Below, piece after piece: positions 1 through 64,000 of a stretch of DNA of 64,000 nt. The notes under the pieces are model-generated. The model worked only from the letters and a program-made list of their open reading frames with translations. It had not been told where the DNA came from and ran no database searches. The position numbers were made by a program, and so were the translations under genes. How positions within the stretch are numbered: the first letter of the stretch is position 1; every line of letters begins with the position of its first letter. The DNA is from Candidatus Scalindua japonica (lineage in GTDB: Bacteria; Planctomycetota; Brocadiia; Brocadiales; Scalinduaceae), in the NCBI RefSeq assembly GCF_002443295.1, contig NZ_BAOS01000028.1, positions 186,001 to 250,000 on the forward strand, read 5' to 3'.

Positions 1-225
1 CGTCGCTTGCTATACAAAGGGACGCAAGAGAGATCCCGAAGTATGAAGAATGAGGAGAAAACTTTGGAATATATTGAGTCTGAATATACAACAAAGGAAA
101 AAAGAGATGGTGATAATCCTCTTTCCATTACAGAAGAGACTCAACTCCTTATAAAAGCAGGATTTTCCATGGTAGATTGTTTCTGGAAAGAGTATCGGGA
201 AGCCATATACGGAGGTAAAAAGTAA
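1..225 (+). CDS. C-terminal end of a probable SAM-dependent methyltransferase (partial)
   Basis: The reading frame is open from the first base, so the gene begins upstream of the window and only about 74 codons remain. The last 20 residues (an AGF segment, then FWKEYREAIYGGKK) resemble the closing beta-hairpin of class I methyltransferases, where an 'AGF' turn precedes a strand ending in an aromatic-rich 'A.YGG.K' tail. The catalytic fold is not visible, so the assignment rests on this tail alone. It could be any class I methyltransferase of unknown substrate. Confidence 0.5.
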   Translation, partial: RRLLYKGTQERSRSMKNEEKTLEYIESEYTTKEKRDGDNPLSITEETQLLIKAGFSMVDCFWKEYREAIYGGKK

Positions 226-345
226 TTTACTTCAGTATCGGTAACTAAACATCTTAGAAATTTATCTCACAGGCAATTACAGAAATCCGTGCCTTGGTTT
301 TAAGCACCTTTTATTTTATTGCTTTGACGTAAAGAGGTTTTCTCT

Positions 346-385
346 GCCTCGGGCAGGGATCACTCCTCCTTCAGAATGACATATC
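346..385. repeat. Fragment of a dispersed 'CTGAAGGAG...CATTCTGA'-type repeat
   Basis: The intergenic stretch before the exonuclease holds a small hairpin (CTGCC-TCG-GGCAG) followed by text that reads, on the minus strand, ATGTCATTCTGAAGGAGGAG. This resembles the widespread non-coding 'TCATCCTGA...GGAG/GAAG' repeat also seen here at about 18640-18680 and 36665-36700. Function unknown. Confidence 0.4.
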
Positions 386-436
386 AATGATACTGTGCTT
401 ATTCTCGGACAAAATGTCGATGCTGGAAAGAAAATA

Positions 437-955
437 ATGAATGATATTTTTGTTGCCATAGATTTTGAAACTGCTGATCGTTGCAGAGACAGTGCCTGTG
501 CTCTGGGCATGGTCCGGGTTGAATCTGGAAAAATCGTTCAAAAAGAGCATCGGTTTATTCGTCCACCGAGAAAGCATTTCGAATTTACCTACATACATGG
601 AATCACATGGGATATGGTAGCTTCGGAACCGGATTTCAGGGAGTTATGGCCATCAATGAAAAGCCTGTTAAATGGCGCAGATTTTATCGCCGCGCATAAT
701 GCATCCTTTGACCGCTCCGTGTTAAACGCCTGCTGTGAAAAATCAGATATTTTGCCACCATCAATTCCGTTTGAATGTACAGTAACGTTGGCAAGGAAGG
801 AATTTGGGATATTTCCGACAAAGTTACCGGATGTATGCCGGTATTTAGACATCCCGTTAAATCATCATGACGCTTTGTCGGATGCAAGAGCATGTGCTGA
901 AATTGTAATTGCAGTGTCTAGTGTCAGTGAAACAGATAAACATTCATTCAAGTGA
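437..955 (+). CDS. DEDDh-family 3'-5' exonuclease (DnaQ/PolC epsilon-like)
   Basis: Predicted single-domain 3'-5' exonuclease of 172 residues, the type used in DNA proofreading, repair or RNA trimming. The Exo I motif is VAIDFETA (D9, E11), Exo II is AHNASFD near residue 90, and Exo III is HHDALSDARA (the H-x4-D pair). Together these give the full DEDDh catalytic set. I chose the ATG at 437 rather than the upstream in-frame start at 395 because GGAAAG lies about 8 bases before it and homologous folds begin a few residues before the DFE motif. The small Smr protein follows after 30 bases, so both may be repair-related and co-transcribed. The substrate cannot be told from sequence. Confidence 0.85.
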   Translation: MNDIFVAIDFETADRCRDSACALGMVRVESGKIVQKEHRFIRPPRKHFEFTYIHGITWDMVASEPDFRELWPSMKSLLNGADFIAAHNASFDRSVLNACCEKSDILPPSIPFECTVTLARKEFGIFPTKLPDVCRYLDIPLNHHDALSDARACAEIVIAVSSVSETDKHSFK

Positions 956-985
956 AAATTAAATGCCTTTGTACAAAGATATTTT

Positions 986-1240
986 ATGGCAAAACTAAAA
1001 CTGGATTTGCATGAAATATGTAAAAATGGAAAATTGATTGAAAAAGAGCTCAATCGTGTAATAGAGGAAGCCTGCAAAAAAAGGATTGCTCTCGTGGAAA
1101 TCGTTCCCGGAAAAGGGAGTGGTCAGCTAAAGAAAACTGTCCTGCGCTTCCTTGAACGTCCTGACATTAAAAACCAGTATCACCGTATTAATAAGGACCG
1201 TAAAAACTTTGGAAGGGTATTTGTTCATTTTAAGCATTAA
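986..1240 (+). CDS. Small stand-alone Smr-domain protein
   Basis: This 84-residue protein is essentially one Smr (small MutS-related) domain. It has the N-terminal LDLHEIC segment (the 'DLHG'-like motif) and the central PGKGSGQLKKTVLRFL segment typical of the fold, and ends in a basic strand. Smr domains bind and often nick nucleic acids; stand-alone forms have been linked to branched-DNA and ribosome-quality functions. Its close spacing to the preceding exonuclease suggests a shared transcript. There is no MutS part, so it is not MutS2. The precise role is unknown. Confidence 0.75.
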   Translation: MAKLKLDLHEICKNGKLIEKELNRVIEEACKKRIALVEIVPGKGSGQLKKTVLRFLERPDIKNQYHRINKDRKNFGRVFVHFKH

Positions 1241-1596
1241 TTAAATATTCGCCATTATGCGGAATGAATAACTATAGGACAGTTCCTGTTATGCTTTTAT
1301 ATTATCAAAACATTTATATAGCAATTAAATCCATTTTAGGGTACTATACAGTACTTGTTTTATGGTAGTTGTCATTTTTAGATTTTGTATTGCAATCTAA
1401 ACATTAGTAGAAAGTTAATGCATACCCAGTATTCATTCATTACCAACACCACTCACGCTGTAAAGTGTCCACAATTATGATAATAAAAGAGAGGATAATC
1501 AGGTATATTAACCATTTTTACACACTTAATCAAGGAAGTATCCCCAATTACCGTCTTAAAGCCTTTTGTAACCTTGTAAAGAAAGATAAATAATTT
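1241..1596. other. Intergenic region without a recognisable gene
   Basis: An AT-rich stretch of about 355 bases between the Smr gene and the helicase. I see no ORF, RNA gene, strong hairpin or convincing -35/-10 pair. It presumably contains the helicase promoter and 5' leader. Confidence 0.5.
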
Positions 1597-2796
1597 ATGA
1601 AATTCAGTGAACTTGGCATTCCTTCCGATATTCTAAAATCTCTTGAGACAATGGGATATGAAGATATGACCCCTGTTCAGGAGGCCGCCTATCCGATCAT
1701 TTCAGATGGACATGATCTTTGTGCTCTTGCTGAAACAGGATCGGGAAAGACTGCCGCCTGTGCTATACCACTCATACAGAAAGTTGATCCTGAGCTCAAC
1801 GCAATTCAGGGACTTGTAATTGTTCCGACACGTGAGTTGTGCATACAGTATGTAACAGAGATACAGAAGATTTCGAAAAAAACCAATGTTATTCCATTTG
1901 CTGTTTATGGGGGGTTCGACAAAGATATAGATATTGCCAAGCTTAAGCATGGCGTGCATATACTGGTAGCAACACCTGGTAGGCTTCTGGATTATCTGTA
2001 CAGTGGAGTACTCTCATTTAAGCATGTGAAATGTGCCATTCTTGATGAAGCGGATGAGCTTCTCAAGGTAGGGTTTCTCGAAGATATTGAATTCATCATG
2101 TCATGTATCCTTCATGAGCATCAGACCCTTCTTTTCTCCGCGACTATGCCTGAAGATATTAAAACACTAGCTCATGACTGTTTGCGTGATCCCAAACATA
2201 TTTCGCTTATTACAGAAAGGAAAGCACCGGAAAGTATTGATCACTATTTTACCTATCACCACCCAAAAGAGAAGCAGGCAGCTCTAGTCAAGTATCTTAA
2301 TGAGGAGGATGTTAAGCAGGTGCTTATTTTCTGTAATGCCCGTCACATGGTTGATAAACTGTTCAGTTCTATCCGGAAGGATTTTGAAGATGTTGGCTAT
2401 ATACACGCAGGGCTCAGCCAGGACAAACGTTCTTCGGTTTTCAGGCAATTCAAAAATATGAAAATCCGGTACCTTCTTGCCAGTGATGTTGCAGGGAGAG
2501 GTCTTGACTTTTCGCATGTTTCGCATGTTGTCAACTGGAGTTTGCCGCGAGGGAAAGAACTATATACGCACCGAACGGGACGTACCGGAAGAATGGGTAA
2601 AAAGGGAAAGGCTTTGACATTTATAACCAGGCATGAGCTTTCTGATCTTCGTGAGCTGATTAACAGAAATAAAATATCTCCATACTGGCTAGGCAAAGAT
2701 CCGCTCCAAAAGGGTAGCACACCTCAAGGAAGAAAAACAAGAAAAAGGCCTTTTCGTCCAAACCGTGGCATGGGAAAGAAAGTGGCTAAACCCTAA
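1597..2796 (+). CDS. DEAD-box ATP-dependent RNA helicase (RhlE/CshA-like)
   Basis: ATP-dependent RNA helicase of 399 residues, likely acting in RNA decay or ribosome assembly in the cytoplasm. All core motifs are readable: Q motif around MTPVQEAAYPI (24-34), Walker A AETGSGKT (45-52), PTREL, DEAD near residue 150, SAT near 180, and the C-terminal HRTGRTGR near 325. The tail (GRKTRKRPFRPNRGMGKK) is short and basic, as in RhlE-type helicases, and probably adds non-specific RNA affinity. It stands alone, with an inverted repeat just downstream. Confidence 0.93.
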   Translation: MKFSELGIPSDILKSLETMGYEDMTPVQEAAYPIISDGHDLCALAETGSGKTAACAIPLIQKVDPELNAIQGLVIVPTRELCIQYVTEIQKISKKTNVIPFAVYGGFDKDIDIAKLKHGVHILVATPGRLLDYLYSGVLSFKHVKCAILDEADELLKVGFLEDIEFIMSCILHEHQTLLFSATMPEDIKTLAHDCLRDPKHISLITERKAPESIDHYFTYHHPKEKQAALVKYLNEEDVKQVLIFCNARHMVDKLFSSIRKDFEDVGYIHAGLSQDKRSSVFRQFKNMKIRYLLASDVAGRGLDFSHVSHVVNWSLPRGKELYTHRTGRTGRMGKKGKALTFITRHELSDLRELINRNKISPYWLGKDPLQKGSTPQGRKTRKRPFRPNRGMGKKVAKP

Positions 2797-2851
2797 AAAG
2801 CTGAAAAAAAGAAATAGTCCTGTTGTAAAAAAGATTTGGTCGGGAGTGTGT

Positions 2852-2905
2852 AGTGCCAGTTTCCCAAACGGGAAAAGTATTAAGCCTGTTTGGGAAATGG
2901 GCACT
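2852..2905. repeat. Large imperfect inverted repeat (GCCAGTTTCCCAAACGG family)
   Basis: Left arm 2852-2872 and right arm 2885-2905 pair over 21 positions with three mismatches; the core is GTTTCCCAAAC. It sits between the helicase and the GIY-YIG gene. No U-tract follows, so it is not a classical terminator. A related sequence with the core triplet inverted (GCCAGTTTGGGAAACGG) occurs at 27974-27991, so this is a dispersed element. Confidence 0.6.
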
Positions 2906-2917
2906 GCAGCTAAGTAA

Positions 2918-3202
2918 ATGAATAACTGGTTTTTGTATTTGATTAGATGTAAAAATGGGAGCTTGTATACAGGCATCACTATTGATGTGGAAAGAAGATT
3001 TGAAGAGCACGAGAGAAATGATAAAAAAGGATCAAAATACTTACGAGGAAAAGCCCCTTTAAAACTGGTCCTGAAAAAGAGGGTTGGAGACAAGAGTTCG
3101 GCACTGAAGGTTGAAGCAAAAGTAAAAAAACTTCCAAAAATCAAAAAAGAGTTGCTGGTAGATGGTAAGATTAAGATGCGGGAAATAAAGAAGGAAATAT
3201 GA
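2918..3202 (+). CDS. GIY-YIG domain protein (UPF0213/YhbQ-like)
   Basis: This 94-residue single-domain protein begins FLYLIRCKNGSLYTGIT, matching the GIY-YIG endonuclease signature (YLI...LYTGI). R27 is the expected catalytic arginine region (VERRFEEH), and a lysine-rich C-terminal half follows. Members of this small YhbQ-like family are putative structure-specific nucleases of unclear role. Its stop overlaps the start of the next gene (ATGA), so the two are translationally coupled. Confidence 0.85.
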   Translation: MNNWFLYLIRCKNGSLYTGITIDVERRFEEHERNDKKGSKYLRGKAPLKLVLKKRVGDKSSALKVEAKVKKLPKIKKELLVDGKIKMREIKKEI

Positions 3203-4137
3203 AAGTAGTCCATAAAGAGCGAAAATCCAGTGTGCTCTCTCCATCGACTCTTAAGTGTCTTGATAATATACCAACCATTAACCTTACTGCCGGATGCGCA
3301 CATCTCTGCTCATATTGCTACGCTAGAGGATATTCGAATTATCCGGGAGACGGGACAATTGTATTGTACGCCAACCTGGTCGAAAAACTTGAAAATGAAT
3401 TAAGCCGTAAAAGGAGACTGCCGAAATTTGTATACTTCAGCTCTTCATGTGATGCGTTTCAACCGGTAAAACAGGTTTTAGATGCTGCTTATAGTGTAAT
3501 GGCTCTTTTGCTGCGGAAAGGTATTGGGGTAAGTTTTCTTACGAAAGGGCGTATCCCGGATAGATTTATTGCCTTGTTTAAATCACATAGTAATAAAGTC
3601 AATGCGCATATAGGGATGACGACTTTAAACAAACAGTTTCAAAAAAGGATTGAGCCACATGCGGCAACACCCGGTACCAGATTAAAAAATATAAGTGCTT
3701 TAGCCGAAATAGGGATACTGCCTGAAATAAGGTTCGATCCATTAATTCCCGGATTGACAGATTCTGCCGGCAATCTCGGTCCGTTGTTAAAGATTGTAGG
3801 TAAAGTGGGTATAAAAAGTGCAGGTCTTAATTATCTGTTTCTCAGGCCAATCATAAACAGAAATCTTTCTGAGGAACTAGGTCACACAAAAATCATGGAA
3901 AAAATCACTCAGGCTTTCCGCGATAAAGTTGACATGCGGCTTCTGTCCAGTAAGTCCAGGGTCAATGCCTTAAATCTGGACTTCAGGTTGAAAAAGTATG
4001 AGAGTATATCGTTATTAGCAAAACAGTACGATATAGAGACATATGTATGCGGCTACAAAAACCCTGATGTTTCAGATGATTTAACATGTAAGAATGTATG
4101 GCAGAAGTATTTTGACAAGAAGACACGTCAATATTAG
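3199..4137 (+). CDS. Radical SAM protein of the spore photoproduct lyase (SplB-like) family
   Basis: This 312-residue protein has the radical SAM cysteine motif at C33-x3-C37-x2-C40 (AGCAHLCSYCYARG), which binds the [4Fe-4S] cluster that cleaves S-adenosylmethionine. The surroundings (FVYFSSSCDAFQPV, SFLTKGRIP) match SPL-family proteins. True spore photoproduct lyase repairs thymine dimers in spores; in a non-spore-former this is a paralogue of unknown substrate, perhaps in DNA repair, which fits its coupling to a GIY-YIG protein by a 4-base overlap. Function beyond the family is inference. Confidence 0.8.
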   Translation: MKVVHKERKSSVLSPSTLKCLDNIPTINLTAGCAHLCSYCYARGYSNYPGDGTIVLYANLVEKLENELSRKRRLPKFVYFSSSCDAFQPVKQVLDAAYSVMALLLRKGIGVSFLTKGRIPDRFIALFKSHSNKVNAHIGMTTLNKQFQKRIEPHAATPGTRLKNISALAEIGILPEIRFDPLIPGLTDSAGNLGPLLKIVGKVGIKSAGLNYLFLRPIINRNLSEELGHTKIMEKITQAFRDKVDMRLLSSKSRVNALNLDFRLKKYESISLLAKQYDIETYVCGYKNPDVSDDLTCKNVWQKYFDKKTRQY

Positions 4138-4213
4138 GAAGGTTTGAAAACTGTCTGTCAGTGTAAGGTGGGTGTAAGCAGCCAGATTTTTCTTTAATAT
4201 TTTCAGTTTATTA

Positions 4214-4242
4214 TTGACATTAAAAACCATTATTGATATGTT
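4214..4242 (+). promoter_or_regulatory. Candidate sigma-70-type promoter for hemL
   Basis: TTGACA (4214-4219), a 17-base spacer, then TATGTT (4237-4242) lies about 55 bases before the hemL start. The -35 is perfect and the -10 matches 4 of 6 positions. It may also drive the ATP synthase operon, since only 16 bases separate hemL from the first atp gene. Confidence 0.45.
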
Positions 4243-4297
4243 AAATTTTTTTGAAAAATTCCAGAAATTTTAGAGATATCAGGAAGAGTTTTGTAAT

Positions 4298-5590
4298 ATG
4301 CTAACTGTTGAAAAGTCAAAAAATGCGTTCAGTGAGGCCCTTAAAAGTATTCCCGGCAGTGTGAACAGCCCGGTAAGGGCTTTTGGGGCAGTAGGGGGCG
4401 ATCCTCTTTTTATAGAATCGGGCCATGGTTGCTATCTTAATGATATCGATGGCAATAGATATATTGATTATGTGCTTTCCTGGGGTCCGCTGATTTTAGG
4501 GCACCTTGATAAGTCTGTCGTAAAAGCTTTGAAGGAGGTCCTGAAGAAAGGTACGAGCTTTGGTGCTCCGACGGAACTGGAAACGCATCTGGCCCAGCTC
4601 GTAAAAGATGCTATGCCTTCAATCGAGAAGATCCGGATGGTTAATTCCGGAACAGAGGCGACAATGAGTGCTATTCGCCTGGCAAGGGGTTATACCAGGA
4701 GAGATATTGTTATTAAGTTTGATGGTTGTTATCACGGACACGTAGATGGCCTTCTTGTACAGGCTGGCTCGGGGGCGACTACATTAGGTGTTCCGACAAG
4801 CCCTGGTGTTCCGGAAGATTATGTAAAAAATACATTAACAATGCCTTATAATAATCTTGACATCGTAAAGGAAGTATGTCGGGAAAAGGGTGAAAGTGTT
4901 GCATGTATAATAATAGAGGCTGTTGCAGGGAATATGGGGGTTATTCCGCCCAAAAAAGGATATTTAAAGGGGTTAAGAGAAATTGCGGATAAATATGGTA
5001 TTGTACTGATTTTCGATGAAGTAATGACAGGATTCAGGGTTTCTCATGGGGGAGTGCAGGCGCTGCAAAAAGTAACCCCCGATTTAACTACTCTTGGTAA
5101 AGTAATTGGAGGTGGATTGCCGGTAGGGGCATATGGCGGCAAAGCGGAGATAATGGATTGTATATCGCCAACCGGTCCAGTATATCAGGCGGGAACGTTA
5201 TCAGGAAATCCGATGGCAATGGCTTCCGGCATTGCTACTCTGGAAAAGCTGAAAAAGAGGGGTGTTTATACTAAGCTGGAGAGAAACTCAAAGAGGCTGG
5301 CTGAAGGTCTGAAAAGATCTGCCGAAGAGGCAGGTATCCCAACATATCATACACGTGTTGGATCGATGATGTGTACGTTTTTCAGTGAGGGGGAAGTGAC
5401 AGACTATGAGTCTGCTAAAAAATGCGATACTGAACGATATGCATCTTATTTCCATGGCATGCTGGAAAAAGGGGTATACCTCGCGCCTTCTCAGTTTGAG
5501 GCTGCTTTTATTTCAACCGTGCATAGTGAAGAGGATATTGACGCGACAATCGCTGCCAGTTGTCAAGTTATGAAGACTTTAAAGAAATGA
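4298..5590 (+). CDS. hemL: Glutamate-1-semialdehyde 2,1-aminomutase
   Basis: A PLP enzyme of 430 residues that converts glutamate-1-semialdehyde to 5-aminolevulinate, the C5-pathway entry to heme and siroheme. The full family length is present. Visible landmarks are [11 protein letters not shown] at the N-terminus, [17 protein letters not shown] in the cofactor site, FDEVMTGFR, and [17 protein letters not shown] containing the Schiff-base lysine near residue 268. AGGAAG lies upstream of the ATG. It directly precedes the ATP synthase genes, which suits an organism with a heavy cytochrome demand, though the operon link is inference. Confidence 0.96.
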
Positions 5591-5606
5591 GCGGAGAATC
5601 TGCGTA

Positions 5607-5852
5607 TTGAATCTTGATGATTCCAGAAGCACATTTCGTGCCTTGGGGCTTACCAGTAGTTTAGGGTTTGTGATGGCCGCCTGCCTTGCGGGCGGATATT
5701 TTGGAGGGCGTTATCTGGATTCGAAGCTTGGTACAGAACCATGGCTTCTAATTGCTTCGCTTCTGCTATGCTTAACTGCAGGAGTTGTAGAAATCTGTAA
5801 TGTGCTGAAGAAGGCGATTAAGGAAATTGAAGAAAAAGATAAGGAAAATTGA
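5607..5852 (+). CDS. AtpZ/AtpI-type small membrane protein, ATP synthase operon
   Basis: This 81-residue protein has two transmembrane helices (about 17-33 and 45-66) with glycine-rich GGYFGGRYLDSKLG between them, as in the AtpZ/AtpI family that heads many atp operons. The family has been connected with Mg2+/Ca2+ transport and with c-ring assembly. It uses a TTG start with GGAG about 11 bases upstream. The next gene begins within 3 bases of its stop. Confidence 0.8.
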   Translation: MNLDDSRSTFRALGLTSSLGFVMAACLAGGYFGGRYLDSKLGTEPWLLIASLLLCLTAGVVEICNVLKKAIKEIEEKDKEN

Positions 5853-5854
5853 TA

Positions 5855-6433
5855 ATGGATTTGTATAATAAATCACAAAAACTGCTAACAGTTAAGAAGA
5901 ATTTTGTAAAACAGGCATTTTACACGACGCTGTTTGTGTCGGTATTGATGATACTGATTTCTTTCCGCTACAAATCATTCGACATTACCCTTAGTCTTGC
6001 AATTGGTATTGTCATCAGTTTTTGTACATCGCTTGCATTGTGGCAATTTATAAAATATATGTTTCAGGGGCTTAATCCTGAAACATTTGCTGATATAGGG
6101 GCGCAATCTGCGAACAAGGGATCTACAACAAAGTCAATGTTGTTTGCCTTTATGGGTACCGGAAAGATACTGGTGTTGGCCTTGGTATTTTATCTTATCT
6201 TTGAATATCTACCAATTCACCTATTGGCCTTTTTTATAGGTATTTCAATAGTACAGATGGTAGTGCTTTCAATGGTCGTAAGCATGGTTTTAGTAAATTT
6301 TCTCAATAAGGCCAAACATGATGGTACCGAGTACAAAGAGAACGATTCTTCAGAACATGATGTAAGTTTAGATATTAAATCAGATTCTGTTTCGAATATT
6401 CATACTCATCAGATAGTTGAGAATGCTTTATAG
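5855..6433 (+). CDS. atpI: ATP synthase subunit I-like membrane protein
   Basis: This 192-residue protein has four predicted membrane helices (about 20-40, 43-65, 100-120, 125-150) and a polar C-terminal tail, matching the ATP_synt_I/AtpR type that helps assemble the c-ring. I prefer the ATG at 5855 over the TTG at 5849 because AAGGA sits 9 bases before it. Having both an AtpZ-like and an AtpI-like gene before subunit a is common in atp operons. The tail after residue 155 is longer than usual. Confidence 0.72.
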   Translation: MDLYNKSQKLLTVKKNFVKQAFYTTLFVSVLMILISFRYKSFDITLSLAIGIVISFCTSLALWQFIKYMFQGLNPETFADIGAQSANKGSTTKSMLFAFMGTGKILVLALVFYLIFEYLPIHLLAFFIGISIVQMVVLSMVVSMVLVNFLNKAKHDGTEYKENDSSEHDVSLDIKSDSVSNIHTHQIVENAL

Positions 6434-6459
6434 TTTATTGTTTAAGAAGGAGTAAAGGT

Positions 6460-7221
6460 TTGACAGAAGAGACACATGGCAGTTCTAGTGGGGGTGTACC
6501 TGAGCTTCCTACATTTTTTGATTTGCTGCCTATAGATAAACATGCTGAAATATTCGGGCTTACACTTCACCAGCTGCTTCCGATTGTCATGTCAATGATG
6601 ATTATTGCGTTACTTGGTATTTTTTCAATGATTGCAACGAGTAATCTGAAGAAAATACCGGGAGGAGTGCAGGCAATTCTTGAGCTTTTAGTGGAAGCAC
6701 TTGACGGTTTTGTGAAATCAATTCTTGGGAAGATGTCAGATAAGTTTCTGCCTTTTGTAGGTACTCTATTCTTATATATTCTGATAATGAACCTCATAGG
6801 CCAGATTCCGTTGCTGCATTCTCCAACGACAAACTATAATACAACACTGGCGCTTACCTTACTGGTATTTGTTGCCACTCATTATTACGGACTCAAACAT
6901 AACGGGCCGGTAAAATACGTTAAGCACATGATGGGAGAGCCACGTTGGATGTCTCCAATGCTGTTTCCTCTGCATATTATATCAGAGTTCTTGACACGTC
7001 CGTTATCTCTTTCAATGCGTCTTTACGGGAATTTGATGGGAGGGCATACGGTTCTCTCGATATTTATAGGACTTTCTCCTTTATTACTTGGTTTGATTCC
7101 TATACCGATACATTTCCCGTTTGTTTTATTGGATTTACTATTAGCATCACTCCAAGCCTTTATTTTCGCGTTCTTGGCTAGTTTTTATATAGCGGGCTCA
7201 ATTGGAGAGAAACATTTATAA
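6460..7221 (+). CDS. atpB: F-type ATP synthase subunit a
   Basis: Membrane stator subunit carrying the ion half-channels opposite the c-ring. At 253 residues it is of usual size. The essential arginine is R187 in SMRLYGNLMGGH, and the C-terminal helix with LLASLQAFIFAFLASFYIAGS is diagnostic. It starts at TTG 6460 after an AAGAAGGAG ribosome site. Subunit c follows after 25 bases. Confidence 0.95.
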   Translation: MTEETHGSSSGGVPELPTFFDLLPIDKHAEIFGLTLHQLLPIVMSMMIIALLGIFSMIATSNLKKIPGGVQAILELLVEALDGFVKSILGKMSDKFLPFVGTLFLYILIMNLIGQIPLLHSPTTNYNTTLALTLLVFVATHYYGLKHNGPVKYVKHMMGEPRWMSPMLFPLHIISEFLTRPLSLSMRLYGNLMGGHTVLSIFIGLSPLLLGLIPIPIHFPFVLLDLLLASLQAFIFAFLASFYIAGSIGEKHL

Positions 7222-7246
7222 TTTTTAGAGAAGGGAGATTTCGAAA

Positions 7247-7510
7247 ATGATTTATTTTGCGTGTGTAGCAATTGCAATTGGTATGCTGGCTTTTGCCTCT
7301 TTTGGTTGTGGAATAGGCCAGGGGATTGCAGTCCATGGAGCTTCAACTTCAGTAGCAAGGCAGCCAGAGCTTTTTGGGAAGATTCAGATGCTTATGTTCA
7401 TCGGTCTGGGATTTATTGAAGCGCTGGCAATCTACTCGCTTGTTCTGTCGTTTATTCTGCTCGGGAAATTGCCGGATGCAGCTTCAGTTTTAAAAGTGCT
7501 TTCACATTAA
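7247..7510 (+). CDS. atpE: F-type ATP synthase subunit c
   Basis: This 87-residue hairpin protein is the rotor ring subunit. Helix 1 carries GCGIGQG (Q25), the loop is ARQPE (R38-E41), and helix 2 carries the ion-binding carboxylate E58 in FIEALAIY. Sodium-type rings usually have a serine or threonine right after the glutamate; here it is alanine, as in proton-type cyanobacterial and plastid rings, so proton coupling is likely. A 320-base gap with a strong hairpin follows instead of subunit b. Confidence 0.95.
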   Translation: MIYFACVAIAIGMLAFASFGCGIGQGIAVHGASTSVARQPELFGKIQMLMFIGLGFIEALAIYSLVLSFILLGKLPDAASVLKVLSH

Positions 7511-7584
7511 TATTATTGCTAGTGTGTCAAGGTACCCCTTACAATAATTTCTAGTGTGGCGAGCCGTATTGATATGCCTTAACT

Positions 7585-7620
7585 ATTAATACTGTTCAAT
7601 TGCTGAATTAAGGTATTAAT
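7585..7620 (+). other. Stem-loop between atpE and atpF
   Basis: Perfect 8-base arms ATTAATAC (7585-7592) and GTATTAAT (7613-7620) enclose a second small stem (TTCA/TGAA). It lies in the unusually long 323-base gap (7511-7833) inside the operon. No U-tract follows. It may be an RNA processing or stability element that favours subunit c, but this is inference. A weaker TACTGAC/GTCAGTA pair lies near 7764-7803. No ORF is evident in the gap. Confidence 0.5.
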
Positions 7621-7833
7621 GATTTTCTGGTAAGTCATGTGTTGTGCCAGATCATAAAAATCATCTTAAGGGTTCCATCTGAACAAATTACAGAAAAGGC
7701 CTTTAAAGTTAAAAATATGTAAGGCTTTCTGCACTAGGATTATTAACATATATAAGTAATAGGTACTGACAAAAAATATTTTTGATTAATGACTTGGTCA
7801 GTAAACTAAAAGCGGTAACATGGGAGAATAAAT

Positions 7834-8340
7834 GTGGGGAATTTATTAGAAGCATTAGGCGTTAATTTTAAAATGGTCTTCATCCAGGCAGTAGGTTTTC
7901 TGATACTATTGGTGTTGATGAAGAAATTTCTCTTCGGCAGGATTAAAGAAATAATAAAATCCAGGGCTGATGAGATAAAAGACACGTACAAGAAAAGTGA
8001 AGATGACAGGGCAGAAGCTGCAAGACTTAAGGAAGAGTATCAGCAGAAAGCGGTTAAGGCTGATGAGGCTGCTGAGGCAAAGATTCAGGCTGCAGTAGAT
8101 AAGGCGAAGGACGTTGGTGGCAAAATGTTGGAAGAGGCACATCAAGCTGTCGCAGATGAAAAAGCCAAAGCCCACAAGAATATCGATATGGAAAGAAAGA
8201 AGGCGCTGGCAGAAGTCAGAAATCAGGTTGTGGATTTGACAATTCTTTCAACTTCCAGATTGATCAAACAGTCGACAAAACGTGAAACAGCAGAAAAATT
8301 AGTGGATGATGTTATTAAGGGAGTGGGGGCGCTGTCTTGA
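7834..8340 (+). CDS. atpF: F-type ATP synthase subunit b
   Basis: This 168-residue peripheral stalk subunit has one N-terminal membrane helix (about 10-28), then a long charged, alanine-rich coiled coil. The start is GTG at 7834 with GGGAGA 6-7 bases upstream; the overlapping ATG frame hits a stop at once. Its last codons overlap the start of atpH. Confidence 0.93.
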   Translation: MGNLLEALGVNFKMVFIQAVGFLILLVLMKKFLFGRIKEIIKSRADEIKDTYKKSEDDRAEAARLKEEYQQKAVKADEAAEAKIQAAVDKAKDVGGKMLEEAHQAVADEKAKAHKNIDMERKKALAEVRNQVVDLTILSTSRLIKQSTKRETAEKLVDDVIKGVGALS

Positions 8341-8888
8341 TAGAAAATAGCTTAATAGAAGGTTATTCGCTGGCATTGTATGAAGTTGCTGTTAAACATG
8401 GTGATACCGGTGATATAGAAAAAGATCTTGATGGTATTAAGCAGCTACTGAGTTCGAGTAAAGAATTTCGTGATATTCTATACCATCCGGCAATTACAAA
8501 AACCGATAAAAAAGGAATTGTTGATAAGGTTCTTGTGTCTCAGTGTTCCAGTAAGTGGGTAAAGAACCTTCTCTCTGTTCTTATTGATAAGCGAAGGGAA
8601 AGGATGCTGGATTTTCTGCCGGACGTATACAAAGGCGTTGCTGGAAAAATCAGAGGTATTGTGCCCGTAATAGTTCAAACTGCAATCCCATTGACCGAAG
8701 ACAGACTTGCTAAATTGAAGAAAAACCTGGAAAAGCTGACGAAGAAAAAAGTTCTAATAGAAACGGAAGTTAATAAAGATATCATTGGTGGGATGATTGT
8801 CAGAATAGAAAATAACATAATTGATGGCAGTGTCACTAACCATCTGAAAAATTTAAAAAAGAGTTTGTTAAAGACAGCCTTTGCATAA
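8337..8888 (+). CDS. atpH: F-type ATP synthase subunit delta
   Basis: This 183-residue stator protein (OSCP-type) connects the b stalk to the alpha3beta3 head. It has the usual alpha-helical N-terminal domain and the C-terminal signature GGMIVRIENNIIDGSV. It starts at a TTG that overlaps the atpF stop codon, a sign of translational coupling. Confidence 0.93.
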   Translation: MIENSLIEGYSLALYEVAVKHGDTGDIEKDLDGIKQLLSSSKEFRDILYHPAITKTDKKGIVDKVLVSQCSSKWVKNLLSVLIDKRRERMLDFLPDVYKGVAGKIRGIVPVIVQTAIPLTEDRLAKLKKNLEKLTKKKVLIETEVNKDIIGGMIVRIENNIIDGSVTNHLKNLKKSLLKTAFA

Positions 8889-8920
8889 GGGCGTTTTTAT
8901 TTTGTGGGGGTATATGAGGT

Positions 8921-10429
8921 ATGACTGTAAGACCAGATGAAGTTGCTTCTATAATAAAGCAGGAAATAGAGAAGTACGAAGACAAATTAAAAATGGAGAG
9001 CGTTGGTACTGTCCTCCAGGTTGGAGACGGCGTTGCCAGAGTCTATGGACTGGATGACTGCATGTCAAACGAATTGTTGGAGTTTCCGGGAGGGATTTTT
9101 GGAATAGCCCTTAACCTGGAAGAGGACAATGTTGGCTGTGTGTTGCTGGGTACTGATAAAGATATTAAAGAAGGCGATACCGTAAAGACGACAGGTAGGA
9201 TTGTGGAAGTTCCTGTTGGAGAAGGAATGCTTGGAAGAGTAGTAAACGCACTTGGCCAGCCAGTCGATGGAAAAGGTCCAATAGTTTCAGATCAATCAAG
9301 GCCGGTCGAAGGTGCTGCTCCCAATGTTGTTGAAAGACAGCCGGTTGTTCAGCCATTACAGACAGGTATAAAGGCTATCGATTCTATGATACCAATTGGG
9401 AGAGGCCAGAGAGAATTGATAATTGGTGACAGGCAGACCGGTAAGACTGCTATCCTTATTGATACAATCCTGAACCAGAAGGATACGGGTGTCGTCAGTA
9501 TATATGTGGCAATAGGACAGAAACTTTCTACGGTGGCGGGTGTGATCAAAACCCTTGAAGAAAAAGGCGCTATGGAGAATTCTATCGTTGTTGTTGCTTC
9601 TGCAAGTGATCCTGCTCCTATGCAGTATCTTGCTCCTTATTCAGGTTGTGCTATGGGTGAATACTTCAGAGATAAAGGTGAGCATGCTGTTATCATGTAC
9701 GACGATCTTTATAAGCATGCTGTTGCGTATAGACAGGTGTCGTTGCTGTTAAGAAGACCGCCGGGTAGAGAAGCGTTCCCCGGAGATATCTTTAATCTTC
9801 ACTCTCGCTTGTTGGAAAGAGCTGCTAAATTAAATGATGAGCTCGGAGGAGGTTCCTTAACTGCTCTTCCGGTAGTGGAAACACAGGCCGGTGATTATGC
9901 TGCTTATATTCCTACTAACGTAATTTCAATTACAGACGGACAAATTTATCTTGAAAGTGATCTCTTCAATTCAGGTGTTCGTCCTGCTATTAGTGTGGGA
10001 TTATCGGTCTCAAGAGTAGGTGGAAACGCGCAGATTCCTGCAATGAAGAAGGTTGCGGGGGCGCTGAGACTTAATCTTGCACAACATAGAGAGTTGGCTG
10101 CATTTGCCCAGTTCGGTTCAGAACTGGACAAGGCAACACAGGACCAGTTATCCAGAGGTGAAAGGTTGATTGAAATATTGAAACAGCCTCAATATACACC
10201 TGCACCGGTAGAAGAACAGGTTATAATGATCTTTGCCGCTATTAATGGTCATTTGGATGATGTGCCGACTGAAAGAATAAAAGATTTCGAAAGTAAATTT
10301 CTGCAGGAAATTAGAGACAAACATTCAGGAATTGCTATGGCAATAAAAGAGAAGAAGAAGATTGAAGAGGATACTGCAAGTAACCTGAACAGGGTACTCT
10401 CAGAATTCAAGAAAGGATTTAACGCTTAA
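8921..10429 (+). CDS. atpA: F-type ATP synthase subunit alpha
   Basis: Non-catalytic nucleotide-binding head subunit, 502 residues, full length. Landmarks are P-loop GDRQTGKT (169-176), [19 protein letters not shown] in the middle and the [14 protein letters not shown] signature near 350. It lies between atpH and atpG, as expected. Confidence 0.97.
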
Positions 10430-10440
10430 GAAGAAATACT

Positions 10441-11340
10441 ATGGAAAGTACCAGAGATATAAAAAATAGAATCAAAAGTATTACAAACATCAAACAGATT
10501 ACCCGTGCAATGGAGATGGTTGCCGCTAACCGTCTTAAAAAAGCGGAAGGTAGAGCGATATCCTCACGTCCGTATACTCAGAACATTACATCTATATTGA
10601 GTAATCTGACCGGGTCTACCCCTGAGAAGGCGCACTTCTGTGAGCCAAAAGACGAAGTAAAGAGGATTATGGTCTTACTAATTACTTCTGACAAGGGATT
10701 ATGCGGTGCGTATAATACAAATGCTATACAGTATACACTTAAATTTCTTAAGGAAAACTCCCAGAAGGAAATAAGCTTATATTTGATGGGTAAGAAGGGC
10801 AATATCTTCTTTCAGAACAGGCCATATACGATCGATGAGTATTATACCGATACAGTAGAAGAGATAGGGCTCTCTTCGCTGAAGGCAGGAGATCATAAAG
10901 TATCTGAAATAGTCGCTAAGATGATTAATGACTTTGAAGGAGGCAGTTTTGATGAAATTCATCTGGTTTATACGAAATTCAAAACCGTGATGAAATCTGA
11001 TCCTGCCCGGGTCAGACTATTACCTTTAGAGAATATTGATGCAGATGCCGCAGAGGCTGAAGGTAAGAGGGCTTTGCAGGGAGATAGCATTTTAGAGCCG
11101 TCTTCAGATGCAATCTTTTCTAAGCTACTGCCAAAATATCTTGAATGCCAGTTGCGCCAGGCAATATTCGAGTCATTGACAGCAGAGTATGCGGCGCGAA
11201 GAATGGCGATGATTGCCGCGTCAGAAAATGCGGAAGAGATAATAGGCGATCTTACGCAGGTGTATAACAAGGCAAGGCAGGAAGCTATTACCAAGGAACT
11301 GCTGGAGGTTGTGTCGGGGTCAGAGGCAATGGCAAGCTGA
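10441..11340 (+). CDS. atpG: F-type ATP synthase subunit gamma
   Basis: Central rotor shaft, 299 residues. The N-terminal helix IKNRIKSITNIKQITRAMEMV and the C-terminal RRMAMIAASENAEEII helix form the coiled coil that turns inside the head. LLITSDKGLCGAYN marks the Rossmann-like middle domain. It begins 11 bases after atpA; a 134-base spacer follows before atpD. Confidence 0.96.
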   Translation: MESTRDIKNRIKSITNIKQITRAMEMVAANRLKKAEGRAISSRPYTQNITSILSNLTGSTPEKAHFCEPKDEVKRIMVLLITSDKGLCGAYNTNAIQYTLKFLKENSQKEISLYLMGKKGNIFFQNRPYTIDEYYTDTVEEIGLSSLKAGDHKVSEIVAKMINDFEGGSFDEIHLVYTKFKTVMKSDPARVRLLPLENIDADAAEAEGKRALQGDSILEPSSDAIFSKLLPKYLECQLRQAIFESLTAEYAARRMAMIAASENAEEIIGDLTQVYNKARQEAITKELLEVVSGSEAMAS

Positions 11341-11447
11341 TTGTTGGTATGTCACTCTTCATGCTTATGAGTTAAAATATAAAAAGTCAATTGATAAAGG
11401 AAAACATAATTGATTTTATGTGATAATATGAAAATTAATGATAATAG

Positions 11448-12878
<1,431 letters not shown>

Positions 12879-12918
12879 TATTTAAACACTCTATTATGAA
12901 CAAGGTTAATATAAAATA

Positions 12919-13185
12919 ATGGCACAAAGTACTTATAATTTAGATGTAATTACTCCGGAGAAGATAGTCTATAGTAAAGAGGTAACTGCTCTAGTTGCCC
13001 ATGGGACCAGTGGGCATCTTGGTGTTCTGGCTCATCATACTCCTCTTGTAACATCACTTGAACCGGGTCCGTTTAAGATTACGGAGCCCGGTGAGAAAGT
13101 AGTTACAATGACTCTGGGTGGAGGTTTTATGGAAGTCAGAGGGAATAAGGTTGTTGTACTGGCTGATTCTGTTGAAGAACAGTAA
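12919..13185 (+). CDS. atpC: F-type ATP synthase subunit epsilon, short form
   Basis: This 88-residue protein consists only of the N-terminal beta-sandwich (YNLDVITPEKIVYSKEV ... GGGFMEVRGNKVVVLADS), which contacts gamma and the c-ring. The C-terminal helical hairpin that normally adds 40-50 residues and inhibits ATP hydrolysis is absent, and I see no frame-shifted continuation downstream. Short epsilon subunits are known, for example in green sulfur bacteria. The operon ends here against the oppositely oriented tsaB. Confidence 0.93.
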   Translation: MAQSTYNLDVITPEKIVYSKEVTALVAHGTSGHLGVLAHHTPLVTSLEPGPFKITEPGEKVVTMTLGGGFMEVRGNKVVVLADSVEEQ

Positions 13186-13191
13186 ATGATC

Positions 13192-13224
13192 AGGAGGTAT
13201 AAAATGGTTTTTAATAATCGGTAG
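13192..13224 (+). other. Orphan strong ribosome-binding site with a 6-codon ORF
   Basis: AGGAGG (13192-13197) lies 6 bases before an ATG (13204), yet the frame stops after six codons at 13222. The site follows atpC directly and runs into the oppositely oriented tsaB stop and a GC-rich hairpin. It looks like the start of a former downstream operon gene cut off by rearrangement or repeat insertion. Confidence 0.5.
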
Positions 13225-13927
13225 CCGCAGGCTTTAGCCTGCGCCCTTCCAGCTTTTCCTCTGCTTCTGATTTTCTTAAATATAGTGGTGCAAGCGCATT
13301 AACTTCACAGCGTCTACCATTTTCATATCTTTGCAGGCCTAATCTGGCAACGTTGGCCGCATCAGTAATACTCAGCTTCTGATCCGATAATATTGTAAGC
13401 TCTTTTTTTGCGAAAATATGTTTGTAAGGTGTTATGCCATCTCCAAAAATCAAGGTCGATTCAGGAAGGATGTCGATGAGCCTGTCAGGTGAAATAATTA
13501 AATAATCTGTAACTTTTTTATATGTATTATTGCTTCTTTCATAAATACACGCATAGACACTCTTTCTCTTTGCATCAATAACAGGACAAATGATTTTTGC
13601 GTTTGCGTAATTATCCTTTACATTCTCTACTAATACATCAAGTGTTGGTACGTCAATAACCGGCTTTTCCAATCCGTATGCCAGAGTTTTTGCGCATGTA
13701 ACACCTATCCTGAGGCCAGTATAAGAGCCGGGTCCTATACTGACGGCAATCAGATCTATATCATTCGGATCCCAGTTGATTTCTTTAAAGATTGATTCTA
13801 AAGAAGAGACAATCTCTTTACCGTGGCTCAAGTTTTTGCTATACGTTTTTTTGCAGACGACTCTGTTGGCATCACAGACTGCTATGTTTCCGATAAAACC
13901 TGATGTTTCGATACCTACTACTTTCAT
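13211..13927 (-). CDS. tsaB: tRNA threonylcarbamoyladenosine biosynthesis protein TsaB
   Basis: An ASKHA-fold partner of TsaD needed for the t6A modification of ANN-decoding tRNAs, 238 residues. The N-terminal GIETSGFIGNIAV phosphate-loop region and SIGPGSYTGLRIGV are diagnostic for the TsaB/YeaZ family. The C-terminus ends in GRRLKPAATDY, encoded by a palindromic repeat, so the native end is probably a few residues shorter. It converges with the ATP synthase operon. Confidence 0.9.
   Translation of the reverse strand: MKVVGIETSGFIGNIAVCDANRVVCKKTYSKNLSHGKEIVSSLESIFKEINWDPNDIDLIAVSIGPGSYTGLRIGVTCAKTLAYGLEKPVIDVPTLDVLVENVKDNYANAKIICPVIDAKRKSVYACIYERSNNTYKKVTDYLIISPDRLIDILPESTLIFGDGITPYKHIFAKKELTILSDQKLSITDAANVARLGLQRYENGRRCEVNALAPLYLRKSEAEEKLEGRRLKPAATDY
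13226..13243. repeat. Perfect GC-rich hairpin (CGCAGGC-TTTA-GCCTGCG), dispersed repeat
   Basis: Perfect 7-base arms around a TTTA loop lie at the convergent atpC/tsaB junction. The sequence matches a REP-like element common in many bacteria and overlaps the end of the tsaB frame, so the last residues of TsaB (RRLKPAATDY) are repeat-encoded. It may also act as a bidirectional terminator. Confidence 0.6.
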
Positions 13928-14075
13928 ATTGATCGAGTATAAATATAGCTTTTTTTATGCAGGGTGATTGCTTCACTTTAACCAAAAAGTCCACGAAACA
14001 CACGAACAAAAAAATATTTGTTTGATATTTCATGATTTTGCAGAGAAAGTATTTTGCTGTATACCGAGGCAAAAC

Positions 14076-14813
14076 TCAGTGGTCAGTATGTCCTGGCCTT
14101 GAGTCTTTGTGGATCCACTCCCAATTCTCGTTCATGTAAGACCATGTCTTGCTTCCGTCCGGCCAGAAGTACCAGCCACCGGTAGCGGCAAAGTCTTTCC
14201 ATTCACCAACATATTTGTTGCCATTAGTAAATATTCGAGTACCTTTTCCATTACACATGCCATCAGCCCATTCTCCGTCGTATTTACCACCTTCTACAAA
14301 AGTAAATATACCCTGTCCGTTTTTCTTTCCCTCTTTCCATTCTCCTTCGTATGTACCTAGGTCCGGCATGAACAGTTTTCCCTGTCCATCTCTTTTCCCA
14401 AGCGCCCAGTCTCCTTCATATATTACTCCATTTGTAAAAGTATCTGTTCCCTTCCCATGTCTCAAATTGTCACTCCACTCTCCTGTGTAATTGCCACCGT
14501 CCGAATATGTATAGGTGCCCTGCCCACTCCTTCTGCCATCCTTAAACTCACCTTTGTATTGAGTGCCATCAGGGTATACTTTCGTGCCTCTACCGTTTTC
14601 ACAGTCACCTTCAGTGCATTCTCCGTCCTTTCTTTTTTCATCGGCAGCTTTTTCTGTCGATTTCGCTACTGCTTTTTGCTCTGTTGCTGTCCCCTCTGTG
14701 TTCGCTTCCGGTTCAGCCCCGAATGTGTCTTTGGTAGTTAAGCAAATATTTAATATCAAAATCACAATTAATAGCGATTTTCTTTTTATTATGTTTGTCA
14801 GTACTCTTCTCAC
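14076..14813 (-). CDS. Secreted MORN-repeat protein
   Basis: This 245-residue protein has a signal peptide (about 1-32, basic then hydrophobic, AFG-type end). A charged linker follows, then roughly six MORN repeats of the pattern Y-x-G-E-W/F-x-x-G-x-x-x-G-x-G between residues 85 and 225. MORN repeats form extended beta-hairpin rods that bind lipids or proteins. It is expected in the periplasm or cell envelope. The upstream gene on the same strand (unknown, 14855-15754) may be co-transcribed, with 41 bases between them. Specific function unknown. Confidence 0.82.
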   Translation of the reverse strand: MRRVLTNIIKRKSLLIVILILNICLTTKDTFGAEPEANTEGTATEQKAVAKSTEKAADEKRKDGECTEGDCENGRGTKVYPDGTQYKGEFKDGRRSGQGTYTYSDGGNYTGEWSDNLRHGKGTDTFTNGVIYEGDWALGKRDGQGKLFMPDLGTYEGEWKEGKKNGQGIFTFVEGGKYDGEWADGMCNGKGTRIFTNGNKYVGEWKDFAATGGWYFWPDGSKTWSYMNENWEWIHKDSRPGHTDH

Positions 14814-14854
14814 AATACAGCTCCTTAAATAAATATGTGTTCATACAAATAGTT

Positions 14855-15754
14855 TCAGTTTGGTGAATCATACTTTTGCTGTTGATGCTTAAGCCAATAG
14901 CCTTCGACCATTCCACCAATTGCACAAAGAACAAGTTTATCGAAAGATAAAGCGGGTTGGTCGGTATCAGATTGGCTGGACTGCCTCAACTCTTCAAGGA
15001 AATAGCTTTCATTTACCTGTAAGATATGTTTGTTCTTTTTCAGGAAATCAGCAACAATGATACCTGTTGATTCCATAAACTTACCTTTATTGTTCAGGTC
15101 ATCTAAAGATGTACAGCTTTTTGTAAAACCCTGCACGCTACAACTGAGAAGGTCACCGATCATTTCCGTAAAGGTCTGGTATGTTTTCTGCCCCTCTCCC
15201 ATTGTAACGGTAAACTTTCGTCCTTTCTCCGGAAAAGCTACTTTATTAAAAACCTCGACCAATAGATCACCAATATCTACTTCAAGTCCGGCCTTTTCTA
15301 TTTTTTTTCTCACAAGCTCAAGAACCGTTTTTGTTATATCAGATGGTAAAATGCCTTTGAGCCTGCTCTTAAGATTTTTCATATGTTCAGGCAATATGTC
15401 GTTTATCGATTTATCTGAATCCTCTTCGTCGCTTGTGGACAGTCTGGCTGAAAGACCAAGTGTCTGCTGTGCTATCGAAAACCCGACCCTATAGAGTATT
15501 GCATGGTTTTTTGAATATTTATTGTCGAGGTATTCGTATACCATTACCGCCAGTCGTTTTGAATCAAGGCCTTTGTCACCATCAGGATCATAATCGTCCA
15601 GCACCTTATGTAACTCATCACAACAATCATATTCCTCACGTATCTGCTTTGTGGTCAGGTCCTGATGGGTCCCATACCACATTAAATAGTTTGTTCCCAC
15701 ATTTACAGACAATTCTAAGATTATCTGCAAGTCGGAATCGCTAATGTTATTCAC
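14855..15754 (-). CDS. Unknown acidic cytoplasmic protein
   Basis: I do not recognise this 299-residue protein. It has no signal peptide or transmembrane helix, is rich in Asp/Glu/Ser and looks largely alpha-helical. A DYDPDGDKGLD segment near residue 55 resembles an EF-hand-like calcium loop, but it is single and unsupported. It lies upstream of the secreted MORN-repeat gene on the same strand. Coding reality is supported by length and by the absence of a competing frame. Confidence 0.6.
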   Translation of the reverse strand: MNNISDSDLQIILELSVNVGTNYLMWYGTHQDLTTKQIREEYDCCDELHKVLDDYDPDGDKGLDSKRLAVMVYEYLDNKYSKNHAILYRVGFSIAQQTLGLSARLSTSDEEDSDKSINDILPEHMKNLKSRLKGILPSDITKTVLELVRKKIEKAGLEVDIGDLLVEVFNKVAFPEKGRKFTVTMGEGQKTYQTFTEMIGDLLSCSVQGFTKSCTSLDDLNNKGKFMESTGIIVADFLKKNKHILQVNESYFLEELRQSSQSDTDQPALSFDKLVLCAIGGMVEGYWLKHQQQKYDSPN

Positions 15755-16036
15755 TCTACACTCACCTTTTTAAATTACAGAGACATCAAATGTTAAATAT
15801 CATATTATTATAAAGGAGTGTTTTTGTTAAGCAATACAAATCATGGTTAATGTAGAAATGAATCTCAACTAAACTGCCAAACAAAGTACTAAACAAAAAA
15901 GGAGATTTTATGATATAATAATGCGTTTAGTATTCAGGAATAAATTCATAGAATAACATAGTAATAGTGCTTTTGCTTGTTCTCGGACAGCTTGATTAAA
16001 ACTGACAATAAAAGTTTTTTGTTTAGCAAGATAGAG

Positions 16037-17749
16037 ATGAAATCTCAAAATGAACTACTCCAGACATTAACAAGAGTGGATGGTAAGCCTTACCCTGCTT
16101 ATAAGGTTATAAAAGGAGGTTATGAATGCCATGGTTATAAAATGTGGATTGACCATGTCCAGGGAGACCCATTTGCCGTTCCAAGTAAAGCAAGAGTCAG
16201 AATCCCTATAAGTACAGCCGGATTCCCTGGAAATACATATCATAATGAGTGTAGGAAAATTGCCTTATGTGATTTTCTGACGAGACGGTTTTATCATTCC
16301 ATTATAAAACATAATACACAAAGAGAGGGCTCTGGGAAAAGTGGTGCTATAGAAATAGACCGTCCGGGTCAGGAAGTACTAAAAACATCTGCCATGGTAA
16401 TAGTAAATAATAATATCGAAGCGCGATTTCTGGTTGGACTACCCGCTTTTGGGCGTAAGATCGCCGGCAAAATAGCCGCACGAATGTTCTCGGAAACTAT
16501 TCCACTGATTGTAAATGAGTCATTGTGTTATGAAAGACTCTCGTCAGACATATTGTATCGCCATATCGAGACCATTGAAGACGCTGAATTTATCAGGGAT
16601 GGTCTGTCGGGACAGGATTTGATCGCATTTATCGTAGATAATGCTGTGCTCCCCAGAGCAAGTGGTGTTGACCCACGACCACTCAGGTCGGAAGGAGTTA
16701 TCCATTTCCAGGCTTGTCAATCGATGAGAGTAAGTATGACATTGCCAAATCATGGTGAGGTAACAGGGATGGGCATTCGTAAGGGAGTGACATTGATTGT
16801 CGGTGGCGGTTATCATGGAAAATCAACTCTCTTAAGCGCATTGGAGTATGGTGTCTATAACCACATTCCTGATGACGGCAGGGAGTTTGTAGTAACTAAT
16901 TCTGATGCTGTCAAGATAAGGGCGGAGGACGGACGCAGTATTCAAAACCTGAATATAGACCCCTTTATCTCTAATCTGCCGTTTAATCAGGATACCACGG
17001 GATTTTCTACTGCCAATGCCAGCGGAAGTACATCTCAGGCAGCTAATATCCTGGAGGCGCTCGAAGTGGGAGCAAAAACACTTTTACTGGATGAGGACAC
17101 ACTGGCAACAAACTTTATGATTCGTGATTTACGAATGAAGGCCCTTATCGCTAAGGACAAAGAACCGATTACGCCGTTTGTAGAACATGTTCGCAGTCTT
17201 TATGAAGAGAAAGGGGTCTCAACCGTGATTGTTATGGGAGGAAGTGGAGACTACTTCAGTCTGGCTGACGCGGTTATAGGGATGATTGAATACAGGCCTC
17301 ATGATTTGACCTCACAAGCCCATCAAATAGTTAAAGAAAGTCCTGCTATAAAAAGACTGGATACCATATCTCTTTCATTAACACAGCGCATTCCATTACC
17401 AAATAAACTGAGTGCGGAGAGAGGTAAAAGGTCGGTGGATATCAAGATAGATGAACTTCTCTACGTGCAATTCGGCATACATAAAGTCCAGGTCAGCGCA
17501 GTCGAACAACTTGTACATCCCAGTCAGTTGAGGGCCATAGGCTATGCTATTCACTATGCCAGCCGATATATTGACGGAGAGAAAAGCATAAAAGAAATTT
17601 GCCGGTTAGTTTTGGCAGATATTCAAGAAAAAGGGCTGGACTGCTTAAGTGACCGGGAAGCAAGGGGTGATTTTGCTGAATTCAGAAGTTATGAACTTTC
17701 CGCTACATTGAACCGATTCAGGGCATTAATGGTAAAGCAAAGAGCCTGA
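16037..17749 (+). CDS. ABC-class predicted ATPase (PF09818 type)
   Basis: This 570-residue protein of the 'predicted ATPase of the ABC class' family carries Walker A GGGYHGKST near residue 257 and a LLLDEDTLATNF Walker B-like segment about 100 residues later. Its N-terminal domain (YECHGYKMWIDHVQGDPFA, then SKARVRI) is characteristic. There are no membrane segments, so it is not a transporter. I prefer the ATG at 16037 because homologues start close to the LLQTLTRVDGKPYPAYK segment; the frame is open further upstream to a TTG at 15977. The cellular role of the family is not established. Confidence 0.85.
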   Translation: MKSQNELLQTLTRVDGKPYPAYKVIKGGYECHGYKMWIDHVQGDPFAVPSKARVRIPISTAGFPGNTYHNECRKIALCDFLTRRFYHSIIKHNTQREGSGKSGAIEIDRPGQEVLKTSAMVIVNNNIEARFLVGLPAFGRKIAGKIAARMFSETIPLIVNESLCYERLSSDILYRHIETIEDAEFIRDGLSGQDLIAFIVDNAVLPRASGVDPRPLRSEGVIHFQACQSMRVSMTLPNHGEVTGMGIRKGVTLIVGGGYHGKSTLLSALEYGVYNHIPDDGREFVVTNSDAVKIRAEDGRSIQNLNIDPFISNLPFNQDTTGFSTANASGSTSQAANILEALEVGAKTLLLDEDTLATNFMIRDLRMKALIAKDKEPITPFVEHVRSLYEEKGVSTVIVMGGSGDYFSLADAVIGMIEYRPHDLTSQAHQIVKESPAIKRLDTISLSLTQRIPLPNKLSAERGKRSVDIKIDELLYVQFGIHKVQVSAVEQLVHPSQLRAIGYAIHYASRYIDGEKSIKEICRLVLADIQEKGLDCLSDREARGDFAEFRSYELSATLNRFRALMVKQRA

Positions 17750-17926
17750 CGTGAAACAAACTATAAGCCGGCAGCATCTGGACAACAACGAGAGCATATT
17801 AAAGCATATTTTCCTCTTTAAACCGTTTAGTTGAAATGCTATATTAATTCCGGTATTTAAACCCTTTTTCAGAAATTACATACTGGTATATCCTTTACAA
17901 AACTTGTACAAAAAGGAGAGAAAGTC

Positions 17927-18598
17927 ATGAATAAAATATATCCAACATTTTTTTGCTTATTAGCAATTACATTAATTTCTCTTGTATTGCTTAGTAGTGG
18001 ATGTATTAACCAGCCCGAAAGAGTTGTTGTCCTGGATAAAAAATTAAATACCCTGTCCAAAAGCGTTGATGACATAGAGCCGGAAATCAATGTTCTCAGA
18101 GATAAGCTTGATACACAACAGTCAGGGATTGGAACTATACTGAACACTCAAAGTACAATTAAAAGCCACCTGGAAGAGGGATTAGCAGAAACCGAAAAGA
18201 TGATTGATGAGATCAAAAAAAATCTGGTACTCATAGATGAAGATAAAGAGATAATGAAAGCCCAACTTGATGCAGTGGGGCCACAGATACAGGAACTAAT
18301 TGCTCAAATTGAAGATTTAAGAACTCAGCTGGAAGGATTGGGGGGTCAGTTGCAAAAATTAGAATCTGTTTCAAAACCTTCCGATACAGAAATAAGCCGT
18401 ACCAATGAGTTATTAGACAGTGCAATTAAATTGTACAGACAAGATAAATTTGAAGATGCTATTTTAAAATGGGAAGAAGTCCTTGCTTATAACCCTGATA
18501 AACTTGATGCTGAATTCAACATAGAGATTGCAAAAGACAGGATCAAACAGAAGCAGATACATGCAGAGTTGAAATCATTGCTTATTCAGAGGAAATAG
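17927..18598 (+). CDS. Lipoprotein with coiled coil and C-terminal TPR-like repeat
   Basis: This 223-residue protein has a lipoprotein signal (hydrophobic stretch, then LSSGC with lipidated C26). A long heptad-rich coiled coil follows (about 35-145), then a C-terminal TPR-like unit (AIKLYRQDKFEDAILKWEEVLAYNPDKLDAEFNIEIA). The layout recalls YbgF/CpoB-type envelope organisers, but the order and length differ, so I give no name. AAAGGAG precedes the ATG. It is predicted to be anchored in a membrane facing the periplasm. Confidence 0.72.
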   Translation: MNKIYPTFFCLLAITLISLVLLSSGCINQPERVVVLDKKLNTLSKSVDDIEPEINVLRDKLDTQQSGIGTILNTQSTIKSHLEEGLAETEKMIDEIKKNLVLIDEDKEIMKAQLDAVGPQIQELIAQIEDLRTQLEGLGGQLQKLESVSKPSDTEISRTNELLDSAIKLYRQDKFEDAILKWEEVLAYNPDKLDAEFNIEIAKDRIKQKQIHAELKSLLIQRK

Positions 18599-18624
18599 AC
18601 AAGGCTCAAGTCTTTGTCACGATA

Positions 18625-18680
18625 AAAACCATCCTTCGGCTCCGTCCCGTGTGACGTCATCCTGAGGGAGTCGAAGTGCT
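18625..18680. repeat. Dispersed 'TCATCCTGAGGGAGTCGAAG' repeat
   Basis: Between two convergent genes, CCTTCGGCTCC is followed by CATCCTGAGGGAGTCGAAG, an imperfect inverted arrangement. This motif recurs as a non-coding repeat in many bacterial genomes; degenerate relatives occur here near 360-385 and 36665-36750. It may form a hairpin at the convergent gene ends. Confidence 0.5.
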
Positions 18681-18714
18681 ATCAGTATTGATTCTCCATC
18701 TATTGTTAATTTAC

Positions 18715-19602
18715 TTAAGAAGAAGGTTTACGTATAAGAAAGTTTTCTTCCAGTTCCTTATATTTCTTTATGTTAATGAGCTCTTTGTAATCTTGAAATG
18801 ATGAAATGTTCTCAAAGCCGGAGGTGGTACCATTCTCTTTGAGAAAGCGAAAGCAATCTTCAATTGCCCTGGTTGCGGCAAACAGTCCGGATAGTGCAAA
18901 GACTCCTATTTTGAAACCATTTTCTTCCAATTCTCTTGCATTAAGGCAGGGAGTTTTTCCTCCTTCTATCATATTTGCTAATAGCGGCTCATTGGGGAGC
19001 GCTGATGGTATCTTCTTGAGTTCTTCTTCTGTTTGAGGTGCCTCAATAAAGATGATATCTGCACCTGCCTCATAATATGCTTTGCCACGCCTGGTTGCTT
19101 CCTCCAGGCCCAATTCAGCACGTGCATCCGTTCTTGCAACTATTACCAGTCCACTCTCTCCACTGGCAAATCTGGCTGCACGTATTTTCTCTACATGCTC
19201 TTCCATGGTGATGACATGTTTGCCATCAAGATGGCCACATCTCTTTGGCCACATCTGGTCCTCCAGAATAACACCTGCAATTCCAAGATTGACAACATCC
19301 TTAATTGTACGTACAACGTTGACAGGATTTCCATAGCCTGTGTCAATATCGGCAATAAGAGGTATATTTACGGATTGAGAAATATTCCCTGCAGCATTCA
19401 GCATTTCAGTAGCTGTTAACAGACCATAGTCAGGATAGCCGAGGAGTGACCCTGAGATACCAAAACCGGAAGTAAACAATACCTCAAAACCTGTCCTTTC
19501 TGCTATTTTGGCTGATAGGCAATCATACACACCCGGACTCAATATTATGCCCGGTTCCGCTAATCTTTTACGAAGCAAATTGCTTTTGTTCATTTTTTTC
19601 AA
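18715..19602 (-). CDS. PEP mutase / isocitrate lyase superfamily enzyme
   Basis: A TIM-barrel enzyme of 295 residues. The Mg2+-binding IADIDTGYGN (D85, D87) and the active-site loop WPKRCGHLDGK (K120, C122, H124) are present. The KRCGH form is typical of lyases such as 2-methylisocitrate lyase and of proteins annotated as carboxyvinyl-carboxyphosphonate phosphorylmutase. The cysteine points to C-C lyase chemistry rather than PEP mutase. No methylcitrate or glyoxylate pathway gene is nearby, so the substrate is open. Confidence 0.82.
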   Translation of the reverse strand: MKKMNKSNLLRKRLAEPGIILSPGVYDCLSAKIAERTGFEVLFTSGFGISGSLLGYPDYGLLTATEMLNAAGNISQSVNIPLIADIDTGYGNPVNVVRTIKDVVNLGIAGVILEDQMWPKRCGHLDGKHVITMEEHVEKIRAARFASGESGLVIVARTDARAELGLEEATRRGKAYYEAGADIIFIEAPQTEEELKKIPSALPNEPLLANMIEGGKTPCLNARELEENGFKIGVFALSGLFAATRAIEDCFRFLKENGTTSGFENISSFQDYKELINIKKYKELEENFLIRKPSS

Positions 19603-19655
19603 TTTTAGACAGGATTAACCGGAAGTACAAGATAATTACTCTTTCCAGATTCAAT

Positions 19656-19683
19656 CTTGCCCGCCTATATCTATTCGGGCAAG
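19656..19683. repeat. Palindromic repeat CTTGCCCG...CGGGCAAG
   Basis: Perfect 8-base arms surround a 12-base loop in the gap between the lyase and the AddA-like gene. It belongs to the same loose GC-rich family as the copies near 34678, 36102, 43730, 44447 and 45302 (TGCCCG ... GGCGGGCA). Origin unknown. Confidence 0.6.
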
Positions 19684-19722
19684 CAGACTGAACCAAAACA
19701 TTTTAAAACAAGGACAAACAAG

Positions 19723-19752
19723 TTCCCGCCCGCCCTTACCGTTCGGACGGGG
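19723..19752. repeat. GC-rich palindromic element (CCCGCCCG...CCGTTCGGACGGG)
   Basis: This short element shares CCCGCCCG and CCGTTC-x-GACGGG blocks with the two copies embedded in the AddA-like gene (22019-22062 and 22757-22805) and with one at 43332-43370. It lies just outside the 3' end of that gene. Confidence 0.55.
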
Positions 19753-19778
19753 TCCATACCATCCAGGTAGATCTTTTT

Positions 19779-22700
19779 CTAACATATCGTACTGTGCTCA
19801 CACCATTGACATCTTTGATCTCTCAGTTTTTTAAACACTCCATCCTTATGTGTTATGAAAAAGTTATCCAGGGTTGAATCCAGTTCTCTGCATGCTTTTT
19901 CCGTCGTATCTACTACTACGTATTTATCCGGTATAAGGAAGTAGAGTATGGTTTCATCCACCTTCTTTCCATAAATTGTTTGCAACGCTCGGGCGTAAAG
20001 CTGCATCTGGAGTTGATAAAGTTTTACTTTATCCGGTATTTCATCAATGGTTATATCATTTGCCTTGTAATCAATAATTTTTAATACGCCTTTTTTATCA
20101 AAAAAGAAAAGATCTATCTGCCCCCTTATATGATTGTTCCGGTGGTTAAAAATAAATGATTTTTCACGTTTACACTGTTCACTTGAGAGAACTTCTTTCC
20201 CTATATTGCTATTGTAGAATGATTTTACCCAATTTGCGATAAGGTCTACGCTTTTCTGATTTTTATACGGAGCATAGACACATAGTTCTTTTTTGATATA
20301 TTCATTGAGATTGTCTTCCGGGAACTCATATTTCTTAAAGATGCTGTGTACGATATTTCCCAGCTCCTGTCCAGGTATTTCATCATCATTCAGTCTGTTT
20401 TCATCTTCTTCAACGGAATGTGGGCGATCCATGTTTTTTTCTCTTAATCCCTGCAGGCCAAGAATGGAATTGAGATAGTATAGCTGCGGACAGAAGTGAA
20501 ACTTGAGCAGCTCTGTAACTGAGTATACATAGTGACGGTTATCAATCTCTGCATTATAGTTAATTCTTGATAAAACCCTTTTTCCTGTTTCTACAATCTT
20601 TTCTGAAGGTGATGGAGTATCGATTTTATTGCATGCTGCTATCTCCCTTCTATGTTGAGTCATAAGTTTTAGCCTTTTTCCTGTTTTCAGTTTGCTCTCC
20701 TCTTTTTGGGCAGACGGTCTGTTTTCTCCCTTTATGCACGTATGTTTCACCTCGATCAGGCGTGATGAATCCAGTCCGAGTTTTATGGTTTTCCGCTCAT
20801 CTTTAGATTCATCGTTCAGGTCAAGGGAGGCAGAGATGTAGTTATACCAGTTCCCTTTGTCACTGTCTCCTCTGGATCTGCTTTTGCTTATTCCCCCTGA
20901 CAGTATCAAGTGTTCCTGTGCCCTTGTCATAGCAACAAAGAGCAGCCGTTTTGACTCTTGTAACTCTTTTTGTGTTATTTCATCGTTAATCTGTTCATAA
21001 CTAAGAGGTATTTCCGCTTCATTGGTTGATGGGTTAAGTATCTTAAAGCTGATTCCATGGTCCTTTGAGTATACTAAATAGTCTGAGGACCTTGTATTGT
21101 CTCTGTCAGTATCGGCAACAATAACAACCGGGAATTCCAATCCTTTCGCTGAGTGTGTTGTAATCATTTTAACAACATTATCCTCCTCAGATTCTATAGG
21201 TGCTTCGGATTCTCTGATCTCCCTGAATTTATAACTATTTACAATCTCAATAAAATCTTTTAATGCCAAAGGTTCAAACTCTTCCTGGTTTTTACATAAC
21301 TCTACCAGCTTTCTAAGGTTTGCATATCTCTTTTTTCCATTTGAGAAAAGAAGCATTTTTGTTTGAAATTCGGTTTTCCTGAGGATGAAGGAGATAAGTT
21401 TCCATAATGAGGTTCGGGGTTTAATATTGTGTACTTCATTCAGTAATTGAACAAATTGGATAATCCTGTCCCTCGAATCTTTTTCGATCTCTTTTATAGA
21501 ATCAACGACATTCAGGGATTGGTAAAGCAGGTGTTTCTGATTAGAACTATGAGCGTGGTCTGCTAACTTGAAAAGGACATCATCATCTATCCCGACAAAC
21601 GGAGACTTCAGGACTGCCGCCAGGTTTATCTCGTCAAGGGGTGATTCAATAACCTTTAAGAGGTTAATCAAGTCCGTAATCTCTGTTGTATTATAAAACC
21701 CCCTTCCACTCACAACATAATAGGGTATATCAAGATGCGAAAAGCTGCGTTCGTAGAGCTTAATGTCTTTTGTACTGCGGAATAGGATAGCAATGTCCCT
21801 GTAGGAGATATCTCTTTCATGCTCTCTTTTGTTTGTTATCTTGATCTCGCCTGAGTCAACAATCTCCTTTATCCGTTTTGCAATCTCTATGGATTCCCAT
21901 TTTCGAGCCCCAATCTTATCTTTCCCTTCGGCAACAATTATCTCGATTGATGGGAGAGACTTCTCGGAGAATTCTGCTCCCGGTTTTAGTTGAGTGTTCT
22001 CAACCACCCGTTTTTCCGCTCCTTCCTGCCCGGCCATGCAGTTCTGACTGTCGTAAGGAGGGAGTGAAAGTCCTGGAGTTTTTTTATACGGAGAAGCAGT
22101 ACTATCCTTGCTGGTCAAGTTTTTCGGCCATAATTCTTTAAATATATGGTTTATGCAATCCAGGATCTGTGGTCTGCTTCGGAAGTTTTTATTCAGGCTT
22201 ATTAAAGATTCGGAATCTATTTCATTCTGAATGTCCTGAAATATCTCAACATCCGCGTTCCTGAAGCCATAAATGGATTGTCTTGCGTCTCCTACTATAA
22301 ACAGATTATCTTTGCTTCTTATGAGATCAATTATCTTTTTTTGTAATCTGCTTATATCCTGAAATTCATCTACTAATATGTGCTTGAATTTTCGTTTTAT
22401 TTCGTTTGCTATGTGCTCTCTGTTTTCCAGTAACTCTATTGTTATTACTTCAAGGTCGGTAAAATCGATGAGGCTCTCTGCCTTTTTCTGCTCTGAGTAA
22501 GCAATGCTGAAATTTAAGAGAAAGTTCCTCAGCATTATCTTGTTGTATATTGAATAATCTTCAACGATTGATGCTATTAGTGTTTTCAATTCGTCGCGTA
22601 AGTTGCTCAAGATTTTTTTTACGTCTTTTGAAACCTGCAGGTTTATGGAAGAGTGAATGGTTTTCACTTTGTTCAACAATGCAAGGGCAATGTCGCCTCT

Positions 22701-23573
22701 TATGGATTGTTCGTTAGTATCAATTGAACTTCCAGTGGATTCTGCTTCTTTTGTTTCCCCTCTTTGTGCCCGTCTGAACGGCATGGCCGGGCGGGAAGGA
22801 GGGGAGAAGGGGTGGTTTTCTTCTTTGCCGCAGTATAGCTTATCTATTTCACTTTGTATGTGTGAGGTCTTCCATTGTTCTAAAACGTATTCTACTTTTT
22901 CGCTTGTTTTAGGTGTAAGTTTGCTCTCTGAGTAGATATGCCTGATCTCTTTTATCAACTCTTTGCTCTTGTTATAAGAACCTGAAATATCTGATGACAA
23001 ATCATTAAAGTTTACCGTTTCTTCAATCGGCACACACGCGTTCCTGATTTTCTCATAGAGCTGCATCAGGTTTTCTTTGAAAGACTTAAGTCCGCTCGTT
23101 TTTGAATCTGTTTGCTTCCAGAAGATTTTATTCAGAAATGCATCAAGAGTTTTTTCATCTGTTTGCGCCTTAAGGGTGTTTTCCAGCGCACGCTCTTTCA
23201 ACCTGTCGGCTTCGAGTTCATCCATAACACGAAATTGGGGATCCAACGCTGCTTCTATCGCATTTTCTCTGAGTAATCGAGCACAGAAACTATGGATGGT
23301 AGAGAGATATGCAAACTCTATCTCCTGTCGCTCCTTTTCCATTCCTTTCCGTTCGAACAGACCGGCAGCCCTTATCTTCATCTCATTTGCAGCCTTTTCC
23401 GTGAAAGTGAGAGTGAGGATTTCATTTATTGATGCCTGGCGGGTAGTTACAATGTTAGCAAATCGCTCAATGAGAACACGCGTTTTTCCTGAGCCAGGAC
23501 CGGCGACAACACATAAATCCCTGTCCGTTGTTGTAACACCTTTTATCTGAGAATATGTTAGTTTGTCTGCCAT
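19779..23573 (-). CDS. AddA-like UvrD-family helicase with C-terminal PD-(D/E)XK nuclease
   Basis: This 1264-residue repair protein has a UvrD/RecB-type helicase: Walker A AGPGSGKT (24-31), LTFTEKAANEM (motif Ia), DEFQDIS (motif II), GDARQSIYGFR (motif III), TTHSAKGLEFP and LLFVAMTRAQEHL (motifs V-VI). The C-terminal nuclease shows GQIDLFFFD...IIDYKAN near 1150-1170. A cysteine in FCPQLYYL and the terminal C-x2-C-x5-C (CQWCEHSTIC) suggest an iron-sulfur staple as in AddB/Cas4. It likely processes double-strand breaks. No addB is adjacent. Two palindromic repeats are translated within it, near residues 256-272 and 504-518, as probable surface insertions. Confidence 0.88.
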   Translation of the reverse strand: MADKLTYSQIKGVTTTDRDLCVVAGPGSGKTRVLIERFANIVTTRQASINEILTLTFTEKAANEMKIRAAGLFERKGMEKERQEIEFAYLSTIHSFCARLLRENAIEAALDPQFRVMDELEADRLKERALENTLKAQTDEKTLDAFLNKIFWKQTDSKTSGLKSFKENLMQLYEKIRNACVPIEETVNFNDLSSDISGSYNKSKELIKEIRHIYSESKLTPKTSEKVEYVLEQWKTSHIQSEIDKLYCGKEENHPFSPPSRPAMPFRRAQRGETKEAESTGSSIDTNEQSIRGDIALALLNKVKTIHSSINLQVSKDVKKILSNLRDELKTLIASIVEDYSIYNKIMLRNFLLNFSIAYSEQKKAESLIDFTDLEVITIELLENREHIANEIKRKFKHILVDEFQDISRLQKKIIDLIRSKDNLFIVGDARQSIYGFRNADVEIFQDIQNEIDSESLISLNKNFRSRPQILDCINHIFKELWPKNLTSKDSTASPYKKTPGLSLPPYDSQNCMAGQEGAEKRVVENTQLKPGAEFSEKSLPSIEIIVAEGKDKIGARKWESIEIAKRIKEIVDSGEIKITNKREHERDISYRDIAILFRSTKDIKLYERSFSHLDIPYYVVSGRGFYNTTEITDLINLLKVIESPLDEINLAAVLKSPFVGIDDDVLFKLADHAHSSNQKHLLYQSLNVVDSIKEIEKDSRDRIIQFVQLLNEVHNIKPRTSLWKLISFILRKTEFQTKMLLFSNGKKRYANLRKLVELCKNQEEFEPLALKDFIEIVNSYKFREIRESEAPIESEEDNVVKMITTHSAKGLEFPVVIVADTDRDNTRSSDYLVYSKDHGISFKILNPSTNEAEIPLSYEQINDEITQKELQESKRLLFVAMTRAQEHLILSGGISKSRSRGDSDKGNWYNYISASLDLNDESKDERKTIKLGLDSSRLIEVKHTCIKGENRPSAQKEESKLKTGKRLKLMTQHRREIAACNKIDTPSPSEKIVETGKRVLSRINYNAEIDNRHYVYSVTELLKFHFCPQLYYLNSILGLQGLREKNMDRPHSVEEDENRLNDDEIPGQELGNIVHSIFKKYEFPEDNLNEYIKKELCVYAPYKNQKSVDLIANWVKSFYNSNIGKEVLSSEQCKREKSFIFNHRNNHIRGQIDLFFFDKKGVLKIIDYKANDITIDEIPDKVKLYQLQMQLYARALQTIYGKKVDETILYFLIPDKYVVVDTTEKACRELDSTLDNFFITHKDGVFKKLRDQRCQWCEHSTIC
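22019..22062. repeat. In-frame palindromic repeat inside the AddA-like gene, copy 1
   Basis: A 44-base element (CTCCTTCCTGCCCGGCC...) that aligns with the reverse complement of copy 2 at 36 of 44 positions. It is translated on the minus strand as part of LPPYDSQNCMAGQEGAEK without breaking the frame. It resembles protein-coding palindromic elements such as those of Rickettsia. Confidence 0.7.
22757..22805. repeat. In-frame palindromic repeat inside the AddA-like gene, copy 2
   Basis: The same element as at 22019-22062 but in the opposite orientation. It is translated on the minus strand as part of PFSPPSRPAMPFRRAQRGE, a Pro/Arg-rich insertion between helicase motifs. The reading frame is preserved. 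Confidence 0.7.
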
Positions 23574-23967
23574 TAGTCAATTTTTATTCGTAACTTGTAA
23601 TTCTTCACGTGAAGACGAAGAGGTGATATGTTAAAGCATCACATTTTTCCAGGAATGGATATAATGCTATCTTTTTCCTGGTAATATAATAACGAAGAAA
23701 ACAAAACTCAAAAGAAAATAATTCTTTCCTCTGCGTGAAAATTTCTTCAAATATGAAGTTTTCTGCATTTTCTGTTTTTTCCACCTTTGATCTCCATTGC
23801 GAGCCTGGTGCATGGCAAATAATAATTCCTTGCAGAATTTTTTCTGCCTGCTCTAAGTAAAAGAATTAATAAGATTTAGGTGTGTATTGAAGTATATATA
23901 GAACTTGACACAAATAATGCCTTTGGATATATTTAGAACACGAAAAAAACTTAAATGAGAAGAAACT
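23574..23967. other. Intergenic region upstream of argH (divergent from the AddA-like gene)
   Basis: About 390 AT-rich bases between divergently transcribed genes. The only clear signal is the argH promoter at 23905-23933. No ORF or RNA gene is visible. Confidence 0.5.
23905..23933 (+). promoter_or_regulatory. Sigma-70-type promoter for argH
   Basis: TTGACA (23905-23910), a 17-base spacer and TATATT (23928-23933) form a near-consensus promoter 34 bases before the argH ATG. This is the best promoter match in the window. Confidence 0.65.
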
Positions 23968-25362
23968 ATGGCAACTAAAAAAGCGTGGGGAGGAAGATTC
24001 AAAAAGAAAACAGCTTCTTCGGTCGAATCATTTACTGAATCGATATCGTTTGATAGCCGTTTGTACAAATACGATATTGAAGGGAGCATAGCGCATACTA
24101 CAATGCTGGCGAAATGCAAACTGTTAACGACCGGAGAGAAAAATGCGATTATCAAAGGCTTAAAAGGCATCCTGAAAGATATTGAAACCGGCAAGTTTAA
24201 GTTCAAGGCAGAACATGAAGACATACACATGAATATTGAGTCTGCCCTGGTCAAGCGGATAGGTGATGTAGCAAAGAAGCTTCATACGGCCAGAAGCAGA
24301 AACGACCAGATATCTCTGGATTTGAGACTTTGGGCCCGGGATCAGATTCAGGAAATAATAACGATAATTCTCAACCTGCAGCAGGAGATTGTTACAAAAG
24401 CTAAACCCGTATGGAATGGTATATTGCCGGGTTTTACACACCTTCAACATGCTCAACCTGTCCTGGTCGGACACTACTTCCTGGCTTACGTAGAGATGTT
24501 TGAACGGGACCGTACGAGATTGGTTGATTGTCTGAAACGTCTGAATCAATCTCCGATTGGTGCTTGTGCTCTGGGTGGTACGACACTTGATACAAATCCT
24601 GAAATTACGAGTAAGCTCCTTGGCTTTGCTTCTACTTTTAATAACAGTCTTGATGTTGTAAGCGATAGAGACTTCTGCCTGGAATATGCTTCAGCGTTGT
24701 CTATTATTTCAATGCATCTCTCAAGATTTTGTGAGGAGTGGATTATCTGGTCAAGCCAGGAATTTGATTTTCTGGACATTGACGACTCCTATTGTACAGG
24801 CTCCAGCATTATGCCGCAGAAGAAAAACCCGGATATACTTGAACTTATCAGGGGCAAATGCGGCCGTGTGTACGGAAACCTGTTCTCTCTGCTTACTTTA
24901 ATGAAAGGGCTCCCGCTCTCCTATAACAGGGATATGCAGGAAGATAAAGAGCCGATATTTGATTCGTCCGACACGGTGAAGAATTGCCTGTCTATCCTTA
25001 AAGAGTTGATAAACAAGACCGCTCTGAAGCTTGAAAATATGGAGAATAGCTGCAGAAAAGGGTTTCTGGATGCTACGGTTTTAGCGGAATATCTTGTTGA
25101 GAAAGGTGTTCCCTTCCGGGAGGCACATGAGATTGTCGGTAGACTGGTTGGGGTATGCAGCAAAAACGGTAAGGAGTTGAGTGATGTCAGCCTGGAGGAT
25201 TTTAAAGGACATTCGTCTTTCATTGGCAAAGATGTTTACAGGGTTCTGGGTGTGAAGAATTATATTAAACAATTTAAAAGTCACGGTTCGACTTCTCCCG
25301 GGTCTGTAAAGAAGCAGATTAGTGCGTGGGAAAGAAAACTTAAAAAGTTAATGGCTTGTTAA
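23968..25362 (+). CDS. argH: Argininosuccinate lyase
   Basis: Final step of arginine synthesis: argininosuccinate to arginine plus fumarate. The protein is 464 residues, normal for the family. The fumarase/aspartase superfamily signature GSSIMPQKKNPD lies near residues 278-289, with SRNDQ at about 110 and THLQHAQP near 158. It is transcribed from a near-consensus promoter; lysA follows 150 bases later on the same strand. Confidence 0.96.
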   Translation: MATKKAWGGRFKKKTASSVESFTESISFDSRLYKYDIEGSIAHTTMLAKCKLLTTGEKNAIIKGLKGILKDIETGKFKFKAEHEDIHMNIESALVKRIGDVAKKLHTARSRNDQISLDLRLWARDQIQEIITIILNLQQEIVTKAKPVWNGILPGFTHLQHAQPVLVGHYFLAYVEMFERDRTRLVDCLKRLNQSPIGACALGGTTLDTNPEITSKLLGFASTFNNSLDVVSDRDFCLEYASALSIISMHLSRFCEEWIIWSSQEFDFLDIDDSYCTGSSIMPQKKNPDILELIRGKCGRVYGNLFSLLTLMKGLPLSYNRDMQEDKEPIFDSSDTVKNCLSILKELINKTALKLENMENSCRKGFLDATVLAEYLVEKGVPFREAHEIVGRLVGVCSKNGKELSDVSLEDFKGHSSFIGKDVYRVLGVKNYIKQFKSHGSTSPGSVKKQISAWERKLKKLMAC

Positions 25363-25389
25363 ATACGGGGTTGCCTACATAAAAAACGT

Positions 25390-25411
25390 AGTCCTCTCTT
25401 TCAAGAGGACT
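25390..25411 (+). terminator. Hairpin downstream of argH
   Basis: AGTCCTCT / AGAGGACT perfect 8-base arms around a 6-base loop, 27 bases after the argH stop. No U-run follows, so it may be a factor-dependent terminator or an RNA stability/processing stem before lysA. Confidence 0.45.
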
Positions 25412-25512
25412 GTCGTTAGAATAGTGAAATCAGGCAGGTTGCTGGATAAAATGAAGTTTCATTGCTATTAATAATTTAACCCGGTGTTCTTTGTGAACAC
25501 TGAGGTGGATTT

Positions 25513-26847
25513 ATGAATATGGAGAAGAGGATGACGACTAGTTTTGATTTTTTTAACTACCTGAATAATGAATTATATTGCGAAGACGTAAAGGTAAAAG
25601 AGATAATAGAAAAAGCAGGATCCCCGGCATATATTTACAGCAAAAATTCTATCCTGGAACATTTTATTGAAATCAGGGATGCGTTTGAAGAGGTAGATCC
25701 TCTTATATGCTTCTCTGTTAAAGCCAATTCTAATTTGTCAGTTATTAAGGTGTTGGCTGATGCAGGTTCCGGGTTTGACGTCGTTTCCGGAGGTGAGCTA
25801 TACAGGGTACTGAAAGTAGGTGTCAGCCCGGACAAAATCGTCTTTGCAGGAGTAGGTAAAACGTCTGAGGAGATTAAATACGCATTGGAAAATGATATCT
25901 TCATGTTCAATGTTGAGTCTCCGGCAGAACTGGCTAATATTGACAGGATAGCAGGGTCCATGGGGAAGAGAGGGAGGGTTGCTTTGCGAATCAACCCTGA
26001 CATTGACGCCAAGACCCATGACAAGACAACTACAGGTAAGAAGGAGAACAAATTCGGAATTGACTTTGAAAGCGCCAGTCAGTTAATAAAGAATATCGAT
26101 AATTATAAAAATATAGATCTCAAAGGTATACACGTACACCTTGGCTCACCGATTTATTCAACCGGGCCCTATGTACAGGGCCTTGAAAAAGTATATAAAT
26201 TTGTCCAGGAAACGCTTGATGAGAAGGGTAAACAGGGTATTGAATACGTCAATATTGGAGGTGGATACTGTATGTCGTATACGGGTGAGAAGGTGAAAAG
26301 GCCGCGTGATTATGCAGCAGATATTGTGCCCTTAATAAAGAAACTCGGTTGTAAGGTTGTAATGGAACCCGGGAGATTTATTATCGCGAATGCGGGGATA
26401 CTGTTGACCAGAACAACCTATATAAAGGTTGCTACCTGGGGGAAGAAATTTGTTATCTGTGATGCGGCAATGAATGACCTTGCCCGTCCATCCCTATACG
26501 ATGCCGTCCACAGGGCCTGGCCTGTGAAAACCGATGTGCCTATGCCGGAAGTAGAGCTTCCGGGGGAAGAGAAAGGTTCGGATAAAAGATTGGAGTTGGT
26601 AGATATCGTAGGTCCTGTATGTGAGAGTAGTGATGTTCTCGCAAAAGAGCGGTGGTTTCCCGATGTAAAGGAGGGTGATCTGATTGCCTTCTTCAGTACC
26701 GGTGCATACGGCTTTACCATGAGTTCCAGTTACAACACAAGGCCGCGTACATGTGAGATATTAGTAGACGGTGATAGTTTTTCGACTGTCAGGAGAAGAG
26801 AGACATATGAAGACTTGATTACCGGTGAGAAAGAGTTTTTGGACTGA
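25513..26847 (+). CDS. lysA: Diaminopimelate decarboxylase
   Basis: A PLP enzyme of 444 residues that converts meso-diaminopimelate to lysine. The cofactor lysine is K70 in ICFSVKANSNL. HVHLGSPI, NIGGGYCM and EPGRFIIANAG form the PLP phosphate and substrate sites, and GPVCESSDVL carries the C-terminal catalytic cysteine. The start (MNMEKRM) has a GAGGTGG ribosome site upstream. Some related enzymes decarboxylate other diamino acids, but lysine synthesis is the simplest reading. Confidence 0.9.
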   Translation: MNMEKRMTTSFDFFNYLNNELYCEDVKVKEIIEKAGSPAYIYSKNSILEHFIEIRDAFEEVDPLICFSVKANSNLSVIKVLADAGSGFDVVSGGELYRVLKVGVSPDKIVFAGVGKTSEEIKYALENDIFMFNVESPAELANIDRIAGSMGKRGRVALRINPDIDAKTHDKTTTGKKENKFGIDFESASQLIKNIDNYKNIDLKGIHVHLGSPIYSTGPYVQGLEKVYKFVQETLDEKGKQGIEYVNIGGGYCMSYTGEKVKRPRDYAADIVPLIKKLGCKVVMEPGRFIIANAGILLTRTTYIKVATWGKKFVICDAAMNDLARPSLYDAVHRAWPVKTDVPMPEVELPGEEKGSDKRLELVDIVGPVCESSDVLAKERWFPDVKEGDLIAFFSTGAYGFTMSSSYNTRPRTCEILVDGDSFSTVRRRETYEDLITGEKEFLD

Positions 26848-26888
26848 TGAGTAAATTATATAAATTAAGAATTTTTTTGAGATGAAAA

Positions 26889-27062
26889 ATGAGCTGGGAT
26901 TGTCCACATCTGACACGTGATTATTATTGTAACCGGCTGAGAATTAAATGTGATCCATCATGCAAGGGTTGTGTTCTTTATGGAAAGGTAACTCCCCTGA
27001 CAGGATCTCTCGCTGATACTACACAAAAAGAGAATAAGAGAATGATTCGAAAGGATAACTGA
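26889..27062 (+). CDS. Small cysteine-rich protein, 57 residues
   Basis: A short frame starts at ATG 26889, 41 bases after lysA. It encodes MSWDCPHLTRDYYCNRLR, then C21-x3-C25-x2-C28 in KCDPSCKGCVLYGK, so five cysteines lie in the first 28 residues (C5, C14, C21, C25, C28). The spacing suggests a zinc or iron-sulfur site or disulfides. I recall similar small 'WDCPHL...CKGCVL.GK' proteins as conserved hypotheticals but know no function. A helical basic tail follows. Confidence 0.55.
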   Translation: MSWDCPHLTRDYYCNRLRIKCDPSCKGCVLYGKVTPLTGSLADTTQKENKRMIRKDN

Positions 27063-27073
27063 TCTGTTGTTGC

Positions 27074-27098
27074 CGGTTCACACTTGTAGATTGAACCG
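27074..27098. other. Small inverted repeat
   Basis: CGGTTCA / TGAACCG, perfect 7-base arms with an 11-base loop, just downstream of the small cysteine-rich gene. A possible terminator stem, but no U-tract follows. Confidence 0.35.
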
Positions 27099-27203
27099 AA
27101 ACGTGTAGGTACAGGCAGCAAACCAGAATCAACCATGAACATTGCCCCCTGATAATGGATATATGAAAATCCAGAATCTCTAAATTCTTCAATTCCTTAA
27201 TTA

Positions 27204-27755
27204 TTAAATGACTAGCATTGCCTCTGCAATCTCTTTTGCCTTCTGCTCTCCATAGAGCTCCTCTACCAGTTTCAGGGCAAATTCCACAGCTGTTCCGGGG
27301 CCGCGACTTGTTATGCAGTTTTTATCAACTACTACCCGTGAATCAATAGAATCTGAATTCTCCAGTTGTTCTGCAAAGCCAGGATACGCAGTTGCCTTTC
27401 GATCTGCCAGTAGACCGTGATGATGCAATACTACAAATGGAGATGCACAAATTGCAGCATACAGTTTGCCTTCCTCTTGCTGACGCTTCAACATTTTCAC
27501 CAACTCTTTAGAGTCACGTAGATGTTCTGCACCGGGCATGCCGCCAGGCAAGACAATCAGATCATACGAATTATTAACACATTCTGAAATTAATTGGTCC
27601 GCGATCAGTTTCAAACCATTTGAAGCAGTAATCTGTAAAGCGCAGACAGAGGCAACTGTCACCGTAGCGCCTGCTCTACTCAAAACATCTACAATACTCG
27701 CAGTCTCAATATCTTCACTGCCATCTGCTATTGGGACAAGGACATTCTTTGCCAT
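27204..27755 (-). CDS. DJ-1/PfpI family protein (ThiJ/YajL-like)
   Basis: A flavodoxin-like fold of 183 residues. The nucleophile-elbow cysteine is C103 in YAAICASP, with the conserved glutamate E17 in GSEDIETA; LIVLPGGMPGAEHL and TSRGPGTAVEFAL are strongly DJ-1/YajL-like. Family members act as protein chaperones, deglycases or glyoxalase-III-type enzymes, and which applies here is undecidable. It is a single-gene unit with GGAAGG before the ATG. Confidence 0.9.
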   Translation of the reverse strand: MAKNVLVPIADGSEDIETASIVDVLSRAGATVTVASVCALQITASNGLKLIADQLISECVNNSYDLIVLPGGMPGAEHLRDSKELVKMLKRQQEEGKLYAAICASPFVVLHHHGLLADRKATAYPGFAEQLENSDSIDSRVVVDKNCITSRGPGTAVEFALKLVEELYGEQKAKEIAEAMLVI

Positions 27756-27950
27756 AATATATTCCTTCCTGAAATGTAATAAATAAAAGAAATTATTCTC
27801 TCCAATTACTAAGTTCCTGAAATTATAAAAGAAAAAAACAAATTATCCAAATGAGAATTTATTTGCATCTTCTATAATTACTGTCTAACATCAAAGAAGA
27901 TAGTTTTTTTAAATTCCTCTCAATAGAGAGAAAAAAGCAACCGTATCCTC

Positions 27951-27991
27951 GTTTTTCAAACGGATCTCTAATATGCCAGTTTGGGAAACGG
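27951..27991. repeat. Inverted-repeat element (GTTTTTCAAAC...GTTTGGGAAAC)
   Basis: Two 11-base arms that pair at 9 positions, in a 609-base intergenic region (27756-28364) that is otherwise AT-rich and gene-free. GCCAGTTTGGGAAACGG is the central-triplet inversion of the helicase-downstream element at 2852-2905. Confidence 0.5.
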
Positions 27992-28128
27992 ACTACATAT
28001 TTCAATGGATGGATAATACCTGATTTTATTGTATCAGCAAGCTGGTTTAAACTTTGTACTTAAAGTGCAAGGCTCTTAGCTATCGTTTTATTCATGACAG
28101 TGTTGAATTTGACTCCTGTCATTCTCGT

Positions 28129-28243
28129 ACCCGCCCGGGCGAATCCGTTCGCCAGCCCGACGTGCATTCTGGCGGGAACAGGAAAACGGGAATCAAGAGA
28201 GTAAGGAAAGCCTGGATTCCCGATCGAGTCGGGAATGCCAAAT
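28129..28243. repeat. Composite of GC-rich dispersed repeats
   Basis: Contains ACCCGCCCGGGCGAATCC, a GACGTGCATTCTGGCGGG block, and TGGATTCCCGATCGAGTCGGGAATGCC. The last is a recurrent bacterial non-coding repeat with a GATTCCCGAT / GTCGGGAAT inverted core. The apparent ORF across it is not a gene. Confidence 0.55.
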
Positions 28244-28364
28244 AAAAAGGTTAATGTATTTCATAAAACGAAAGGGGCTTTCAGTGTATAGTGGTTTAGT
28301 TTTCCTGAATTTCCCGCTTTCCTCAGTGGTTAGAATTTAACTATTAATACGAAAGGAGGCAAAA

Positions 28365-29123
28365 ATGTCTAATTATTACCATAAAAAGATAATAAGCAAA
28401 CTGGCAGTAATCGGAATTGCGGTCTTTCTTGGAATAACGATTTCTGCACATAAAGAAATTTATGCGGGAAAGAAGGAAGGGCATGGTGTTGATAACGTTA
28501 CAAAGCTGAAGTATGCGGACCCCGTTAAAGATATTCACTTGTACTTGTGTGCGTTTCATATTGCCAAGAACAATCCGGAGTTTGAGGTAGAGGCGCACCA
28601 CTATTGTTCAATGCGCAGCCTCAAACTGGAAAAAGGAGACCTCCATCAATGTGTAATATATGATTCCAAAGAAGCGCCAGCTAAACTCCTTGGCATAGAA
28701 TATATTATCAGTAATGATACGTATCAGAATCTGCCGCATAATGAAAAAATGTATTGGCATCCTCATGCATATGAAATAGTATCAGGGCAACTTATTGTAC
28801 CTGATCTGTATGATATGGGAGATATAGCGCTTGAGGGATTTTTAAATACATGGGGGAAAACATTTCATACATGGCCCGATCCGGATACAGACATACCGAT
28901 GGGTGCGCCTTTATTAATGTGGTCTGCAGGTGCTGATGGCCAGATCAGTAAAGAGCTGATTGATAAACGTGATAAGCAGTTTGGCGTTTCAACAGAAAAG
29001 CTCCGTGAGCGTAGGAGGATGTATCGCTATGAAGTGCCAAATGTTGACCTTCCAAAATCAGTTGGAGAACTCGGTAGGCAATGGACTAATAAGGGGCTGG
29101 ATAAACCGCAAAAGTTAAAATAA
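28365..29123 (+). CDS. Exported DUF1264 (OBAP-like) family protein
   Basis: This 252-residue protein starts with a likely signal peptide (basic MSNYYHKKIISK, then a hydrophobic helix to about residue 32). The rest matches the DUF1264 family (AFHIAKNNPEFEVEAHHYCSMRS; LGIEYIISNDTYQNLP; YWHPHAYEIVSGQLIVPDL). The family is named for plant oil-body-associated proteins; its bacterial role is unknown. A strong AAAGGAGG site precedes the ATG. Histidines in EAHHYC and WHPHAYE could bind metal (inference). Confidence 0.82.
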   Translation: MSNYYHKKIISKLAVIGIAVFLGITISAHKEIYAGKKEGHGVDNVTKLKYADPVKDIHLYLCAFHIAKNNPEFEVEAHHYCSMRSLKLEKGDLHQCVIYDSKEAPAKLLGIEYIISNDTYQNLPHNEKMYWHPHAYEIVSGQLIVPDLYDMGDIALEGFLNTWGKTFHTWPDPDTDIPMGAPLLMWSAGADGQISKELIDKRDKQFGVSTEKLRERRRMYRYEVPNVDLPKSVGELGRQWTNKGLDKPQKLK

Positions 29124-29148
29124 GAACCACTCAATTTCAGGATAGTTT

Positions 29149-29829
29149 ATGGAGACAGTTTACGCGACCTTTGAAGATGCAGAGAAAGTTCTTCTCAAAG
29201 AAGATGAGGATACTCTTCGAATTATTTTTACCCGCCATGGCAGGACACATTTGAATGCCGATAGAATATTTCAGCCATGGACACCGGAGGGCGATCAATT
29301 AAGCCCTGAAGGCGTGACTTCAGCTAGAAATTTAGGAAAAAAGCTTAATAACATTTCGATAAAAAAAATTTATTCGAGTGACTGGCATAGAGTAATACAT
29401 ACGGCTCAATTAATTAATGAAGAACGGAATCAGCCATTGCATGAAATACTGATCTCAAGAGGCCTGAGGGATTTTAATTTCGGGGAATTATGTGGTTTGT
29501 CCGTGACAGAAGCGGACCGTCTATTCCCTGAACTGACTGAGTTGAGGGCGAAAAGCCTTTATAAGTTTAAGGCTCCCGGAGGTGATATTTTTTTCGATTT
29601 TTACAACGGAAAAAAGAAAGAGTTAATAAGAATTCTCAGTGAAAACAGTAAGGGTAACATCCTGGTAGTTTCACACGCTTATGTTACAAAATGTCTGATT
29701 ATGGCCGCACTTGATCTTACTCTGGAAGAGTATGCCAATAAAATAAATATTATGAATACTTCCCTCTCGATAGTTGAACTTAAGGGGAGAAGAATTCCCG
29801 GCAGATTGCTGGTGTTAAACTATAAATAG
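29149..29829 (+). CDS. Histidine phosphatase family protein (phosphoglycerate mutase-like)
   Basis: This 226-residue protein carries the catalytic FTRHGRT (H30) and a second histidine in VVSHAYVTK near residue 180, with SDWHRVIHTAQLI and GLRDFNFGELCG in between. This is the layout of branch 1 histidine phosphatases (alpha-ribazole phosphatase, PhoE, SixA relatives). An N-terminal extension of about 20 residues precedes the domain. Substrate unknown. It follows the DUF1264 gene by 25 bases and may be co-transcribed. Confidence 0.88.
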   Translation: METVYATFEDAEKVLLKEDEDTLRIIFTRHGRTHLNADRIFQPWTPEGDQLSPEGVTSARNLGKKLNNISIKKIYSSDWHRVIHTAQLINEERNQPLHEILISRGLRDFNFGELCGLSVTEADRLFPELTELRAKSLYKFKAPGGDIFFDFYNGKKKELIRILSENSKGNILVVSHAYVTKCLIMAALDLTLEEYANKINIMNTSLSIVELKGRRIPGRLLVLNYK

Positions 29830-29915
29830 ATGGAAGGTTAATAATTGAGCGATAAAGGGCTTTAAGGATTTAGAGGTTTGCGGATGATCAATTAACATTG
29901 AGCGGAGGAACACTT

Positions 29916-30815
29916 TTGATTGTAAGTGCAAGTAGAAGAACAGACATTCCTGCCTATTATGCTCAGTGGTTTATTAATCGAATACGTTCCGGCTTTTGTA
30001 CCGTTCCAAATCCTTTTAACAGAAAACAGTGCTCCCGTGTCTCTCTCCGCCCCGAAGATGTTACAATCATTGTCTTCTGGACAAGAAATCCGCAACCCTT
30101 GATCCGATATCTAGAAGAACTGAATCAACTTGGCTACCGGTACTATTTTCAATACACGGTTATGAATAATCCGCGACTCATTGACACCACGACACCATCT
30201 CTATCGTCTTCACTGAAAGTATTTAAAAAGCTGTCTGGCCTTATCGGGTCTGAAAAGGTTATCTGGCGTTATGACCCTGTTATAATAAGCAATAGTACAG
30301 ATATCGATTTTCATATTGAAACATATAAACGGATTGCAGAAACCCTGAGAAATTATACTAAACGGTCTGTAATCAGCCTGCTGGATTTTTACCCTAAACT
30401 GACAAAACGGTTAAAGTTGTTGAAAGATAATGGCGTGAAAATAGTTGATTGCAATAAAACAAGTGATAAGCGATTTGATAAGTTTATGTATACATTAGCT
30501 GGCATTGCAGAACAGAATAAGATGGAGGTTGTCAGTTGTGCTGAAGATCCGGATTTAAAAAGATATAATATACAGCCCGGTAAGTGTATAGATAACAATT
30601 ACATAGAAAAAGTGTTCGGGATAAATGTCACTCACAAGAAAGATCCGTCTCAAAGAAAGTCATGTGGGTGCGTAGTAAGTAGAGACATTGGTGTGTACAA
30701 TACCTGTTTGTCCGGCTGCCAATACTGTTATGCTACCAGTAGTTTTGAGAAAGCGAAGGCTCTGCACAAAAGCCATACTCCGGATTCCGCATCTATGGTA
30801 GATTACGGTGATTAA
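29916..30815 (+). CDS. DUF1848 family protein with C-terminal cysteine cluster
   Basis: This 299-residue protein begins MIVSASRRTDIPAYYAQWF; the TTG at 29916 is preferred over the upstream TTG at 29898 because GGAGGA lies between them at 29904-29909. IVFWTRNPQPLI and YYFQYTVMN are family landmarks. The C-terminus contains SCGCVVSRDIGVYNTC and GCQYCYATSS, a CxxC-rich iron-sulfur-like site reminiscent of radical SAM clusters but at the wrong end. It is probably an Fe-S protein of unknown reaction. Confidence 0.8.
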   Translation: MIVSASRRTDIPAYYAQWFINRIRSGFCTVPNPFNRKQCSRVSLRPEDVTIIVFWTRNPQPLIRYLEELNQLGYRYYFQYTVMNNPRLIDTTTPSLSSSLKVFKKLSGLIGSEKVIWRYDPVIISNSTDIDFHIETYKRIAETLRNYTKRSVISLLDFYPKLTKRLKLLKDNGVKIVDCNKTSDKRFDKFMYTLAGIAEQNKMEVVSCAEDPDLKRYNIQPGKCIDNNYIEKVFGINVTHKKDPSQRKSCGCVVSRDIGVYNTCLSGCQYCYATSSFEKAKALHKSHTPDSASMVDYGD

Positions 30816-30827
30816 CATAACCGTCTG

Positions 30828-31331
30828 TTACAGCCATGGCCATGCTTTAATCAGGATAGTATACCCAGCCGCTCCAGTTACAATGGCATTAACAATGGTC
30901 CAGTAACCAGTAGCCTTTGTTATTTTTATACGCAGGCTTAGCAGGAGAAAGAACATGAACCACAGGCTTGCCCACATCAACCAGAGTACGAGCATGCCCT
31001 TATCCGGTAAAGTGGTGAATGCGGTTGGCACCGCTACCACAGTAACCAGCAGGCAATACCATCCTAATCCATCATCCTCCAGACTCCATATTGAGTTGAT
31101 ACCTACCCATAAGTAGGTGAATCCGAACAGAAGAGACTGCATTGCATGAAAATATGGTGTAATCCCTTCTCCATGGAGCAGTACGGTCCTTATCGCACTG
31201 GTAACAATGAGTGTGCCGGTAAATAGATTCATGGGGATAACATGGATAGCCTTAAGTTTTCCAAGTGTTTTCAGACCATTCATAAACAATACAAAACCGA
31301 CATATACCAGTGCAGCGCCTAACATTCCCAT
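30828..31331 (-). CDS. AmiS/UreI family urea or short-chain amide channel
   Basis: A 167-residue integral membrane protein with about six helices and the family landmark LLFGFTYLWVGIN near residue 90. UreI of Helicobacter is a proton-gated urea channel; AmiS serves amidase operons. No urease or amidase gene is in the window, so the substrate is uncertain. Urea or amide uptake would fit an organism living on ammonium (inference). Convergent with the DUF1848 gene. Confidence 0.82.
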   Translation of the reverse strand: MGMLGAALVYVGFVLFMNGLKTLGKLKAIHVIPMNLFTGTLIVTSAIRTVLLHGEGITPYFHAMQSLLFGFTYLWVGINSIWSLEDDGLGWYCLLVTVVAVPTAFTTLPDKGMLVLWLMWASLWFMFFLLLSLRIKITKATGYWTIVNAIVTGAAGYTILIKAWPWL

Positions 31332-31547
31332 AAAAACACCTCAACCAATTTATTAAAACATTTCGAAAATAAAAACACACACATTTGTTTCTGTATGGTA
31401 AAAATAATGAAAAGGAGATGATTACATATACAATTGGATATCAAAAGATAGATCAATTGAAAAAAACGGAATGGAATTATAGATAAAAAATATACAAAAG
31501 GCAAGTAACAACGGAGCGGCACAGGATAATACGGGTGAGTGGCGATG

Positions 31548-31739
31548 CTATTCCTTCTTCCCGTCTCTTACACTCTTTGCTTTCAGGTATTCCCTCAAAA
31601 CTCCAATACCAAAGACAACAATGCAGATACCGATCGTTACAAAGCCGAGCCATTTGCCAAACTTCTTGAGTTTTATCTGTAAAGGCGACAGCTTCTCTTC
31701 CGCCTCCTGTACCATATCAGCGATTCTACCTATTTCCAT
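31548..31739 (-). pseudogene. Fragment of a P-type Ca2+-ATPase-like cation pump
   Basis: A 63-residue ORF whose sequence (GRIADMVQEAEEKLSPLQIKL, then FGKWLGFVTIGICIVVFGIGVLR) strongly resembles the segment of Ca2+-type P-type ATPases between the actuator domain and transmembrane helix 3. The phosphorylation motif DKTGT and all other domains are absent, and I see no continuation on either side. It is probably a decayed remnant, though a short membrane peptide may still be made. Confidence 0.6.
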
Positions 31740-31777
31740 GTTCTGATATGAGAATTAGTAATGTTATAATATACATA

Positions 31778-31806
31778 TTGACAGAAATATATTGTCTTTG
31801 TAACTT
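31778..31806 (+). promoter_or_regulatory. Candidate promoter for metK
   Basis: TTGACA (31778-31783), 17 bases, then TAACTT (31801-31806), 77 bases before the metK ATG. I looked for a SAM riboswitch in the leader and saw no GC-rich multi-stem structure. Confidence 0.4.
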
Positions 31807-31883
31807 AAGATTTAGGAATATTCAATGTTGATACTATTTCTTTATAGGTAAAAAGTAATTTCAATCAATTTGAGACTTATAAA

Positions 31884-33041
31884 ATGGCAAAGATCGAGTT
31901 TTTTACTTCAGAAAGCGTGACAGAAGGCCACCCTGATAAAATTTGTGACCAGATAAGCGATGCAATACTGGACGCGTTATTGAAGCAGGATAAGAATGCG
32001 AGGTGTGCCGCAGAATGTCTGACAACAACAGGGCTCGTAATAGTTGCAGGAGAGATTTCGACAACGGGTTATGTTGAAATCCAGGATATTGTGAGAAGTA
32101 CTCTCAGGGAAATTGGTTATACTAACCCTGAATTCGGAATTGATTGTGATGATGCCGGTGTAATGGTGAGTGTTCATGGCCAGAGTCCGGATATTGCACA
32201 AGGAGTAAATGAAGGTATCGGAAGGGAACAAGGCGCCGGTGACCAGGGTCTGATGTACGGATTTGCCACTAATGAAACTGATGAACTGATGCCATTGCCC
32301 ATAATGATGGCACATAAGCTGGCAATGCGACTTGCTTATGCCAGGAAAGGGGGGATTCTAAAAGACCTTGGTCCTGATGGAAAGACCCAGGTCTCCGTGG
32401 AATACCATGATGGAAAGCCTGTCAGACTAAGCGCTGTTGTTATAGCCCAGCAGCATATTGACGGGACTTCGGAAGAAGAGTTAAGGAATGGCATTGCCGA
32501 GCATGTAATCAGGCCCGTTTGCGGTAACTTTCTGGATGATAAGACAAAGATCTACATCAATGCTACAGGAAAGTTTGTAATTGGCGGACCTGAAGGCGAT
32601 ACCGGTTTGACTGGCAGAAAGATAATCGTAGACACTTACGGCGGTCTGGGAAGGCATGGCGGTGGAGCTCTCTCCGGCAAAGATCCGAGCAAGGTTGACA
32701 GATCAGGGACATATGCTGCAAGGTGGATTGCAAAGAACATTGTTGCTGCCGGACTGGCTGATAAGTGTGAAGTGCAGGTAAGCTATGCAATTGGAATTCC
32801 TGAACCTACATCTATAAATGTTGATACATCAGGTACAAACAAGATACCGGAAGTGAAGATTGTAGAGCTTGTCAAAAAACACTTTAACCTTAATCCCGGG
32901 GAAATCATCAAAAGGCTTGACCTGTTGAAGCCTATCTATAAAAAAACTGCAGCTTACGGTCACTTCGGAAGAAACGATCCGGATTTTACATGGGAAAAGA
33001 CGGATATTGCAGATACTCTCAGGAAGGAATCCGGATTGTAG
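31884..33041 (+). CDS. metK: S-adenosylmethionine synthetase
   Basis: Makes S-adenosylmethionine from methionine and ATP. At 385 residues it is full length. Landmarks are [19 protein letters not shown], the [15 protein letters not shown] loop and [21 protein letters not shown] with the phosphate-binding glycine-rich loop. Monocistronic by context; the following 460 bases hold no strong gene. SAM demand includes the radical SAM and methyltransferase proteins elsewhere in the window. Confidence 0.97.
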
Positions 33042-33505
33042 AAAGAAGTTAATAGTGCCTTAAATAAGAGGGCACAGTTTGAACAATTTAGGCCTTTAAA
33101 TCATCTCTATCCACGTCAGCTGCTTTTAACTTTTTTCTTCCTTGTCTCTTCAATTAATTTTACTTGAAAATTATTGTAATTATAATCCTCCGCCCTCTCT
33201 ATGAAACATCAAGAATTTTTTCTCATGTTATATTATTTTTCTCACTTGTTTCATAATGCTACAATTTTTTTGCTGCCTGGATAAACTGGTAGATAATTAT
33301 GATTTTTGCCTATATCTCGCATAAGTAGCTATGTTAAAAAGAGATACATGGTGGCATCGTACAGGCTTACCACTCCCGGATTGACATTTCAAGGCTATGG
33401 TACACCAATTGCTATAATAGCCCAACCAAGGTTAGATACTTTTTCTGTTTGGAACCTCTATTTTATGGAAATTTGAATCGTCTTTACATTTTGTATAGTA
33501 TAACT
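33042..33505. other. Intergenic region after metK
   Basis: AT-rich. A short stem GTGCC...GGCAC near 33056-33076 could end metK transcription. TTGACA at 33381 and TATAAT at 33413 are present but 26 bases apart, too far for one promoter. No gene seen. Confidence 0.4.
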
Positions 33506-34027
33506 ATGTCAGAAAAAATATTACAGCATCGAAATTACCAGCAGGATGGTTTGTTCGCGGAAGAAAACCATTCAGCAGCTTCAGGAAAGGCATCAACAGG
33601 CATATCAAGAAAAAATTGGGAAATGTCTTACCGGAAATGGAAGCTGCTTGTAATCCTGGCAAGGTTGCGCATTAGATTCCATACAAAGAGAGGTTTTTCT
33701 TTTTTAAACGTCATTGGTAAATGTGGATATTGTATAGAGTTTAAATCAAATTGCTTTAATTGTAATCTCTACAAACAAAGTCTCTGTTGTTCAATTAACA
33801 ATCTGACAAAAGAGAAAAGAGAGAAGACCGTGCTGTGGAAATACCTGAACGTTATGCAGAAAAGTGTTAAAAACTATAATATAAAAATTGACTGGCAGAA
33901 AGATGTATTAGCTTACGCAATCGGAATGAGAGACGCGATAAAAAAAGACAAACCGAAAAGACGGATCAATCATAGTTCACTATTCTACAAATCTTCTTTC
34001 CGAAAGCTGTTTAATCCAATATTATAA
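33506..34027 (+). CDS. Hypothetical protein with a four-to-five cysteine cluster
   Basis: I do not recognise this protein (173 residues from the ATG at 33506; the frame is open to a TTG at 33449, and neither has a clear ribosome site). In the middle it carries GKCGYCIEFKSNCFNCNLY, then LCCS, a CxxC...CxxC arrangement suited to zinc. The rest is basic and tyrosine/lysine-rich. The cysteine spacing gives some support for a real gene. Isolated in an accessory region. Confidence 0.45.
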   Translation: MSEKILQHRNYQQDGLFAEENHSAASGKASTGISRKNWEMSYRKWKLLVILARLRIRFHTKRGFSFLNVIGKCGYCIEFKSNCFNCNLYKQSLCCSINNLTKEKREKTVLWKYLNVMQKSVKNYNIKIDWQKDVLAYAIGMRDAIKKDKPKRRINHSSLFYKSSFRKLFNPIL

Positions 34028-34188
34028 GTACAGATATTCATGAGTTCATATAAGGAATGAATTGTTTCTTGCTTTTTGGAGTGCGGTAACTGCATCTCTG
34101 TTTATCGGGTGTCACTGCTATAAATACTCATGAAGCCGGCCTGTCATTAGTCGGGCAGGGATGATGCACTGCATATTTCACTCACTTT

Positions 34189-34524
34189 TTAACTCTTTTT
34201 CTTCCTGGTCCCTTTAAGGGCAAATGCCTTTACGTCACCCGCGTTTAATTCTTCGTCCTCCACGAAGAACTCATCCTGAAACATCCACCATCTTTGATTA
34301 ACATCTGCTGCTTCCATAACTTGTATCGGGTCACTGCTCTGCAGTTCCAGTAACTTATTATATTTTGCCTTTGACAGAGGGGGCTTACTGTATTTTTTTT
34401 CGGAAGTGAATTGGTATTTCAGGGAAACAATACCGACCTCAAGAAATTCAGCTTTTTTATCTCTTTTTAACATATGGGTAAACTCCGGACTTTCTGACAG
34501 ATTAATTAAGACACAATCATGCAA
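34189..34524 (-). CDS. Conserved hypothetical protein, 111 residues
   Basis: A small soluble protein with a tryptophan-rich segment (NQRWWMFQDEFFVEDEELNAGDVKA) and a basic C-terminal tail (KGTRKKKS). The 'RWWMF.D.F..EDE.L...DVKAL' pattern recurs in small bacterial proteins I remember only as hypothetical. No catalytic motif is visible. The first residues (MHDCVLINLS) may be upstream of the true start, since the ribosome site is weak. Confidence 0.55.
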   Translation of the reverse strand: MHDCVLINLSESPEFTHMLKRDKKAEFLEVGIVSLKYQFTSEKKYSKPPLSKAKYNKLLELQSSDPIQVMEAADVNQRWWMFQDEFFVEDEELNAGDVKAFALKGTRKKKS

Positions 34525-34922
34525 AACAGACTGAAGAGGAACATACCATTTTTACCTCAATATTTCTAGTTGTAAATTTGATGTGAGCTGTCGTAGAGAA
34601 AAAACAGGTCCACCGTAGGGAAGCCAGGAGGTCTGAGAAGAAAAAATGTAGTCACTAAGGCAGGAACACAAATTTCCTGCCCGAAAGGCAGGTCAGGCGG
34701 GCACGAATTAACACTAAAAGAGAAAAGGGAAAATTAACCACGAAAAAACGGATCAATACTGTAGTCAATGAAAAAATAACATTCTCGCAAAGCTTGGCAG
34801 TGAACAGTTCTTTCGCCTTCCTGTCCCATGGGTGCGCGGATCTCCCTTTTTGTCTATTTGCCTTTGAACTTTGGAATTAAAAAGAAATTCCCTTTTCTTA
34901 ATAACTTCGGTATTTATTTATA
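34525..34922. other. Intergenic region with repeats
   Basis: About 400 bases without a gene. It holds the GC-rich palindrome with its CACGAATT-type flank (34671-34717) and general AT-rich sequence. Confidence 0.45.
34671..34717. repeat. GC-rich palindrome within a CACGAATT-type repeat
   Basis: CCTGCCCGAAAGGCAGGTC, then AGGCGGGCACGAATTAACAC. Nearly identical to copies at 43711-43772, 44395-44487 and 45250-45342 and, inverted, at 36084-36140. Confidence 0.7.
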
Positions 34923-35729
34923 CTATAGTCGCTTATTGTCACACCAGTCCGGGCATTCACCAGAGTTGTTCTGTGTCCGGTATTGATTGCTTCTGCACCA
35001 CAAAATCAGGTTATAACGCTCACCACTGGTAATATCGTTCGCTCCATGCCGGTGTAGACCTCTATGTAAAAGGGCTCGGCCGATTTTATGCTCAATTTCG
35101 ACTTGTTCCTGTGTTAATGCGGATGACGAATATAATATTTGCTGACACATACGGCACAGCAATCCGTTAAAATAGATTGTGCCATTGGTAAATTCTCTGC
35201 CCAGACACACATTGAAGGTGACATCACTATCGTCGGAATGAAAGCCGAGAGACTCATCTTTCCCCATTTTATATTCCACAACAAATCCGTGATGCTCGTC
35301 GAGTGAGCCTCCTCCGGTATCATTGAACAACAGTGTTGATAACGGAGAGATGTATTCAGTCATAAGTCGGTTAAGAAAAGAGTCAAAACCAAAATCATCA
35401 AGAACGGCTCCGTAGTTATTCATACTGTTTGGTCTGTTAATGGTAACCTGCTGTTTTTTGCACCAGGCTTCAAACCACATAATTTCCTCTATTAATTGAC
35501 TGCAGAATTCCGCTTTCAGGACATCGAATGAATAGATACCCGGATACTCTTCATGTAATATCTGCTGGAGTGCCTCCCGTGTATTAAGCTCTATCGCCTG
35601 TAAAAATGATGGAACGAAGATATCTGTGTTTAAAGTATAGAGATGGGTATACAGGGGGGTATAGTTGAGCTTTACAAAGCTGCGGTACTCTTGTTGCATC
35701 TCACAATATGCATCAAACTCTTTCGTCAT
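34923..35729 (-). CDS. 2-oxoglutarate/Fe(II)-dependent oxygenase family protein
   Basis: This 268-residue protein has the facial-triad pattern of prolyl-4-hydroxylase-like oxygenases. The H-x-D pair is in SLGFHSDDSD, and the distal histidine is in LLHRGLHRHGANDI, with the 2-oxoglutarate-binding arginine in GERYNLILW. The N-terminal half is helical and unassigned. Family members hydroxylate amino acid side chains or small molecules; the substrate is unknown. It is flanked on both sides by repeat-rich non-coding DNA. Confidence 0.78.
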   Translation of the reverse strand: MTKEFDAYCEMQQEYRSFVKLNYTPLYTHLYTLNTDIFVPSFLQAIELNTREALQQILHEEYPGIYSFDVLKAEFCSQLIEEIMWFEAWCKKQQVTINRPNSMNNYGAVLDDFGFDSFLNRLMTEYISPLSTLLFNDTGGGSLDEHHGFVVEYKMGKDESLGFHSDDSDVTFNVCLGREFTNGTIYFNGLLCRMCQQILYSSSALTQEQVEIEHKIGRALLHRGLHRHGANDITSGERYNLILWCRSNQYRTQNNSGECPDWCDNKRL

Positions 35730-36377
35730 TTTAATTCCTTAATCCTTCACACGAAGGATGCAAAAAACTTAATTCGCTAAGGAATGCAGGAACTAAGGGA
35801 AAAAATACATGATAAAACATTGGGTTTTAAACCCTTCCTATAACTCTTGCTTTCCTGAGATTTATCATTTGTTGCGTTGTCATTTTGTTATTCAATCCAT
35901 CTGGTTTTTAGCAGTGTATATCTTTGCTCTATTAAAGCAGGAATTGAATCGTTTGTCAGTAGTCAATCTTTAATTTAATTTCCATTTGTGCTTGAACAGA
36001 AATGGTTAAAGTGAAATAAAGTTATGGTGGCCAAGGAATTAATATTGAGCTTTGAGATCACGATTTAACAGTTATTGCAGCTTTTCTTCGTGTCAATTCG
36101 TGCCCGCCTGACCTGTCTTTCGGGCAGGAAATTCGTGTCTTCCTGCCTTAGTGGCTCAATTTTTTTGTCTTCCGCGTTTTTTCCTATAATATTGCTTTTT
36201 CTTTTCTTTGCGCTCATAGTGCCTTAGCGTGAACTTTATTTGTCTTTTTTGTGGCCATTATTGTTTTTTGTGTTAATTCGTGTCTAAAAAAATCTCTCTC
36301 TTTACCGATAATTAAATTAACAGGATCATAGAGAAATTCAGAAGAGATTAAAGAAAACGGGAAGCACTGAGGGTATA
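35730..36377. other. Long intergenic region with CACGAATT-type repeats
   Basis: About 650 bases. From about 36080 to 36290 it contains several copies of the motif TTCGTGTCAATTCGTG / GTGTTAATTCGTG and an inserted GC-rich palindrome (36102-36127). No gene seen. Confidence 0.55.
36084..36140. repeat. CACGAATT-type repeat carrying a nested GC-rich palindrome (inverted copy)
   Basis: Read on the minus strand: CACGAATT, then the palindrome CCTGCCCGAAAGACAGGTC/AGGCGGG, then CACGAATTGACACGAA. The 8-base CACGAATT on both sides suggests the palindrome was inserted into a tandem CACGAATT repeat. Confidence 0.65.
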
Positions 36378-36614
36378 ATGGCTTATACGAAAAGTAGAAA
36401 TAAATTCAGGCTGATAACTTCGAGTCTTATCATTTATACAATATCTGTTTTTCTTGGTACTGCTGCACTGATTTTATTCCGTAGCTCATGGGATACAACA
36501 TTGGGGAACCTCATTATATTTATGAGTCCGTATCTTATCTATATTGCCGTAAATTATGGTTATCGCCACAGGAAAAGAAAGCTGAATAATCATTTGTCAA
36601 CGGATGAACGCTGA
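36378..36614 (+). CDS. Small two-helix membrane protein
   Basis: This 78-residue protein has hydrophobic helices at about 12-32 and 43-62, and a basic tail (YRHRKRKLNNH). The hydrophobic and charged distribution is convincing for a small inner-membrane protein, but I do not recognise a family. The ATG is preceded by GAGGG. No operon partners. Confidence 0.45.
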   Translation: MAYTKSRNKFRLITSSLIIYTISVFLGTAALILFRSSWDTTLGNLIIFMSPYLIYIAVNYGYRHRKRKLNNHLSTDER

Positions 36615-36767
36615 AAGACCTGCCCGACTACCGGACTGTGTTATAATAGTAAAAGCGTCCGATTTGTCATCCTGAACTAACTTGTTTCAGGATCTAATGT
36701 TTACAACGATTTTGATAATAGAAATTCTTCGGCTAAAGCCTCAGAATGAAATTGTGACACAGTCTGA

Positions 36768-36803
36768 TTGTCGGGCTGGTTATCGGGTTGGTTGTCGGGC
36801 TGG
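36768..36803. repeat. 12-base tandem repeat, three units
   Basis: TTGTCGGGCTGG, TTATCGGGTTGG, TTGTCGGGCTGG. Units 1 and 3 are identical and unit 2 differs at two positions. Confidence 0.85.
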
Positions 36804-36884
36804 CCGGGCAAGAAGAACGGATAGAAAAAATACGAAAATTAAAATTGCTAAAAATAAAACAAAAGATAATCATAGTCGCTGTAG

Positions 36885-36901
36885 GGTGGGCACTGCCCAC
36901 C
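36885..36901. repeat. GGTGGGC-ACT-GCCCACC hairpin repeat
   Basis: Perfect 7-base arms preceded by TGTAG. A relative of the GTAGGGTG termini of the MITE-like element that follows at 36931. Confidence 0.7.
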
Positions 36902-36930
36902 AAAAACATTCTACATCCGGAAACAAAAAT

Positions 36931-37041
36931 TGTAGGGTGCGTTTTACGCACCAGAAATATGACAGCATAATCAAGTATTTGTTTATATATAACACCATTG
37001 CCGTATCCAACGTTGTTAGCGGTGCATGGAATGCACCCTAC
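36931..37041. repeat. MITE-like element with GTAGGGTGC terminal inverted repeats
   Basis: The left end (from 36932) is GTAGGGTGCGTTTTACGCACC and the right end is GGTGCATGGAATGCACCCTAC. Each end is itself a hairpin, and the ends are inverted relative to one another (GTAGGGTGC / GCACCCTAC). About 110 bases, no ORF. This type is widespread in bacteria. Confidence 0.65.
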
Positions 37042-37105
37042 TTGTCTGGATTTATCAATATTAAAGACCTGACCCTCTTTCCTTATCACTGATCGAGGTT
37101 TGCCA

Positions 37106-38068
37106 ATGATAACTATGAAAACAAAAAGAGAACAAAACAAAAACACGATGAGTCATTCCACAGAATTTTTCAAATCGATAGTTAATTCCGTTAGGGAACA
37201 CATAGTAGTTATCAACCAGAAAGGCATGATACAATACGTTAACACGGCATGGATAGATTTCGGCATTGCTAATCAGCTTGACATAACAAGTGAATGGCAG
37301 CAGGTCAATTACCTGGAAGTTTGTGATAAAGCAGCAGAGAATGATGAAGAGTACGGAAAGACTGCGGCAGATGGAATCAGAGGAGTTGCCCGGAATAAAC
37401 TTGATTCATTCTACATGGAGTACCCCTGCCACAGTAAGGACGAAAAACGATGGTTTATTATGCGGGTCACACCCTTAAACTGGCAATATCCTGATCACTT
37501 AGTCATATCACACCAGAACATTACCGAGAGAAAACTTGCCGAAGAAGAGATTCAAAGGTGTTCCCGACTGGACGGCCTTACAGGTTTAGCGAATCGAAGA
37601 TTTTTTAATGAATTCTTAAATAAGGAGTGGCGTAGATGTGAGAGGTTGAGACAGCCTTTGTCACTGATACTATTAGATGTTGACCATTTCAAACTCTTCA
37701 ACGATCATTACGGCCATGTAGCAGGTGATGAATGTCTGAAAAAGATTGGTACTGTTCTCAATTCATATGCGAAAAGGCCCAGCGACCTTTCTGCAAGGTA
37801 TGGTGGTGAAGAATTTGCGTTAATACTGGGTAATATTGACATCAGGGAGTCAACACAAATAGCTAATGCCATACTTCATTCAATCCGTGATTTAGCAATC
37901 CCACACGAATATTCTAACTCCTTTCCGGGGGTTACCGTCAGTCTCGGGGTTACGATGACGTACCCCTGTATGAATAAAGATGAAACGGACTTGATTAAAG
38001 CTGCAGACAAATCTCTGTATCGAGCAAAAGAGAATGGTCGGAACCGTATTTTTGCTGATATTTCGTAA
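37106..38068 (+). CDS. PAS-GGDEF diguanylate cyclase
   Basis: This protein of about 320 residues likely makes the second messenger c-di-GMP. A PAS sensor domain (about 18-140, VVINQKGMIQYVNTAWIDFG) is followed by a GGDEF domain (about 155-320) with the linker LDGLTGLANRRFF and active-site ARYGGEEFALILG near residue 233. It has no membrane helix, so it senses a cytoplasmic signal. The inhibitory-site RxxD is not evident before GGEEF (KRPSDLSARY), so product inhibition may be weak. The ATG at 37106 follows GAGG, inside a repeat copy (37084-37104). Confidence 0.9.
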   Translation: MITMKTKREQNKNTMSHSTEFFKSIVNSVREHIVVINQKGMIQYVNTAWIDFGIANQLDITSEWQQVNYLEVCDKAAENDEEYGKTAADGIRGVARNKLDSFYMEYPCHSKDEKRWFIMRVTPLNWQYPDHLVISHQNITERKLAEEEIQRCSRLDGLTGLANRRFFNEFLNKEWRRCERLRQPLSLILLDVDHFKLFNDHYGHVAGDECLKKIGTVLNSYAKRPSDLSARYGGEEFALILGNIDIRESTQIANAILHSIRDLAIPHEYSNSFPGVTVSLGVTMTYPCMNKDETDLIKAADKSLYRAKENGRNRIFADIS

Positions 38069-38166
38069 AACAAAAGATAAAAGGTTTTCCCTTTGCCCCT
38101 GGTTCATCCAATTGATTACGTTTGAAATGTAGGACTTGAGGTAATAAGAGACAATCATTAATATCC

Positions 38167-38191
38167 GCTAATCACTGGTCAGGGTTTGACC
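38167..38191. repeat. 25-base direct repeat, left copy
   Basis: GCTAATCACTGGTCAGGGTTTGACC, matching the copy at 39624-39648 at 23 of 25 positions. A third, shorter relative lies at 37084-37104 before the diguanylate cyclase. The two main copies bracket the Fic remnant, rnhA and the YhcG remnant. Confidence 0.75.
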
Positions 38192-38339
38192 ATTAGTCTT
38201 TCGGGTGGGAAAGGAAGATTTGACATTATAGTCTATAATATTACTATCTTTATGGTCACCAGCTCATATGGAGAACACATTACAATTCTTACAAATTTGC
38301 AGCTAAATTGCAAATCTGTAAGGCAGGCTTAGTAATGTT

Positions 38340-38701
38340 TTATTTGCCTTTACTCCCTTTCATAATCATCTTGTGCCATGAATATAGTTTTTTTGAGTAG
38401 GTTTTTCAGCGTATGAATCTCGAACATCAATCATCAGCTCCGCAGCACCTTCCGCTTTTTTATCTTTAACACGCACAATATTCCGATTGGGTCCAAGATT
38501 TTTTCTGATTGAAGAGATGACATCCCGGCGACTTAGATATTCTCCTTCAATTTCTGAACTTTTAATAGCTTCAGAAACCATCATATCGATCATAGTATCA
38601 GTCTGGGTTATTTCCGGCATCACTTTGAGAATACCACTTACATGCCCCACTCTCTCTGCAAAAGAGAAAAGTAGATCCTCAAACCTTTTAAAATCAGGCA
38701 C
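38340..38701 (-). pseudogene. Truncated, frameshifted Fic-family protein (N-terminal part)
   Basis: The 111-residue frame from GTG 38701 matches the N-terminal domain of Fic/DUF4172 proteins (MVSEAIKSSEIEGEYLSRRDVISSIRKNLG). After KPTQK a run of seven A (plus-strand T7 near 38390-38396) throws the frame; reading with one added base restores KLYSWHKMIMKG, the expected 'WHKML' helix, until a stop at 38340. The catalytic HPFxxGNGR core is missing altogether. So this is a double-damaged remnant of an AMP-transferase. It directly follows rnhA. Confidence 0.65.
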
Positions 38702-38702
38702 T

Positions 38703-39185
38703 TCAAACTTGTCTATCTCCTCTCAACGCATTCCTTGATGCTCTGTCCACAAGGGTAAAAAGCCTGTCTATATCATCTTTCTGTTTCGATCTCTGATGTC
38801 CACGCACTTTAACAAATCTGCAATTCAACTGATCGGTCACTCTATAAAATTCTTGATATAGTTCATGATTATTGAGGAGCCTGCCTTTTTTTGAAAGATA
38901 ACCGTTTTGCTCAAACCGCTCACGTCTTCCCGGCAGACCCATGATATTTTGAGAATCGGTATAAACTGTCACTTTGGCCTCCAATGTTTGTATATCCTTT
39001 AGTGCCCATAACAGAGTCTGCAATTCCAGTTTCGTTGAAGACGTATGCTCAAATCGCTTCACCTTCACGTACGCTCTCAACAAATCCAACGAAAGTCCAC
39101 ATTCTGACACAGCGAGGTAAGCCCCATATCCAGTTTTTGACTGAATATTTACACTTCCATCAGTAAGTAGCATCAGTTCATCCAT
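38703..39185 (-). CDS. rnhA: Ribonuclease HI family protein
   Basis: A 160-residue RNase H fold protein with the four acidic residues of the active site: D9 (LLTDGS), E54 (TKLELQTLLWAL), D77 (VYTDSQN) and D147 (LVDRAS). It cleaves the RNA strand of RNA-DNA hybrids. The sequence is divergent from housekeeping RnhA, and its neighbours are remnants within 25-base direct repeats, so it may be an acquired version. Confidence 0.82.
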   Translation of the reverse strand: MDELMLLTDGSVNIQSKTGYGAYLAVSECGLSLDLLRAYVKVKRFEHTSSTKLELQTLLWALKDIQTLEAKVTVYTDSQNIMGLPGRRERFEQNGYLSKKGRLLNNHELYQEFYRVTDQLNCRFVKVRGHQRSKQKDDIDRLFTLVDRASRNALRGDRQV

Positions 39186-39341
39186 AACAATAGTACTTCA
39201 TTGTATACAATAATAAATGTCTGCCCCTTCTTTTTTCCAGTTCCTGGATTCCCATTAATCTCGTCTCTATTGGCCCTATTTGTTTCATTAAAATATCAAC
39301 ACCTTGTTTTAGTAATTTCTCTTCTTTGTATATATCGTTTG

Positions 39342-39505
39342 TTATTTTTCATTGCCAGCTTGCTGTTCTTCAATTAGCAGAATTTCTCGTTCTAGTTCTG
39401 TTTTCAATTCTTCTTCTGTGGGAAGAACCAGCCTATATTTTGAAGCAAAAAGCTGTTCATTGTCCTTCAAGACGGAATATTTGACAGATGTTTTTTTCAA
39501 GTGTT
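39342..39505 (-). pseudogene. C-terminal remnant of a YhcG/DUF1016-type PDDEXK nuclease
   Basis: The minus strand reads TSVKYSVLKDNEQLFASKYR, then a LVLPTEEELKTELEREIL segment, before a stop at 39342. This is the characteristic tail of DUF1016 (YhcG) nucleases ('...KYSVL...QLFASKY..YLP.EEEL..ELER'). The nuclease core is not present upstream, where unrelated sequence begins. A short helical frame (ILMKQIGPIETRLMGIQELE, 39200-39330) follows and may be another remnant. Confidence 0.5.
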
Positions 39506-39623
39506 GACTCCTTTAATTCTCCATTTTCCGGCAAATTAAGAAAGAGTTCTGTTATCAGGATTCTCAAATGGAATGAATTTTTTTCATTGATGTAAGCATT
39601 TAAAGAGAAGCGTATTACTGCCT

Positions 39624-39648
39624 GCTAATCACTGATCAAGGTTTGACC
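39624..39648. repeat. 25-base direct repeat, right copy
   Basis: GCTAATCACTGATCAAGGTTTGACC, the partner of 38167-38191. It is followed by a degenerate GCCCGCCTG...CGGACAGG palindrome (39662-39686). Confidence 0.75.
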
Positions 39649-39716
39649 CTCTGTTATTTCTGCCCGCCTGTATCTTCGGACAGGCTATCTTTTGAACGGG
39701 AATCTAGATATTAAGA

Positions 39717-42700
39717 TTATCCCACAGCCATTTTAGCCGAATCTTTCCAGAGATAAGGAGGCATTGGCTCATTAAGTTTCCATTTGATGTTCATTGGTTT
39801 TGAATCATAATAATCAATTATATTGCCTTCGCCAAGAAAAACAAATGACATTGTGTTGCCAAACTCATCCTTGCTTTTTTCTCGTACAAAAAGAAGAATT
39901 TTCATCTTTTTTTCCTTATGCTGTATATAAGATAATCCTTTGCCACTATCAGGTTTAGATTCGTTTTGTGATTGCCAGTGAAAAAGGGTTTCACTAATAG
40001 CAAAATCGTTATATAAAGTAGTTGGCGAGAAATCCTTTTCGGATTTATCAAGAGTAATAAAAAGCAATTCTGTGTTTTTGTCCTTGTTAAAGGCAACCCC
40101 TTCTCTTTTTTTACTTTCCTTTGTGAAAGTGTGAAATCCGAATGCTGCTAATATTTGGCTCCTTGTATACCTACTGTGAATTTTCAGAGGTTGTGCAAAT
40201 GGAAGATCAATGTCTCTTTCAATGAAGTCGATTTTGTCAATTAGTATTTCAAGAACGTCAATTATTTCCTCAACTAGAATTTTATTATATCCGATTGTTT
40301 TGATACTTTCTTCTAGTGAATTAAAATTACCAGCTGCTTGCCAAACATCATAATGAAGCATTAGACACATGATTTTTTGATTTTCATTGAATTGGTTGAA
40401 ATTTATACAAAAACCTTTTTTTGCTAATGATAAAATAAACTTAAAATAGGAATATGAATTACAAGAAAGCCATATGTTTTTGACTACTCTACAAATTTCA
40501 TTTTCATTTTCAGTAGAGTAATCTTCAATTTGCTCTGCTAAAACACATAATCTTTTCCAGTTTTTTCTCTTGTAAATGCTTTGAAGCGGAATGTGGTAGA
40601 ACGTTGAAAAGTTCTTTAGATTAAGAGATAGAGTTGTTTGGTGTTTGAAGTTTCGGAGTTTTGTCAGTAATTGGTTTTTGCTAAAGGATGTTGCTTTTTT
40701 AATATTTTCAAGAATAGAATCTTTTGCTTTTTTTTCCAAAATAATTGTACACCCTAAAGGCAAGTGAGGGAAATCATCCTCAATCTCTTTTTGAATAGAA
40801 GTACATGTTTTTCCAACCAACGCTCTAAATTTTCCCTCAAAATCATATTCTGGTCGTGAATTACCAACGAAATCTAATATTGTTAAACAATCTTTCCCCT
40901 CTGCAAATCGTAAACCCCTTCCAAGTTGCTGAAGAAAAATTGTTAAGCTTTCTGTTGGTCGTAGAAACAAAATTGTGTCAATGTTTGGTAAGTCAACACC
41001 TTCATTAAAAATATCGACAACAAAAAGGTAATTAATTTCATTCTTTGAGAATTTTGTTCTTATCTCATCTCTTAAATGCTGTCTTGAACTGACTAAATAA
41101 TCGGACTTAAAGCCCACAAGTGAAAACTTTTCAGCCATGTATTTAGCATGTTCTTGTGTTACGCAGAAACAAAGTGCTTTCACGTCATTTATGTCACTTA
41201 AATATTTACGCAAATTAGAAATTATCTCGCCAATTCTCTTGTCATTATGCATGTAGATATGTGTTAATTCGCTTGGCAAATATCTTCCATTGCGCCATTC
41301 TACATTCGATAAATCAATACTGTCCGTAACTCCGAAATATTGAAAAGGACATAGAAGTTTTCTATTCAATGCTTCTGGCAATCTTATTTCGGCAGCAATG
41401 CAGTTGCAGAAGTCTTTGAGAATGTCTTCGCCATCCATTCTTTCAGGTGTTGCTGTCAACCCTAAAATTATTTCCGGTTTAAAATGCTCTAAGATCGTTC
41501 TGTAGCTTGATGCAGCTATGTGATGGACTTCATCTACAATAATGAAATCATAAAATGTTTTCGAAAGATTCAATGTGTCAATTCTGTTGTTCAGCGTTTG
41601 AATCGAAGCGAAGATGCAATCATATTTCTCTGGTTCAATTCCATCAACCCATAATTCACCAAAGTTGTTATCTCTTAAGACACCTTGAAAAGTTTTTTGG
41701 GCTTGTTGTAATATTTCTTTCCGGTGAGCAATAAATAAGAGCTTAGCACTTGTGTTCTGTTTCTTATAATTCTTAAAATCAAATGCAGATATAACAGTTT
41801 TCCCAGTTCCTGTGGCGGCAACGATTAGATTTCTATAACGATTGTGAACTATTCTTTCCGCTTCCAGTTTTTCTAGAATTTCTTCCTGGAAATGGTAAGG
41901 TTTAATATCAAAATAGAAGGAGGGATTGTTTCTTTCTGTTATTCGTTCGCTTTTTATAGCAGATCTTAATTTTTCTGAATGAAGTGTTTTTTTAAATAGC
42001 TCAAATTCTTTATCCTGCCAATAAGTGTCAAATGTTTTCTGAAACTTGTCAATAATATGTCCAACTTCTTTCGTGGTCACTTTAAGATTCCATTCTAAGC
42101 CGTTAGTTAAAGCTGAACGAGAAATATTGGATGAACCAATATAACCTGTATGAAATCCAGTATTTCTACAAAATAAATATGCTTTTGCATGTAGTCTTTC
42201 ATTATTAGAATTATATGAAACTTTTATTTCTGTGTTTCTTAATTCGGAGAGGAATTCTACCGCCTTAAAGTCTGTTGCTCCCATATAAGAAGTTGTGATT
42301 ACTCTAAGTTTCCCACCTCTTTTAGTAAATTCTAATAATTCATTTTCAAATATTCGTATTCCTGCCCATTTAATAAATGAGACTATAAAATTAATCCTAT
42401 CTGAAGAAAGGATTTCCTTTTTGATTTCACTTTCAAGCGAGATGCCAGCATTGTTACCAGTGAATAATTCGCTTTGAGATAGTCCCGTGTAAGGAGTAAT
42501 TTCTTTCAAGTGCTTTTTTATGTCAGAAAATCTGGCATCAATTTTTGAAAAAATAGCGGAAAGAACCCTCGCCTCTGTTGTAATCAAATTGTCATCAAAC
42601 TCTTCATTGTTTAATTCATCTCGTAATAAGATAATAATTTTGTTAGACAGTTCTATTTGTTTTTCAATTTTCTCATCACCAGATATTAAATTTAAGGCAA

Positions 42701-42857
42701 ACCTGATGACATCACACAAATATTGCGAAAGAATGCCAGCAGCTTCGTCCTTATCAATTGCAGTTTCATTTATGTAGAAATTATTTCTATCTAAATCATT
42801 CAACTTAGATGAAATCAATTTGTTTATAAGCTGTTCGTAGAGTCCTTGTTGAATCAT
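39717..42857 (-). CDS. PLD-like nuclease / DEAD-DEAH helicase / DUF3427 protein
   Basis: A 1046-residue composite protein. An N-terminal helical part comes first, then a phospholipase D-like domain with HAKAYLF and GSSNIS near residues 220-245. A superfamily 2 helicase follows (Walker A ATGTGKT near 349, DEVHH near 440, GLTATPERMDG, QQLGRGLRF near 645), then a C-terminal DUF3427-like region ending in MPPYLWKDSAKMAVG. Such PLD-helicase-DUF3427 proteins occur in accessory and defence islands and probably act on DNA. It is more AT-rich than its neighbours, which suggests horizontal gain. No methylase or partner gene is adjacent. Confidence 0.85.
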   Translation of the reverse strand: MIQQGLYEQLINKLISSKLNDLDRNNFYINETAIDKDEAAGILSQYLCDVIRFALNLISGDEKIEKQIELSNKIIILLRDELNNEEFDDNLITTEARVLSAIFSKIDARFSDIKKHLKEITPYTGLSQSELFTGNNAGISLESEIKKEILSSDRINFIVSFIKWAGIRIFENELLEFTKRGGKLRVITTSYMGATDFKAVEFLSELRNTEIKVSYNSNNERLHAKAYLFCRNTGFHTGYIGSSNISRSALTNGLEWNLKVTTKEVGHIIDKFQKTFDTYWQDKEFELFKKTLHSEKLRSAIKSERITERNNPSFYFDIKPYHFQEEILEKLEAERIVHNRYRNLIVAATGTGKTVISAFDFKNYKKQNTSAKLLFIAHRKEILQQAQKTFQGVLRDNNFGELWVDGIEPEKYDCIFASIQTLNNRIDTLNLSKTFYDFIIVDEVHHIAASSYRTILEHFKPEIILGLTATPERMDGEDILKDFCNCIAAEIRLPEALNRKLLCPFQYFGVTDSIDLSNVEWRNGRYLPSELTHIYMHNDKRIGEIISNLRKYLSDINDVKALCFCVTQEHAKYMAEKFSLVGFKSDYLVSSRQHLRDEIRTKFSKNEINYLFVVDIFNEGVDLPNIDTILFLRPTESLTIFLQQLGRGLRFAEGKDCLTILDFVGNSRPEYDFEGKFRALVGKTCTSIQKEIEDDFPHLPLGCTIILEKKAKDSILENIKKATSFSKNQLLTKLRNFKHQTTLSLNLKNFSTFYHIPLQSIYKRKNWKRLCVLAEQIEDYSTENENEICRVVKNIWLSCNSYSYFKFILSLAKKGFCINFNQFNENQKIMCLMLHYDVWQAAGNFNSLEESIKTIGYNKILVEEIIDVLEILIDKIDFIERDIDLPFAQPLKIHSRYTRSQILAAFGFHTFTKESKKREGVAFNKDKNTELLFITLDKSEKDFSPTTLYNDFAISETLFHWQSQNESKPDSGKGLSYIQHKEKKMKILLFVREKSKDEFGNTMSFVFLGEGNIIDYYDSKPMNIKWKLNEPMPPYLWKDSAKMAVG

Positions 42858-42947
42858 AATACAATTTTTAAAACACTTCTAACCCTTAAGGTTAGATCAT
42901 CGCATTTAATAATATTATGTAATATAGTGAATAAAAATCGTTCCTCT

Positions 42948-43283
42948 TTATGTAGATAACCCTATTCGTTTTGAAGCTTCAAGTATGTTCCATTCCTCTA
43001 AAGAAGCTTTTCTGAAATGAGATACTATCTCTTCAGCAGAAATATTTACCGTAGGCTTTTCGTGTGAGTGTTTGATTTCCAGTATCTCATGCCAGATATG
43101 ATCATCCTGGTTCAGGTTATCCGGCTGCAGGTCTTTCAGGCCGATTTCTGAAGGAATGAAAAGCTCTTTTTCATATAGATATTCCTCAACATCGTTTAAG
43201 GATAGCAAGCCACTGATAATTACGGTATCATACTCCTTGTAGTTGGATGCGTCTCTGTATTGATAAGTGATCAAGGTATTCAT
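42948..43283 (-). CDS. Conserved hypothetical protein ('YRDASNYK' family)
   Basis: From the ATG at 43283 the protein is 111 residues (MNTLITYQYRDASNYKEYDT). I know this as a conserved hypothetical family with the landmarks YRDASNYK, ELFIPSEIGL and QDDHIWHEILEI. The longer ORF upstream runs through a GC-rich palindromic repeat (43332-43370) and should not be included. Its function is not known to me; homologues often sit in variable regions. Confidence 0.6.
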   Translation of the reverse strand: MNTLITYQYRDASNYKEYDTVIISGLLSLNDVEEYLYEKELFIPSEIGLKDLQPDNLNQDDHIWHEILEIKHSHEKPTVNISAEEIVSHFRKASLEEWNILEASKRIGLST

Positions 43284-43331
43284 AGTAAAAGACTGGACAC
43301 GAATTTCACGAATTTTCCCAGATAAAAGACA

Positions 43332-43370
43332 CCCCCGTCCGTACCGAACAGTACGTTCGGGCGGGGAGGA
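43332..43370. repeat. GC-rich palindromic element (CCCCCGTCCG...GTTCGGGCGGGG)
   Basis: Imperfect palindrome, related to the AddA-embedded elements through CCCGCCCG and CCGTTCGGAC-like blocks. It lies in the 5' region of the 'YRDASNYK' gene within a CACGAATT-type repeat context (43298-43316). Confidence 0.6.
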
Positions 43371-43642
43371 CAAGGTACTAATTAAAAAGCAAAAGAGCTG
43401 TTCACGCGAAGTCGTAGAGAACTCAGAAAAAGAATGAAAGATAAATTCAGCCACAGTTTTTCACAGATAAACACAGAAAAAAAATAAAAGAAGAAATTTT
43501 TTTGTCAAAGATGAATAATTAGCCGGTCAATTTTATCCTTGTGCTGCTTTCAGATTTCCAATCAAGTTGGAAATGAAGCTACAATAAACAGCCGATAACA
43601 AGCAAATGGTAAGATGGATAATCAATGCTACAGAAAAGCTAT

Positions 43643-43723
43643 CTACTTCCTTTTATACATTGCTCTTTTATGCCCTACTCTTAAAACAATAATATCCTTG
43701 TCTTCTATATTAAAGATTAGACG
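43643..43723 (-). pseudogene. C-terminal remnant of a RelE/ParE-type toxin
   Basis: The minus strand encodes RLIFNIEDKDIIVLRVGHKR, then AMYKRK and a stop at 43643. This is the terminal beta-sheet of RelE/ParE toxins ('RLIY.i.d..i.vlrvgHRR.vY'). The upstream half is replaced by a GC-rich repeat copy starting within the RLIF codons, so the gene is broken. No antitoxin gene remains. Confidence 0.55.
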
Positions 43724-43772
43724 AGAATTGCTTGCCCGAAAGACAGGTCAGGCGGGCACGAATTGACACTAA
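43711..43772. repeat. Long direct repeat, copy A (partial, 62 bases)
   Basis: TAAAGATTAGACGAGAATTGCTTGCCCG... through CACGAATTGACACTAA. Same orientation and nearly the same sequence as copies B (44395-44487) and C (45250-45342). Confidence 0.8.
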
Positions 43773-43859
43773 AAGAGAGAAGTAAAATACTAGATGCTGG
43801 ACAGCGGATAGTATCTTTCTTCTCCATCTAATCTTTAGTCTAATATACTCATACCGTTA

Positions 43860-44195
43860 TCATTTCTGGCTCATAAACCTCAGGTACTCCTTTATTACAG
43901 CATCATCTTCTGTATTTACCGACTCGTTGTATCTCCCGGGTTCGTGCATGGCTTTCATGACCTTTATCCAGTGTTCATAGGAACTATAAGCATCAGTGTC
44001 CGGTAGTGGATGACAGAGAGAACATTTATATCTGTAGAGTTTCTCTCTCTCTCGTACTTCTTTCTGTACTCCCTCTCTGTTTACCCCATCCTTTTTCATA
44101 TCATCTGCCACCGTTGCCGTAGAGCCTGAGATAATCTGCAGAATAATGATCATAAAAACTATTGAGACAGGATAAAGATGTAAACACCTCTTCAT
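43860..44195 (-). CDS. Small exported c-type cytochrome-like protein
   Basis: This 111-residue protein has an N-terminal signal (hydrophobic 10-28) and one heme c attachment motif, C58-S-L-C61-H62 (YKCSLCHPLPDT). It resembles small 'CxxCHxLP' monoheme proteins; KAMHEPGR may supply a methionine near the heme. It is predicted to lie in the periplasm or the equivalent compartment. It is bounded by repeat copies A and B, and no redox enzyme is next to it. Confidence 0.72.
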   Translation of the reverse strand: MKRCLHLYPVSIVFMIIILQIISGSTATVADDMKKDGVNREGVQKEVREREKLYRYKCSLCHPLPDTDAYSSYEHWIKVMKAMHEPGRYNESVNTEDDAVIKEYLRFMSQK

Positions 44196-44735
44196 ATTTA
44201 ACTCTCCTTTCTATTCAACAAGAATTAAATCATCTACTTTGCCGTAAAAAGAATTTCTATCAAATTTCCCGTGTTTATTCTCAAATTCCTTCAATTTATC
44301 ATGTGTTGTCTGTCTCAACAGTAAGTTTTGTCATTTCTGTCAACTTCTTGTTGTTGAGTGTCTAGGCCTTAGATACACAATTGATTTTGTTGTTATTATA
44401 AAAGAGGGGGGATGTTTTGCAATATAAAAGATTAGACGTGAATTGCTTGCACGAAAGACAGGTCAGGCGGGCACGGATTGACATTAAGTGATAATAAAAG
44501 GGAAGAGGCAAGGTTCACCGTTCCGCCAAACAACTCGTCGGACAGGAAGACACAAAGAACGCAGAGGAAGACTGAAAACAATTGGCAAGAGGCTAGAACA
44601 AAGACTAAATATTGACTATCCGCCTCTACCTGTTCGAGCAGTTTGAAGATCGATGCCAGAAAATGTGTGTCTGTCAGATTAAATCTGTATATTAGGTATT
44701 TCCGTATGCCATAATGTGATCAATAATTAGTATAT
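44196..44735. other. Intergenic region with repeat copy B
   Basis: About 540 bases; contains copy B of the long direct repeat (44395-44487) and an imperfect palindrome TTCCGCC...GGACAGGAA near 44520-44550. No gene seen. Confidence 0.5.
44395..44487. repeat. Long direct repeat, copy B (93 bases)
   Basis: From ATTATAAAAGAGGGGGG to GACATTAA. Identical to copy C at 85 of 93 positions by my alignment. It lies downstream (in minus-strand terms) of hicB and upstream of the cytochrome gene. Confidence 0.85.
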
Positions 44736-44981
44736 TTAAGCAACAACCATTTTGTCTTCGTTTTGAATAACTATTTTGGGTTTTTGGCTTTTTGGAGGGA
44801 TTGGAAGGCCTTCCTCTTTCAGCAGTTTTATGTGCTCTTGCATCCCCCATTTTGCCTTGTAAATGCAATCCTCAATAGAGTGGCCTATTCCGCTGAAACC
44901 TTCTAACTCTGTTGAATAAAACCCGAAATAATCTGGTTCTTCTGTTGCTTCAATAATCAATGAATACTCTAATTCAATCAT
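44736..44981 (-). CDS. hicB: HicB-family antitoxin
   Basis: This 81-residue protein has the partial RNase H-like fold of HicB (YSLIIEATEEPDYFGFYSTELEGFSGIGHSIEDCI). It would neutralise HicA, encoded 16 bases upstream on the same strand. No C-terminal DNA-binding domain is evident (short basic tail PKIVIQNEDKMVVA), so autoregulation may differ from the classical pair. Confidence 0.85.
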   Translation of the reverse strand: MIELEYSLIIEATEEPDYFGFYSTELEGFSGIGHSIEDCIYKAKWGMQEHIKLLKEEGLPIPPKSQKPKIVIQNEDKMVVA

Positions 44982-44997
44982 GATGTCTTTACTCCTC

Positions 44998-45189
44998 TTA
45001 TTTCTTTTTTATTCCTGCTGACTTTAGTATTGCATGGCATGTTCCTTTTGGAACTTCCTTTGAACCATGATAATCTACACGAACTAATTTATTCCATCCA
45101 GTTTTTCCATAGTACCTGATTGAACCTTTTTCTTTAACAATTTTGAATCCCTCTTTCTCAAGAAGCCTTACCAATTCGCTAAATTTCAT
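44998..45189 (-). CDS. hicA: HicA-family mRNA interferase toxin
   Basis: A 63-residue double-stranded-RNA-binding-like toxin. The landmarks ELVRLLEKEGFKIVKEKGS and DYHGSKEVPKGTCHAILKSAGI fit HicA. In many HicA proteins the catalytic histidine directly follows 'GS'; here the residue is isoleucine (GSIRYYGKTG), with a histidine later in DYHGSK. This variant may be a subfamily feature or loss of activity. It precedes hicB, the usual toxin-first order. Confidence 0.85.
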   Translation of the reverse strand: MKFSELVRLLEKEGFKIVKEKGSIRYYGKTGWNKLVRVDYHGSKEVPKGTCHAILKSAGIKKK

Positions 45190-45249
45190 TAATTTTACAG
45201 TGTCAGGTTTTTACAAAAAAAGATAATAAAATTGCTGTAAAACATCAAT

Positions 45250-45342
45250 ATTATAAAAGAGCGGGGTTGTTTTGCAATATAAAAGATTAGACACTAATTG
45301 CTTGCCCGAAAGACAGGTCAGGCGGGCACGAATTGACACTAA
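45250..45342. repeat. Long direct repeat, copy C (93 bases)
   Basis: From ATTATAAAAGAGCGGGG to GACACTAA. With copy B it brackets the hicAB pair exactly, both in the same orientation. Confidence 0.85.
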
Positions 45343-45449
45343 CAGAGAAAAGCAAAAGAATAAAGACAAAATTTAACTACGGAAAAGCACGGATTAGCAC
45401 TGAGGTCAAAAGTAAAGGAGAAAACAAGGCACGCGCGGGTTTGGTACTG

Positions 45450-46376
45450 CTATCGTACAGCATCATAGAGGATGCGCAGGAATTTTTCACGTGAGGCCTT
45501 GAGTACTACATTAACATTAGGCTCCTGTTTTGTAACCGCCAGATGATCGACAACGGTTTGTTCCCGGCAGAGTTGACTCTCTGTTTCTATTGCGACAAAC
45601 AGCGGCTTTGTTTCGGTTGCAACTGTAGGGTCGAGGGCGACTGCCATAGCAAGAGGGTCCGGCAGATCGAATCCTTCCAGATTCATCTCTTTAACAGAAA
45701 ACTTTCTAAGGGCCTTTTGGATATCCACACAGAACTCTGCAAGAGGAGTTTCGACACTGCGCAATTTCTCCATCTCATGTGTGTTGAACATGGCGTATGC
45801 CAGCGAGGCGTCCCAGCCTACCATCGTGATTGGTAGGGAAGATTCAAAGACAATCCTGGCCGCTTCAGGGTCTACCCAGATGTTATATTCAGCGACAGGT
45901 GTTACGTTGCCCCGGCCCTGACCGGTTCCACCCATTATAATACACTCTTTAACTTTACCTGCTATTGATGAGTCCTGCAGGATTGCCAGTGCAATATTAG
46001 TTAAAGGGCCGAGTGTTACTAAAGTGATGTTGCCTGGAAAACGATTAATTGTCTCTATGATTTTCGTTACACCATGGCCTTCGGCAGGTATTCTGCCACA
46101 AAGGGGCAGCCCTATATCACCCATCCCGTCTCTGCCGTGCACGTATTCCGCCGTCTCCAGTGAACGAAGAACCGGTTTTTCCGCGCCACGGTAAACAGGT
46201 ATAGGCCTGCCGCAAAGTTCAACAGTATAAAGTGCATTCTGTACTGCCTGATCAACGTGAACATTACCGCTTACAACCGTAATTGCCTCAGTTTGAACAT
46301 CAGGATAGGTAAGGGCCATCACCAGTGCAACGGCATCGTCCGAGGCAGTATCAGTATCAATTAAAAAGTGGCGCAT
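45450..46376 (-). CDS. Inosine-uridine-type nucleoside hydrolase
   Basis: This 308-residue hydrolase releases ribose from nucleosides. The N-terminal Ca2+-binding IDTDTASDDA (D7, D9, D13, D14) is the family signature, with TLGPLTNIALAI and a C-terminal VDHLAV segment. The adjacent ribokinase gene, 21 bases upstream on the same strand, would phosphorylate the ribose, making a two-gene nucleoside salvage unit. Specificity (pyrimidine or purine) cannot be decided. Confidence 0.92.
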   Translation of the reverse strand: MRHFLIDTDTASDDAVALVMALTYPDVQTEAITVVSGNVHVDQAVQNALYTVELCGRPIPVYRGAEKPVLRSLETAEYVHGRDGMGDIGLPLCGRIPAEGHGVTKIIETINRFPGNITLVTLGPLTNIALAILQDSSIAGKVKECIIMGGTGQGRGNVTPVAEYNIWVDPEAARIVFESSLPITMVGWDASLAYAMFNTHEMEKLRSVETPLAEFCVDIQKALRKFSVKEMNLEGFDLPDPLAMAVALDPTVATETKPLFVAIETESQLCREQTVVDHLAVTKQEPNVNVVLKASREKFLRILYDAVR

Positions 46377-46397
46377 AGTTATTCTTCTTTACATTCT

Positions 46398-47318
46398 TTA
46401 CATGGTTTTCAGCATTTTATCCAGATCGTCACGGCTCGGTATTGAAGGCTGTGCTCCCTGTTTTGTTGAGGTCAGGGCACCTGCCGCGTTTCCATGCCTG
46501 ACCGCTTCCCTCAATGACCTCCCTTCAGCAAGTGCAACTGCAAAGCTTCCAACAAATGCGTCACCTGCTGCGGTTGTATCAACCGGTTTAACCGGAATGG
46601 CAGGGAAATGTTCGATTCCGTTTTCTGTTATCAGCAAAGCTCCCCGGCATCCTTGTGTCATGATGATTGTCTTGATTCCGGATTGCCGCAGTCCGGAAGC
46701 AGCATGTCGAATCTCGTCCTCTGTACCAACATCATATCCGGACAGTATAGCAGTTTCTGTTTCATTGGGAATCAGAATATCTGTCAGTGAGAGCAGCTCT
46801 GTGGGCAGATGCTGTGCTGGTGCCGGGTTTAATATGACCTTTACTCCATGGTGCCTGGCACATTGTGCCGCCTTGACAACAGCTGGCAGCGGTATCTCTA
46901 ACTGAAGTAAGATCAGATTCGCTGACCGTATCACAGCCTCAGCCTGCGATATATCCGATGGAGTAATACGACTGTTTGCTCCTGATGATACGACGATGCT
47001 GTTTTGTCCTCCCTCTTCTACTACAATAAGCGCAACGCCGGTTGAAGCGTCAGTTTCGTGAATAATATGTTGAGTATCGACCCCCGCCTTTTTGAGACTG
47101 TTTATCATCTGCTCACCAAACGTGTCACCGCCCACACGGCCTATCATGGCAACCTCAGCTCCAAGCCTGGCCGAGGCGTAAGCCTGATTTGCTCCTTTGC
47201 CACCGGGTATCATAAGTAAATTATCCGCACCGAGGACGGTTTCGCCGGGTTTTGGAATTCGAGGTGCCCGTATTACTAAATCCATATTTAAGCTGCCTAT
47301 AACTGCAATCCGCACCAT
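46398..47318 (-). CDS. rbsK: Ribokinase
   Basis: A PfkB-family sugar kinase of 306 residues that phosphorylates D-ribose at O5. Landmarks are GSLNMDLVIR, PGGKGANQAYASARLG (substrate site) and DTTAAGDAFVGSFAVAL with the catalytic aspartate near residue 250. It is first of a likely operon with the nucleoside hydrolase. Confidence 0.93.
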   Translation of the reverse strand: MVRIAVIGSLNMDLVIRAPRIPKPGETVLGADNLLMIPGGKGANQAYASARLGAEVAMIGRVGGDTFGEQMINSLKKAGVDTQHIIHETDASTGVALIVVEEGGQNSIVVSSGANSRITPSDISQAEAVIRSANLILLQLEIPLPAVVKAAQCARHHGVKVILNPAPAQHLPTELLSLTDILIPNETETAILSGYDVGTEDEIRHAASGLRQSGIKTIIMTQGCRGALLITENGIEHFPAIPVKPVDTTAAGDAFVGSFAVALAEGRSLREAVRHGNAAGALTSTKQGAQPSIPSRDDLDKMLKTM

Positions 47319-47342
47319 AAATCCTTTTCTCCTCTCTGCATT

Positions 47343-48068
47343 TTAATGTTTGTGCCGCAAGTGTCGTAAAAGATAGATTACGGATATGATAAGAATTATT
47401 ACTATCACAAATGCAATGGAAGCATAGGGGCCATATTCCGCAACTTTGTCGTGTACCTTTCGAAGCAGCAATGCCCAGCAGATTATCGCAAGGTAAGTGC
47501 CGGATAGCACAATGGCCAGGTTTTTCCAGGGACTAAGTCCCAAAAGGTATCCTGCCGCACAGCCAACAACCGGTCCTGTCATCCAGAACGGCAGCCATAC
47601 AAACATAAAGAGCCCGGCTATTCCATATTTATGTATGGTTTCCTGGTGGGTTTGCGCTGCAGCACTGGTGCGTTTCATGACTCTTCTGAGTGGTTTGATT
47701 ACCAGGACACTGCGCCAGCTGAATACAAAAAGCGGATAAAAGATAAGTACCAGAATGGTTTCAATTATTACATTGGTGATTATAACCAATGTGTTGCCTG
47801 GTTCAAAAGAGTAACCGAAAGAGATCCCTGCGGCCCTTCCGAAAAGAATATTTGTCGCGCTCATTCCCATAAAGACATGTGCTCTCTCCGGAAAGCGGAG
47901 ATAGCCCAGCCCTAATACGGTGATAAACAGAAGGGCTATTATCAATCCTATCTCCAGAATGTGACCTTCCGGTGTAGCGAGTAATTTTTTCCAAACATGC
48001 TTTTCTTCACATGATTTGATGCTTTCCAACTCCTTGTCATTTTTTTTCACAATTTGATTATACCACAT
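47343..48068 (-). CDS. Small multi-drug export-like membrane protein (PF06695/COG2426 type)
   Basis: This 241-residue membrane protein has a cytoplasmic N-terminus and about five to six helices. TETIHKYG-like HQETIHKYGIAGLFMFVWLPFWMTGPVVGC and a glycine-rich AAGYLLGLSPW segment are typical of the Sm_multidrug_ex family. Actual transport activity of this family is poorly established. It is 24 bases upstream of rbsK on the same strand, so it may belong to the salvage operon, possibly by chance. Confidence 0.72.
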   Translation of the reverse strand: MWYNQIVKKNDKELESIKSCEEKHVWKKLLATPEGHILEIGLIIALLFITVLGLGYLRFPERAHVFMGMSATNILFGRAAGISFGYSFEPGNTLVIITNVIIETILVLIFYPLFVFSWRSVLVIKPLRRVMKRTSAAAQTHQETIHKYGIAGLFMFVWLPFWMTGPVVGCAAGYLLGLSPWKNLAIVLSGTYLAIICWALLLRKVHDKVAEYGPYASIAFVIVIILIISVIYLLRHLRHKH

Positions 48069-48474
48069 TAAATAATTTTTTATAAATACAACAAGTATTA
48101 TTGAACACAGAGTTGTTCAGAAGATAAAGCCGCAGAGTAGGATGTCAGTAAACAGGGTTTAGCGCTGTCACTTGCTTTATAGTTTCTGAAAAAGCATATA
48201 ATGATTCAAATATATTATAAATTGTTCCAATTTAACACAATAGGGCCTGTTTTCGTTTATCATGGTGCCGTAGTCATGGTTTTTGTAAATGTAAATTTCA
48301 CAGGCAGCTAGGAAAGTATATGTTTTGTTTCTGCAATTGGTATCGTTTTTGTGATACTCAATAGATGCAATTGTACATAAGTTTGAAAAAAGCTGTTCGG
48401 CCTTCATATTAAAAATCCGGATTCTACTGACGAAGCTTATTTAATATTATTGAAATTTATCAATCAGGTGATTT
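48069..48474. other. Intergenic region between divergent genes
   Basis: About 400 AT-rich bases. A 76-codon minus-strand frame (48177-48407) lacks recognisable features and is probably chance. CAGGTG before ATG 48475 is the only clear signal. Confidence 0.4.
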
Positions 48475-48957
48475 ATGGAAAAGATATGCATTGTGAAAAG
48501 AAGAAGTAGTAGTAGTATGTCTAACGGACTGAGGGATGGCAGGGCTTTCATGCCGGTAAATAATCGTGAGGATTATGGTAGTGCCGATTATGAGTTTAAA
48601 AATCTGGCAGATGGCGATGGCGAAGGCGATAAGCTCTCACTGGACCTTACACCTGAGCAATCTGCGTTAATACAGTCAAACGAATATATCGAGTCCGTAA
48701 CAGACGGTGAGACAAAAAATATTGTTTTAAACATGAAAAAATTAGGAGGTCATACCTTTCTTAACTTTCATTTTGGTGAAGTCGACAACATGAAGCTTCT
48801 AAAGACGAAAGAGGCATGCAGCATGCTGCATGTGAGCGCCAGTTTTTTATTGAAGCTCGTAAGAGAGAAAAAAATTAAAAGTTATAAACTCGGCAGGCTC
48901 AGGCGTTTTTCATTTCATGACATCCTTAATTATCTAACCGAAAATATTGAAAAGTAA
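48475..48957 (+). CDS. Excisionase/MerR-like helix-turn-helix protein
   Basis: This 160-residue protein has a C-terminal DNA-binding domain (about 104-160): LLKTKEACSMLHVSASFLLKLVREKKIKSYKLGRLRRF, the 'HTH_17' winged-helix type found in excisionases and small regulators. The N-terminal 100 residues are acidic and unassigned. It is followed after 26 bases by the ExeA-like ATPase and may regulate that operon. Confidence 0.75.
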   Translation: MEKICIVKRRSSSSMSNGLRDGRAFMPVNNREDYGSADYEFKNLADGDGEGDKLSLDLTPEQSALIQSNEYIESVTDGETKNIVLNMKKLGGHTFLNFHFGEVDNMKLLKTKEACSMLHVSASFLLKLVREKKIKSYKLGRLRRFSFHDILNYLTENIEK

Positions 48958-48983
48958 AAACATTTTTTTATGAGGGAAATCTT

Positions 48984-50498
48984 ATGTATTATGAATATTG
49001 GAATTTAAAAAAATCACCTTTTGATAATGTTCCTGATCCGACAATGTATGCGGCATGCCATGCTTCTATGGAGAATGCGATAGCAGAGACCCTGTTTGCC
49101 ATAGAAGAGGGAGAAGATTGCCTGTCTGTGATAGTTGGTGATGTGGGATTAGGTAAGACAATGTCCATACGTATTATTATCGATTCACTTGAGAGTGAAA
49201 AGTACAAAATTGCGTTAATAACCAACCCCAGCACTACTTTTGTTCAGATATTGAGGGAGATCATAGGCCAGATAACAGGAAAGCCGTGTGAAGAGAGAAA
49301 AAAAGACGACTTACTGGAGATATTTAACAGGCTTCTGTTTGATACAAGTGATGAGGGCAAAAAGATTCTCATTTTTATTGATGAAGCGAATGTTATGTCG
49401 CCAAAGAAACTTGAGGATTTAAGGCTTTTAACTAATATGCAGCAAGATAGTAGAAATTTGTTTACTATGATACTCGTAGGCCAGATGGAGCTGGCAAAGC
49501 GGCTGGAACATCCGAAGAAAGCAAACTTTTTCCAAAGAATTGGTACTTATTGCCAGATAGAGAATATGCCTGACGAGGAGCAGTTAAGAAACTATGTCGA
49601 GACCCGTCTGCAGCGCACAGGTGGATCAGGGAAAATTTTTACAGATGACTCTTTTCCTGAAATCTGGGAATGTTCGGAACATGGTGTTCCTCGTCTCATC
49701 AATAAAATATGTAAGCTGTCATTGAAAGCGGGAGAAACCAATGAATTGGCTGAGATAAACAGTGAAATAATCCGTCAGATCGGGGACCGCTTCCGTAAAA
49801 TAACTCGTCCCGCCTCGCCAAAAAGAAAGCCAAGGAAACGGTTAGAGAATGAAAAAGCTCCACGGCCTGTTAAAGATCCCCGGGATAATTTAGAAACTAA
49901 ACCGGAAGATCAGGGTGAAAAATTAGTTGAGGCAGTTGCCGAAGAAGAGACTCCTCTGGAACCCGTATTGTGCTTACAGGATGATGGAGATGCCATAGCG
50001 CTGTCTTCCGAAACAGACTCAGAGAGTAAAGATGAGCCGGTCTGTACAGGAGGAATAACAGAAGATGGGTCAGTCTGTGCAGAAGGAATAACAGAAGATG
50101 AGCCAGTCTGTGCAGAAGGAATAACAAAAGAGGAGTTTGCTATCCATAATGGTGATGTACAAACCGAGGATGTTGTTTGTGAGAGTACAGAGCAAACCAG
50201 AACATTTCCCGTAGAAGTTGGTTTTGGGGATGAAAAGGCACTTTTTGAAGATGTTGCTGCTGATGAAGACGAGCGGGATGAGGTAGATATTGGAGGCAAC
50301 AGGTTTCAGATAGATCTGTCCTCCAGCCTTATTGAGCAGGCAAGGGGTTCCAACCAGGACCAGCGTAACAAACTCGCCGGCACGATAGCGGCCCAGGCGT
50401 TAACAAACAACAGGGAGTTAACCAAGGCTGCTTCCGCAGATCCAGTTCCCATTTGGAATGAAATAAAAAAGTTTGTGCTCTGCAAGATTGGCAGATAA
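48984..50498 (+). CDS. ExeA/GspA-like AAA ATPase with an acidic repeat-bearing C-terminus
   Basis: A 504-residue protein. The start MYYEYWNLKKSPFDNVPDP is typical of ExeA-family ATPases. Walker A is GDVGLGKT (52-59) and Walker B ILIFIDEA near 128; the arginine-rich lid is around residue 210. ExeA proteins help assemble secretins; others act with transposases or pili. After residue 275 the sequence becomes basic, then acidic and low in complexity, with three 11-residue repeats (EPVC..GITED) at about 351-383. There is no transmembrane helix, unlike ExeA itself. Confidence 0.82.
   Translation: MYYEYWNLKKSPFDNVPDPTMYAACHASMENAIAETLFAIEEGEDCLSVIVGDVGLGKTMSIRIIIDSLESEKYKIALITNPSTTFVQILREIIGQITGKPCEERKKDDLLEIFNRLLFDTSDEGKKILIFIDEANVMSPKKLEDLRLLTNMQQDSRNLFTMILVGQMELAKRLEHPKKANFFQRIGTYCQIENMPDEEQLRNYVETRLQRTGGSGKIFTDDSFPEIWECSEHGVPRLINKICKLSLKAGETNELAEINSEIIRQIGDRFRKITRPASPKRKPRKRLENEKAPRPVKDPRDNLETKPEDQGEKLVEAVAEEETPLEPVLCLQDDGDAIALSSETDSESKDEPVCTGGITEDGSVCAEGITEDEPVCAEGITKEEFAIHNGDVQTEDVVCESTEQTRTFPVEVGFGDEKALFEDVAADEDERDEVDIGGNRFQIDLSSSLIEQARGSNQDQRNKLAGTIAAQALTNNRELTKAASADPVPIWNEIKKFVLCKIGR
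50035..50133 (+). repeat. 33-base tandem repeat, three units, inside the ExeA-like gene
   Basis: Each unit encodes an 11-residue block: EPVCTGGITED, GSVCAEGITED, EPVCAEGITKE. The units are highly similar at the nucleotide level, which indicates recent expansion. Each places one cysteine in an otherwise acidic tail. Confidence 0.85.
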
Positions 50499-50550
50499 GC
50501 GTAAAGATAAATGAACTTTTGCTTTTTACCAATTATTAAAGAGTTGATTA

Positions 50551-51489
50551 ATGAATAAAAAGAACCTGTCTCGAAGATGGTTTATGAAAGGGTGTATGTA
50601 TGATCGTGTTGGTTCGAGACGTGAAAAATCGATAGATGCCTATAAGAAAAGCATAAAATATGATGACAAACATACTGATGCTTATGTGAATTTGGGATTT
50701 ATTTATCTTGCGGGAAACGATTATGAGAAGGCTGCAAAATGCTTTCAGGACGTAGCGGAACTCGAACCTGAAAATCCTGAGGCATTCAATAATCTGGGAT
50801 ATTCGTACGAAAAAATGGAACGGTTCGGCTGTGCAAGGCAGGCGTACAAGAAGGCATCCGGTCTTGACCCTGGAAATGTTGAGACCATGCTTAATATTGC
50901 GAAAGTACAGGAACTGGAGGGGAATTATCACGGTGCTGTCAAGCAATATAATAAAGCAATTAAACAGGACCCTGATAATATCTCACCGCGCTTCTGTCTT
51001 GCAGTGCTATATGACAGTTATGATATGTTTGACGAAGCGCTGGAGGAGTACAAGGGTGTCCTTGAAAGAGATCCTGATCATTTAAAGGCTCTTTTGAATA
51101 TGGGGAACCTGTATGTACAGCTAGGTGATTATGGCCAGGCAATAAAACTGCTTAAAAGGGTGATGACATTGGAACCCGATAATACAGATGCCTGTGACCG
51201 TCTGGGCGCAGTTTATAAGAGTGTTGAAAATTACGCTGAAGCTGCAGAAGCTTACAAAAGATTACTTTCTCTTGATCCATTTCAGGAAGAAACACATATG
51301 GAACTTGCGGAAACACAATATTTTCAATATCGTTCAAAGTTAAATGGGGTTAAAAAAGAAGAAGTCAGGCAGAGACTTGATTTTGTTTTAACTATTAACC
51401 CGAATAACGGAAGGGGGAAGCAGCTCCTTAAGGAGCTGCTAAAAGACGATATAATACCGGATAACGGATTATCCTTAACTCAGTATTAA
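50551..51489 (+). CDS. Tetratricopeptide repeat protein
   Basis: This 312-residue protein is built of about seven to eight TPR units from residue 28 to 270 (for example AYKKSIKYDDKHTDAYVNLGFIYLAGNDYEKAAKCFQDV). There is no signal peptide or membrane helix, so it is a cytoplasmic scaffold. It lies 52 bases after the ExeA-like gene on the same strand and could be its partner. GAGTTGATTA precedes the ATG. Confidence 0.88.
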   Translation: MNKKNLSRRWFMKGCMYDRVGSRREKSIDAYKKSIKYDDKHTDAYVNLGFIYLAGNDYEKAAKCFQDVAELEPENPEAFNNLGYSYEKMERFGCARQAYKKASGLDPGNVETMLNIAKVQELEGNYHGAVKQYNKAIKQDPDNISPRFCLAVLYDSYDMFDEALEEYKGVLERDPDHLKALLNMGNLYVQLGDYGQAIKLLKRVMTLEPDNTDACDRLGAVYKSVENYAEAAEAYKRLLSLDPFQEETHMELAETQYFQYRSKLNGVKKEEVRQRLDFVLTINPNNGRGKQLLKELLKDDIIPDNGLSLTQY

Positions 51490-51543
51490 AAATCAAGGAA
51501 GGCAGCCCGAGAGTAATTACTATCGTTGCATTCTACTGCCTCT

Positions 51544-52326
51544 TTATTTAAGCGGTGATAGCTGCGATGATCCCGGCGCTCTTGCCGCCAGGAGCGTACC
51601 TCCAACTACTGCCAGCGGTAGTATAAAACTAGACAAAAACGGAATTGCAAAAAGGAATGTAAATATTGCTCCAAACCCGGTACAGGCATAAATGTGACGC
51701 CACAGAAATTTAGCGCCCTGCCGGAGGCCAATACTCCTTCTGGTTTGCGGGTAACTGATATATTGGAAAGTGACAAGTAAAAAAGCGAGTATAAACGCAA
51801 ATATATTTACAATCGGTACCCAGCAGAACATTATAGCAAAGACCGCGGCAATGAAGGCAGTTGCTGTCTTAAACAGGTCTATTCCGATAAGTTTAACGTG
51901 AGTTTTCAGCGTTTTTTTTGTAACCGTCGGCAATGGGATTTCCGTAACCCTTTCGGACCTTTCTGCTAATATATCGTTAAAGGGAGAGGCCACAATACTA
52001 CTGGTAAAAATAAATGTTAAAGCCGCGACCATCCATAATATCATTTTTCCGGACAACAAAAAAAACCTGCCGATCAGACTGGCGGGGTCGAAGCCGAGCC
52101 TTGCAATATACTCTTGCAGGAGCGAAATTGCCCAGTCCTGCAGTTGGCTTATTCCATAGATAAAAAGTATAAATGTCAATGCAAGCGGAAGAGCACTCCA
52201 GAACAGCAGCGATTTGTTCCTGAATATCAGCTTGAGGGCCCGGTAGGGAAGGCTAAGCCCGAACCACAGGGAGCGGGTCCTGGGAAAATGTATTTTACGT
52301 GGAATTGTATTCATGTTATTTCCCAT
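51544..52326 (-). CDS. EI24/CysZ-like membrane protein
   Basis: A membrane protein of about 260 residues with long hydrophobic segments. The FIFTSSIVASPFNDILAERSE segment and the early PYRALKLIFRNKSLLFWSALPLALTF are typical of the EI24/CysZ family; CysZ members are sulfate channels. The start is uncertain (ATG 52326 or 52314, or TTG 52329). A sulfate role would complement the sulfur operon at 56.6-59.7 kb, but that link is only inference. Confidence 0.75.
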   Translation of the reverse strand: MGNNMNTIPRKIHFPRTRSLWFGLSLPYRALKLIFRNKSLLFWSALPLALTFILFIYGISQLQDWAISLLQEYIARLGFDPASLIGRFFLLSGKMILWMVAALTFIFTSSIVASPFNDILAERSERVTEIPLPTVTKKTLKTHVKLIGIDLFKTATAFIAAVFAIMFCWVPIVNIFAFILAFLLVTFQYISYPQTRRSIGLRQGAKFLWRHIYACTGFGAIFTFLFAIPFLSSFILPLAVVGGTLLAARAPGSSQLSPLK

Positions 52327-52464
52327 CAATTATATGCATTAGTGTTTATGTGTCAATTATAAGATGCTGAGACAGGTCAGTTTTGTTTTCAATCGGTAAG
52401 TGGAGGCAGCTGCTTTAAAGGTTTAAACTTGCTCAGACATATTTGTTCCGGTTATAATAATGCC

Positions 52465-53220
52465 ATGTCTAAATTATTAATCACTATTCTCTGCTCCTGT
52501 CTCCTCTTTGCGGGATGTATAACGTCACAGACTTCAACAGGAAGCCACCATGAACGGGTCTCCCGTGATATAGCAGAAATACTCGCTAAGGCGGAACAGG
52601 ACGCTTCTATCGGAGAGAACATCAGGGTAACAGTAAATCTTCTGACCACAAGTGTGACAGATTCTTTTGCTGTCGGTGGACTTATGCAGCGAGTATATGG
52701 AGATGTCACTGTAACTAGCCGCTCTGAAGCCTTTGCTCAATCAGGCTTACAGATAAGTGTAGCAGGAGAAGATTTTAGCGCTCAACTTGACATTGCAAAG
52801 CAGAAGCTTAAGTCCTCTCAAGATTCCGAACTTTTCCTGGTACTTGCCGATGGTGCGACCGGTTCAATAAACATCGGGAAGGAAATTACTGTGCCTCGGT
52901 TTTACTACTTTAACAGATGGTATAGTGGTATAAATTACGAATTCAGGAAGGCTGGCAGGTCGCTGCAAGTGACTGCCAGAAAGCTTCCTTCCGGTCTGAT
53001 TGAAATGGAGTTGACTCCCGTCTTCTCCAGGTTTTTAAGTGATGGCGGAGACCTTGAAATGACTGAACTCACAACAACAGTAACTGCACGGCCTGGTCAG
53101 GTAGTGGTGATAGGCGGTGATACTTCTTCAGGTGAAAATGTAGCCAATGCTCTGTTGGGTTACCGTAAGGAGGGTGAGATGAAAGAGACCCTGATCACCG
53201 TTACGCCTCATATAAGATAA
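52465..53220 (+). CDS. Lipoprotein with secretin-like C-terminal domain
   Basis: From the ATG at 52465 the protein is 251 residues. A lipoprotein signal ends LLFAGC (C18). The C-terminal 90 residues resemble the secretin homology region: TTVTARPGQVVVIGG, then LLGYRKEGEMKETLITVTPHI, like the 'T.v.v.dGqtvviGGL...LG...r...k.eLlI.vTPhI' of PilQ/GspD. It is much shorter than a true secretin and lacks obvious N-domains, so it may be an accessory or degenerate secretin-like protein. It occurs near an ExeA-like ATPase and a TPR protein. Confidence 0.72.
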   Translation: MSKLLITILCSCLLFAGCITSQTSTGSHHERVSRDIAEILAKAEQDASIGENIRVTVNLLTTSVTDSFAVGGLMQRVYGDVTVTSRSEAFAQSGLQISVAGEDFSAQLDIAKQKLKSSQDSELFLVLADGATGSINIGKEITVPRFYYFNRWYSGINYEFRKAGRSLQVTARKLPSGLIEMELTPVFSRFLSDGGDLEMTELTTTVTARPGQVVVIGGDTSSGENVANALLGYRKEGEMKETLITVTPHIR

Positions 53221-53316
53221 GGCGGACTATTGTTCTGTAATAGATAAAAGTGCATAAGGTTATCGAACAGATACGGTGTAAACAGATTTCTTCCCATCTT
53301 CAGGCTCCTGTTTCCC

Positions 53317-53337
53317 GAACAACCTGGGTGGTTGTTC
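53317..53337. terminator. Hairpin between convergent genes
   Basis: GAACAACC / GGTTGTTC, perfect 8-base arms with a 5-base loop, between the secretin-like gene and the M23 peptidase gene. Likely a shared transcription end, though no strong U-tract is present on either strand. Confidence 0.5.
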
Positions 53338-53362
53338 ATTGAAGATAGCTTCCCACCGGGTA

Positions 53363-53941
53363 TTAGATATACTTCAGAGGATTACAAAGAGTTATATATC
53401 GGGAGTTCCCTATTGATTCCCAATTGAGTTGATTACAGGGTAAAGATTCCGGGATCCATGCCATTGTGATGTGGATGTGTGGATGGATCCTGCTATTTTC
53501 TGATGTTGCCGCAACCTCTGCAATGATATCTCCTTCATATACTCTTTTTCCCAAATCCTGGTTATTTCCTGGTTTAGTATGCCCGTAAACAGTGTGCAGT
53601 GTCTTTCCGCTTTTGTCTTTAAAGCTATGTTTTATATATATTGATTTTCCCAGAAAATCATCGTGGATGTAGACTATATCTCCGGTATACATTACCGGGA
53701 TTTTTGTCCCATTGCCAACATGACGGACCTGTCCTGTCTTGTCTCTGTAATAGCAGAAGTCTATTCCTTCATGAGGTGCAGGTCTAAGCCCATTATTCTT
53801 CCACCATGCTTCGGTATCCTGGAATAGCATTCCGGGATAAAAGACCCACTCCTTGAATTCGTATATGTGGAAACCGTTATTATGTCTTAAAAAAGATGTT
53901 GCGAATGTTGATTCTGGTATCTTATTTTCTTTAGATTTCAT
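53363..53941 (-). CDS. M23-family metallopeptidase-like protein without signal peptide
   Basis: This 192-residue protein has the LytM/M23 zinc site: H57 and D61 in PHEGIDF, and H155-x-H157 in IHPHIHITMAW, with LHTVYGHTK near 115-123. M23 enzymes cut peptidoglycan cross-links. Unusually, no signal peptide is visible in the first 40 residues, and the domain fills nearly the whole protein, so a non-cell-wall or cytoplasmic role is possible. Confidence 0.8.
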   Translation of the reverse strand: MKSKENKIPESTFATSFLRHNNGFHIYEFKEWVFYPGMLFQDTEAWWKNNGLRPAPHEGIDFCYYRDKTGQVRHVGNGTKIPVMYTGDIVYIHDDFLGKSIYIKHSFKDKSGKTLHTVYGHTKPGNNQDLGKRVYEGDIIAEVAATSENSRIHPHIHITMAWIPESLPCNQLNWESIGNSRYITLCNPLKYI

Positions 53942-54088
53942 GGAAATTAATCAGAAAGGAAGTTTTGATAAACAGGAAGGCTTTTGTCCATCTTTATCGA
54001 ACAGAATGTTCGGACTGGTAGCCGCATCCATAAGATTGTGCAATTTCCGACAAATCCACCTATACTAACCGGAAAATAAAAATGATTG

Positions 54089-54655
54089 TTAAAAGAAGGG
54101 ATTGCTGTTTTTTTCGATCCCGACCGTAGTCATAGGGCCGTGGGCAGGAAATACAAGAGTCTCATCCGGCAGCGTAAAGATACGTTCTCGGACATGCTTG
54201 ATCTGGCATTTTGCCGCTTTGGTAGAACCGGTTCCACCAATCGAACCGCACATGAGAGCGTCTCCCGTAAATACGCATCCGTGTCCATAAAATGCAATTC
54301 CATGCGGGGTATGACCCTGTATGGAGATAGCCTGGAATTTTAAGTTGCCGACTTTGATTATTTCGGCTCCCTGTAACTGGTGTTCTGCGCCCTGGACTTC
54401 TCCATGGCCAGCATAGCTCTGGGTTTTATAACGGCTGTTGAAATCCGGCAGCCCTTCGGTATGATCCCAATGACCGTGTGTAAAAAAAAGAAATTTGAGC
54501 TGTATTTTCTGATCCTGCATAAAATCATCGATTTCGGTACAGAAACCGCCCGGATCAATAAATACTCCGGTTCTGGTTTCAGGATCAGCTATGAGAAAGC
54601 CGTTGATTCCGTAACTCCCCACGGTAAATCTTTTGAATATGAAGTTGGTCATCAT
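54089..54655 (-). CDS. MBL-fold metal-dependent hydrolase (glyoxalase II-like)
   Basis: A 188-residue metallo-beta-lactamase-fold enzyme. The metal motif THGHWDH gives H60, H62, D64 and H65; further ligands are in GHTPHGIAFY (histidine) and FTGDALMCGSIG (aspartate), with a terminal FPAHGPMTTVG histidine. The compact size and motif spacing fit the glyoxalase II/YcbL group. Substrate unknown. Confidence 0.9.
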   Translation of the reverse strand: MMTNFIFKRFTVGSYGINGFLIADPETRTGVFIDPGGFCTEIDDFMQDQKIQLKFLFFTHGHWDHTEGLPDFNSRYKTQSYAGHGEVQGAEHQLQGAEIIKVGNLKFQAISIQGHTPHGIAFYGHGCVFTGDALMCGSIGGTGSTKAAKCQIKHVRERIFTLPDETLVFPAHGPMTTVGIEKNSNPFF

Positions 54656-54779
54656 TGTGCTGGTTTTTTTGTTTATATTTGTTAAAGGTTTCTAAGTTAC
54701 TCGCAATTGTGGAGGGTAGGAAGCCCTCCCTGCAAAAATATTATATTTTTTTCACTGGGTTCCAGTTGAAAGAATACCT

Positions 54780-54798
54780 GTCCGCCCGGCAGGCGGAC
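54780..54798. repeat. Palindrome GTCCGCC-CGGCA-GGCGGAC
   Basis: Perfect 7-base arms in the intergenic gap. A member of the loose GC-rich palindromic repeat set in this window. Confidence 0.6.
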
Positions 54799-54876
54799 GA
54801 GATTGACAGTTTTTGGGTAAAAAATGGAATACATGCAAAAAGCTGACAGTACAACGTAACTATAATAAAAATATAC

Positions 54877-55542
54877 TTAATCATAACGGACCTCTTCCAG
54901 ATTGGCTGCCTGATGGATGTCGCTTTTAATCCACAGGGTTTCAATAAACCGGGCCTTATGAAATACCGCGTCGGCAAGGTTGCAGTCCTCAAAAGTACAG
55001 CGAATAAAAGTTGCCGCCCTGAAAATAGCTTTTTGCAAACGGCACTTTGTAAACTGAGTATCAATGAAAACGGCAGATGGAAAGCGGACAAAGAAGTAGT
55101 CTTCCTGTTCAAACCGGCAGGCTTGCCACCAGGTACCGCTAAAGGAAATTTCACTAAAACTGGATTCTCTGAGCCTGCAGTCGTGGAATGTAGATAAACC
55201 GAAGGTGCTTAATTTTCCTGCGGATTTCTCAAACCTGCATCCTGAAAAATGGTTCTCAGTAATAAAGGAATCCTGGATCTGTAAATTTCCCCAATTACAC
55301 TCCTGGTAATAGCCTCTATCACAAAGGGTTTGATCGATTGCTATATTCTGAAAGCGGGTATTCCGGGCTCTGATAAAACGGCTACGTCCATCCAGTAGCT
55401 TAATTGACTGAACAGTGCTGTCGATCAGGCACCTGCCGGACATATCTTCCCTTTTCAAATCCCTGCCGGGAAGAGTCTCGTGGATGAGTACTTTTCTTTT
55501 TGAATTTTTCTGCATATTTTTTTCTGTTTCCGGCTTATGCAT
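54877..55542 (-). CDS. Pentapeptide-repeat protein
   Basis: This 221-residue protein consists mainly of imperfect A(D/N)LXX-type pentapeptides (SRFIRARNTRFQNIAI ... CRLQKAIFRAATFIRCTFEDCNLADAVF), which fold into a right-handed quadrilateral beta-helix. Roles of the family range from DNA mimicry to unknown. A basic N-terminal 25 residues precedes the repeats. It is 21 bases downstream of the aldo/keto reductase gene and probably in the same transcript. Confidence 0.82.
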   Translation of the reverse strand: MHKPETEKNMQKNSKRKVLIHETLPGRDLKREDMSGRCLIDSTVQSIKLLDGRSRFIRARNTRFQNIAIDQTLCDRGYYQECNWGNLQIQDSFITENHFSGCRFEKSAGKLSTFGLSTFHDCRLRESSFSEISFSGTWWQACRFEQEDYFFVRFPSAVFIDTQFTKCRLQKAIFRAATFIRCTFEDCNLADAVFHKARFIETLWIKSDIHQAANLEEVRYD

Positions 55543-55563
55543 TCAATTTAAATGTTTCTTCTT

Positions 55564-56397
55564 CTAGCCGGTAATAGTTTCTATTAATTTTACATCCTCT
55601 TCCTTGAGTTCAAAGTCCATTGTCTGAAGGTCTTCTTTCATGTGTTGCTCACTGCTTGTGCCTGTAAGGGGCGTTATTCCTGCCTGTATGGAAAATCGGA
55701 AGACTACCTGTTCCGGGGTTTTCCCCAATTTTCTGGAAATTGACTGAACTTCAGGATTCCGAAGAACAAAGGGGTTTGCAGTTAATAGCGAAAAGCCTTC
55801 ATACAGAATTCGGTTTGTTTTGCAAAATTCCCTGACTTCCGAGTCCCATCCCCGATTCGCAAAGCATCTGTTCTGAACTACCATAGGTTTGACTTCCGCT
55901 TTTTCAGTCAAGAGCTCCAACTGTACAATATTTACATTACTGATACCAATGTATTTTACTTTTCCGGTTTTGTAGAAATCTTCAATGGCACTCCAAACCT
56001 CCCAGTCCTCATTTCCCAGGATTGTTTGAGAGTATGGGCCATGCAGGAGATAAGAATCCAGATAATCGGTATGCAGGTTTTTGAATGTGCTTTCAATAGA
56101 TTGTTTCACTTGTATGGTAAGGTTTGCAGAAGGGTCATAAGGGATTCTGTGGTCATGTCCGCCAACCGGGGTAAATTTTGACTGGAGAAACAAACCCTTA
56201 CGGTTAATCCCTTTATCAGCTAATTTCAATAATGCATCACCCACAAGTTGTTCCTGATAATGTCTGGGTTGATTAGCGGTATCAATGGCAGAAAACCCTG
56301 CAGTAACCGCCCTTTCGACAAGATCTGCTGTGGCGTCTTCTTTCCATGCGGTACCATAGATAAATGAAGGGTATTTGTTGCTGTTTTCAGTAGCCAT
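55564..56397 (-). CDS. Aldo/keto reductase
   Basis: A 277-residue NAD(P)H-dependent TIM-barrel oxidoreductase. The catalytic tetrad is visible: D39 (AIDTANQP), Y47 (RHYQEQ), K near 74 (LQSKFTP) and H near 118 (SYLLHGP). ITPLTGTSSEQHMKEDL forms part of the cofactor-binding end. The substrate is not predictable. The upstream region to 56588 is AT-rich and divergent from the siroheme gene. Confidence 0.9.
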   Translation of the reverse strand: MATENSNKYPSFIYGTAWKEDATADLVERAVTAGFSAIDTANQPRHYQEQLVGDALLKLADKGINRKGLFLQSKFTPVGGHDHRIPYDPSANLTIQVKQSIESTFKNLHTDYLDSYLLHGPYSQTILGNEDWEVWSAIEDFYKTGKVKYIGISNVNIVQLELLTEKAEVKPMVVQNRCFANRGWDSEVREFCKTNRILYEGFSLLTANPFVLRNPEVQSISRKLGKTPEQVVFRFSIQAGITPLTGTSSEQHMKEDLQTMDFELKEEDVKLIETITG

Positions 56398-56588
56398 CTT
56401 TTCTCCTTCCGAATTTTCTGATTATTACATTATTGCCTGAGTTGAACAATTCTTAACCAGAATATGCGGGGCTGTTTTTTAGACAACCTTTATCTCTTTT
56501 TTTATTTGGTTGCGATTCTGTCATACTACAGTTATATATAATATACAGAACAATTCAAGCAGGGATTTTAAAATAGAAGGTTTTATGC

Positions 56589-57212
56589 ATGTCAAAATAT
56601 TATCCAATACATCTGGATGTTAGAGGTAAAAAATGCGTAATTATCGGTGGCGGGAAGGTCGCGTACCGTAAAGCGTGTAAATTAAAAGAGTCTGGTGCTG
56701 ACGTTGTAGTGATCAGTCCCGAAGTCTGTTCTGAAATGGCTGGCGAAGAAGGGCTTATTCTGATTAAGAAAGAGTATGAAAAGGGTATTATAGATGGTGC
56801 TTTGCTGGTTATTGCCGCAACGGATAATGAGGCAGTTAATAAAAAAGTAACGCTGGATGCAGAGAAGAGGGGCATAATGATAAATGTGGTTGATTATCCT
56901 GAACGCTGCTCTTTTGTTGTTCCTTCAACAATAGAAAGGGGAGATCTCTGTATAAGTATTTCAACCGGAGGTGCAAGCCCTGCTGTTGCTAAGAGGATTA
57001 GAGAAGAACTGGAGGCGGTCTTTGGAAAAGAGTACGAGGAATACCTGGATTTGTTGACTAAAATGCGAAGCTTAGCTATGTCCACTGTAGAAGATGGTGC
57101 AAAACGCAGAAAAATACTCCAGCGTCTGGCTAAAAAAGATATTTTTGATATGGTGAAAGATCAGGGAGTTGAAAGTGTTGAGGTAAAAATGAGAGGAATT
57201 ATTTCTGGGTAA
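56589..57212 (+). CDS. Precorrin-2 dehydrogenase / sirohydrochlorin ferrochelatase
   Basis: This 207-residue Met8p/CysG-N-type enzyme converts precorrin-2 to sirohydrochlorin (NAD+-dependent) and may insert iron to give siroheme. The Rossmann loop is VIIGGGKVAYRKA; the catalytic aspartate region is NVVDYPERCSFVVPSTIERGDL; SISTGGASPAVAKRIREELE is the dimer signature. The next gene is a siroheme-type sulfite reductase, so it likely supplies that cofactor. The methyltransferase half (CysG-C) is not fused and must be elsewhere. Confidence 0.93.
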   Translation: MSKYYPIHLDVRGKKCVIIGGGKVAYRKACKLKESGADVVVISPEVCSEMAGEEGLILIKKEYEKGIIDGALLVIAATDNEAVNKKVTLDAEKRGIMINVVDYPERCSFVVPSTIERGDLCISISTGGASPAVAKRIREELEAVFGKEYEEYLDLLTKMRSLAMSTVEDGAKRRKILQRLAKKDIFDMVKDQGVESVEVKMRGIISG

Positions 57213-57477
57213 AATAAAGCTTGGATTATTGTAAAAGGATTTTTAGAATCAGGTTCTACGGTTTGCCGTGTTTAGTTAGCGTCTTTTTTTGTTTCGTTCT
57301 GGGAGGTTGTTTCGCCCACTATAACAAAACACGCTTTCTGGTTTTTACGATACAATCGTTTCTCTGTATACGAGAATTTTTCTGCTTGAAACAATTCTTT
57401 ATCAGTGATAACATGAAACCTCGCAAAAAATTAAGATTTTTTTATAAACTATACTATTTGTAAGGCTTAAGGAGCAT

Positions 57478-58371
57478 TTGATGTCTGAGAAGAAGAGTGC
57501 GGGAAGAGTTGATTTAAATGAATTGAAAACCGGTGGCTTTATTAAGCAGAACCAGAAAGACCTGTTTACCGTCCGTTTAAGAGTTCCGGGAGGAAGACTG
57601 GATGTCGATAAGATGGCCAAGATTGCGGCAGTTGCTAAAAAATATAGCAAAATGGGTTACTGTCACCTTAGCTTCAGGCAGTCGGTTGAAATAATTGGTG
57701 TGCATATAGATGATTTTGATGCCGCGGTAAAAGAGCTGGCCGCATTCGGCCAGCCAATAGCATCTTGTGGTCCCAGGATCCGTGTTCCGACAGCTTGTGG
57801 CGGCAACGAATATAACCCTAACGGTGTTATGGATGCACAGAAAAAGGCACTTGAGGTAGATGAAAAGCTTTTTGGTACAAACTGCCCCCATAAATTCAAA
57901 ATCTCATTTTCGGCATGTCCGATCGACTGTGCCAGAACAAGAGGAATGGATTTAGGGTTTCAAGGCGTTGTAGATCCGAATTATGAGGATGATCCGTGTA
58001 CGGGTTGTACTCTATGTGAAAAGGCGTGTCTGGAAGGAGCGATAATTTCGGATGAAGATGGAAAGCCGGTTTTTGATAGAGAAAAATGTGTATTTTGTGG
58101 CGATTGCATAAAGGCGTGTCCTACTGATGCGTGGACTCCAAAACGAAAAGGATGGGCCGTTCGCGCAGGAGGAAAACATGGAAGGCATCCAAGAAAGGCA
58201 GATAATATTATGCTGTTCCTGCCGGATGAAAAGGTGTTGGATTTTATCAGCAAGACGGTAGAGTGGTATAACGCGAATGGTAAAAGAGGGGAGAGGATCG
58301 GGACAACTTTTGACCGTGTCGGGGTAGAAAAATACAAAGAAGAAGTTGCGCATTCTTTTATCGAAAACTAA
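57478..58371 (+). CDS. Siroheme sulfite/nitrite-reductase-like protein with two ferredoxin clusters
   Basis: A 297-residue low-molecular-weight Dsr/Asr-type protein. A ferrodoxin-like N-terminal half (GYCHLSFRQSVEIIGV) leads to the siroheme region: C106 in TACGGNEYNPNG, C135, then FSAC146PIDC150. Two [4Fe-4S] clusters follow at C173-x2-C-x2-C-x3-C183 and C203-x2-C-x2-C-x3-C213. The usual C-x5-C partner of C106 is not a cysteine (N112), perhaps a subfamily trait. It likely reduces sulfite or a related oxyanion. AAGGAG precedes the ATG. It heads a run with DsrE, JAMM and TusA genes. Confidence 0.85.
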   Translation: MMSEKKSAGRVDLNELKTGGFIKQNQKDLFTVRLRVPGGRLDVDKMAKIAAVAKKYSKMGYCHLSFRQSVEIIGVHIDDFDAAVKELAAFGQPIASCGPRIRVPTACGGNEYNPNGVMDAQKKALEVDEKLFGTNCPHKFKISFSACPIDCARTRGMDLGFQGVVDPNYEDDPCTGCTLCEKACLEGAIISDEDGKPVFDREKCVFCGDCIKACPTDAWTPKRKGWAVRAGGKHGRHPRKADNIMLFLPDEKVLDFISKTVEWYNANGKRGERIGTTFDRVGVEKYKEEVAHSFIEN

Positions 58372-58788
58372 ATGAAAGAGAAAAAATTTATACTATTTCT
58401 GCATACTGGCAATTATGAAAAGCTATATCAGGCGGTGATGCTCGCTATAACTGCCGCTTCTATGGGGAGTAAAGTTTACATCTTTTTATTCTTCTGGGCT
58501 TTAAAGAAATTTGCGACAGATAAGATAGATGTTATCGATTTTCCTGAAGGGATGAGTGATGAAGACAGGCATCTGTTAGCGTCTGTACCGCAGGGACAGT
58601 CAGATATGCTGAAAGGGTTATTGAGTGAAGTTGGCCAGATGGGGAATCTGGAAATTTATGCATGCAGCGGTGCAGTAAAATTAATGGGATTGGACGAAGA
58701 GCTGGTAAAAAGCAAGGTCGATGATATTTTAGGATTACCGACGATGCTGAAAATGACTGAAGGCGCTGAAACTCAGTTGTTTATTTAA
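58372..58788 (+). CDS. DsrE/DsrF-like sulfur-transfer protein
   Basis: A 138-residue single-domain protein of the DsrE/F/peroxiredoxin-like fold (FILFLHTGNYEKLYQAVMLAITAASMGSKVYIFLFF). A conserved-position cysteine C98 lies in EIYACSGAVKLMGL and could carry a persulfide. Its ATG follows the stop of the sulfite reductase gene with no gap, so the two are coupled. It would pass sulfur between partners such as TusA (inference from family). Confidence 0.85.
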   Translation: MKEKKFILFLHTGNYEKLYQAVMLAITAASMGSKVYIFLFFWALKKFATDKIDVIDFPEGMSDEDRHLLASVPQGQSDMLKGLLSEVGQMGNLEIYACSGAVKLMGLDEELVKSKVDDILGLPTMLKMTEGAETQLFI

Positions 58789-58821
58789 CGTTGTCAGTAG
58801 GCTGATATTTTAAAGGTAATT

Positions 58822-59493
58822 GTGATTCATATTAATCAGCATTTAGTCAACAGGATGCTAAAAGAGGCAAAAACTGCCTACCCTCATGAATGTTGCGGTT
58901 TGCTTGTTGGTACAATTAGAGATTCCGAGAAAACAGTACATGAGGTTTATCCGGTTGAAAATAAGAATAAGGTAAGGGCCGCTGATCGGTATGAAATAGA
59001 CCCTATAGAGTTTGATAGAATAGATCGGGAAGCTACAAAAAAAGGATGGAATATAACGGGTATCTATCATTCGCATCCTGATCACCCGGCTGAGCCTTCT
59101 GCGTTTGATAAAGAATGTGCGTGTGTATGGACTGAGTATTCATATATTATCATATCCGTTAAGGACGGTGTGGATGACGAATTGAGGTGTTGGCGCTTTG
59201 ATTCCGTAAAGCAGGATATTGAAGAGGTAGAGGTGAAGATAAACAGGCGCGACTTTATCATAGGCATGTCGTTTATCGCATTCAGCTTTGTCGTTTATTT
59301 CAGTTTGTTCCTCATTCCGCTTTTTCCTTTATCAAAGAAATCAATGGTAGGCGCCGCAACTATAGGCTATCTGTTTAACTGGTGTTTGACCGGGATAGGT
59401 GTGTTTTTTGCAGGTAAAGAAGGCTATGCGCTTTTGATGGAAAAATTTTTAAAAGGTTTTTTTAGAAAAATGATAGGTAAAAAAGAAAAATGA
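58822..59493 (+). CDS. JAMM (Mov34/MPN) metallopeptidase domain fused to a membrane anchor
   Basis: This 223-residue protein has an N-terminal JAB/JAMM domain with the complete zinc site: E23 (PHECCGLLVG), H83-S-H85 and S93-x2-D96 (HSHPDHPAEPSAFD). A second part (about 145-205) holds two hydrophobic helices and a basic tail. Bacterial JAMM peptidases trim ubiquitin-like sulfur carriers (ThiS/CysO/HcyS types), so a sulfur role fits, but no such carrier gene is visible here. Start GTG at 58822 with AAAGG upstream. It overlaps tusA by 4 bases. Confidence 0.88.
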   Translation: MIHINQHLVNRMLKEAKTAYPHECCGLLVGTIRDSEKTVHEVYPVENKNKVRAADRYEIDPIEFDRIDREATKKGWNITGIYHSHPDHPAEPSAFDKECACVWTEYSYIIISVKDGVDDELRCWRFDSVKQDIEEVEVKINRRDFIIGMSFIAFSFVVYFSLFLIPLFPLSKKSMVGAATIGYLFNWCLTGIGVFFAGKEGYALLMEKFLKGFFRKMIGKKEK

Positions 59494-59729
59494 GTGAAAC
59501 CGATGCAGATGAAAAAATTGATTTAAGAGGGGTTCTTTGCCCGATTAATTTTGTTAAGACAAAATTAAAGCTGGAGATGATGGAAGGTGGACAAATTCTG
59601 GAAATAGCCCTGGATGATGGAGAGCCGATGAGAAACGTCCCGCGAAGTGTAAAAGAGGAGGGACACAAGGTTGTGAAGGTTGAGAAGGTCGATGACGGAT
59701 ACAAGATATTTGTAGAAAAAAGCACTTAA
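59490..59729 (+). CDS. tusA: TusA-family sulfur carrier
   Basis: This 79-residue protein has the TusA/SirA fold: IDLRGVLCPINFVKTKLKLE, with the persulfide-carrying cysteine C17 in a CPxN (usually CPxP) motif, and the later GGQILEIALDDGEP. It relays sulfur to acceptors. It overlaps the JAMM gene (ATGA) and closes the sulfur operon. Confidence 0.88.
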   Translation: MSETDADEKIDLRGVLCPINFVKTKLKLEMMEGGQILEIALDDGEPMRNVPRSVKEEGHKVVKVEKVDDGYKIFVEKST

Positions 59730-60137
59730 TTTTTTTATGCTGATTTTGTCGACAGGTGAAAATCAGTTGCGCTTATTAATTCATCTTTTTTTTATAAGTT
59801 AATTAAACATGGTTTGTTTGTCACCAGAGAATTTACGATCATTATATGTATCTTTAAAAAAAAGAGTTGGGTGCTTTGTCTCTTTGTCTGTAACATAAAA
59901 TAATCTGCCTGAAAGTTGAGATTCGTTGAGCTTTTAAGACCTTTTGTTTAAAATTAAATGTTGCGTTTATGACGAATTATTGTTAGTATGTTCGCGTTTG
60001 AAAGTCGGTTGGTTTTTTCTGAAAGATTGTACTTATATTTTATAGTTCCCTGAATTACTGACTAGTTGTTATTGTCATGTGAATCTGAGGAAAATTAAAG
60101 TAGTTGAATTGTATCATCAATAATGGGGGTCTGAAAC
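59730..60137. other. Intergenic region before the Rieske operon
   Basis: About 400 AT-rich bases separating the sulfur operon from the bc-type operon. It has T-rich runs (59729-59800) that may end the sulfur transcript; no clear hairpin, ORF or consensus promoter could be placed. Confidence 0.4.
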
Positions 60138-60650
60138 ATGGCTAGTGATGTAAAAGAAAAAGAAGCTTCCCGTGGTAATTTGTATACGTCCAAGAGAGAT
60201 TTTTTTACCTTGGCAGGCTGGGCAGCGTTTCTGGTAACCGGGCTTGTTTACACTTTGAAATTGTTTGGGCCAAAAAACATCGGTGGGTTTTTCTTTCCCA
60301 CGGTTCTTTTTGAGCCTTCTCCTGTCTTTTCTGTCGGGTTACCGATGGACTATGCACCAGGTACGGTAACAACGCTGAAGGCAAGGAAGGTTTTTATCAT
60401 TCGAGAAGGCAACAGTTTTAAGGCGATATCGGTAATATGTCAGCACCTTGGTTGTGCGGTGCATTGGACAAAGGATAAGAATATATTCGAATGTCCGTGT
60501 CACGGAAGTAAATACTATAAAAACGGAGTAAATTTTGCCGGACCGGCACCCAGGCCGTTATTCCATTATGAGGTTAGCCTTTCTGATGAAGGCAAGTTGG
60601 TTGTAAATACAGAGAAAATAGTACCTATAAATACTGAGTTGGTTGTTTAA
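60138..60650 (+). CDS. Rieske iron-sulfur protein of a bc-type complex
   Basis: This 170-residue protein has an N-terminal membrane anchor (about 23-42) and a Rieske [2Fe-2S] domain with C101-x-H103-x2-C106 (CQHLGC) and C119-x-C121-H122 (CPCHG). It takes electrons from quinol at the cytochrome b Qo site. The genes that follow encode the other parts of the complex. It is the first gene of the operon. Confidence 0.94.
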   Translation: MASDVKEKEASRGNLYTSKRDFFTLAGWAAFLVTGLVYTLKLFGPKNIGGFFFPTVLFEPSPVFSVGLPMDYAPGTVTTLKARKVFIIREGNSFKAISVICQHLGCAVHWTKDKNIFECPCHGSKYYKNGVNFAGPAPRPLFHYEVSLSDEGKLVVNTEKIVPINTELVV

Positions 60651-60696
60651 TTGTCTAAAGTTCGTGCTAATGTAAATTTTTGCGAAAGGCATGTAG

Positions 60697-62463
60697 ATGA
60701 GTCAGACAGAAGATTCTGGGCAGGGGACACGAGTTTCCCTTGAATTAGATTGGTTAAAAGAAAATATACGTTGTCAACATCGCTGTCCGGCACATATGGA
60801 TATTCCTGGTTACATACGCCTGATAAGTCAGGGTAAGTACGAGGACTCCTACAAATTAATGCTGGAAACTAACCCCTTTCCCACCGTTTGTGGATATGTT
60901 TGTCCGCGCCCCTGTGAGTCTAAGTGTAAACGTGGTGATTTTGACAAACCGGTATCAATAGATAACCTGAAAAGGTTTGTTACGGATTATATATATAAAA
61001 ACAGGATTAAAGTTCCTGCCCCCAGGATAGAAAAGAGAGCTGAAAAAATTGCTGTTATCGGTGCGGGTCCTGCCGGATTAACAGCAGCAAATGACCTTGC
61101 CGGGATGGGTTATCAGGTGACTGTTTTTGAAAAAGAGTCCAGGGTTGGGGGGATGATGATGTGGGCAATACCATCTTACAGGCTTCCGCGTGAGCAGATA
61201 ATGTTTGATGTGAGCAATATAGAGGCCAGGGGAGTTGAGATTAAGTTAAATACGCATTTTGCAAGTCCCGATATGACGATATCAGGTCTTCTGGAAGGTG
61301 GATATAAAGCTGTTTTTATAGCTGTTGGTGCACAGAGAGGGCGGAAGCTTGAGGTTTCCGGAGAAGAGGGTACAGAGGGGGTCATGGATTGTCTTGATTT
61401 TCTAAAGGATGTGAGTGCTGGTGATTTGAAAAGCCCGGGTAAAACAGTAGCAGTGATTGGGGGTGGTAACTCAGCGGTGGATGCTGCGAGAACGGCTAAA
61501 AGGATAACGCCTGATGTTCACATCGTTTACAGAAGGACTAGAAATGAGATGCCGGCTCTTAAACATGAGATTGAAGAAGCGGAGCTTGAAGGCATCAGCT
61601 TTCATTATCTGGTGGCTCCTGTGAAAGTTCTTGTTGAAAATGGAAAGGCTAAGGGGCTTGAATGTGTAAAAATGGAATTGGGAGAGCCTGACAGTAGTGG
61701 GAGGCGAAGGCCTCAACCTATTCCTGATTCAGAATTTGTAATTGATACAGATTGTATAATAACGGCGCTTAGTCAAGAGGCAGATCTCGAATTTCTAGGT
61801 GATGACAGTGGGTTAGAGGCGACCAAATGGGGAACCCTTGTAGTGGATGATGGTCTGAAGACCGGTATAGAAGGTGTATTTGCGGGTGGTGATGTAGCTA
61901 TGGGGCCAAGTACTATTATCGAATGTATTGCTCAGGGGCATCTGGCGTCTAAATCAATCGATTGTTACATAAGAGGAGAGGGCTTTGAGGAGACCAAAGA
62001 TAAAGCCTGGGTTACTCTTATAGAAGGAGATTATATCCAGGAGAGGGAAAGTAATTTTGATAGTACGCCTCGCGAAGAAATGGCGACCATACCTAAGTCC
62101 AGAAGAGGTTCATTTGACCTGGTTGAGCTTGGCTTCATGGAATCGCAAGCCAGGTTAGAGGCTGATCGGTGCTTGAAGTGTGATCTGAGTATCAACGTTG
62201 TGGCTGATGATTGCATACTTTGTGGCAGGTGCAGTAGTGTTTGTCCTGTTGATGCACTGGAACAGGTTGATGCAGATACGGGAGGTGATCATAAGCCACA
62301 TGTTAGTAAAGACGGGGTTGTGATAAGGCATACAGATATGTGTATCAGATGTGGAAATTGCAAAGATTGTCCGGTGGATGCAATTAATATGAAGCGTGTA
62401 TTCTGGGAGCCTAATGAAGAAATTAATAAATCGCATAAAGCACAAGTAGTGAGTAGTGATTAG
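60697..62463 (+). CDS. GltD-like FAD/NAD(P)-oxidoreductase with C-terminal ferredoxin domain
   Basis: A 588-residue flavo-iron-sulfur protein. N-terminal cysteines (C26, C30, C65, C69, C73, C77) match the Fe-S domain of glutamate synthase small subunits. FAD binds at GAGPAGL (122-128) and NAD(P)H near residue 252 (VIGGGNSAVDAARTAKR). The C-terminus adds two [4Fe-4S] sites, CILCGRCSSVCPV and CIRCGNCKDCPV; the second is one residue shorter than the norm. It lies between Rieske and cytochrome b genes, so it probably couples quinone and NAD(P)H chemistry, as proposed for anammox bc complexes. Confidence 0.9.
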   Translation: MSQTEDSGQGTRVSLELDWLKENIRCQHRCPAHMDIPGYIRLISQGKYEDSYKLMLETNPFPTVCGYVCPRPCESKCKRGDFDKPVSIDNLKRFVTDYIYKNRIKVPAPRIEKRAEKIAVIGAGPAGLTAANDLAGMGYQVTVFEKESRVGGMMMWAIPSYRLPREQIMFDVSNIEARGVEIKLNTHFASPDMTISGLLEGGYKAVFIAVGAQRGRKLEVSGEEGTEGVMDCLDFLKDVSAGDLKSPGKTVAVIGGGNSAVDAARTAKRITPDVHIVYRRTRNEMPALKHEIEEAELEGISFHYLVAPVKVLVENGKAKGLECVKMELGEPDSSGRRRPQPIPDSEFVIDTDCIITALSQEADLEFLGDDSGLEATKWGTLVVDDGLKTGIEGVFAGGDVAMGPSTIIECIAQGHLASKSIDCYIRGEGFEETKDKAWVTLIEGDYIQERESNFDSTPREEMATIPKSRRGSFDLVELGFMESQARLEADRCLKCDLSINVVADDCILCGRCSSVCPVDALEQVDADTGGDHKPHVSKDGVVIRHTDMCIRCGNCKDCPVDAINMKRVFWEPNEEINKSHKAQVVSSD

Positions 62464-62521
62464 GGCGTTAGGATAGTGATGTGGGTTTGTTTATAAGTGA
62501 TATTTAGAAGGGGACGCTTAA

Positions 62522-63292
62522 ATGAATTTAATCTTATTTTTGATCAGGAAGCTTACAGAAACTGAGGTATGGAAATCTGTATTTCGCCATGGTTATAAGG
62601 ATACCCCCAGGAACAGGGCGCTTCAGACTATAAGTAATGTATGGTTGCATTTGCATCCTGTAAAGGTTCCAAAGCACGCTGTTAAGATTCGGTATACATG
62701 GTGTCTTGGCGGGCTGACATTCTTTATTTTCCTTTATTTAACAGTGACGGGTGTCCTGTTAATGTTTTATTATGTTCCGGATGTTAATCGGGCATATGCA
62801 GATATGATTGATCTGATGTATGTTGTCCCTCTGGGGAGGCTCTTGAGAACATCACATCGATGGGCAGGACATGCTATGGTCATAACAGTTTGCTTTCATA
62901 TGTTGAGGGTGTTTCTTACAGGTTCTTATAAGGCCCCGCGACAATTTAACTGGGTATTAGGTGTACTGTTATTGGTTTTGACCTTTCTGCTTAGTTTTAC
63001 CGGATACCTGTTGCCATGGGATCAGCTTGGATACTGGGCAATAATGGTTGGAACAAATATGGGCGCTGCAACCCCGGTTATGGGTTATCAGGGTCCTTTT
63101 GCTGATCTATTAGGTGTGAAGATTAATAACGATGTTCGTTTTGCTCTCCTGGGTGGTACGCAAATTGATGCTCCGTCATTACTGCGGGCATACGTGTGGC
63201 ATTGCATAGGAATACCAATAATAGCGGGAGCGTTGATGATCCTACATTTTTGGCGTGTTAGAAAAGACGGTGGTATTTCAGGGCCTCTATAA
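62522..63292 (+). CDS. Cytochrome b, N-terminal (b6-type) subunit
   Basis: A 256-residue quinol-oxidising diheme membrane protein with four core helices. Heme ligands are H112 and H126 (SHRWAGH...FHMLR) on one helix and H227 and H242 (VWHCIG...LHFWR) on another, the 14-residue b6-like spacing. PWDQLGYWA marks the Qo region. The split from subunit IV is as in b6f-type and many anaerobe bc complexes. It follows the flavoprotein gene by 58 bases. Confidence 0.94.
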   Translation: MNLILFLIRKLTETEVWKSVFRHGYKDTPRNRALQTISNVWLHLHPVKVPKHAVKIRYTWCLGGLTFFIFLYLTVTGVLLMFYYVPDVNRAYADMIDLMYVVPLGRLLRTSHRWAGHAMVITVCFHMLRVFLTGSYKAPRQFNWVLGVLLLVLTFLLSFTGYLLPWDQLGYWAIMVGTNMGAATPVMGYQGPFADLLGVKINNDVRFALLGGTQIDAPSLLRAYVWHCIGIPIIAGALMILHFWRVRKDGGISGPL

Positions 63293-63312
63293 ATAGTTGG
63301 GAGAATTTATTT

Positions 63313-64000
63313 ATGTCAAATCATGCAGATGCACAAGCTGCAAGCAATAAAAAAACGGAGAAGGTATTTTCTTGGCCGGATCTGGTTGCAAAGGAATTTA
63401 TAGCAGCAATTTTGGTAACTGTTGTCTTGCTTGTTTATTCTTATTATGTTGATGCTCCATTAAGGGAGCTCGCCAATCCCGGGGAACCTGAGAATCCGGC
63501 AAAGGCGCCTTGGTATTTTCTGGGTTTACAGGAAATACTTGTCTATTTTGATCCCTGGATTGCGGGAGTTGTGGTCCCCAGCATTATAATTGTTGGGTTG
63601 ATGGTAATTCCATATGTAGACGTAAATCCAAAAGGGAATGGCGGATACTGCTTCAGGGATAGAAAATTTGCAGTAACTGTTTTTATGTTCGGGTTTATTT
63701 TCTGGTATGTGCTTATAATAGTTGGTACATACATGAGGGGGCCGTTCTGGTCGTTCTTCTGGCCCTGGGAAACTTGGAGTTTTGATTTTCCAACTCCTCC
63801 ACCGTTAATAAATCTGCCTAACTGGTTGGGTGTTTTTGCTCTTTTAGTATATTTCGGATTCGGAATGCTGATTCCGGCAGTTGCCTTCTGGAAGTTTGCA
63901 AAACAGCTCGGTTTTATCAGGTACAACATTACTATGAGTCTGTTTTTGCTTATGATGGGAGTAATTGTAAAGATTGCCTTGAGGCTTATGTTTAATATTA
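63313..64000 (+). CDS. Cytochrome b, C-terminal (subunit IV-type) protein, partial
   Basis: The ATG at 63313 follows GGGAG; the frame stays open to the end of the window (229 codons), so the 3' end is cut off. After a polar N-terminus there is a membrane helix, then the Qo motif region PAKAPWYFLGLQEIL (PWY in place of PEWY), then YFDPWIAGVVVP and further helices. This is the subunit IV half of cytochrome b. Anammox relatives carry extra cytochrome c domains downstream, which cannot be seen here. Confidence 0.9.
   Translation, partial: MSNHADAQAASNKKTEKVFSWPDLVAKEFIAAILVTVVLLVYSYYVDAPLRELANPGEPENPAKAPWYFLGLQEILVYFDPWIAGVVVPSIIIVGLMVIPYVDVNPKGNGGYCFRDRKFAVTVFMFGFIFWYVLIIVGTYMRGPFWSFFWPWETWSFDFPTPPPLINLPNWLGVFALLVYFGFGMLIPAVAFWKFAKQLGFIRYNITMSLFLLMMGVIVKIALRLMFNI

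Follow-up and report, generated by a model that had tools for sequence, protein, structure and literature searches.

Palindromic repeats within the reading frames of addA and other genes of anammox bacteria

Palindromic elements known from protein-coding genes

The reduced intracellular bacteria Rickettsia and Wolbachia provide the best-known examples of palindromes carried in frame by protein-coding genes. The Rickettsia palindromic elements (RPEs; Ogata et al. 2000, 2002) are in-frame palindromes of protein genes (PMC3767692, PMC2229807, PMC10969869), and translation and activity have been demonstrated for a guanylate kinase that bears one (PMC2229807). Wolbachia has palindromic elements (WPE; Ogata et al. 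2005; PMC4224334) that lie in frame in addA, addB and priA. Intragenic REPs (GTAG and CGTC families) occur in several other bacteria, many of them in repair genes, and two Xanthomonas species have one at nearly the same place in recB (PMC3733652). The Correia/NEMIS elements of Neisseria are MITEs with two versions, of which the open-frame version alone is found in genes (PMC2229807).

The elements described here, two of which lie in an addA-like gene within a stretch of 64,000 nucleotides (the window), were originally predicted to resemble RPEs, and they do so in behaviour. Like RPEs, which are palindromes of ~105-150 bp and whose hosts include one recB-family exonuclease and one helicase, they are dispersed and also lie in frame within conserved genes that are left unbroken, with differing versions at one site in orthologues. 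Unlike RPEs, they are found in another phylum and in free-living hosts, and their 111-bp unit has ends of its own and the core CCCCTCCTT/AAGGAGGGG. The likeness to WPE, across different host phyla, lies in the in-frame palindromes of addA and priA. Intragenic REPs are also short palindromes in genes, many of them repair genes, but the anammox unit is longer, has long terminal inverted repeats and showed no association with a RAYT at six Y1 loci. The two versions of Correia/NEMIS may be compared to subfamilies B and A of the anammox element (B being the one in genes), but sequence and host are different and the anammox in-gene copies are all in one frame. The open-licence literature yielded no earlier account of elements like these in anammox bacteria, which weakly suggests novelty; they form a genuine family of protein-coding palindromes, undescribed to the extent that the literature was covered, of a known kind in a new lineage and with a new sequence. 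Its occurrence across free-living anammox bacteria with genomes of 2-5 Mb implies that the habit does not depend on intracellular life.

Two inverted repeats in an addA-like gene

The host gene (19779-23573, minus strand) is intact and encodes an AddA-like helicase-nuclease of 1264 amino acids with UvrD-helicase, UvrD_C and PD-(D/E)XK nuclease domains. The top NCBIfam match of the protein is AddA, below the equivalog cut-off, and its best match among solved structures is 3u44, AddA, helicase/nuclease subunit A. The dN/dS of the gene against its relatives is 0.16-0.18, similar with or without inserts, and the gene is under purifying selection. The only named genome record that came up with a close AddA (71% identity) is that of Candidatus Scalindua, an anammox planctomycete, with which the genome, originally called planctomycete-like, groups; on the basis of this match, the order of the searched genomes is taken as Brocadiales.

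Positions 22019-22062 and the reverse complement of 22757-22805 had been reported to match at 36 of 44 positions, and a recount gave the same result. Among 100 versions of this gene with shuffled codons, no 44-nt inverted match exceeded 27 positions, and a 22-mer taken from the pair has two matches in the window where zero are expected, so a chance origin of the pair is ruled out. A repeat finder stretches the pair to 22012-22062 and 22758-22808 (51 nt, 80% complementary), and the core of site 2 matches the core of site 1 with an E value of 6e-8. Both elements are open in the single frame of the gene, as had been claimed. A scan of the window against Rfam at the gathering score gave no RNA family match.

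The element that is upstream within the gene (site 1) lies between TIHSFC and motif II (VDEFQD) and encodes ENHPFSPPSRPAMPFRRAQRGETK, which is Pro/Arg-rich. Its inserted segment, set by orthologue protein and DNA alignments, spans approximately 22698-22817 on the minus strand (residues ~253-292), and its palindromic core (22758-22808, minus strand) is a long form with a nested inner hairpin that encodes SPPSRPAMPFRRAQRGE and matches the element model R1 weakly (E 0.0135). Site 2 is located after the NFRSR motif and encodes the Gln/Gly peptide LPPYDSQNCMAGQEGAEKRVV; orthologue alignments place its inserted segment at approximately 22002-22094 on the minus strand (residues ~494-524), and its core (22012-22062, minus strand) is a long form with the inner hairpin reversed that encodes LPPYDSQNCMAGQEGAEK. 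The translations and motif positions agree with the original prediction of Pro/Arg- and Gln/Gly-rich additions among helicase motifs, and the positions assigned to the elements hold, but their extents were slightly small compared to the insert limits that orthologues set at both sites. The long form is read PPSRPAKPFGRAQGG one way (G013, G014) and PPYARPNSLAGREGG (PPxARPNxLAGREGG) the other way (site 2 of G008); the window holds one worn copy of each orientation, too worn for both ends to be clear.

Among close orthologues, from the same family of bacteria, the site 1 insert is missing from six (G004, G005, G007, G008, G011, G012), and inserts of other versions are present at this site in G001, G010, G013, G014, G015 and G016, either a short palindrome read SPPSQGGE or a compound SPPSRPAKPFGRAQGG...SPPSEGGE. 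At site 2, nothing is inserted in G007 and G012, there is no palindrome in G005, G011 and G016, the short form is found in G004, and G008 has the long form with its inner hairpin oriented as in the window. Insertion in frame, as originally proposed, is borne out by these insert-free orthologues at both sites and by the different versions in others; orthologues with the same peptide and without the repeat DNA were sought and none was seen, the peptide tracking the DNA. From these alignments, the two places in AddA appear to be filled with related palindromes. The KTTENSTA-like flanking residues common to G001, G010 and G015 suggest one shared insertion that some lines subsequently lost, and because some addA copies have flanking residues common between genera, part of the addA pattern may be due to old insertion and loss rather than fresh insertion; a tree fits more than one number of events. 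Additional copies of the element are located directly upstream of addA in G004 (C156:6534, 7010; L192) and G014 (C15:31137, 30658), so the neighbourhood of addA is rich in copies.

The host assembly consists of 47 contigs, repeats can mislead assemblers, and one copy in G013 is almost at a contig end, all of which would fit an assembly artefact or a pseudogene; this explanation is barely credible, because independent assemblies have in-frame inserts at these sites too, the motifs are intact, and selection is purifying. Both copies in the gene have an unusual central part, GGCATGGCCGGGC, in common, as if a single hairpin within the gene had expanded locally or been copied from a template, with no mobile element involved. 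Such an origin is highly improbable: each site has a separate orthologous history, and the same core and ends are dispersed over many genomes and genes, a dispersed family that largely refutes local copying.

Structure, spread and mobility of the element

Intergenic copies in related genomes reveal the full element, which spans ~111 bp (37 codons): terminal inverted repeats of ~24 bp enclose a GC-rich hairpin core, CCCCTCCTT-NNN-AAGGAGGGG. The model copy (G001:C82) is 111 bp long with perfect 24-bp ends, GTAAGTTCTCAATAAGTTGAGGAA...TTCCTCAACTTATTGAGAACTTAC, flanking ACCACCCCATTTCCCCTCCTTCGCAAGGAGGGGATTAAGGGGAGGT; the other subfamily has the ends GTAATTACTCAATATCAAGTGGAA...TTCCACTTGATATTGAGCAATTAC, and the ends of the element are written GTAAKTNCTCAATA. 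Some copies contain 27 extra nucleotides in the loop that constitute a nested hairpin (GCCCGGCCAAGCCGTTCGGACGGGC), and a few copies, in the PyrK-like gene of G014 and at L161, have a third level of nesting. In the PyrK-like gene (L175:970-1983), the hairpin-in-hairpin-in-hairpin is followed by a second core, for ~60 extra residues in frame. The element is short, has terminal inverted repeats, encodes no transposase and has no coding capacity of its own, which makes it a MITE-like element.

By model and pattern matches with their surrounding regions, a census biased towards strong copies, 14 out of 16 further genomes from the order contain at least one element match, and the core is present in most of the genomes searched. 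The genome of the window has only a few clear copies, and several genomes of the same family have tens of copies each, so that the 111-bp unit is a palindromic repeat in the range of ~100-150 bp with many copies per genome. The search for further copies that the original prediction had called for, extended to other genomes, places the window pair in an order-wide family with many in-gene copies.

Transposition is the probable route by which the element spread. No autonomous partner was found among element ends with at most one mismatch in seven genomes, and no target-site duplication was defined, empty and filled sites being too diverged to mark the ends; because neither a target-site duplication nor a mobilising transposase was identified, the term mobile rests on the dispersed copies and on presence versus absence. 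The element begins with GTAA and ends with TTAC, which resembles the outward tags of REP pairs, and each genome contains 8 to 31 matches to Y1 transposases, several of them ~330 amino acids long; these features would suit REPs that a REP-associated tyrosine transposase (RAYT) mobilises. A RAYT is nevertheless an unlikely mover of the element, since none of the six Y1 loci checked is directly flanked by element ends (one Y1 gene is ~1.4 kb from an element copy) and the inverted repeats at three of the tested Y1 genes (GGGTCAGRCCTT type or ATAAAGGGGACAGGCTAC) are unrelated to those of the element. In G001, the Y1 genes of L205, L206 and L207 are located between matched inverted repeats of 19-29 nt, of the GGGTCAGRCCTT type or ATAAAGGGGACAGGCTAC, and resemble the TIR-flanked kind in PMC3733652.

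Host genes and reading frame of the in-gene copies

Open frames around the copies, with the proteins checked against Pfam, amount to ~19 in-frame sites in ~16 genes; this count excludes open frames of L354, L193 and L157, which involve other frames or another repeat and have no recognised domains. Four of the sites are in addA (two in the Scalindua family and two in another family) and two are in a Kdo/WaaP-type two-domain kinase; the other hosts are murD, the PyrK-like gene, an AcrB-type transporter, a CDP-alcohol phosphatidyltransferase, a CHAT protein, a U32 peptidase, a spermine-synthase-like protein, priA, selA, a PDZ protein, a TPR protein, one unassigned gene and, less certainly, a TonB receptor with the element near its N terminus. 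The sample is biased towards addA, where the finding began, although the addA and priA copies of G022 came from a genome-wide model search. Insert-free orthologues were found for nine sites in five genes (four in addA, two in the kinase, and one each in murD, the PyrK-like gene and priA) and show insertion in frame in conserved genes. The cleanest pairs of empty and filled sites are those of priA, where G022 and G053 have ~70 residues immediately ahead of the HGITG motif and 12 other genomes have none, and of kinase site 1, with a 34-residue insert in the genome of the window only. In murD, alignment to 3lk7 locates the insert in the C-terminal domain, with a helix on one side and the strand VLIAGG on the other, probably in a surface loop. 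Neither G013 nor G014 has a murD match besides the insert-bearing gene, and therefore its MurD is presumably functional.

All in-gene copies in recognised protein families read ..NHPxSPPSQGGDxGEV.. (more fully, ..NHPxSPPSQGGDxGEVIKSNxVPLDIEQ..), and none are in the other two frames. The element is nearly its own reverse complement, and its core when flipped still starts with CCTCCTT in the same phase; because of this near-palindromy an inverted copy is open in the same frame, and because the inverted copy stays open, two opposite copies can share one gene. In the central 51 bp of the first sample of intergenic copies, the used frame was open in 25 of 108 cases and the others in 66 and 67. Split by subfamily in a larger sample, A had the used frame open in 3 of 78 cases and was in genes in 0 of 39, and B was in genes in 10 of 23. 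The copies are non-independent and were sampled around model matches, so that no p-value is attached to these counts. In the larger sample, the low openness of the used frame was strong in subfamily A, and subfamily B and unclassified intergenic copies were more even. That open frames alone explain the choice of frame is unsupported in the first sample, given that the frame in use is the one least often open among its pooled intergenic copies. The simplest reading is survival of those copies in which the open frame encodes a flexible peptide rich in Pro, Gly, Ser, Gln and Glu.

Both addA repeats are very probably degraded copies of the order-wide MITE-like palindrome, tolerated by the gene and translated as passengers. 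A non-autonomous element would insert at many places, and in-gene copies would survive if read in the frame for a flexible, hydrophilic peptide at a tolerant position of the protein, probably a surface loop; the gene would remain intact with the insert translated as a passenger. Intact frames and selection suggest that the inserts are translated in working proteins, and the inserts are probably nearly neutral.

The hosts also bear on a different explanation, that the inserts are kept for a function, as a hairpin in the message RNA that attenuates addA or as a loop that tunes the enzyme, with genes of recombination and replication restart favoured. In its favour, four addA sites across two families and the priA of two genomes have been struck, Wolbachia addA, addB, priA and other repair genes have also been struck (PMC4224334, PMC3733652), and palindromic cores persist in several addA orthologues. 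Against it, the numerous hosts are unrelated (murD, selA, transporters, kinases), close relatives manage without the insert, and copies have decayed in G015, G016 and the window; retention for function is quite improbable, and the tolerated passenger is the best-supported reading. The recurrence of addA and priA, in Wolbachia as well, is the most interesting point. There is some chance, though a small one, that in-frame palindromes recur in recombination and replication-restart genes of unrelated bacteria through insertion bias or through tuning of enzymes that themselves act on hairpin-prone DNA. Target bias is a testable question, since addA and priA are hosts common to both groups, and the empty and filled pairs, single frame and two subfamilies allow the entry of mobile DNA into essential proteins to be tested. 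In practice, the inserts can make unrelated anammox proteins match misleadingly, and assemblies can break at them.

Several other repeats were noticed. A related but distinct palindrome with the arms CCCCCCTTT / AAAGGGGGG is present at L157:3801-3840 and L181 (G013, G014), and one of its copies falls within a 487-amino-acid open frame that has no Pfam match. A second repeat family, TGCCCGAAAGACAGGTCAGGCGGGCACGAATTGACACTAA, has five copies in the window (34666-34732, 36087-36140, 43721-43787, 44436-44502 and 45291-45357), in both orientations and outside open frames of at least 120 amino acids. Three tandem units of 33 nt (11 codons) are located at 50029-50127 of the window, within an open frame of 515 amino acids (48951-50495).

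Follow-up and report, generated by a model that had tools for sequence, protein, structure and literature searches.

A compact operon of five genes lies on the plus strand at positions 56589-59729 of the window, i.e. the whole stretch of 64,000 nucleotides of Candidatus Scalindua japonica analysed here. All five open reading frames were confirmed. They code for a siroheme synthesis protein (SirC), a siroheme sulfite reductase (Sir), a DsrE-family protein, a JAMM metallopeptidase and a TusA-family sulfur carrier. The earlier note had described five genes in one direction with zero-gap or overlapping junctions, which is accurate at two places: the sir gene ends at 58371 and dsrE starts at 58372, and the JAMM and tusA genes overlap as ATGA (tusA start 59490, JAMM end 59493). 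DsrE and JAMM genes are spaced by 33 bp. The spacing between sirC and sir is wider, about 265 bp, which makes the first gene a linked but not tightly coupled member of the operon. No RNA element was found by Rfam within 53000-64000.

Siroheme supply and an altered siroheme reductase

The first gene (56589-57212) codes for an N-terminal SirC/CysG domain protein of the precorrin-2 dehydrogenase/sirohydrochlorin ferrochelatase type (TIGR01470, E 2.9e-45; PF13241; PF14824), assigned to siroheme supply. Searches with Pfam and NCBIfam returned this N-terminal CysG domain only and no methyltransferase (SUMT) domain. It keeps its place upstream of Sir in two families of anammox bacteria as well as in one further genus.

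Sir (57481-58371; PF01077, PF03460, Fer4) displays the architecture of Group III Dsr-LP proteins. According to Pfam and NCBIfam, it consists of one siroheme-[4Fe-4S] half with two inserted [4Fe-4S] clusters, and its top PDB matches are the Fsr structures 7np8 and 7npa. The sulfite-binding residues R66, R101, K138 and K140 are invariant in 81 aligned sequences and the cysteines of the extra clusters (C173-C183 and C203-C213) are conserved. The siroheme-cluster motif C-x5-C ... C-x3-C of Group III is altered: the second cysteine is replaced by an asparagine in all 81 sequences (C106-GGNEY-N112, positions 57796-57816, plus strand), where the aligned residue of Fsr is a cysteine. The remaining motif cysteines are kept, and an additional cysteine, C96, is found ten residues ahead of the first motif cysteine, again in 81/81. 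The AlphaFold model of Sir has a mean pLDDT of 71.6, with residues 95-115 below 50, too poor for placing a replacement cluster ligand. One of the loci has an in-frame stop in its Sir gene.

Sulfur carriers, the JAMM peptidase and probable partners elsewhere in the genome

The DsrE/DrsE_2-family protein (58372-58788; PF13686, E 5.1e-10; PF02635) carries its cysteine in a YACSGA motif. It is present in operons of the Scalindua and Brocadiaceae types and was detected neither in most loci of a further anammox family (f3) nor in deltaproteobacterial operons. The last gene (59490-59729) codes for a TusA/SirA-family sulfur carrier (PF01206, E 6.5e-23) whose RGVxCPxNFVKT motif is shared with the TusA of deltaproteobacterial CysO operons.

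Between them lies the gene of a JAMM/Prok-JAB metallopeptidase (58822-59493; PF14464, E 3.6e-26), the sole Prok-JAB protein of the genome. Its HxH-x7-S-x2-D motif is intact (H83, H85, S93, D96) and is completed by E23; the five residues are invariant in 16 aligned sequences. Two hydrophobic segments come after the Prok-JAB domain; a strict hydropathy threshold is exceeded by the first alone, which starts at residue ~144. The membrane location that had been suggested for this system could apply to Scalindua-type JAMMs only, to which the extension is restricted; the JAMMs of other anammox bacteria and of deltaproteobacteria are mostly 138-170 residues long and devoid of it.

The five-gene arrangement is not due to chance since its gene order recurs, complete or truncated, in the 40 relative loci examined (~40-97% protein identity). 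The neighbourhood of the five genes is kept across anammox bacteria. The JAMM gene is followed by a same-strand tusA in 39 of the 40 anammox loci. In other anammox families, a cysM gene is located between dsrE, or sir, and the JAMM gene.

The earlier note had also stated that no ubiquitin-like carrier is present, and had advised looking for a ThiS/MoaD-like protein with residues beyond GG. The statement is true of the window only. A profile search of the genome (PF02597, match at C28:6510) recovered a ubiquitin-fold carrier resembling CysO at C28:6492-6782, on the same contig, 238 kb from the operon. It ends in PAIAGG-RIAAS, i.e. with a five-residue tail past GG. Its closest PDB matches are an actinobacterial ThiS/MoaD-family protein (4n6e_B) and M. 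tuberculosis CysO (3dwg_C, E 3.4e-22; 3dwm). ThiS proper, encoded on contig C5, ends in GGG with no tail. Because no further MoaD-like protein was detected in the genome, the carrier could also serve another purpose. Of 68 carriers, five stop directly at GG, so that no trimming would be required, and in 63 the invariant PA[IV]AGG is followed by a tail 1-24 residues long. In sequence these tails come close to random, with 3.6 bits at their first position where the six residues that end the body give 0 bits; a segment destined for removal would be expected to look like this.

A stand-alone MoeB-type E1 is encoded on another contig (C4:95655-96455). This 268-residue protein comprises a MoeB/ThiF domain only, without the rhodanese domain of the MoeZR type. 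An E1 of the same type, at least 75% identical, occurs in about 50 of 62 genomes, and the Scalindua protein is 61-64% identical to the E1 of deltaproteobacterial operons. JAMM and an E1-family protein were each found in all 38 near-complete genomes of the order, the carrier in 37 of them.

In 17 of 35 loci outside the order, mostly from deltaproteobacterial MAGs, Sir, TusA, a CysO-like carrier, CysM, JAMM and E1 are encoded in a single collinear operon about 5-6.5 kb long, in the order ThrC-Sir-TusA-carrier-CysM-JAMM-E1. In the one locus annotated further (L185), a Na/sulfate symporter, CysH and an inositol-phosphatase/CysQ-like gene follow.

Proposed pathway and alternative readings

Because relatives carry CysM in the operon and many deltaproteobacterial MAGs carry the whole set, the Scalindua operon probably contributes sulfite reduction, sulfur relay and the peptidase to a dispersed CysO-type protein-thiocarboxylate pathway to cysteine. 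This reading builds on the observed gene content, conserved order, catalytic residues, tailed carrier and complete operon of other bacteria; every reaction, as well as the roles of TusA and DsrE, we infer from homology. SirC would help produce siroheme for Sir, which would reduce sulfite to sulfide. JAMM, predicted to trim the CysO-like carrier and to release cysteine, would cut off the variable C-terminal tail and bare GlyGly, and the stand-alone E1 (C4, ~95.7 kb) would adenylate the carrier. Sulfide, perhaps via TusA and DsrE, would then turn the adenylated carrier into a thiocarboxylate, from which a CysM-type PLP enzyme would transfer the sulfur to O-acetyl- or O-phosphoserine, still carrier-bound. 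JAMM would finally split the carrier-cysteine adduct into free cysteine. The link between JAMM and thiocarboxylate chemistry drawn in the earlier note fits these data, the peptidase belonging to a conserved sulfur-assimilation unit. Against the pathway stands the fact that carrier, E1 and CysM are all unlinked to the operon in this genome. The CysM-like gene of Scalindua, on contig C13, is divergent and forms a clade separate from operon CysM. Strict orthology was unsupported by the tree and the gene is referred to as relocated or replaced, so that the acting CysM in Scalindua is uncertain.

The same carrier machinery could instead yield homocysteine as the main anammox product, as in the Wolinella HcyS pathway, through a carrier-linked ThrC-like enzyme using O-phosphohomoserine or a MetY-type enzyme. 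A threonine-synthase-like (ThrC-like) gene indeed adjoins the Scalindua carrier and comes first in the deltaproteobacterial operon, a second ThrC-like protein is encoded in the genome, and the genome search found a Cys/Met PLP enzyme and no HcyBio. We consider this product unlikely: the in-operon PLP gene of relatives is CysM-like (best model TIGR01138, E 9e-112), the ThrC-like protein passes the threonine-synthase cut-off of TIGR00260, and the Cys/Met PLP gene sits on another contig.

Alternatively, the operon could be an ordinary free-sulfide unit feeding CysK/CysM, with JAMM and TusA devoted to unrelated tasks such as another ubiquitin-like modifier or tRNA/cofactor sulfuration. A cysK gene lies beside a cysE-like gene on contig C3, and cysteine synthesis from free sulfide is therefore possible in Scalindua; moreover, carrier and E1 are unlinked to the operon, and in other bacteria TusA participates in tRNA thiolation as well as in further relays. 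The collinearity of JAMM, carrier, E1, CysM, TusA and Sir in the 17 loci outside the order and the near-constant pairing of TusA with JAMM nevertheless make such a division of labour very unlikely.

Equally little weight, if not slightly less, is given to Sir being a nitrite reductase that would join nitrogen assimilation to the sulfur relay. Among siroheme enzymes, nitrite reductases are not easily distinguished from sulfite reductases, the PDB matches of Sir include plant nitrite reductases, its cluster motif is altered, and methanotrophic archaea have a divergent Fsr that functions as a nitrite reductase (PMC9295563). However, the four sulfite-binding Arg/Lys are all invariant, CysM belongs to the operon of other bacteria, and CysH and a sulfate transporter accompany it in the locus annotated further. 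Finally, a carrier-free route, in which sulfide held on DsrE/TusA would be processed at the membrane by JAMM, could draw on the window lacking a carrier and on the hydrophobic JAMM extension, but it is rejected as most unlikely in view of the carrier with a removable tail and the E1 encoded in the genome, and the extension is missing in most relatives.

The dispersed cysteine pathway could be elaborated further, albeit doubtfully: the Scalindua JAMM would be membrane-tethered, trimming and cysteine release taking place there; Sir would hand sulfide directly to TusA/DsrE and the carrier, never free; the ThrC-like protein would provide a second acceptor, making homocysteine from O-phosphohomoserine; and C96 would possibly compensate for the asparagine.

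Much of the nitrogen loss in the sea is driven by anammox bacteria. The pathway predicts that they can assimilate sulfur on a ubiquitin-like protein carrier, a chemistry shown in Mycobacterium and Wolinella. An anammox gene labelled 'fsr' and dissimilatory in a genome study (PMC9387917) may be re-read as assimilatory, if it is the same gene as Sir. The complete deltaproteobacterial MAG operons offer a compact set for expression and testing, and the changed cluster motif of Sir poses a specific bioinorganic question.

Comparison with known systems

The methionine pathway HcyS-HcyD-HcyF-MetY of Wolinella succinogenes was reported by Krishnamoorthy and Begley in 2011, a paper cited in PMC5764234. 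Its sulfide is said to come from a sulfite reductase, and its JAMM protein reportedly acts twice, first taking one residue off the C-terminus and afterwards setting the amino acid free. The proposed pathway would share both the sulfide source and this double use of JAMM. It differs in its PLP enzyme, linked in relatives, which is CysM-like and not MetY, and in its predicted product, cysteine; no MetY (O-acetylhomoserine sulfhydrylase) is linked to the operon.

With the CysO-CysM-Mec+ system of M. tuberculosis (PMC3227635), it has in common a CysO-like carrier, a JAMM peptidase and, in relatives, a CysM-type enzyme. The rhodanese-bearing E1 (MoeZR type) of a strict M. tuberculosis CysO system is replaced here by a rhodanese-free E1 with TusA; a sulfite reductase is linked and carriers are mostly tailed. 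Sir itself resembles Group III Dsr-LP proteins and the C-terminal half of Fsr (PMC3448663) in that a single siroheme domain is combined with two additional [4Fe-4S] clusters and the full set of four sulfite-binding Arg/Lys. It deviates by the invariant asparagine in C-x5-C and the extra cysteine, by being bacterial and by having no F420 domain.

The closest precedent is row 4e of Iyer, Burroughs and Aravind 2006 (PMC1779556), which combines ThiS/MoaD, JAB, an E1 without rhodanese, SirA, sulfite reductase and PAPS reductase, and in which anammox bacteria are unlisted. The components are the same, SirA/TusA replacing the rhodanese domain. The deltaproteobacterial operons match this row directly, with its carrier, JAB, rhodanese-free E1, SirA/TusA and sulfite reductase in a single operon in the 17 loci, whereas in Scalindua these five are all present but spread over more than one neighbourhood: carrier, E1 and CysM are dispersed, DsrE is added and JAMM is extended. 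A literature search pairing anammox with thiocarboxylate returned no paper. The 'undescribed route' of the earlier note thus gives way to a gene combination predicted as early as 2006, its carrier and E1 being encoded in the genome. What Scalindua carries is thus a familiar type of pathway in rearranged form and not a new route, and its variant features are the hydrophobic, membrane-type JAMM extension, the Asn-altered reductase of the Group III Dsr-LP type and the scattered genes.

Organization and conservation of the sulfur operon

The operon described in the earlier note is confirmed, its five genes all lying on the forward strand. The first, SirC (56589-57212), had been called a siroheme synthase and does match a CysG domain, but only in the N-terminal half, the precorrin-2 dehydrogenase/ferrochelatase part. 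After a gap of about 265 bp comes Sir (57481-58371), a siroheme reductase with two inserted 4Fe-4S clusters, which directly abuts (58371/58372) a DsrE/DrsE_2 protein (58372-58788). The Prok-JAB peptidase JAMM (58822-59493) follows at a spacing of 33 bp and overlaps TusA (59490-59729) by the tetranucleotide ATGA (59490-59493). All five assignments come from domain searches.

The neighbourhood proved to be conserved. The window genome belongs with Candidatus Scalindua, its Sir sharing 79-97% identity with the Sir of named Scalindua MAGs. JAMM was found in 59 of the 62 genomes of the order. In tblastn searches the order SirC-Sir-DsrE-JAMM-TusA, the same with CysM added, or a shortened form recurred in 40 relative loci, and the arrangement is therefore not due to chance. 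Only Scalindua-type members carry a hydrophobic extension at the C-terminus of JAMM; in another genus of the same family the protein has 138 residues and no extension. Downstream of the operon (60138-63292) lie genes for a Rieske protein, an NAD(P)-binding oxidoreductase with a ferredoxin domain and a cytochrome b, probably forming a bc1-type complex. In many anammox loci, and often so in two families, these genes follow the operon.

In operons of the Brocadiaceae type (Kuenenia, Brocadia, Jettenia) and of the other anammox families, JAMM is preceded by a CysM-like gene (about 315 codons), which itself follows DsrE or Sir. Scalindua-type operons lack this gene. Genomes of this type instead carry, unlinked to the operon, a CysM-like gene that shares about 52% identity with the operon version and falls in a clade of its own; by sequence it would have replaced the operon gene or be a copy of it that was relocated and diverged strongly. 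The window genome also has a CysK gene adjoining a CysE-like gene.

Carrier and E1 encoded elsewhere in the genome

A ubiquitin-like carrier had been thought to be missing. Searching the genome with PF02597 recovered two, the first being ThiS, which ends in GGG. The second (C28:6492-6782, minus strand) lies on the same contig as JAMM, 238 kb away and just downstream of a ThrC-like gene (the two genes together at 6492-8144, locus L108), and ends in PAIAGG-RIAAS, with five residues beyond the GG. Among solved structures it best matches an actinobacterial protein of the ThiS/MoaD family (4n6e_B) and CysO of M. tuberculosis (3dwg_C). Across 68 carriers, drawn both from relatives and from the loci beyond the order, the body is conserved up to the GG, its last six residues having an entropy of 0. 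The tail after the GG measures 0-24 residues (non-zero in 63 of 68) and is almost random in sequence. Such a combination is the pattern expected of a precursor tail cut off by a peptidase that recognises the body rather than the tail.

A stand-alone E1 is encoded at C4:95655-96455, with same-type homologues at no less than 75% identity in about 50 of the 62 genomes. An identical transposase/integrase-like gene pair occurs on contigs C4 (locus L124, 1480-5949) and C13 (locus L135, 10983-13005), the C4 copy adjoining a split cysteine-desulfurase-like gene beside a second E1-like gene. In this genome, rated 97% complete, no MoaE (PF02391) was detected, and no MoaD apart from ThiS and the CysO-like carrier, although one would expect anammox bacteria to depend on molybdopterin enzymes. 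Perhaps the CysO-like carrier works for Moco as well, or MoaE may be absent from the assembly.

The complete operon outside the order

When GTDB was scanned with the Sir alignment, the same Sir turned up outside the order mostly in deltaproteobacterial MAGs. In 17 of 35 such loci the gene order is ThrC-Sir-TusA-carrier-CysM-JAMM-E1, with about 5-6.5 kb from first to last gene start. Many of the remaining loci are interrupted by contig ends, and some longer ones (e.g. L197, L211, L212, L219) hold the ThrC/Sir-TusA-carrier part only. Only Sir was used to find these loci, and that the other genes are linked to it thus counts as independent evidence. The TusA motif RGVxCPxNFVKT is common to both groups; DsrE, not detected in the deltaproteobacterial operon, is an anammox addition. 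The ThrC-like gene, adjoining the carrier in Scalindua and standing first in the deltaproteobacterial operons (L185-L219), may encode a second user of the thiocarboxylate. Locus L185 has a NIL-domain protein between carrier and CysM and, further on, a radical-SAM-like gene after E1 (13813-15003), a Na/sulfate symporter, CysH and an inositol-phosphatase/CysQ-like gene. ORFs of about 396-440 residues occupy the place of the radical-SAM-like gene in many deltaproteobacterial loci.

Proposed pathway and known systems

From the observed gene content and residues, the operon most likely works as an arm of a protein-thiocarboxylate cysteine pathway. Sir would reduce sulfite to sulfide, JAMM would remove the carrier tail, E1 would adenylate the carrier and sulfide would yield the thiocarboxylate on it, TusA possibly substituting for the rhodanese domain absent from E1. 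CysM would transfer the sulfur to activated serine and JAMM would release cysteine. For sulfate supply, the genome has two PAPS-reductase-family genes, and sat, aprAB and 'fsr' were reported as gained at the anammox origin (PMC9387917). The scheme derives from homology to the pathway of M. tuberculosis (PMC3227635), to the Wolinella pathway reportedly described by Krishnamoorthy and Begley (2011; cited in PMC5764234) and to the operons predicted by Iyer et al. (2006; PMC1779556, row 4e). In the open-licence literature no link of this pathway to anammox was found. The pathway is testable and its chemistry already known.

The architecture of Sir is common to Group III Dsr-LP (PMC3448663), its closest relative being the C-terminal half of Fsr. 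Unlike these, which have the second Cys of the siroheme-[4Fe-4S] motif (window 57796-57816), Sir has Asn there (N112) in 81 of 81 sequences, a sample partly dependent on the motif, one of two scan patterns having contained PTACGG[CN]E, with N112 outside the pattern. C96, an added invariant Cys upstream, lies outside the pattern too. The earlier note was half right: the sulfur operon it described is there, but the route it took for undescribed belongs to a class already predicted and the carrier exists; judging from sequence, the window operon is a dispersed, modified member of the predicted row-4e or CysO-type class.
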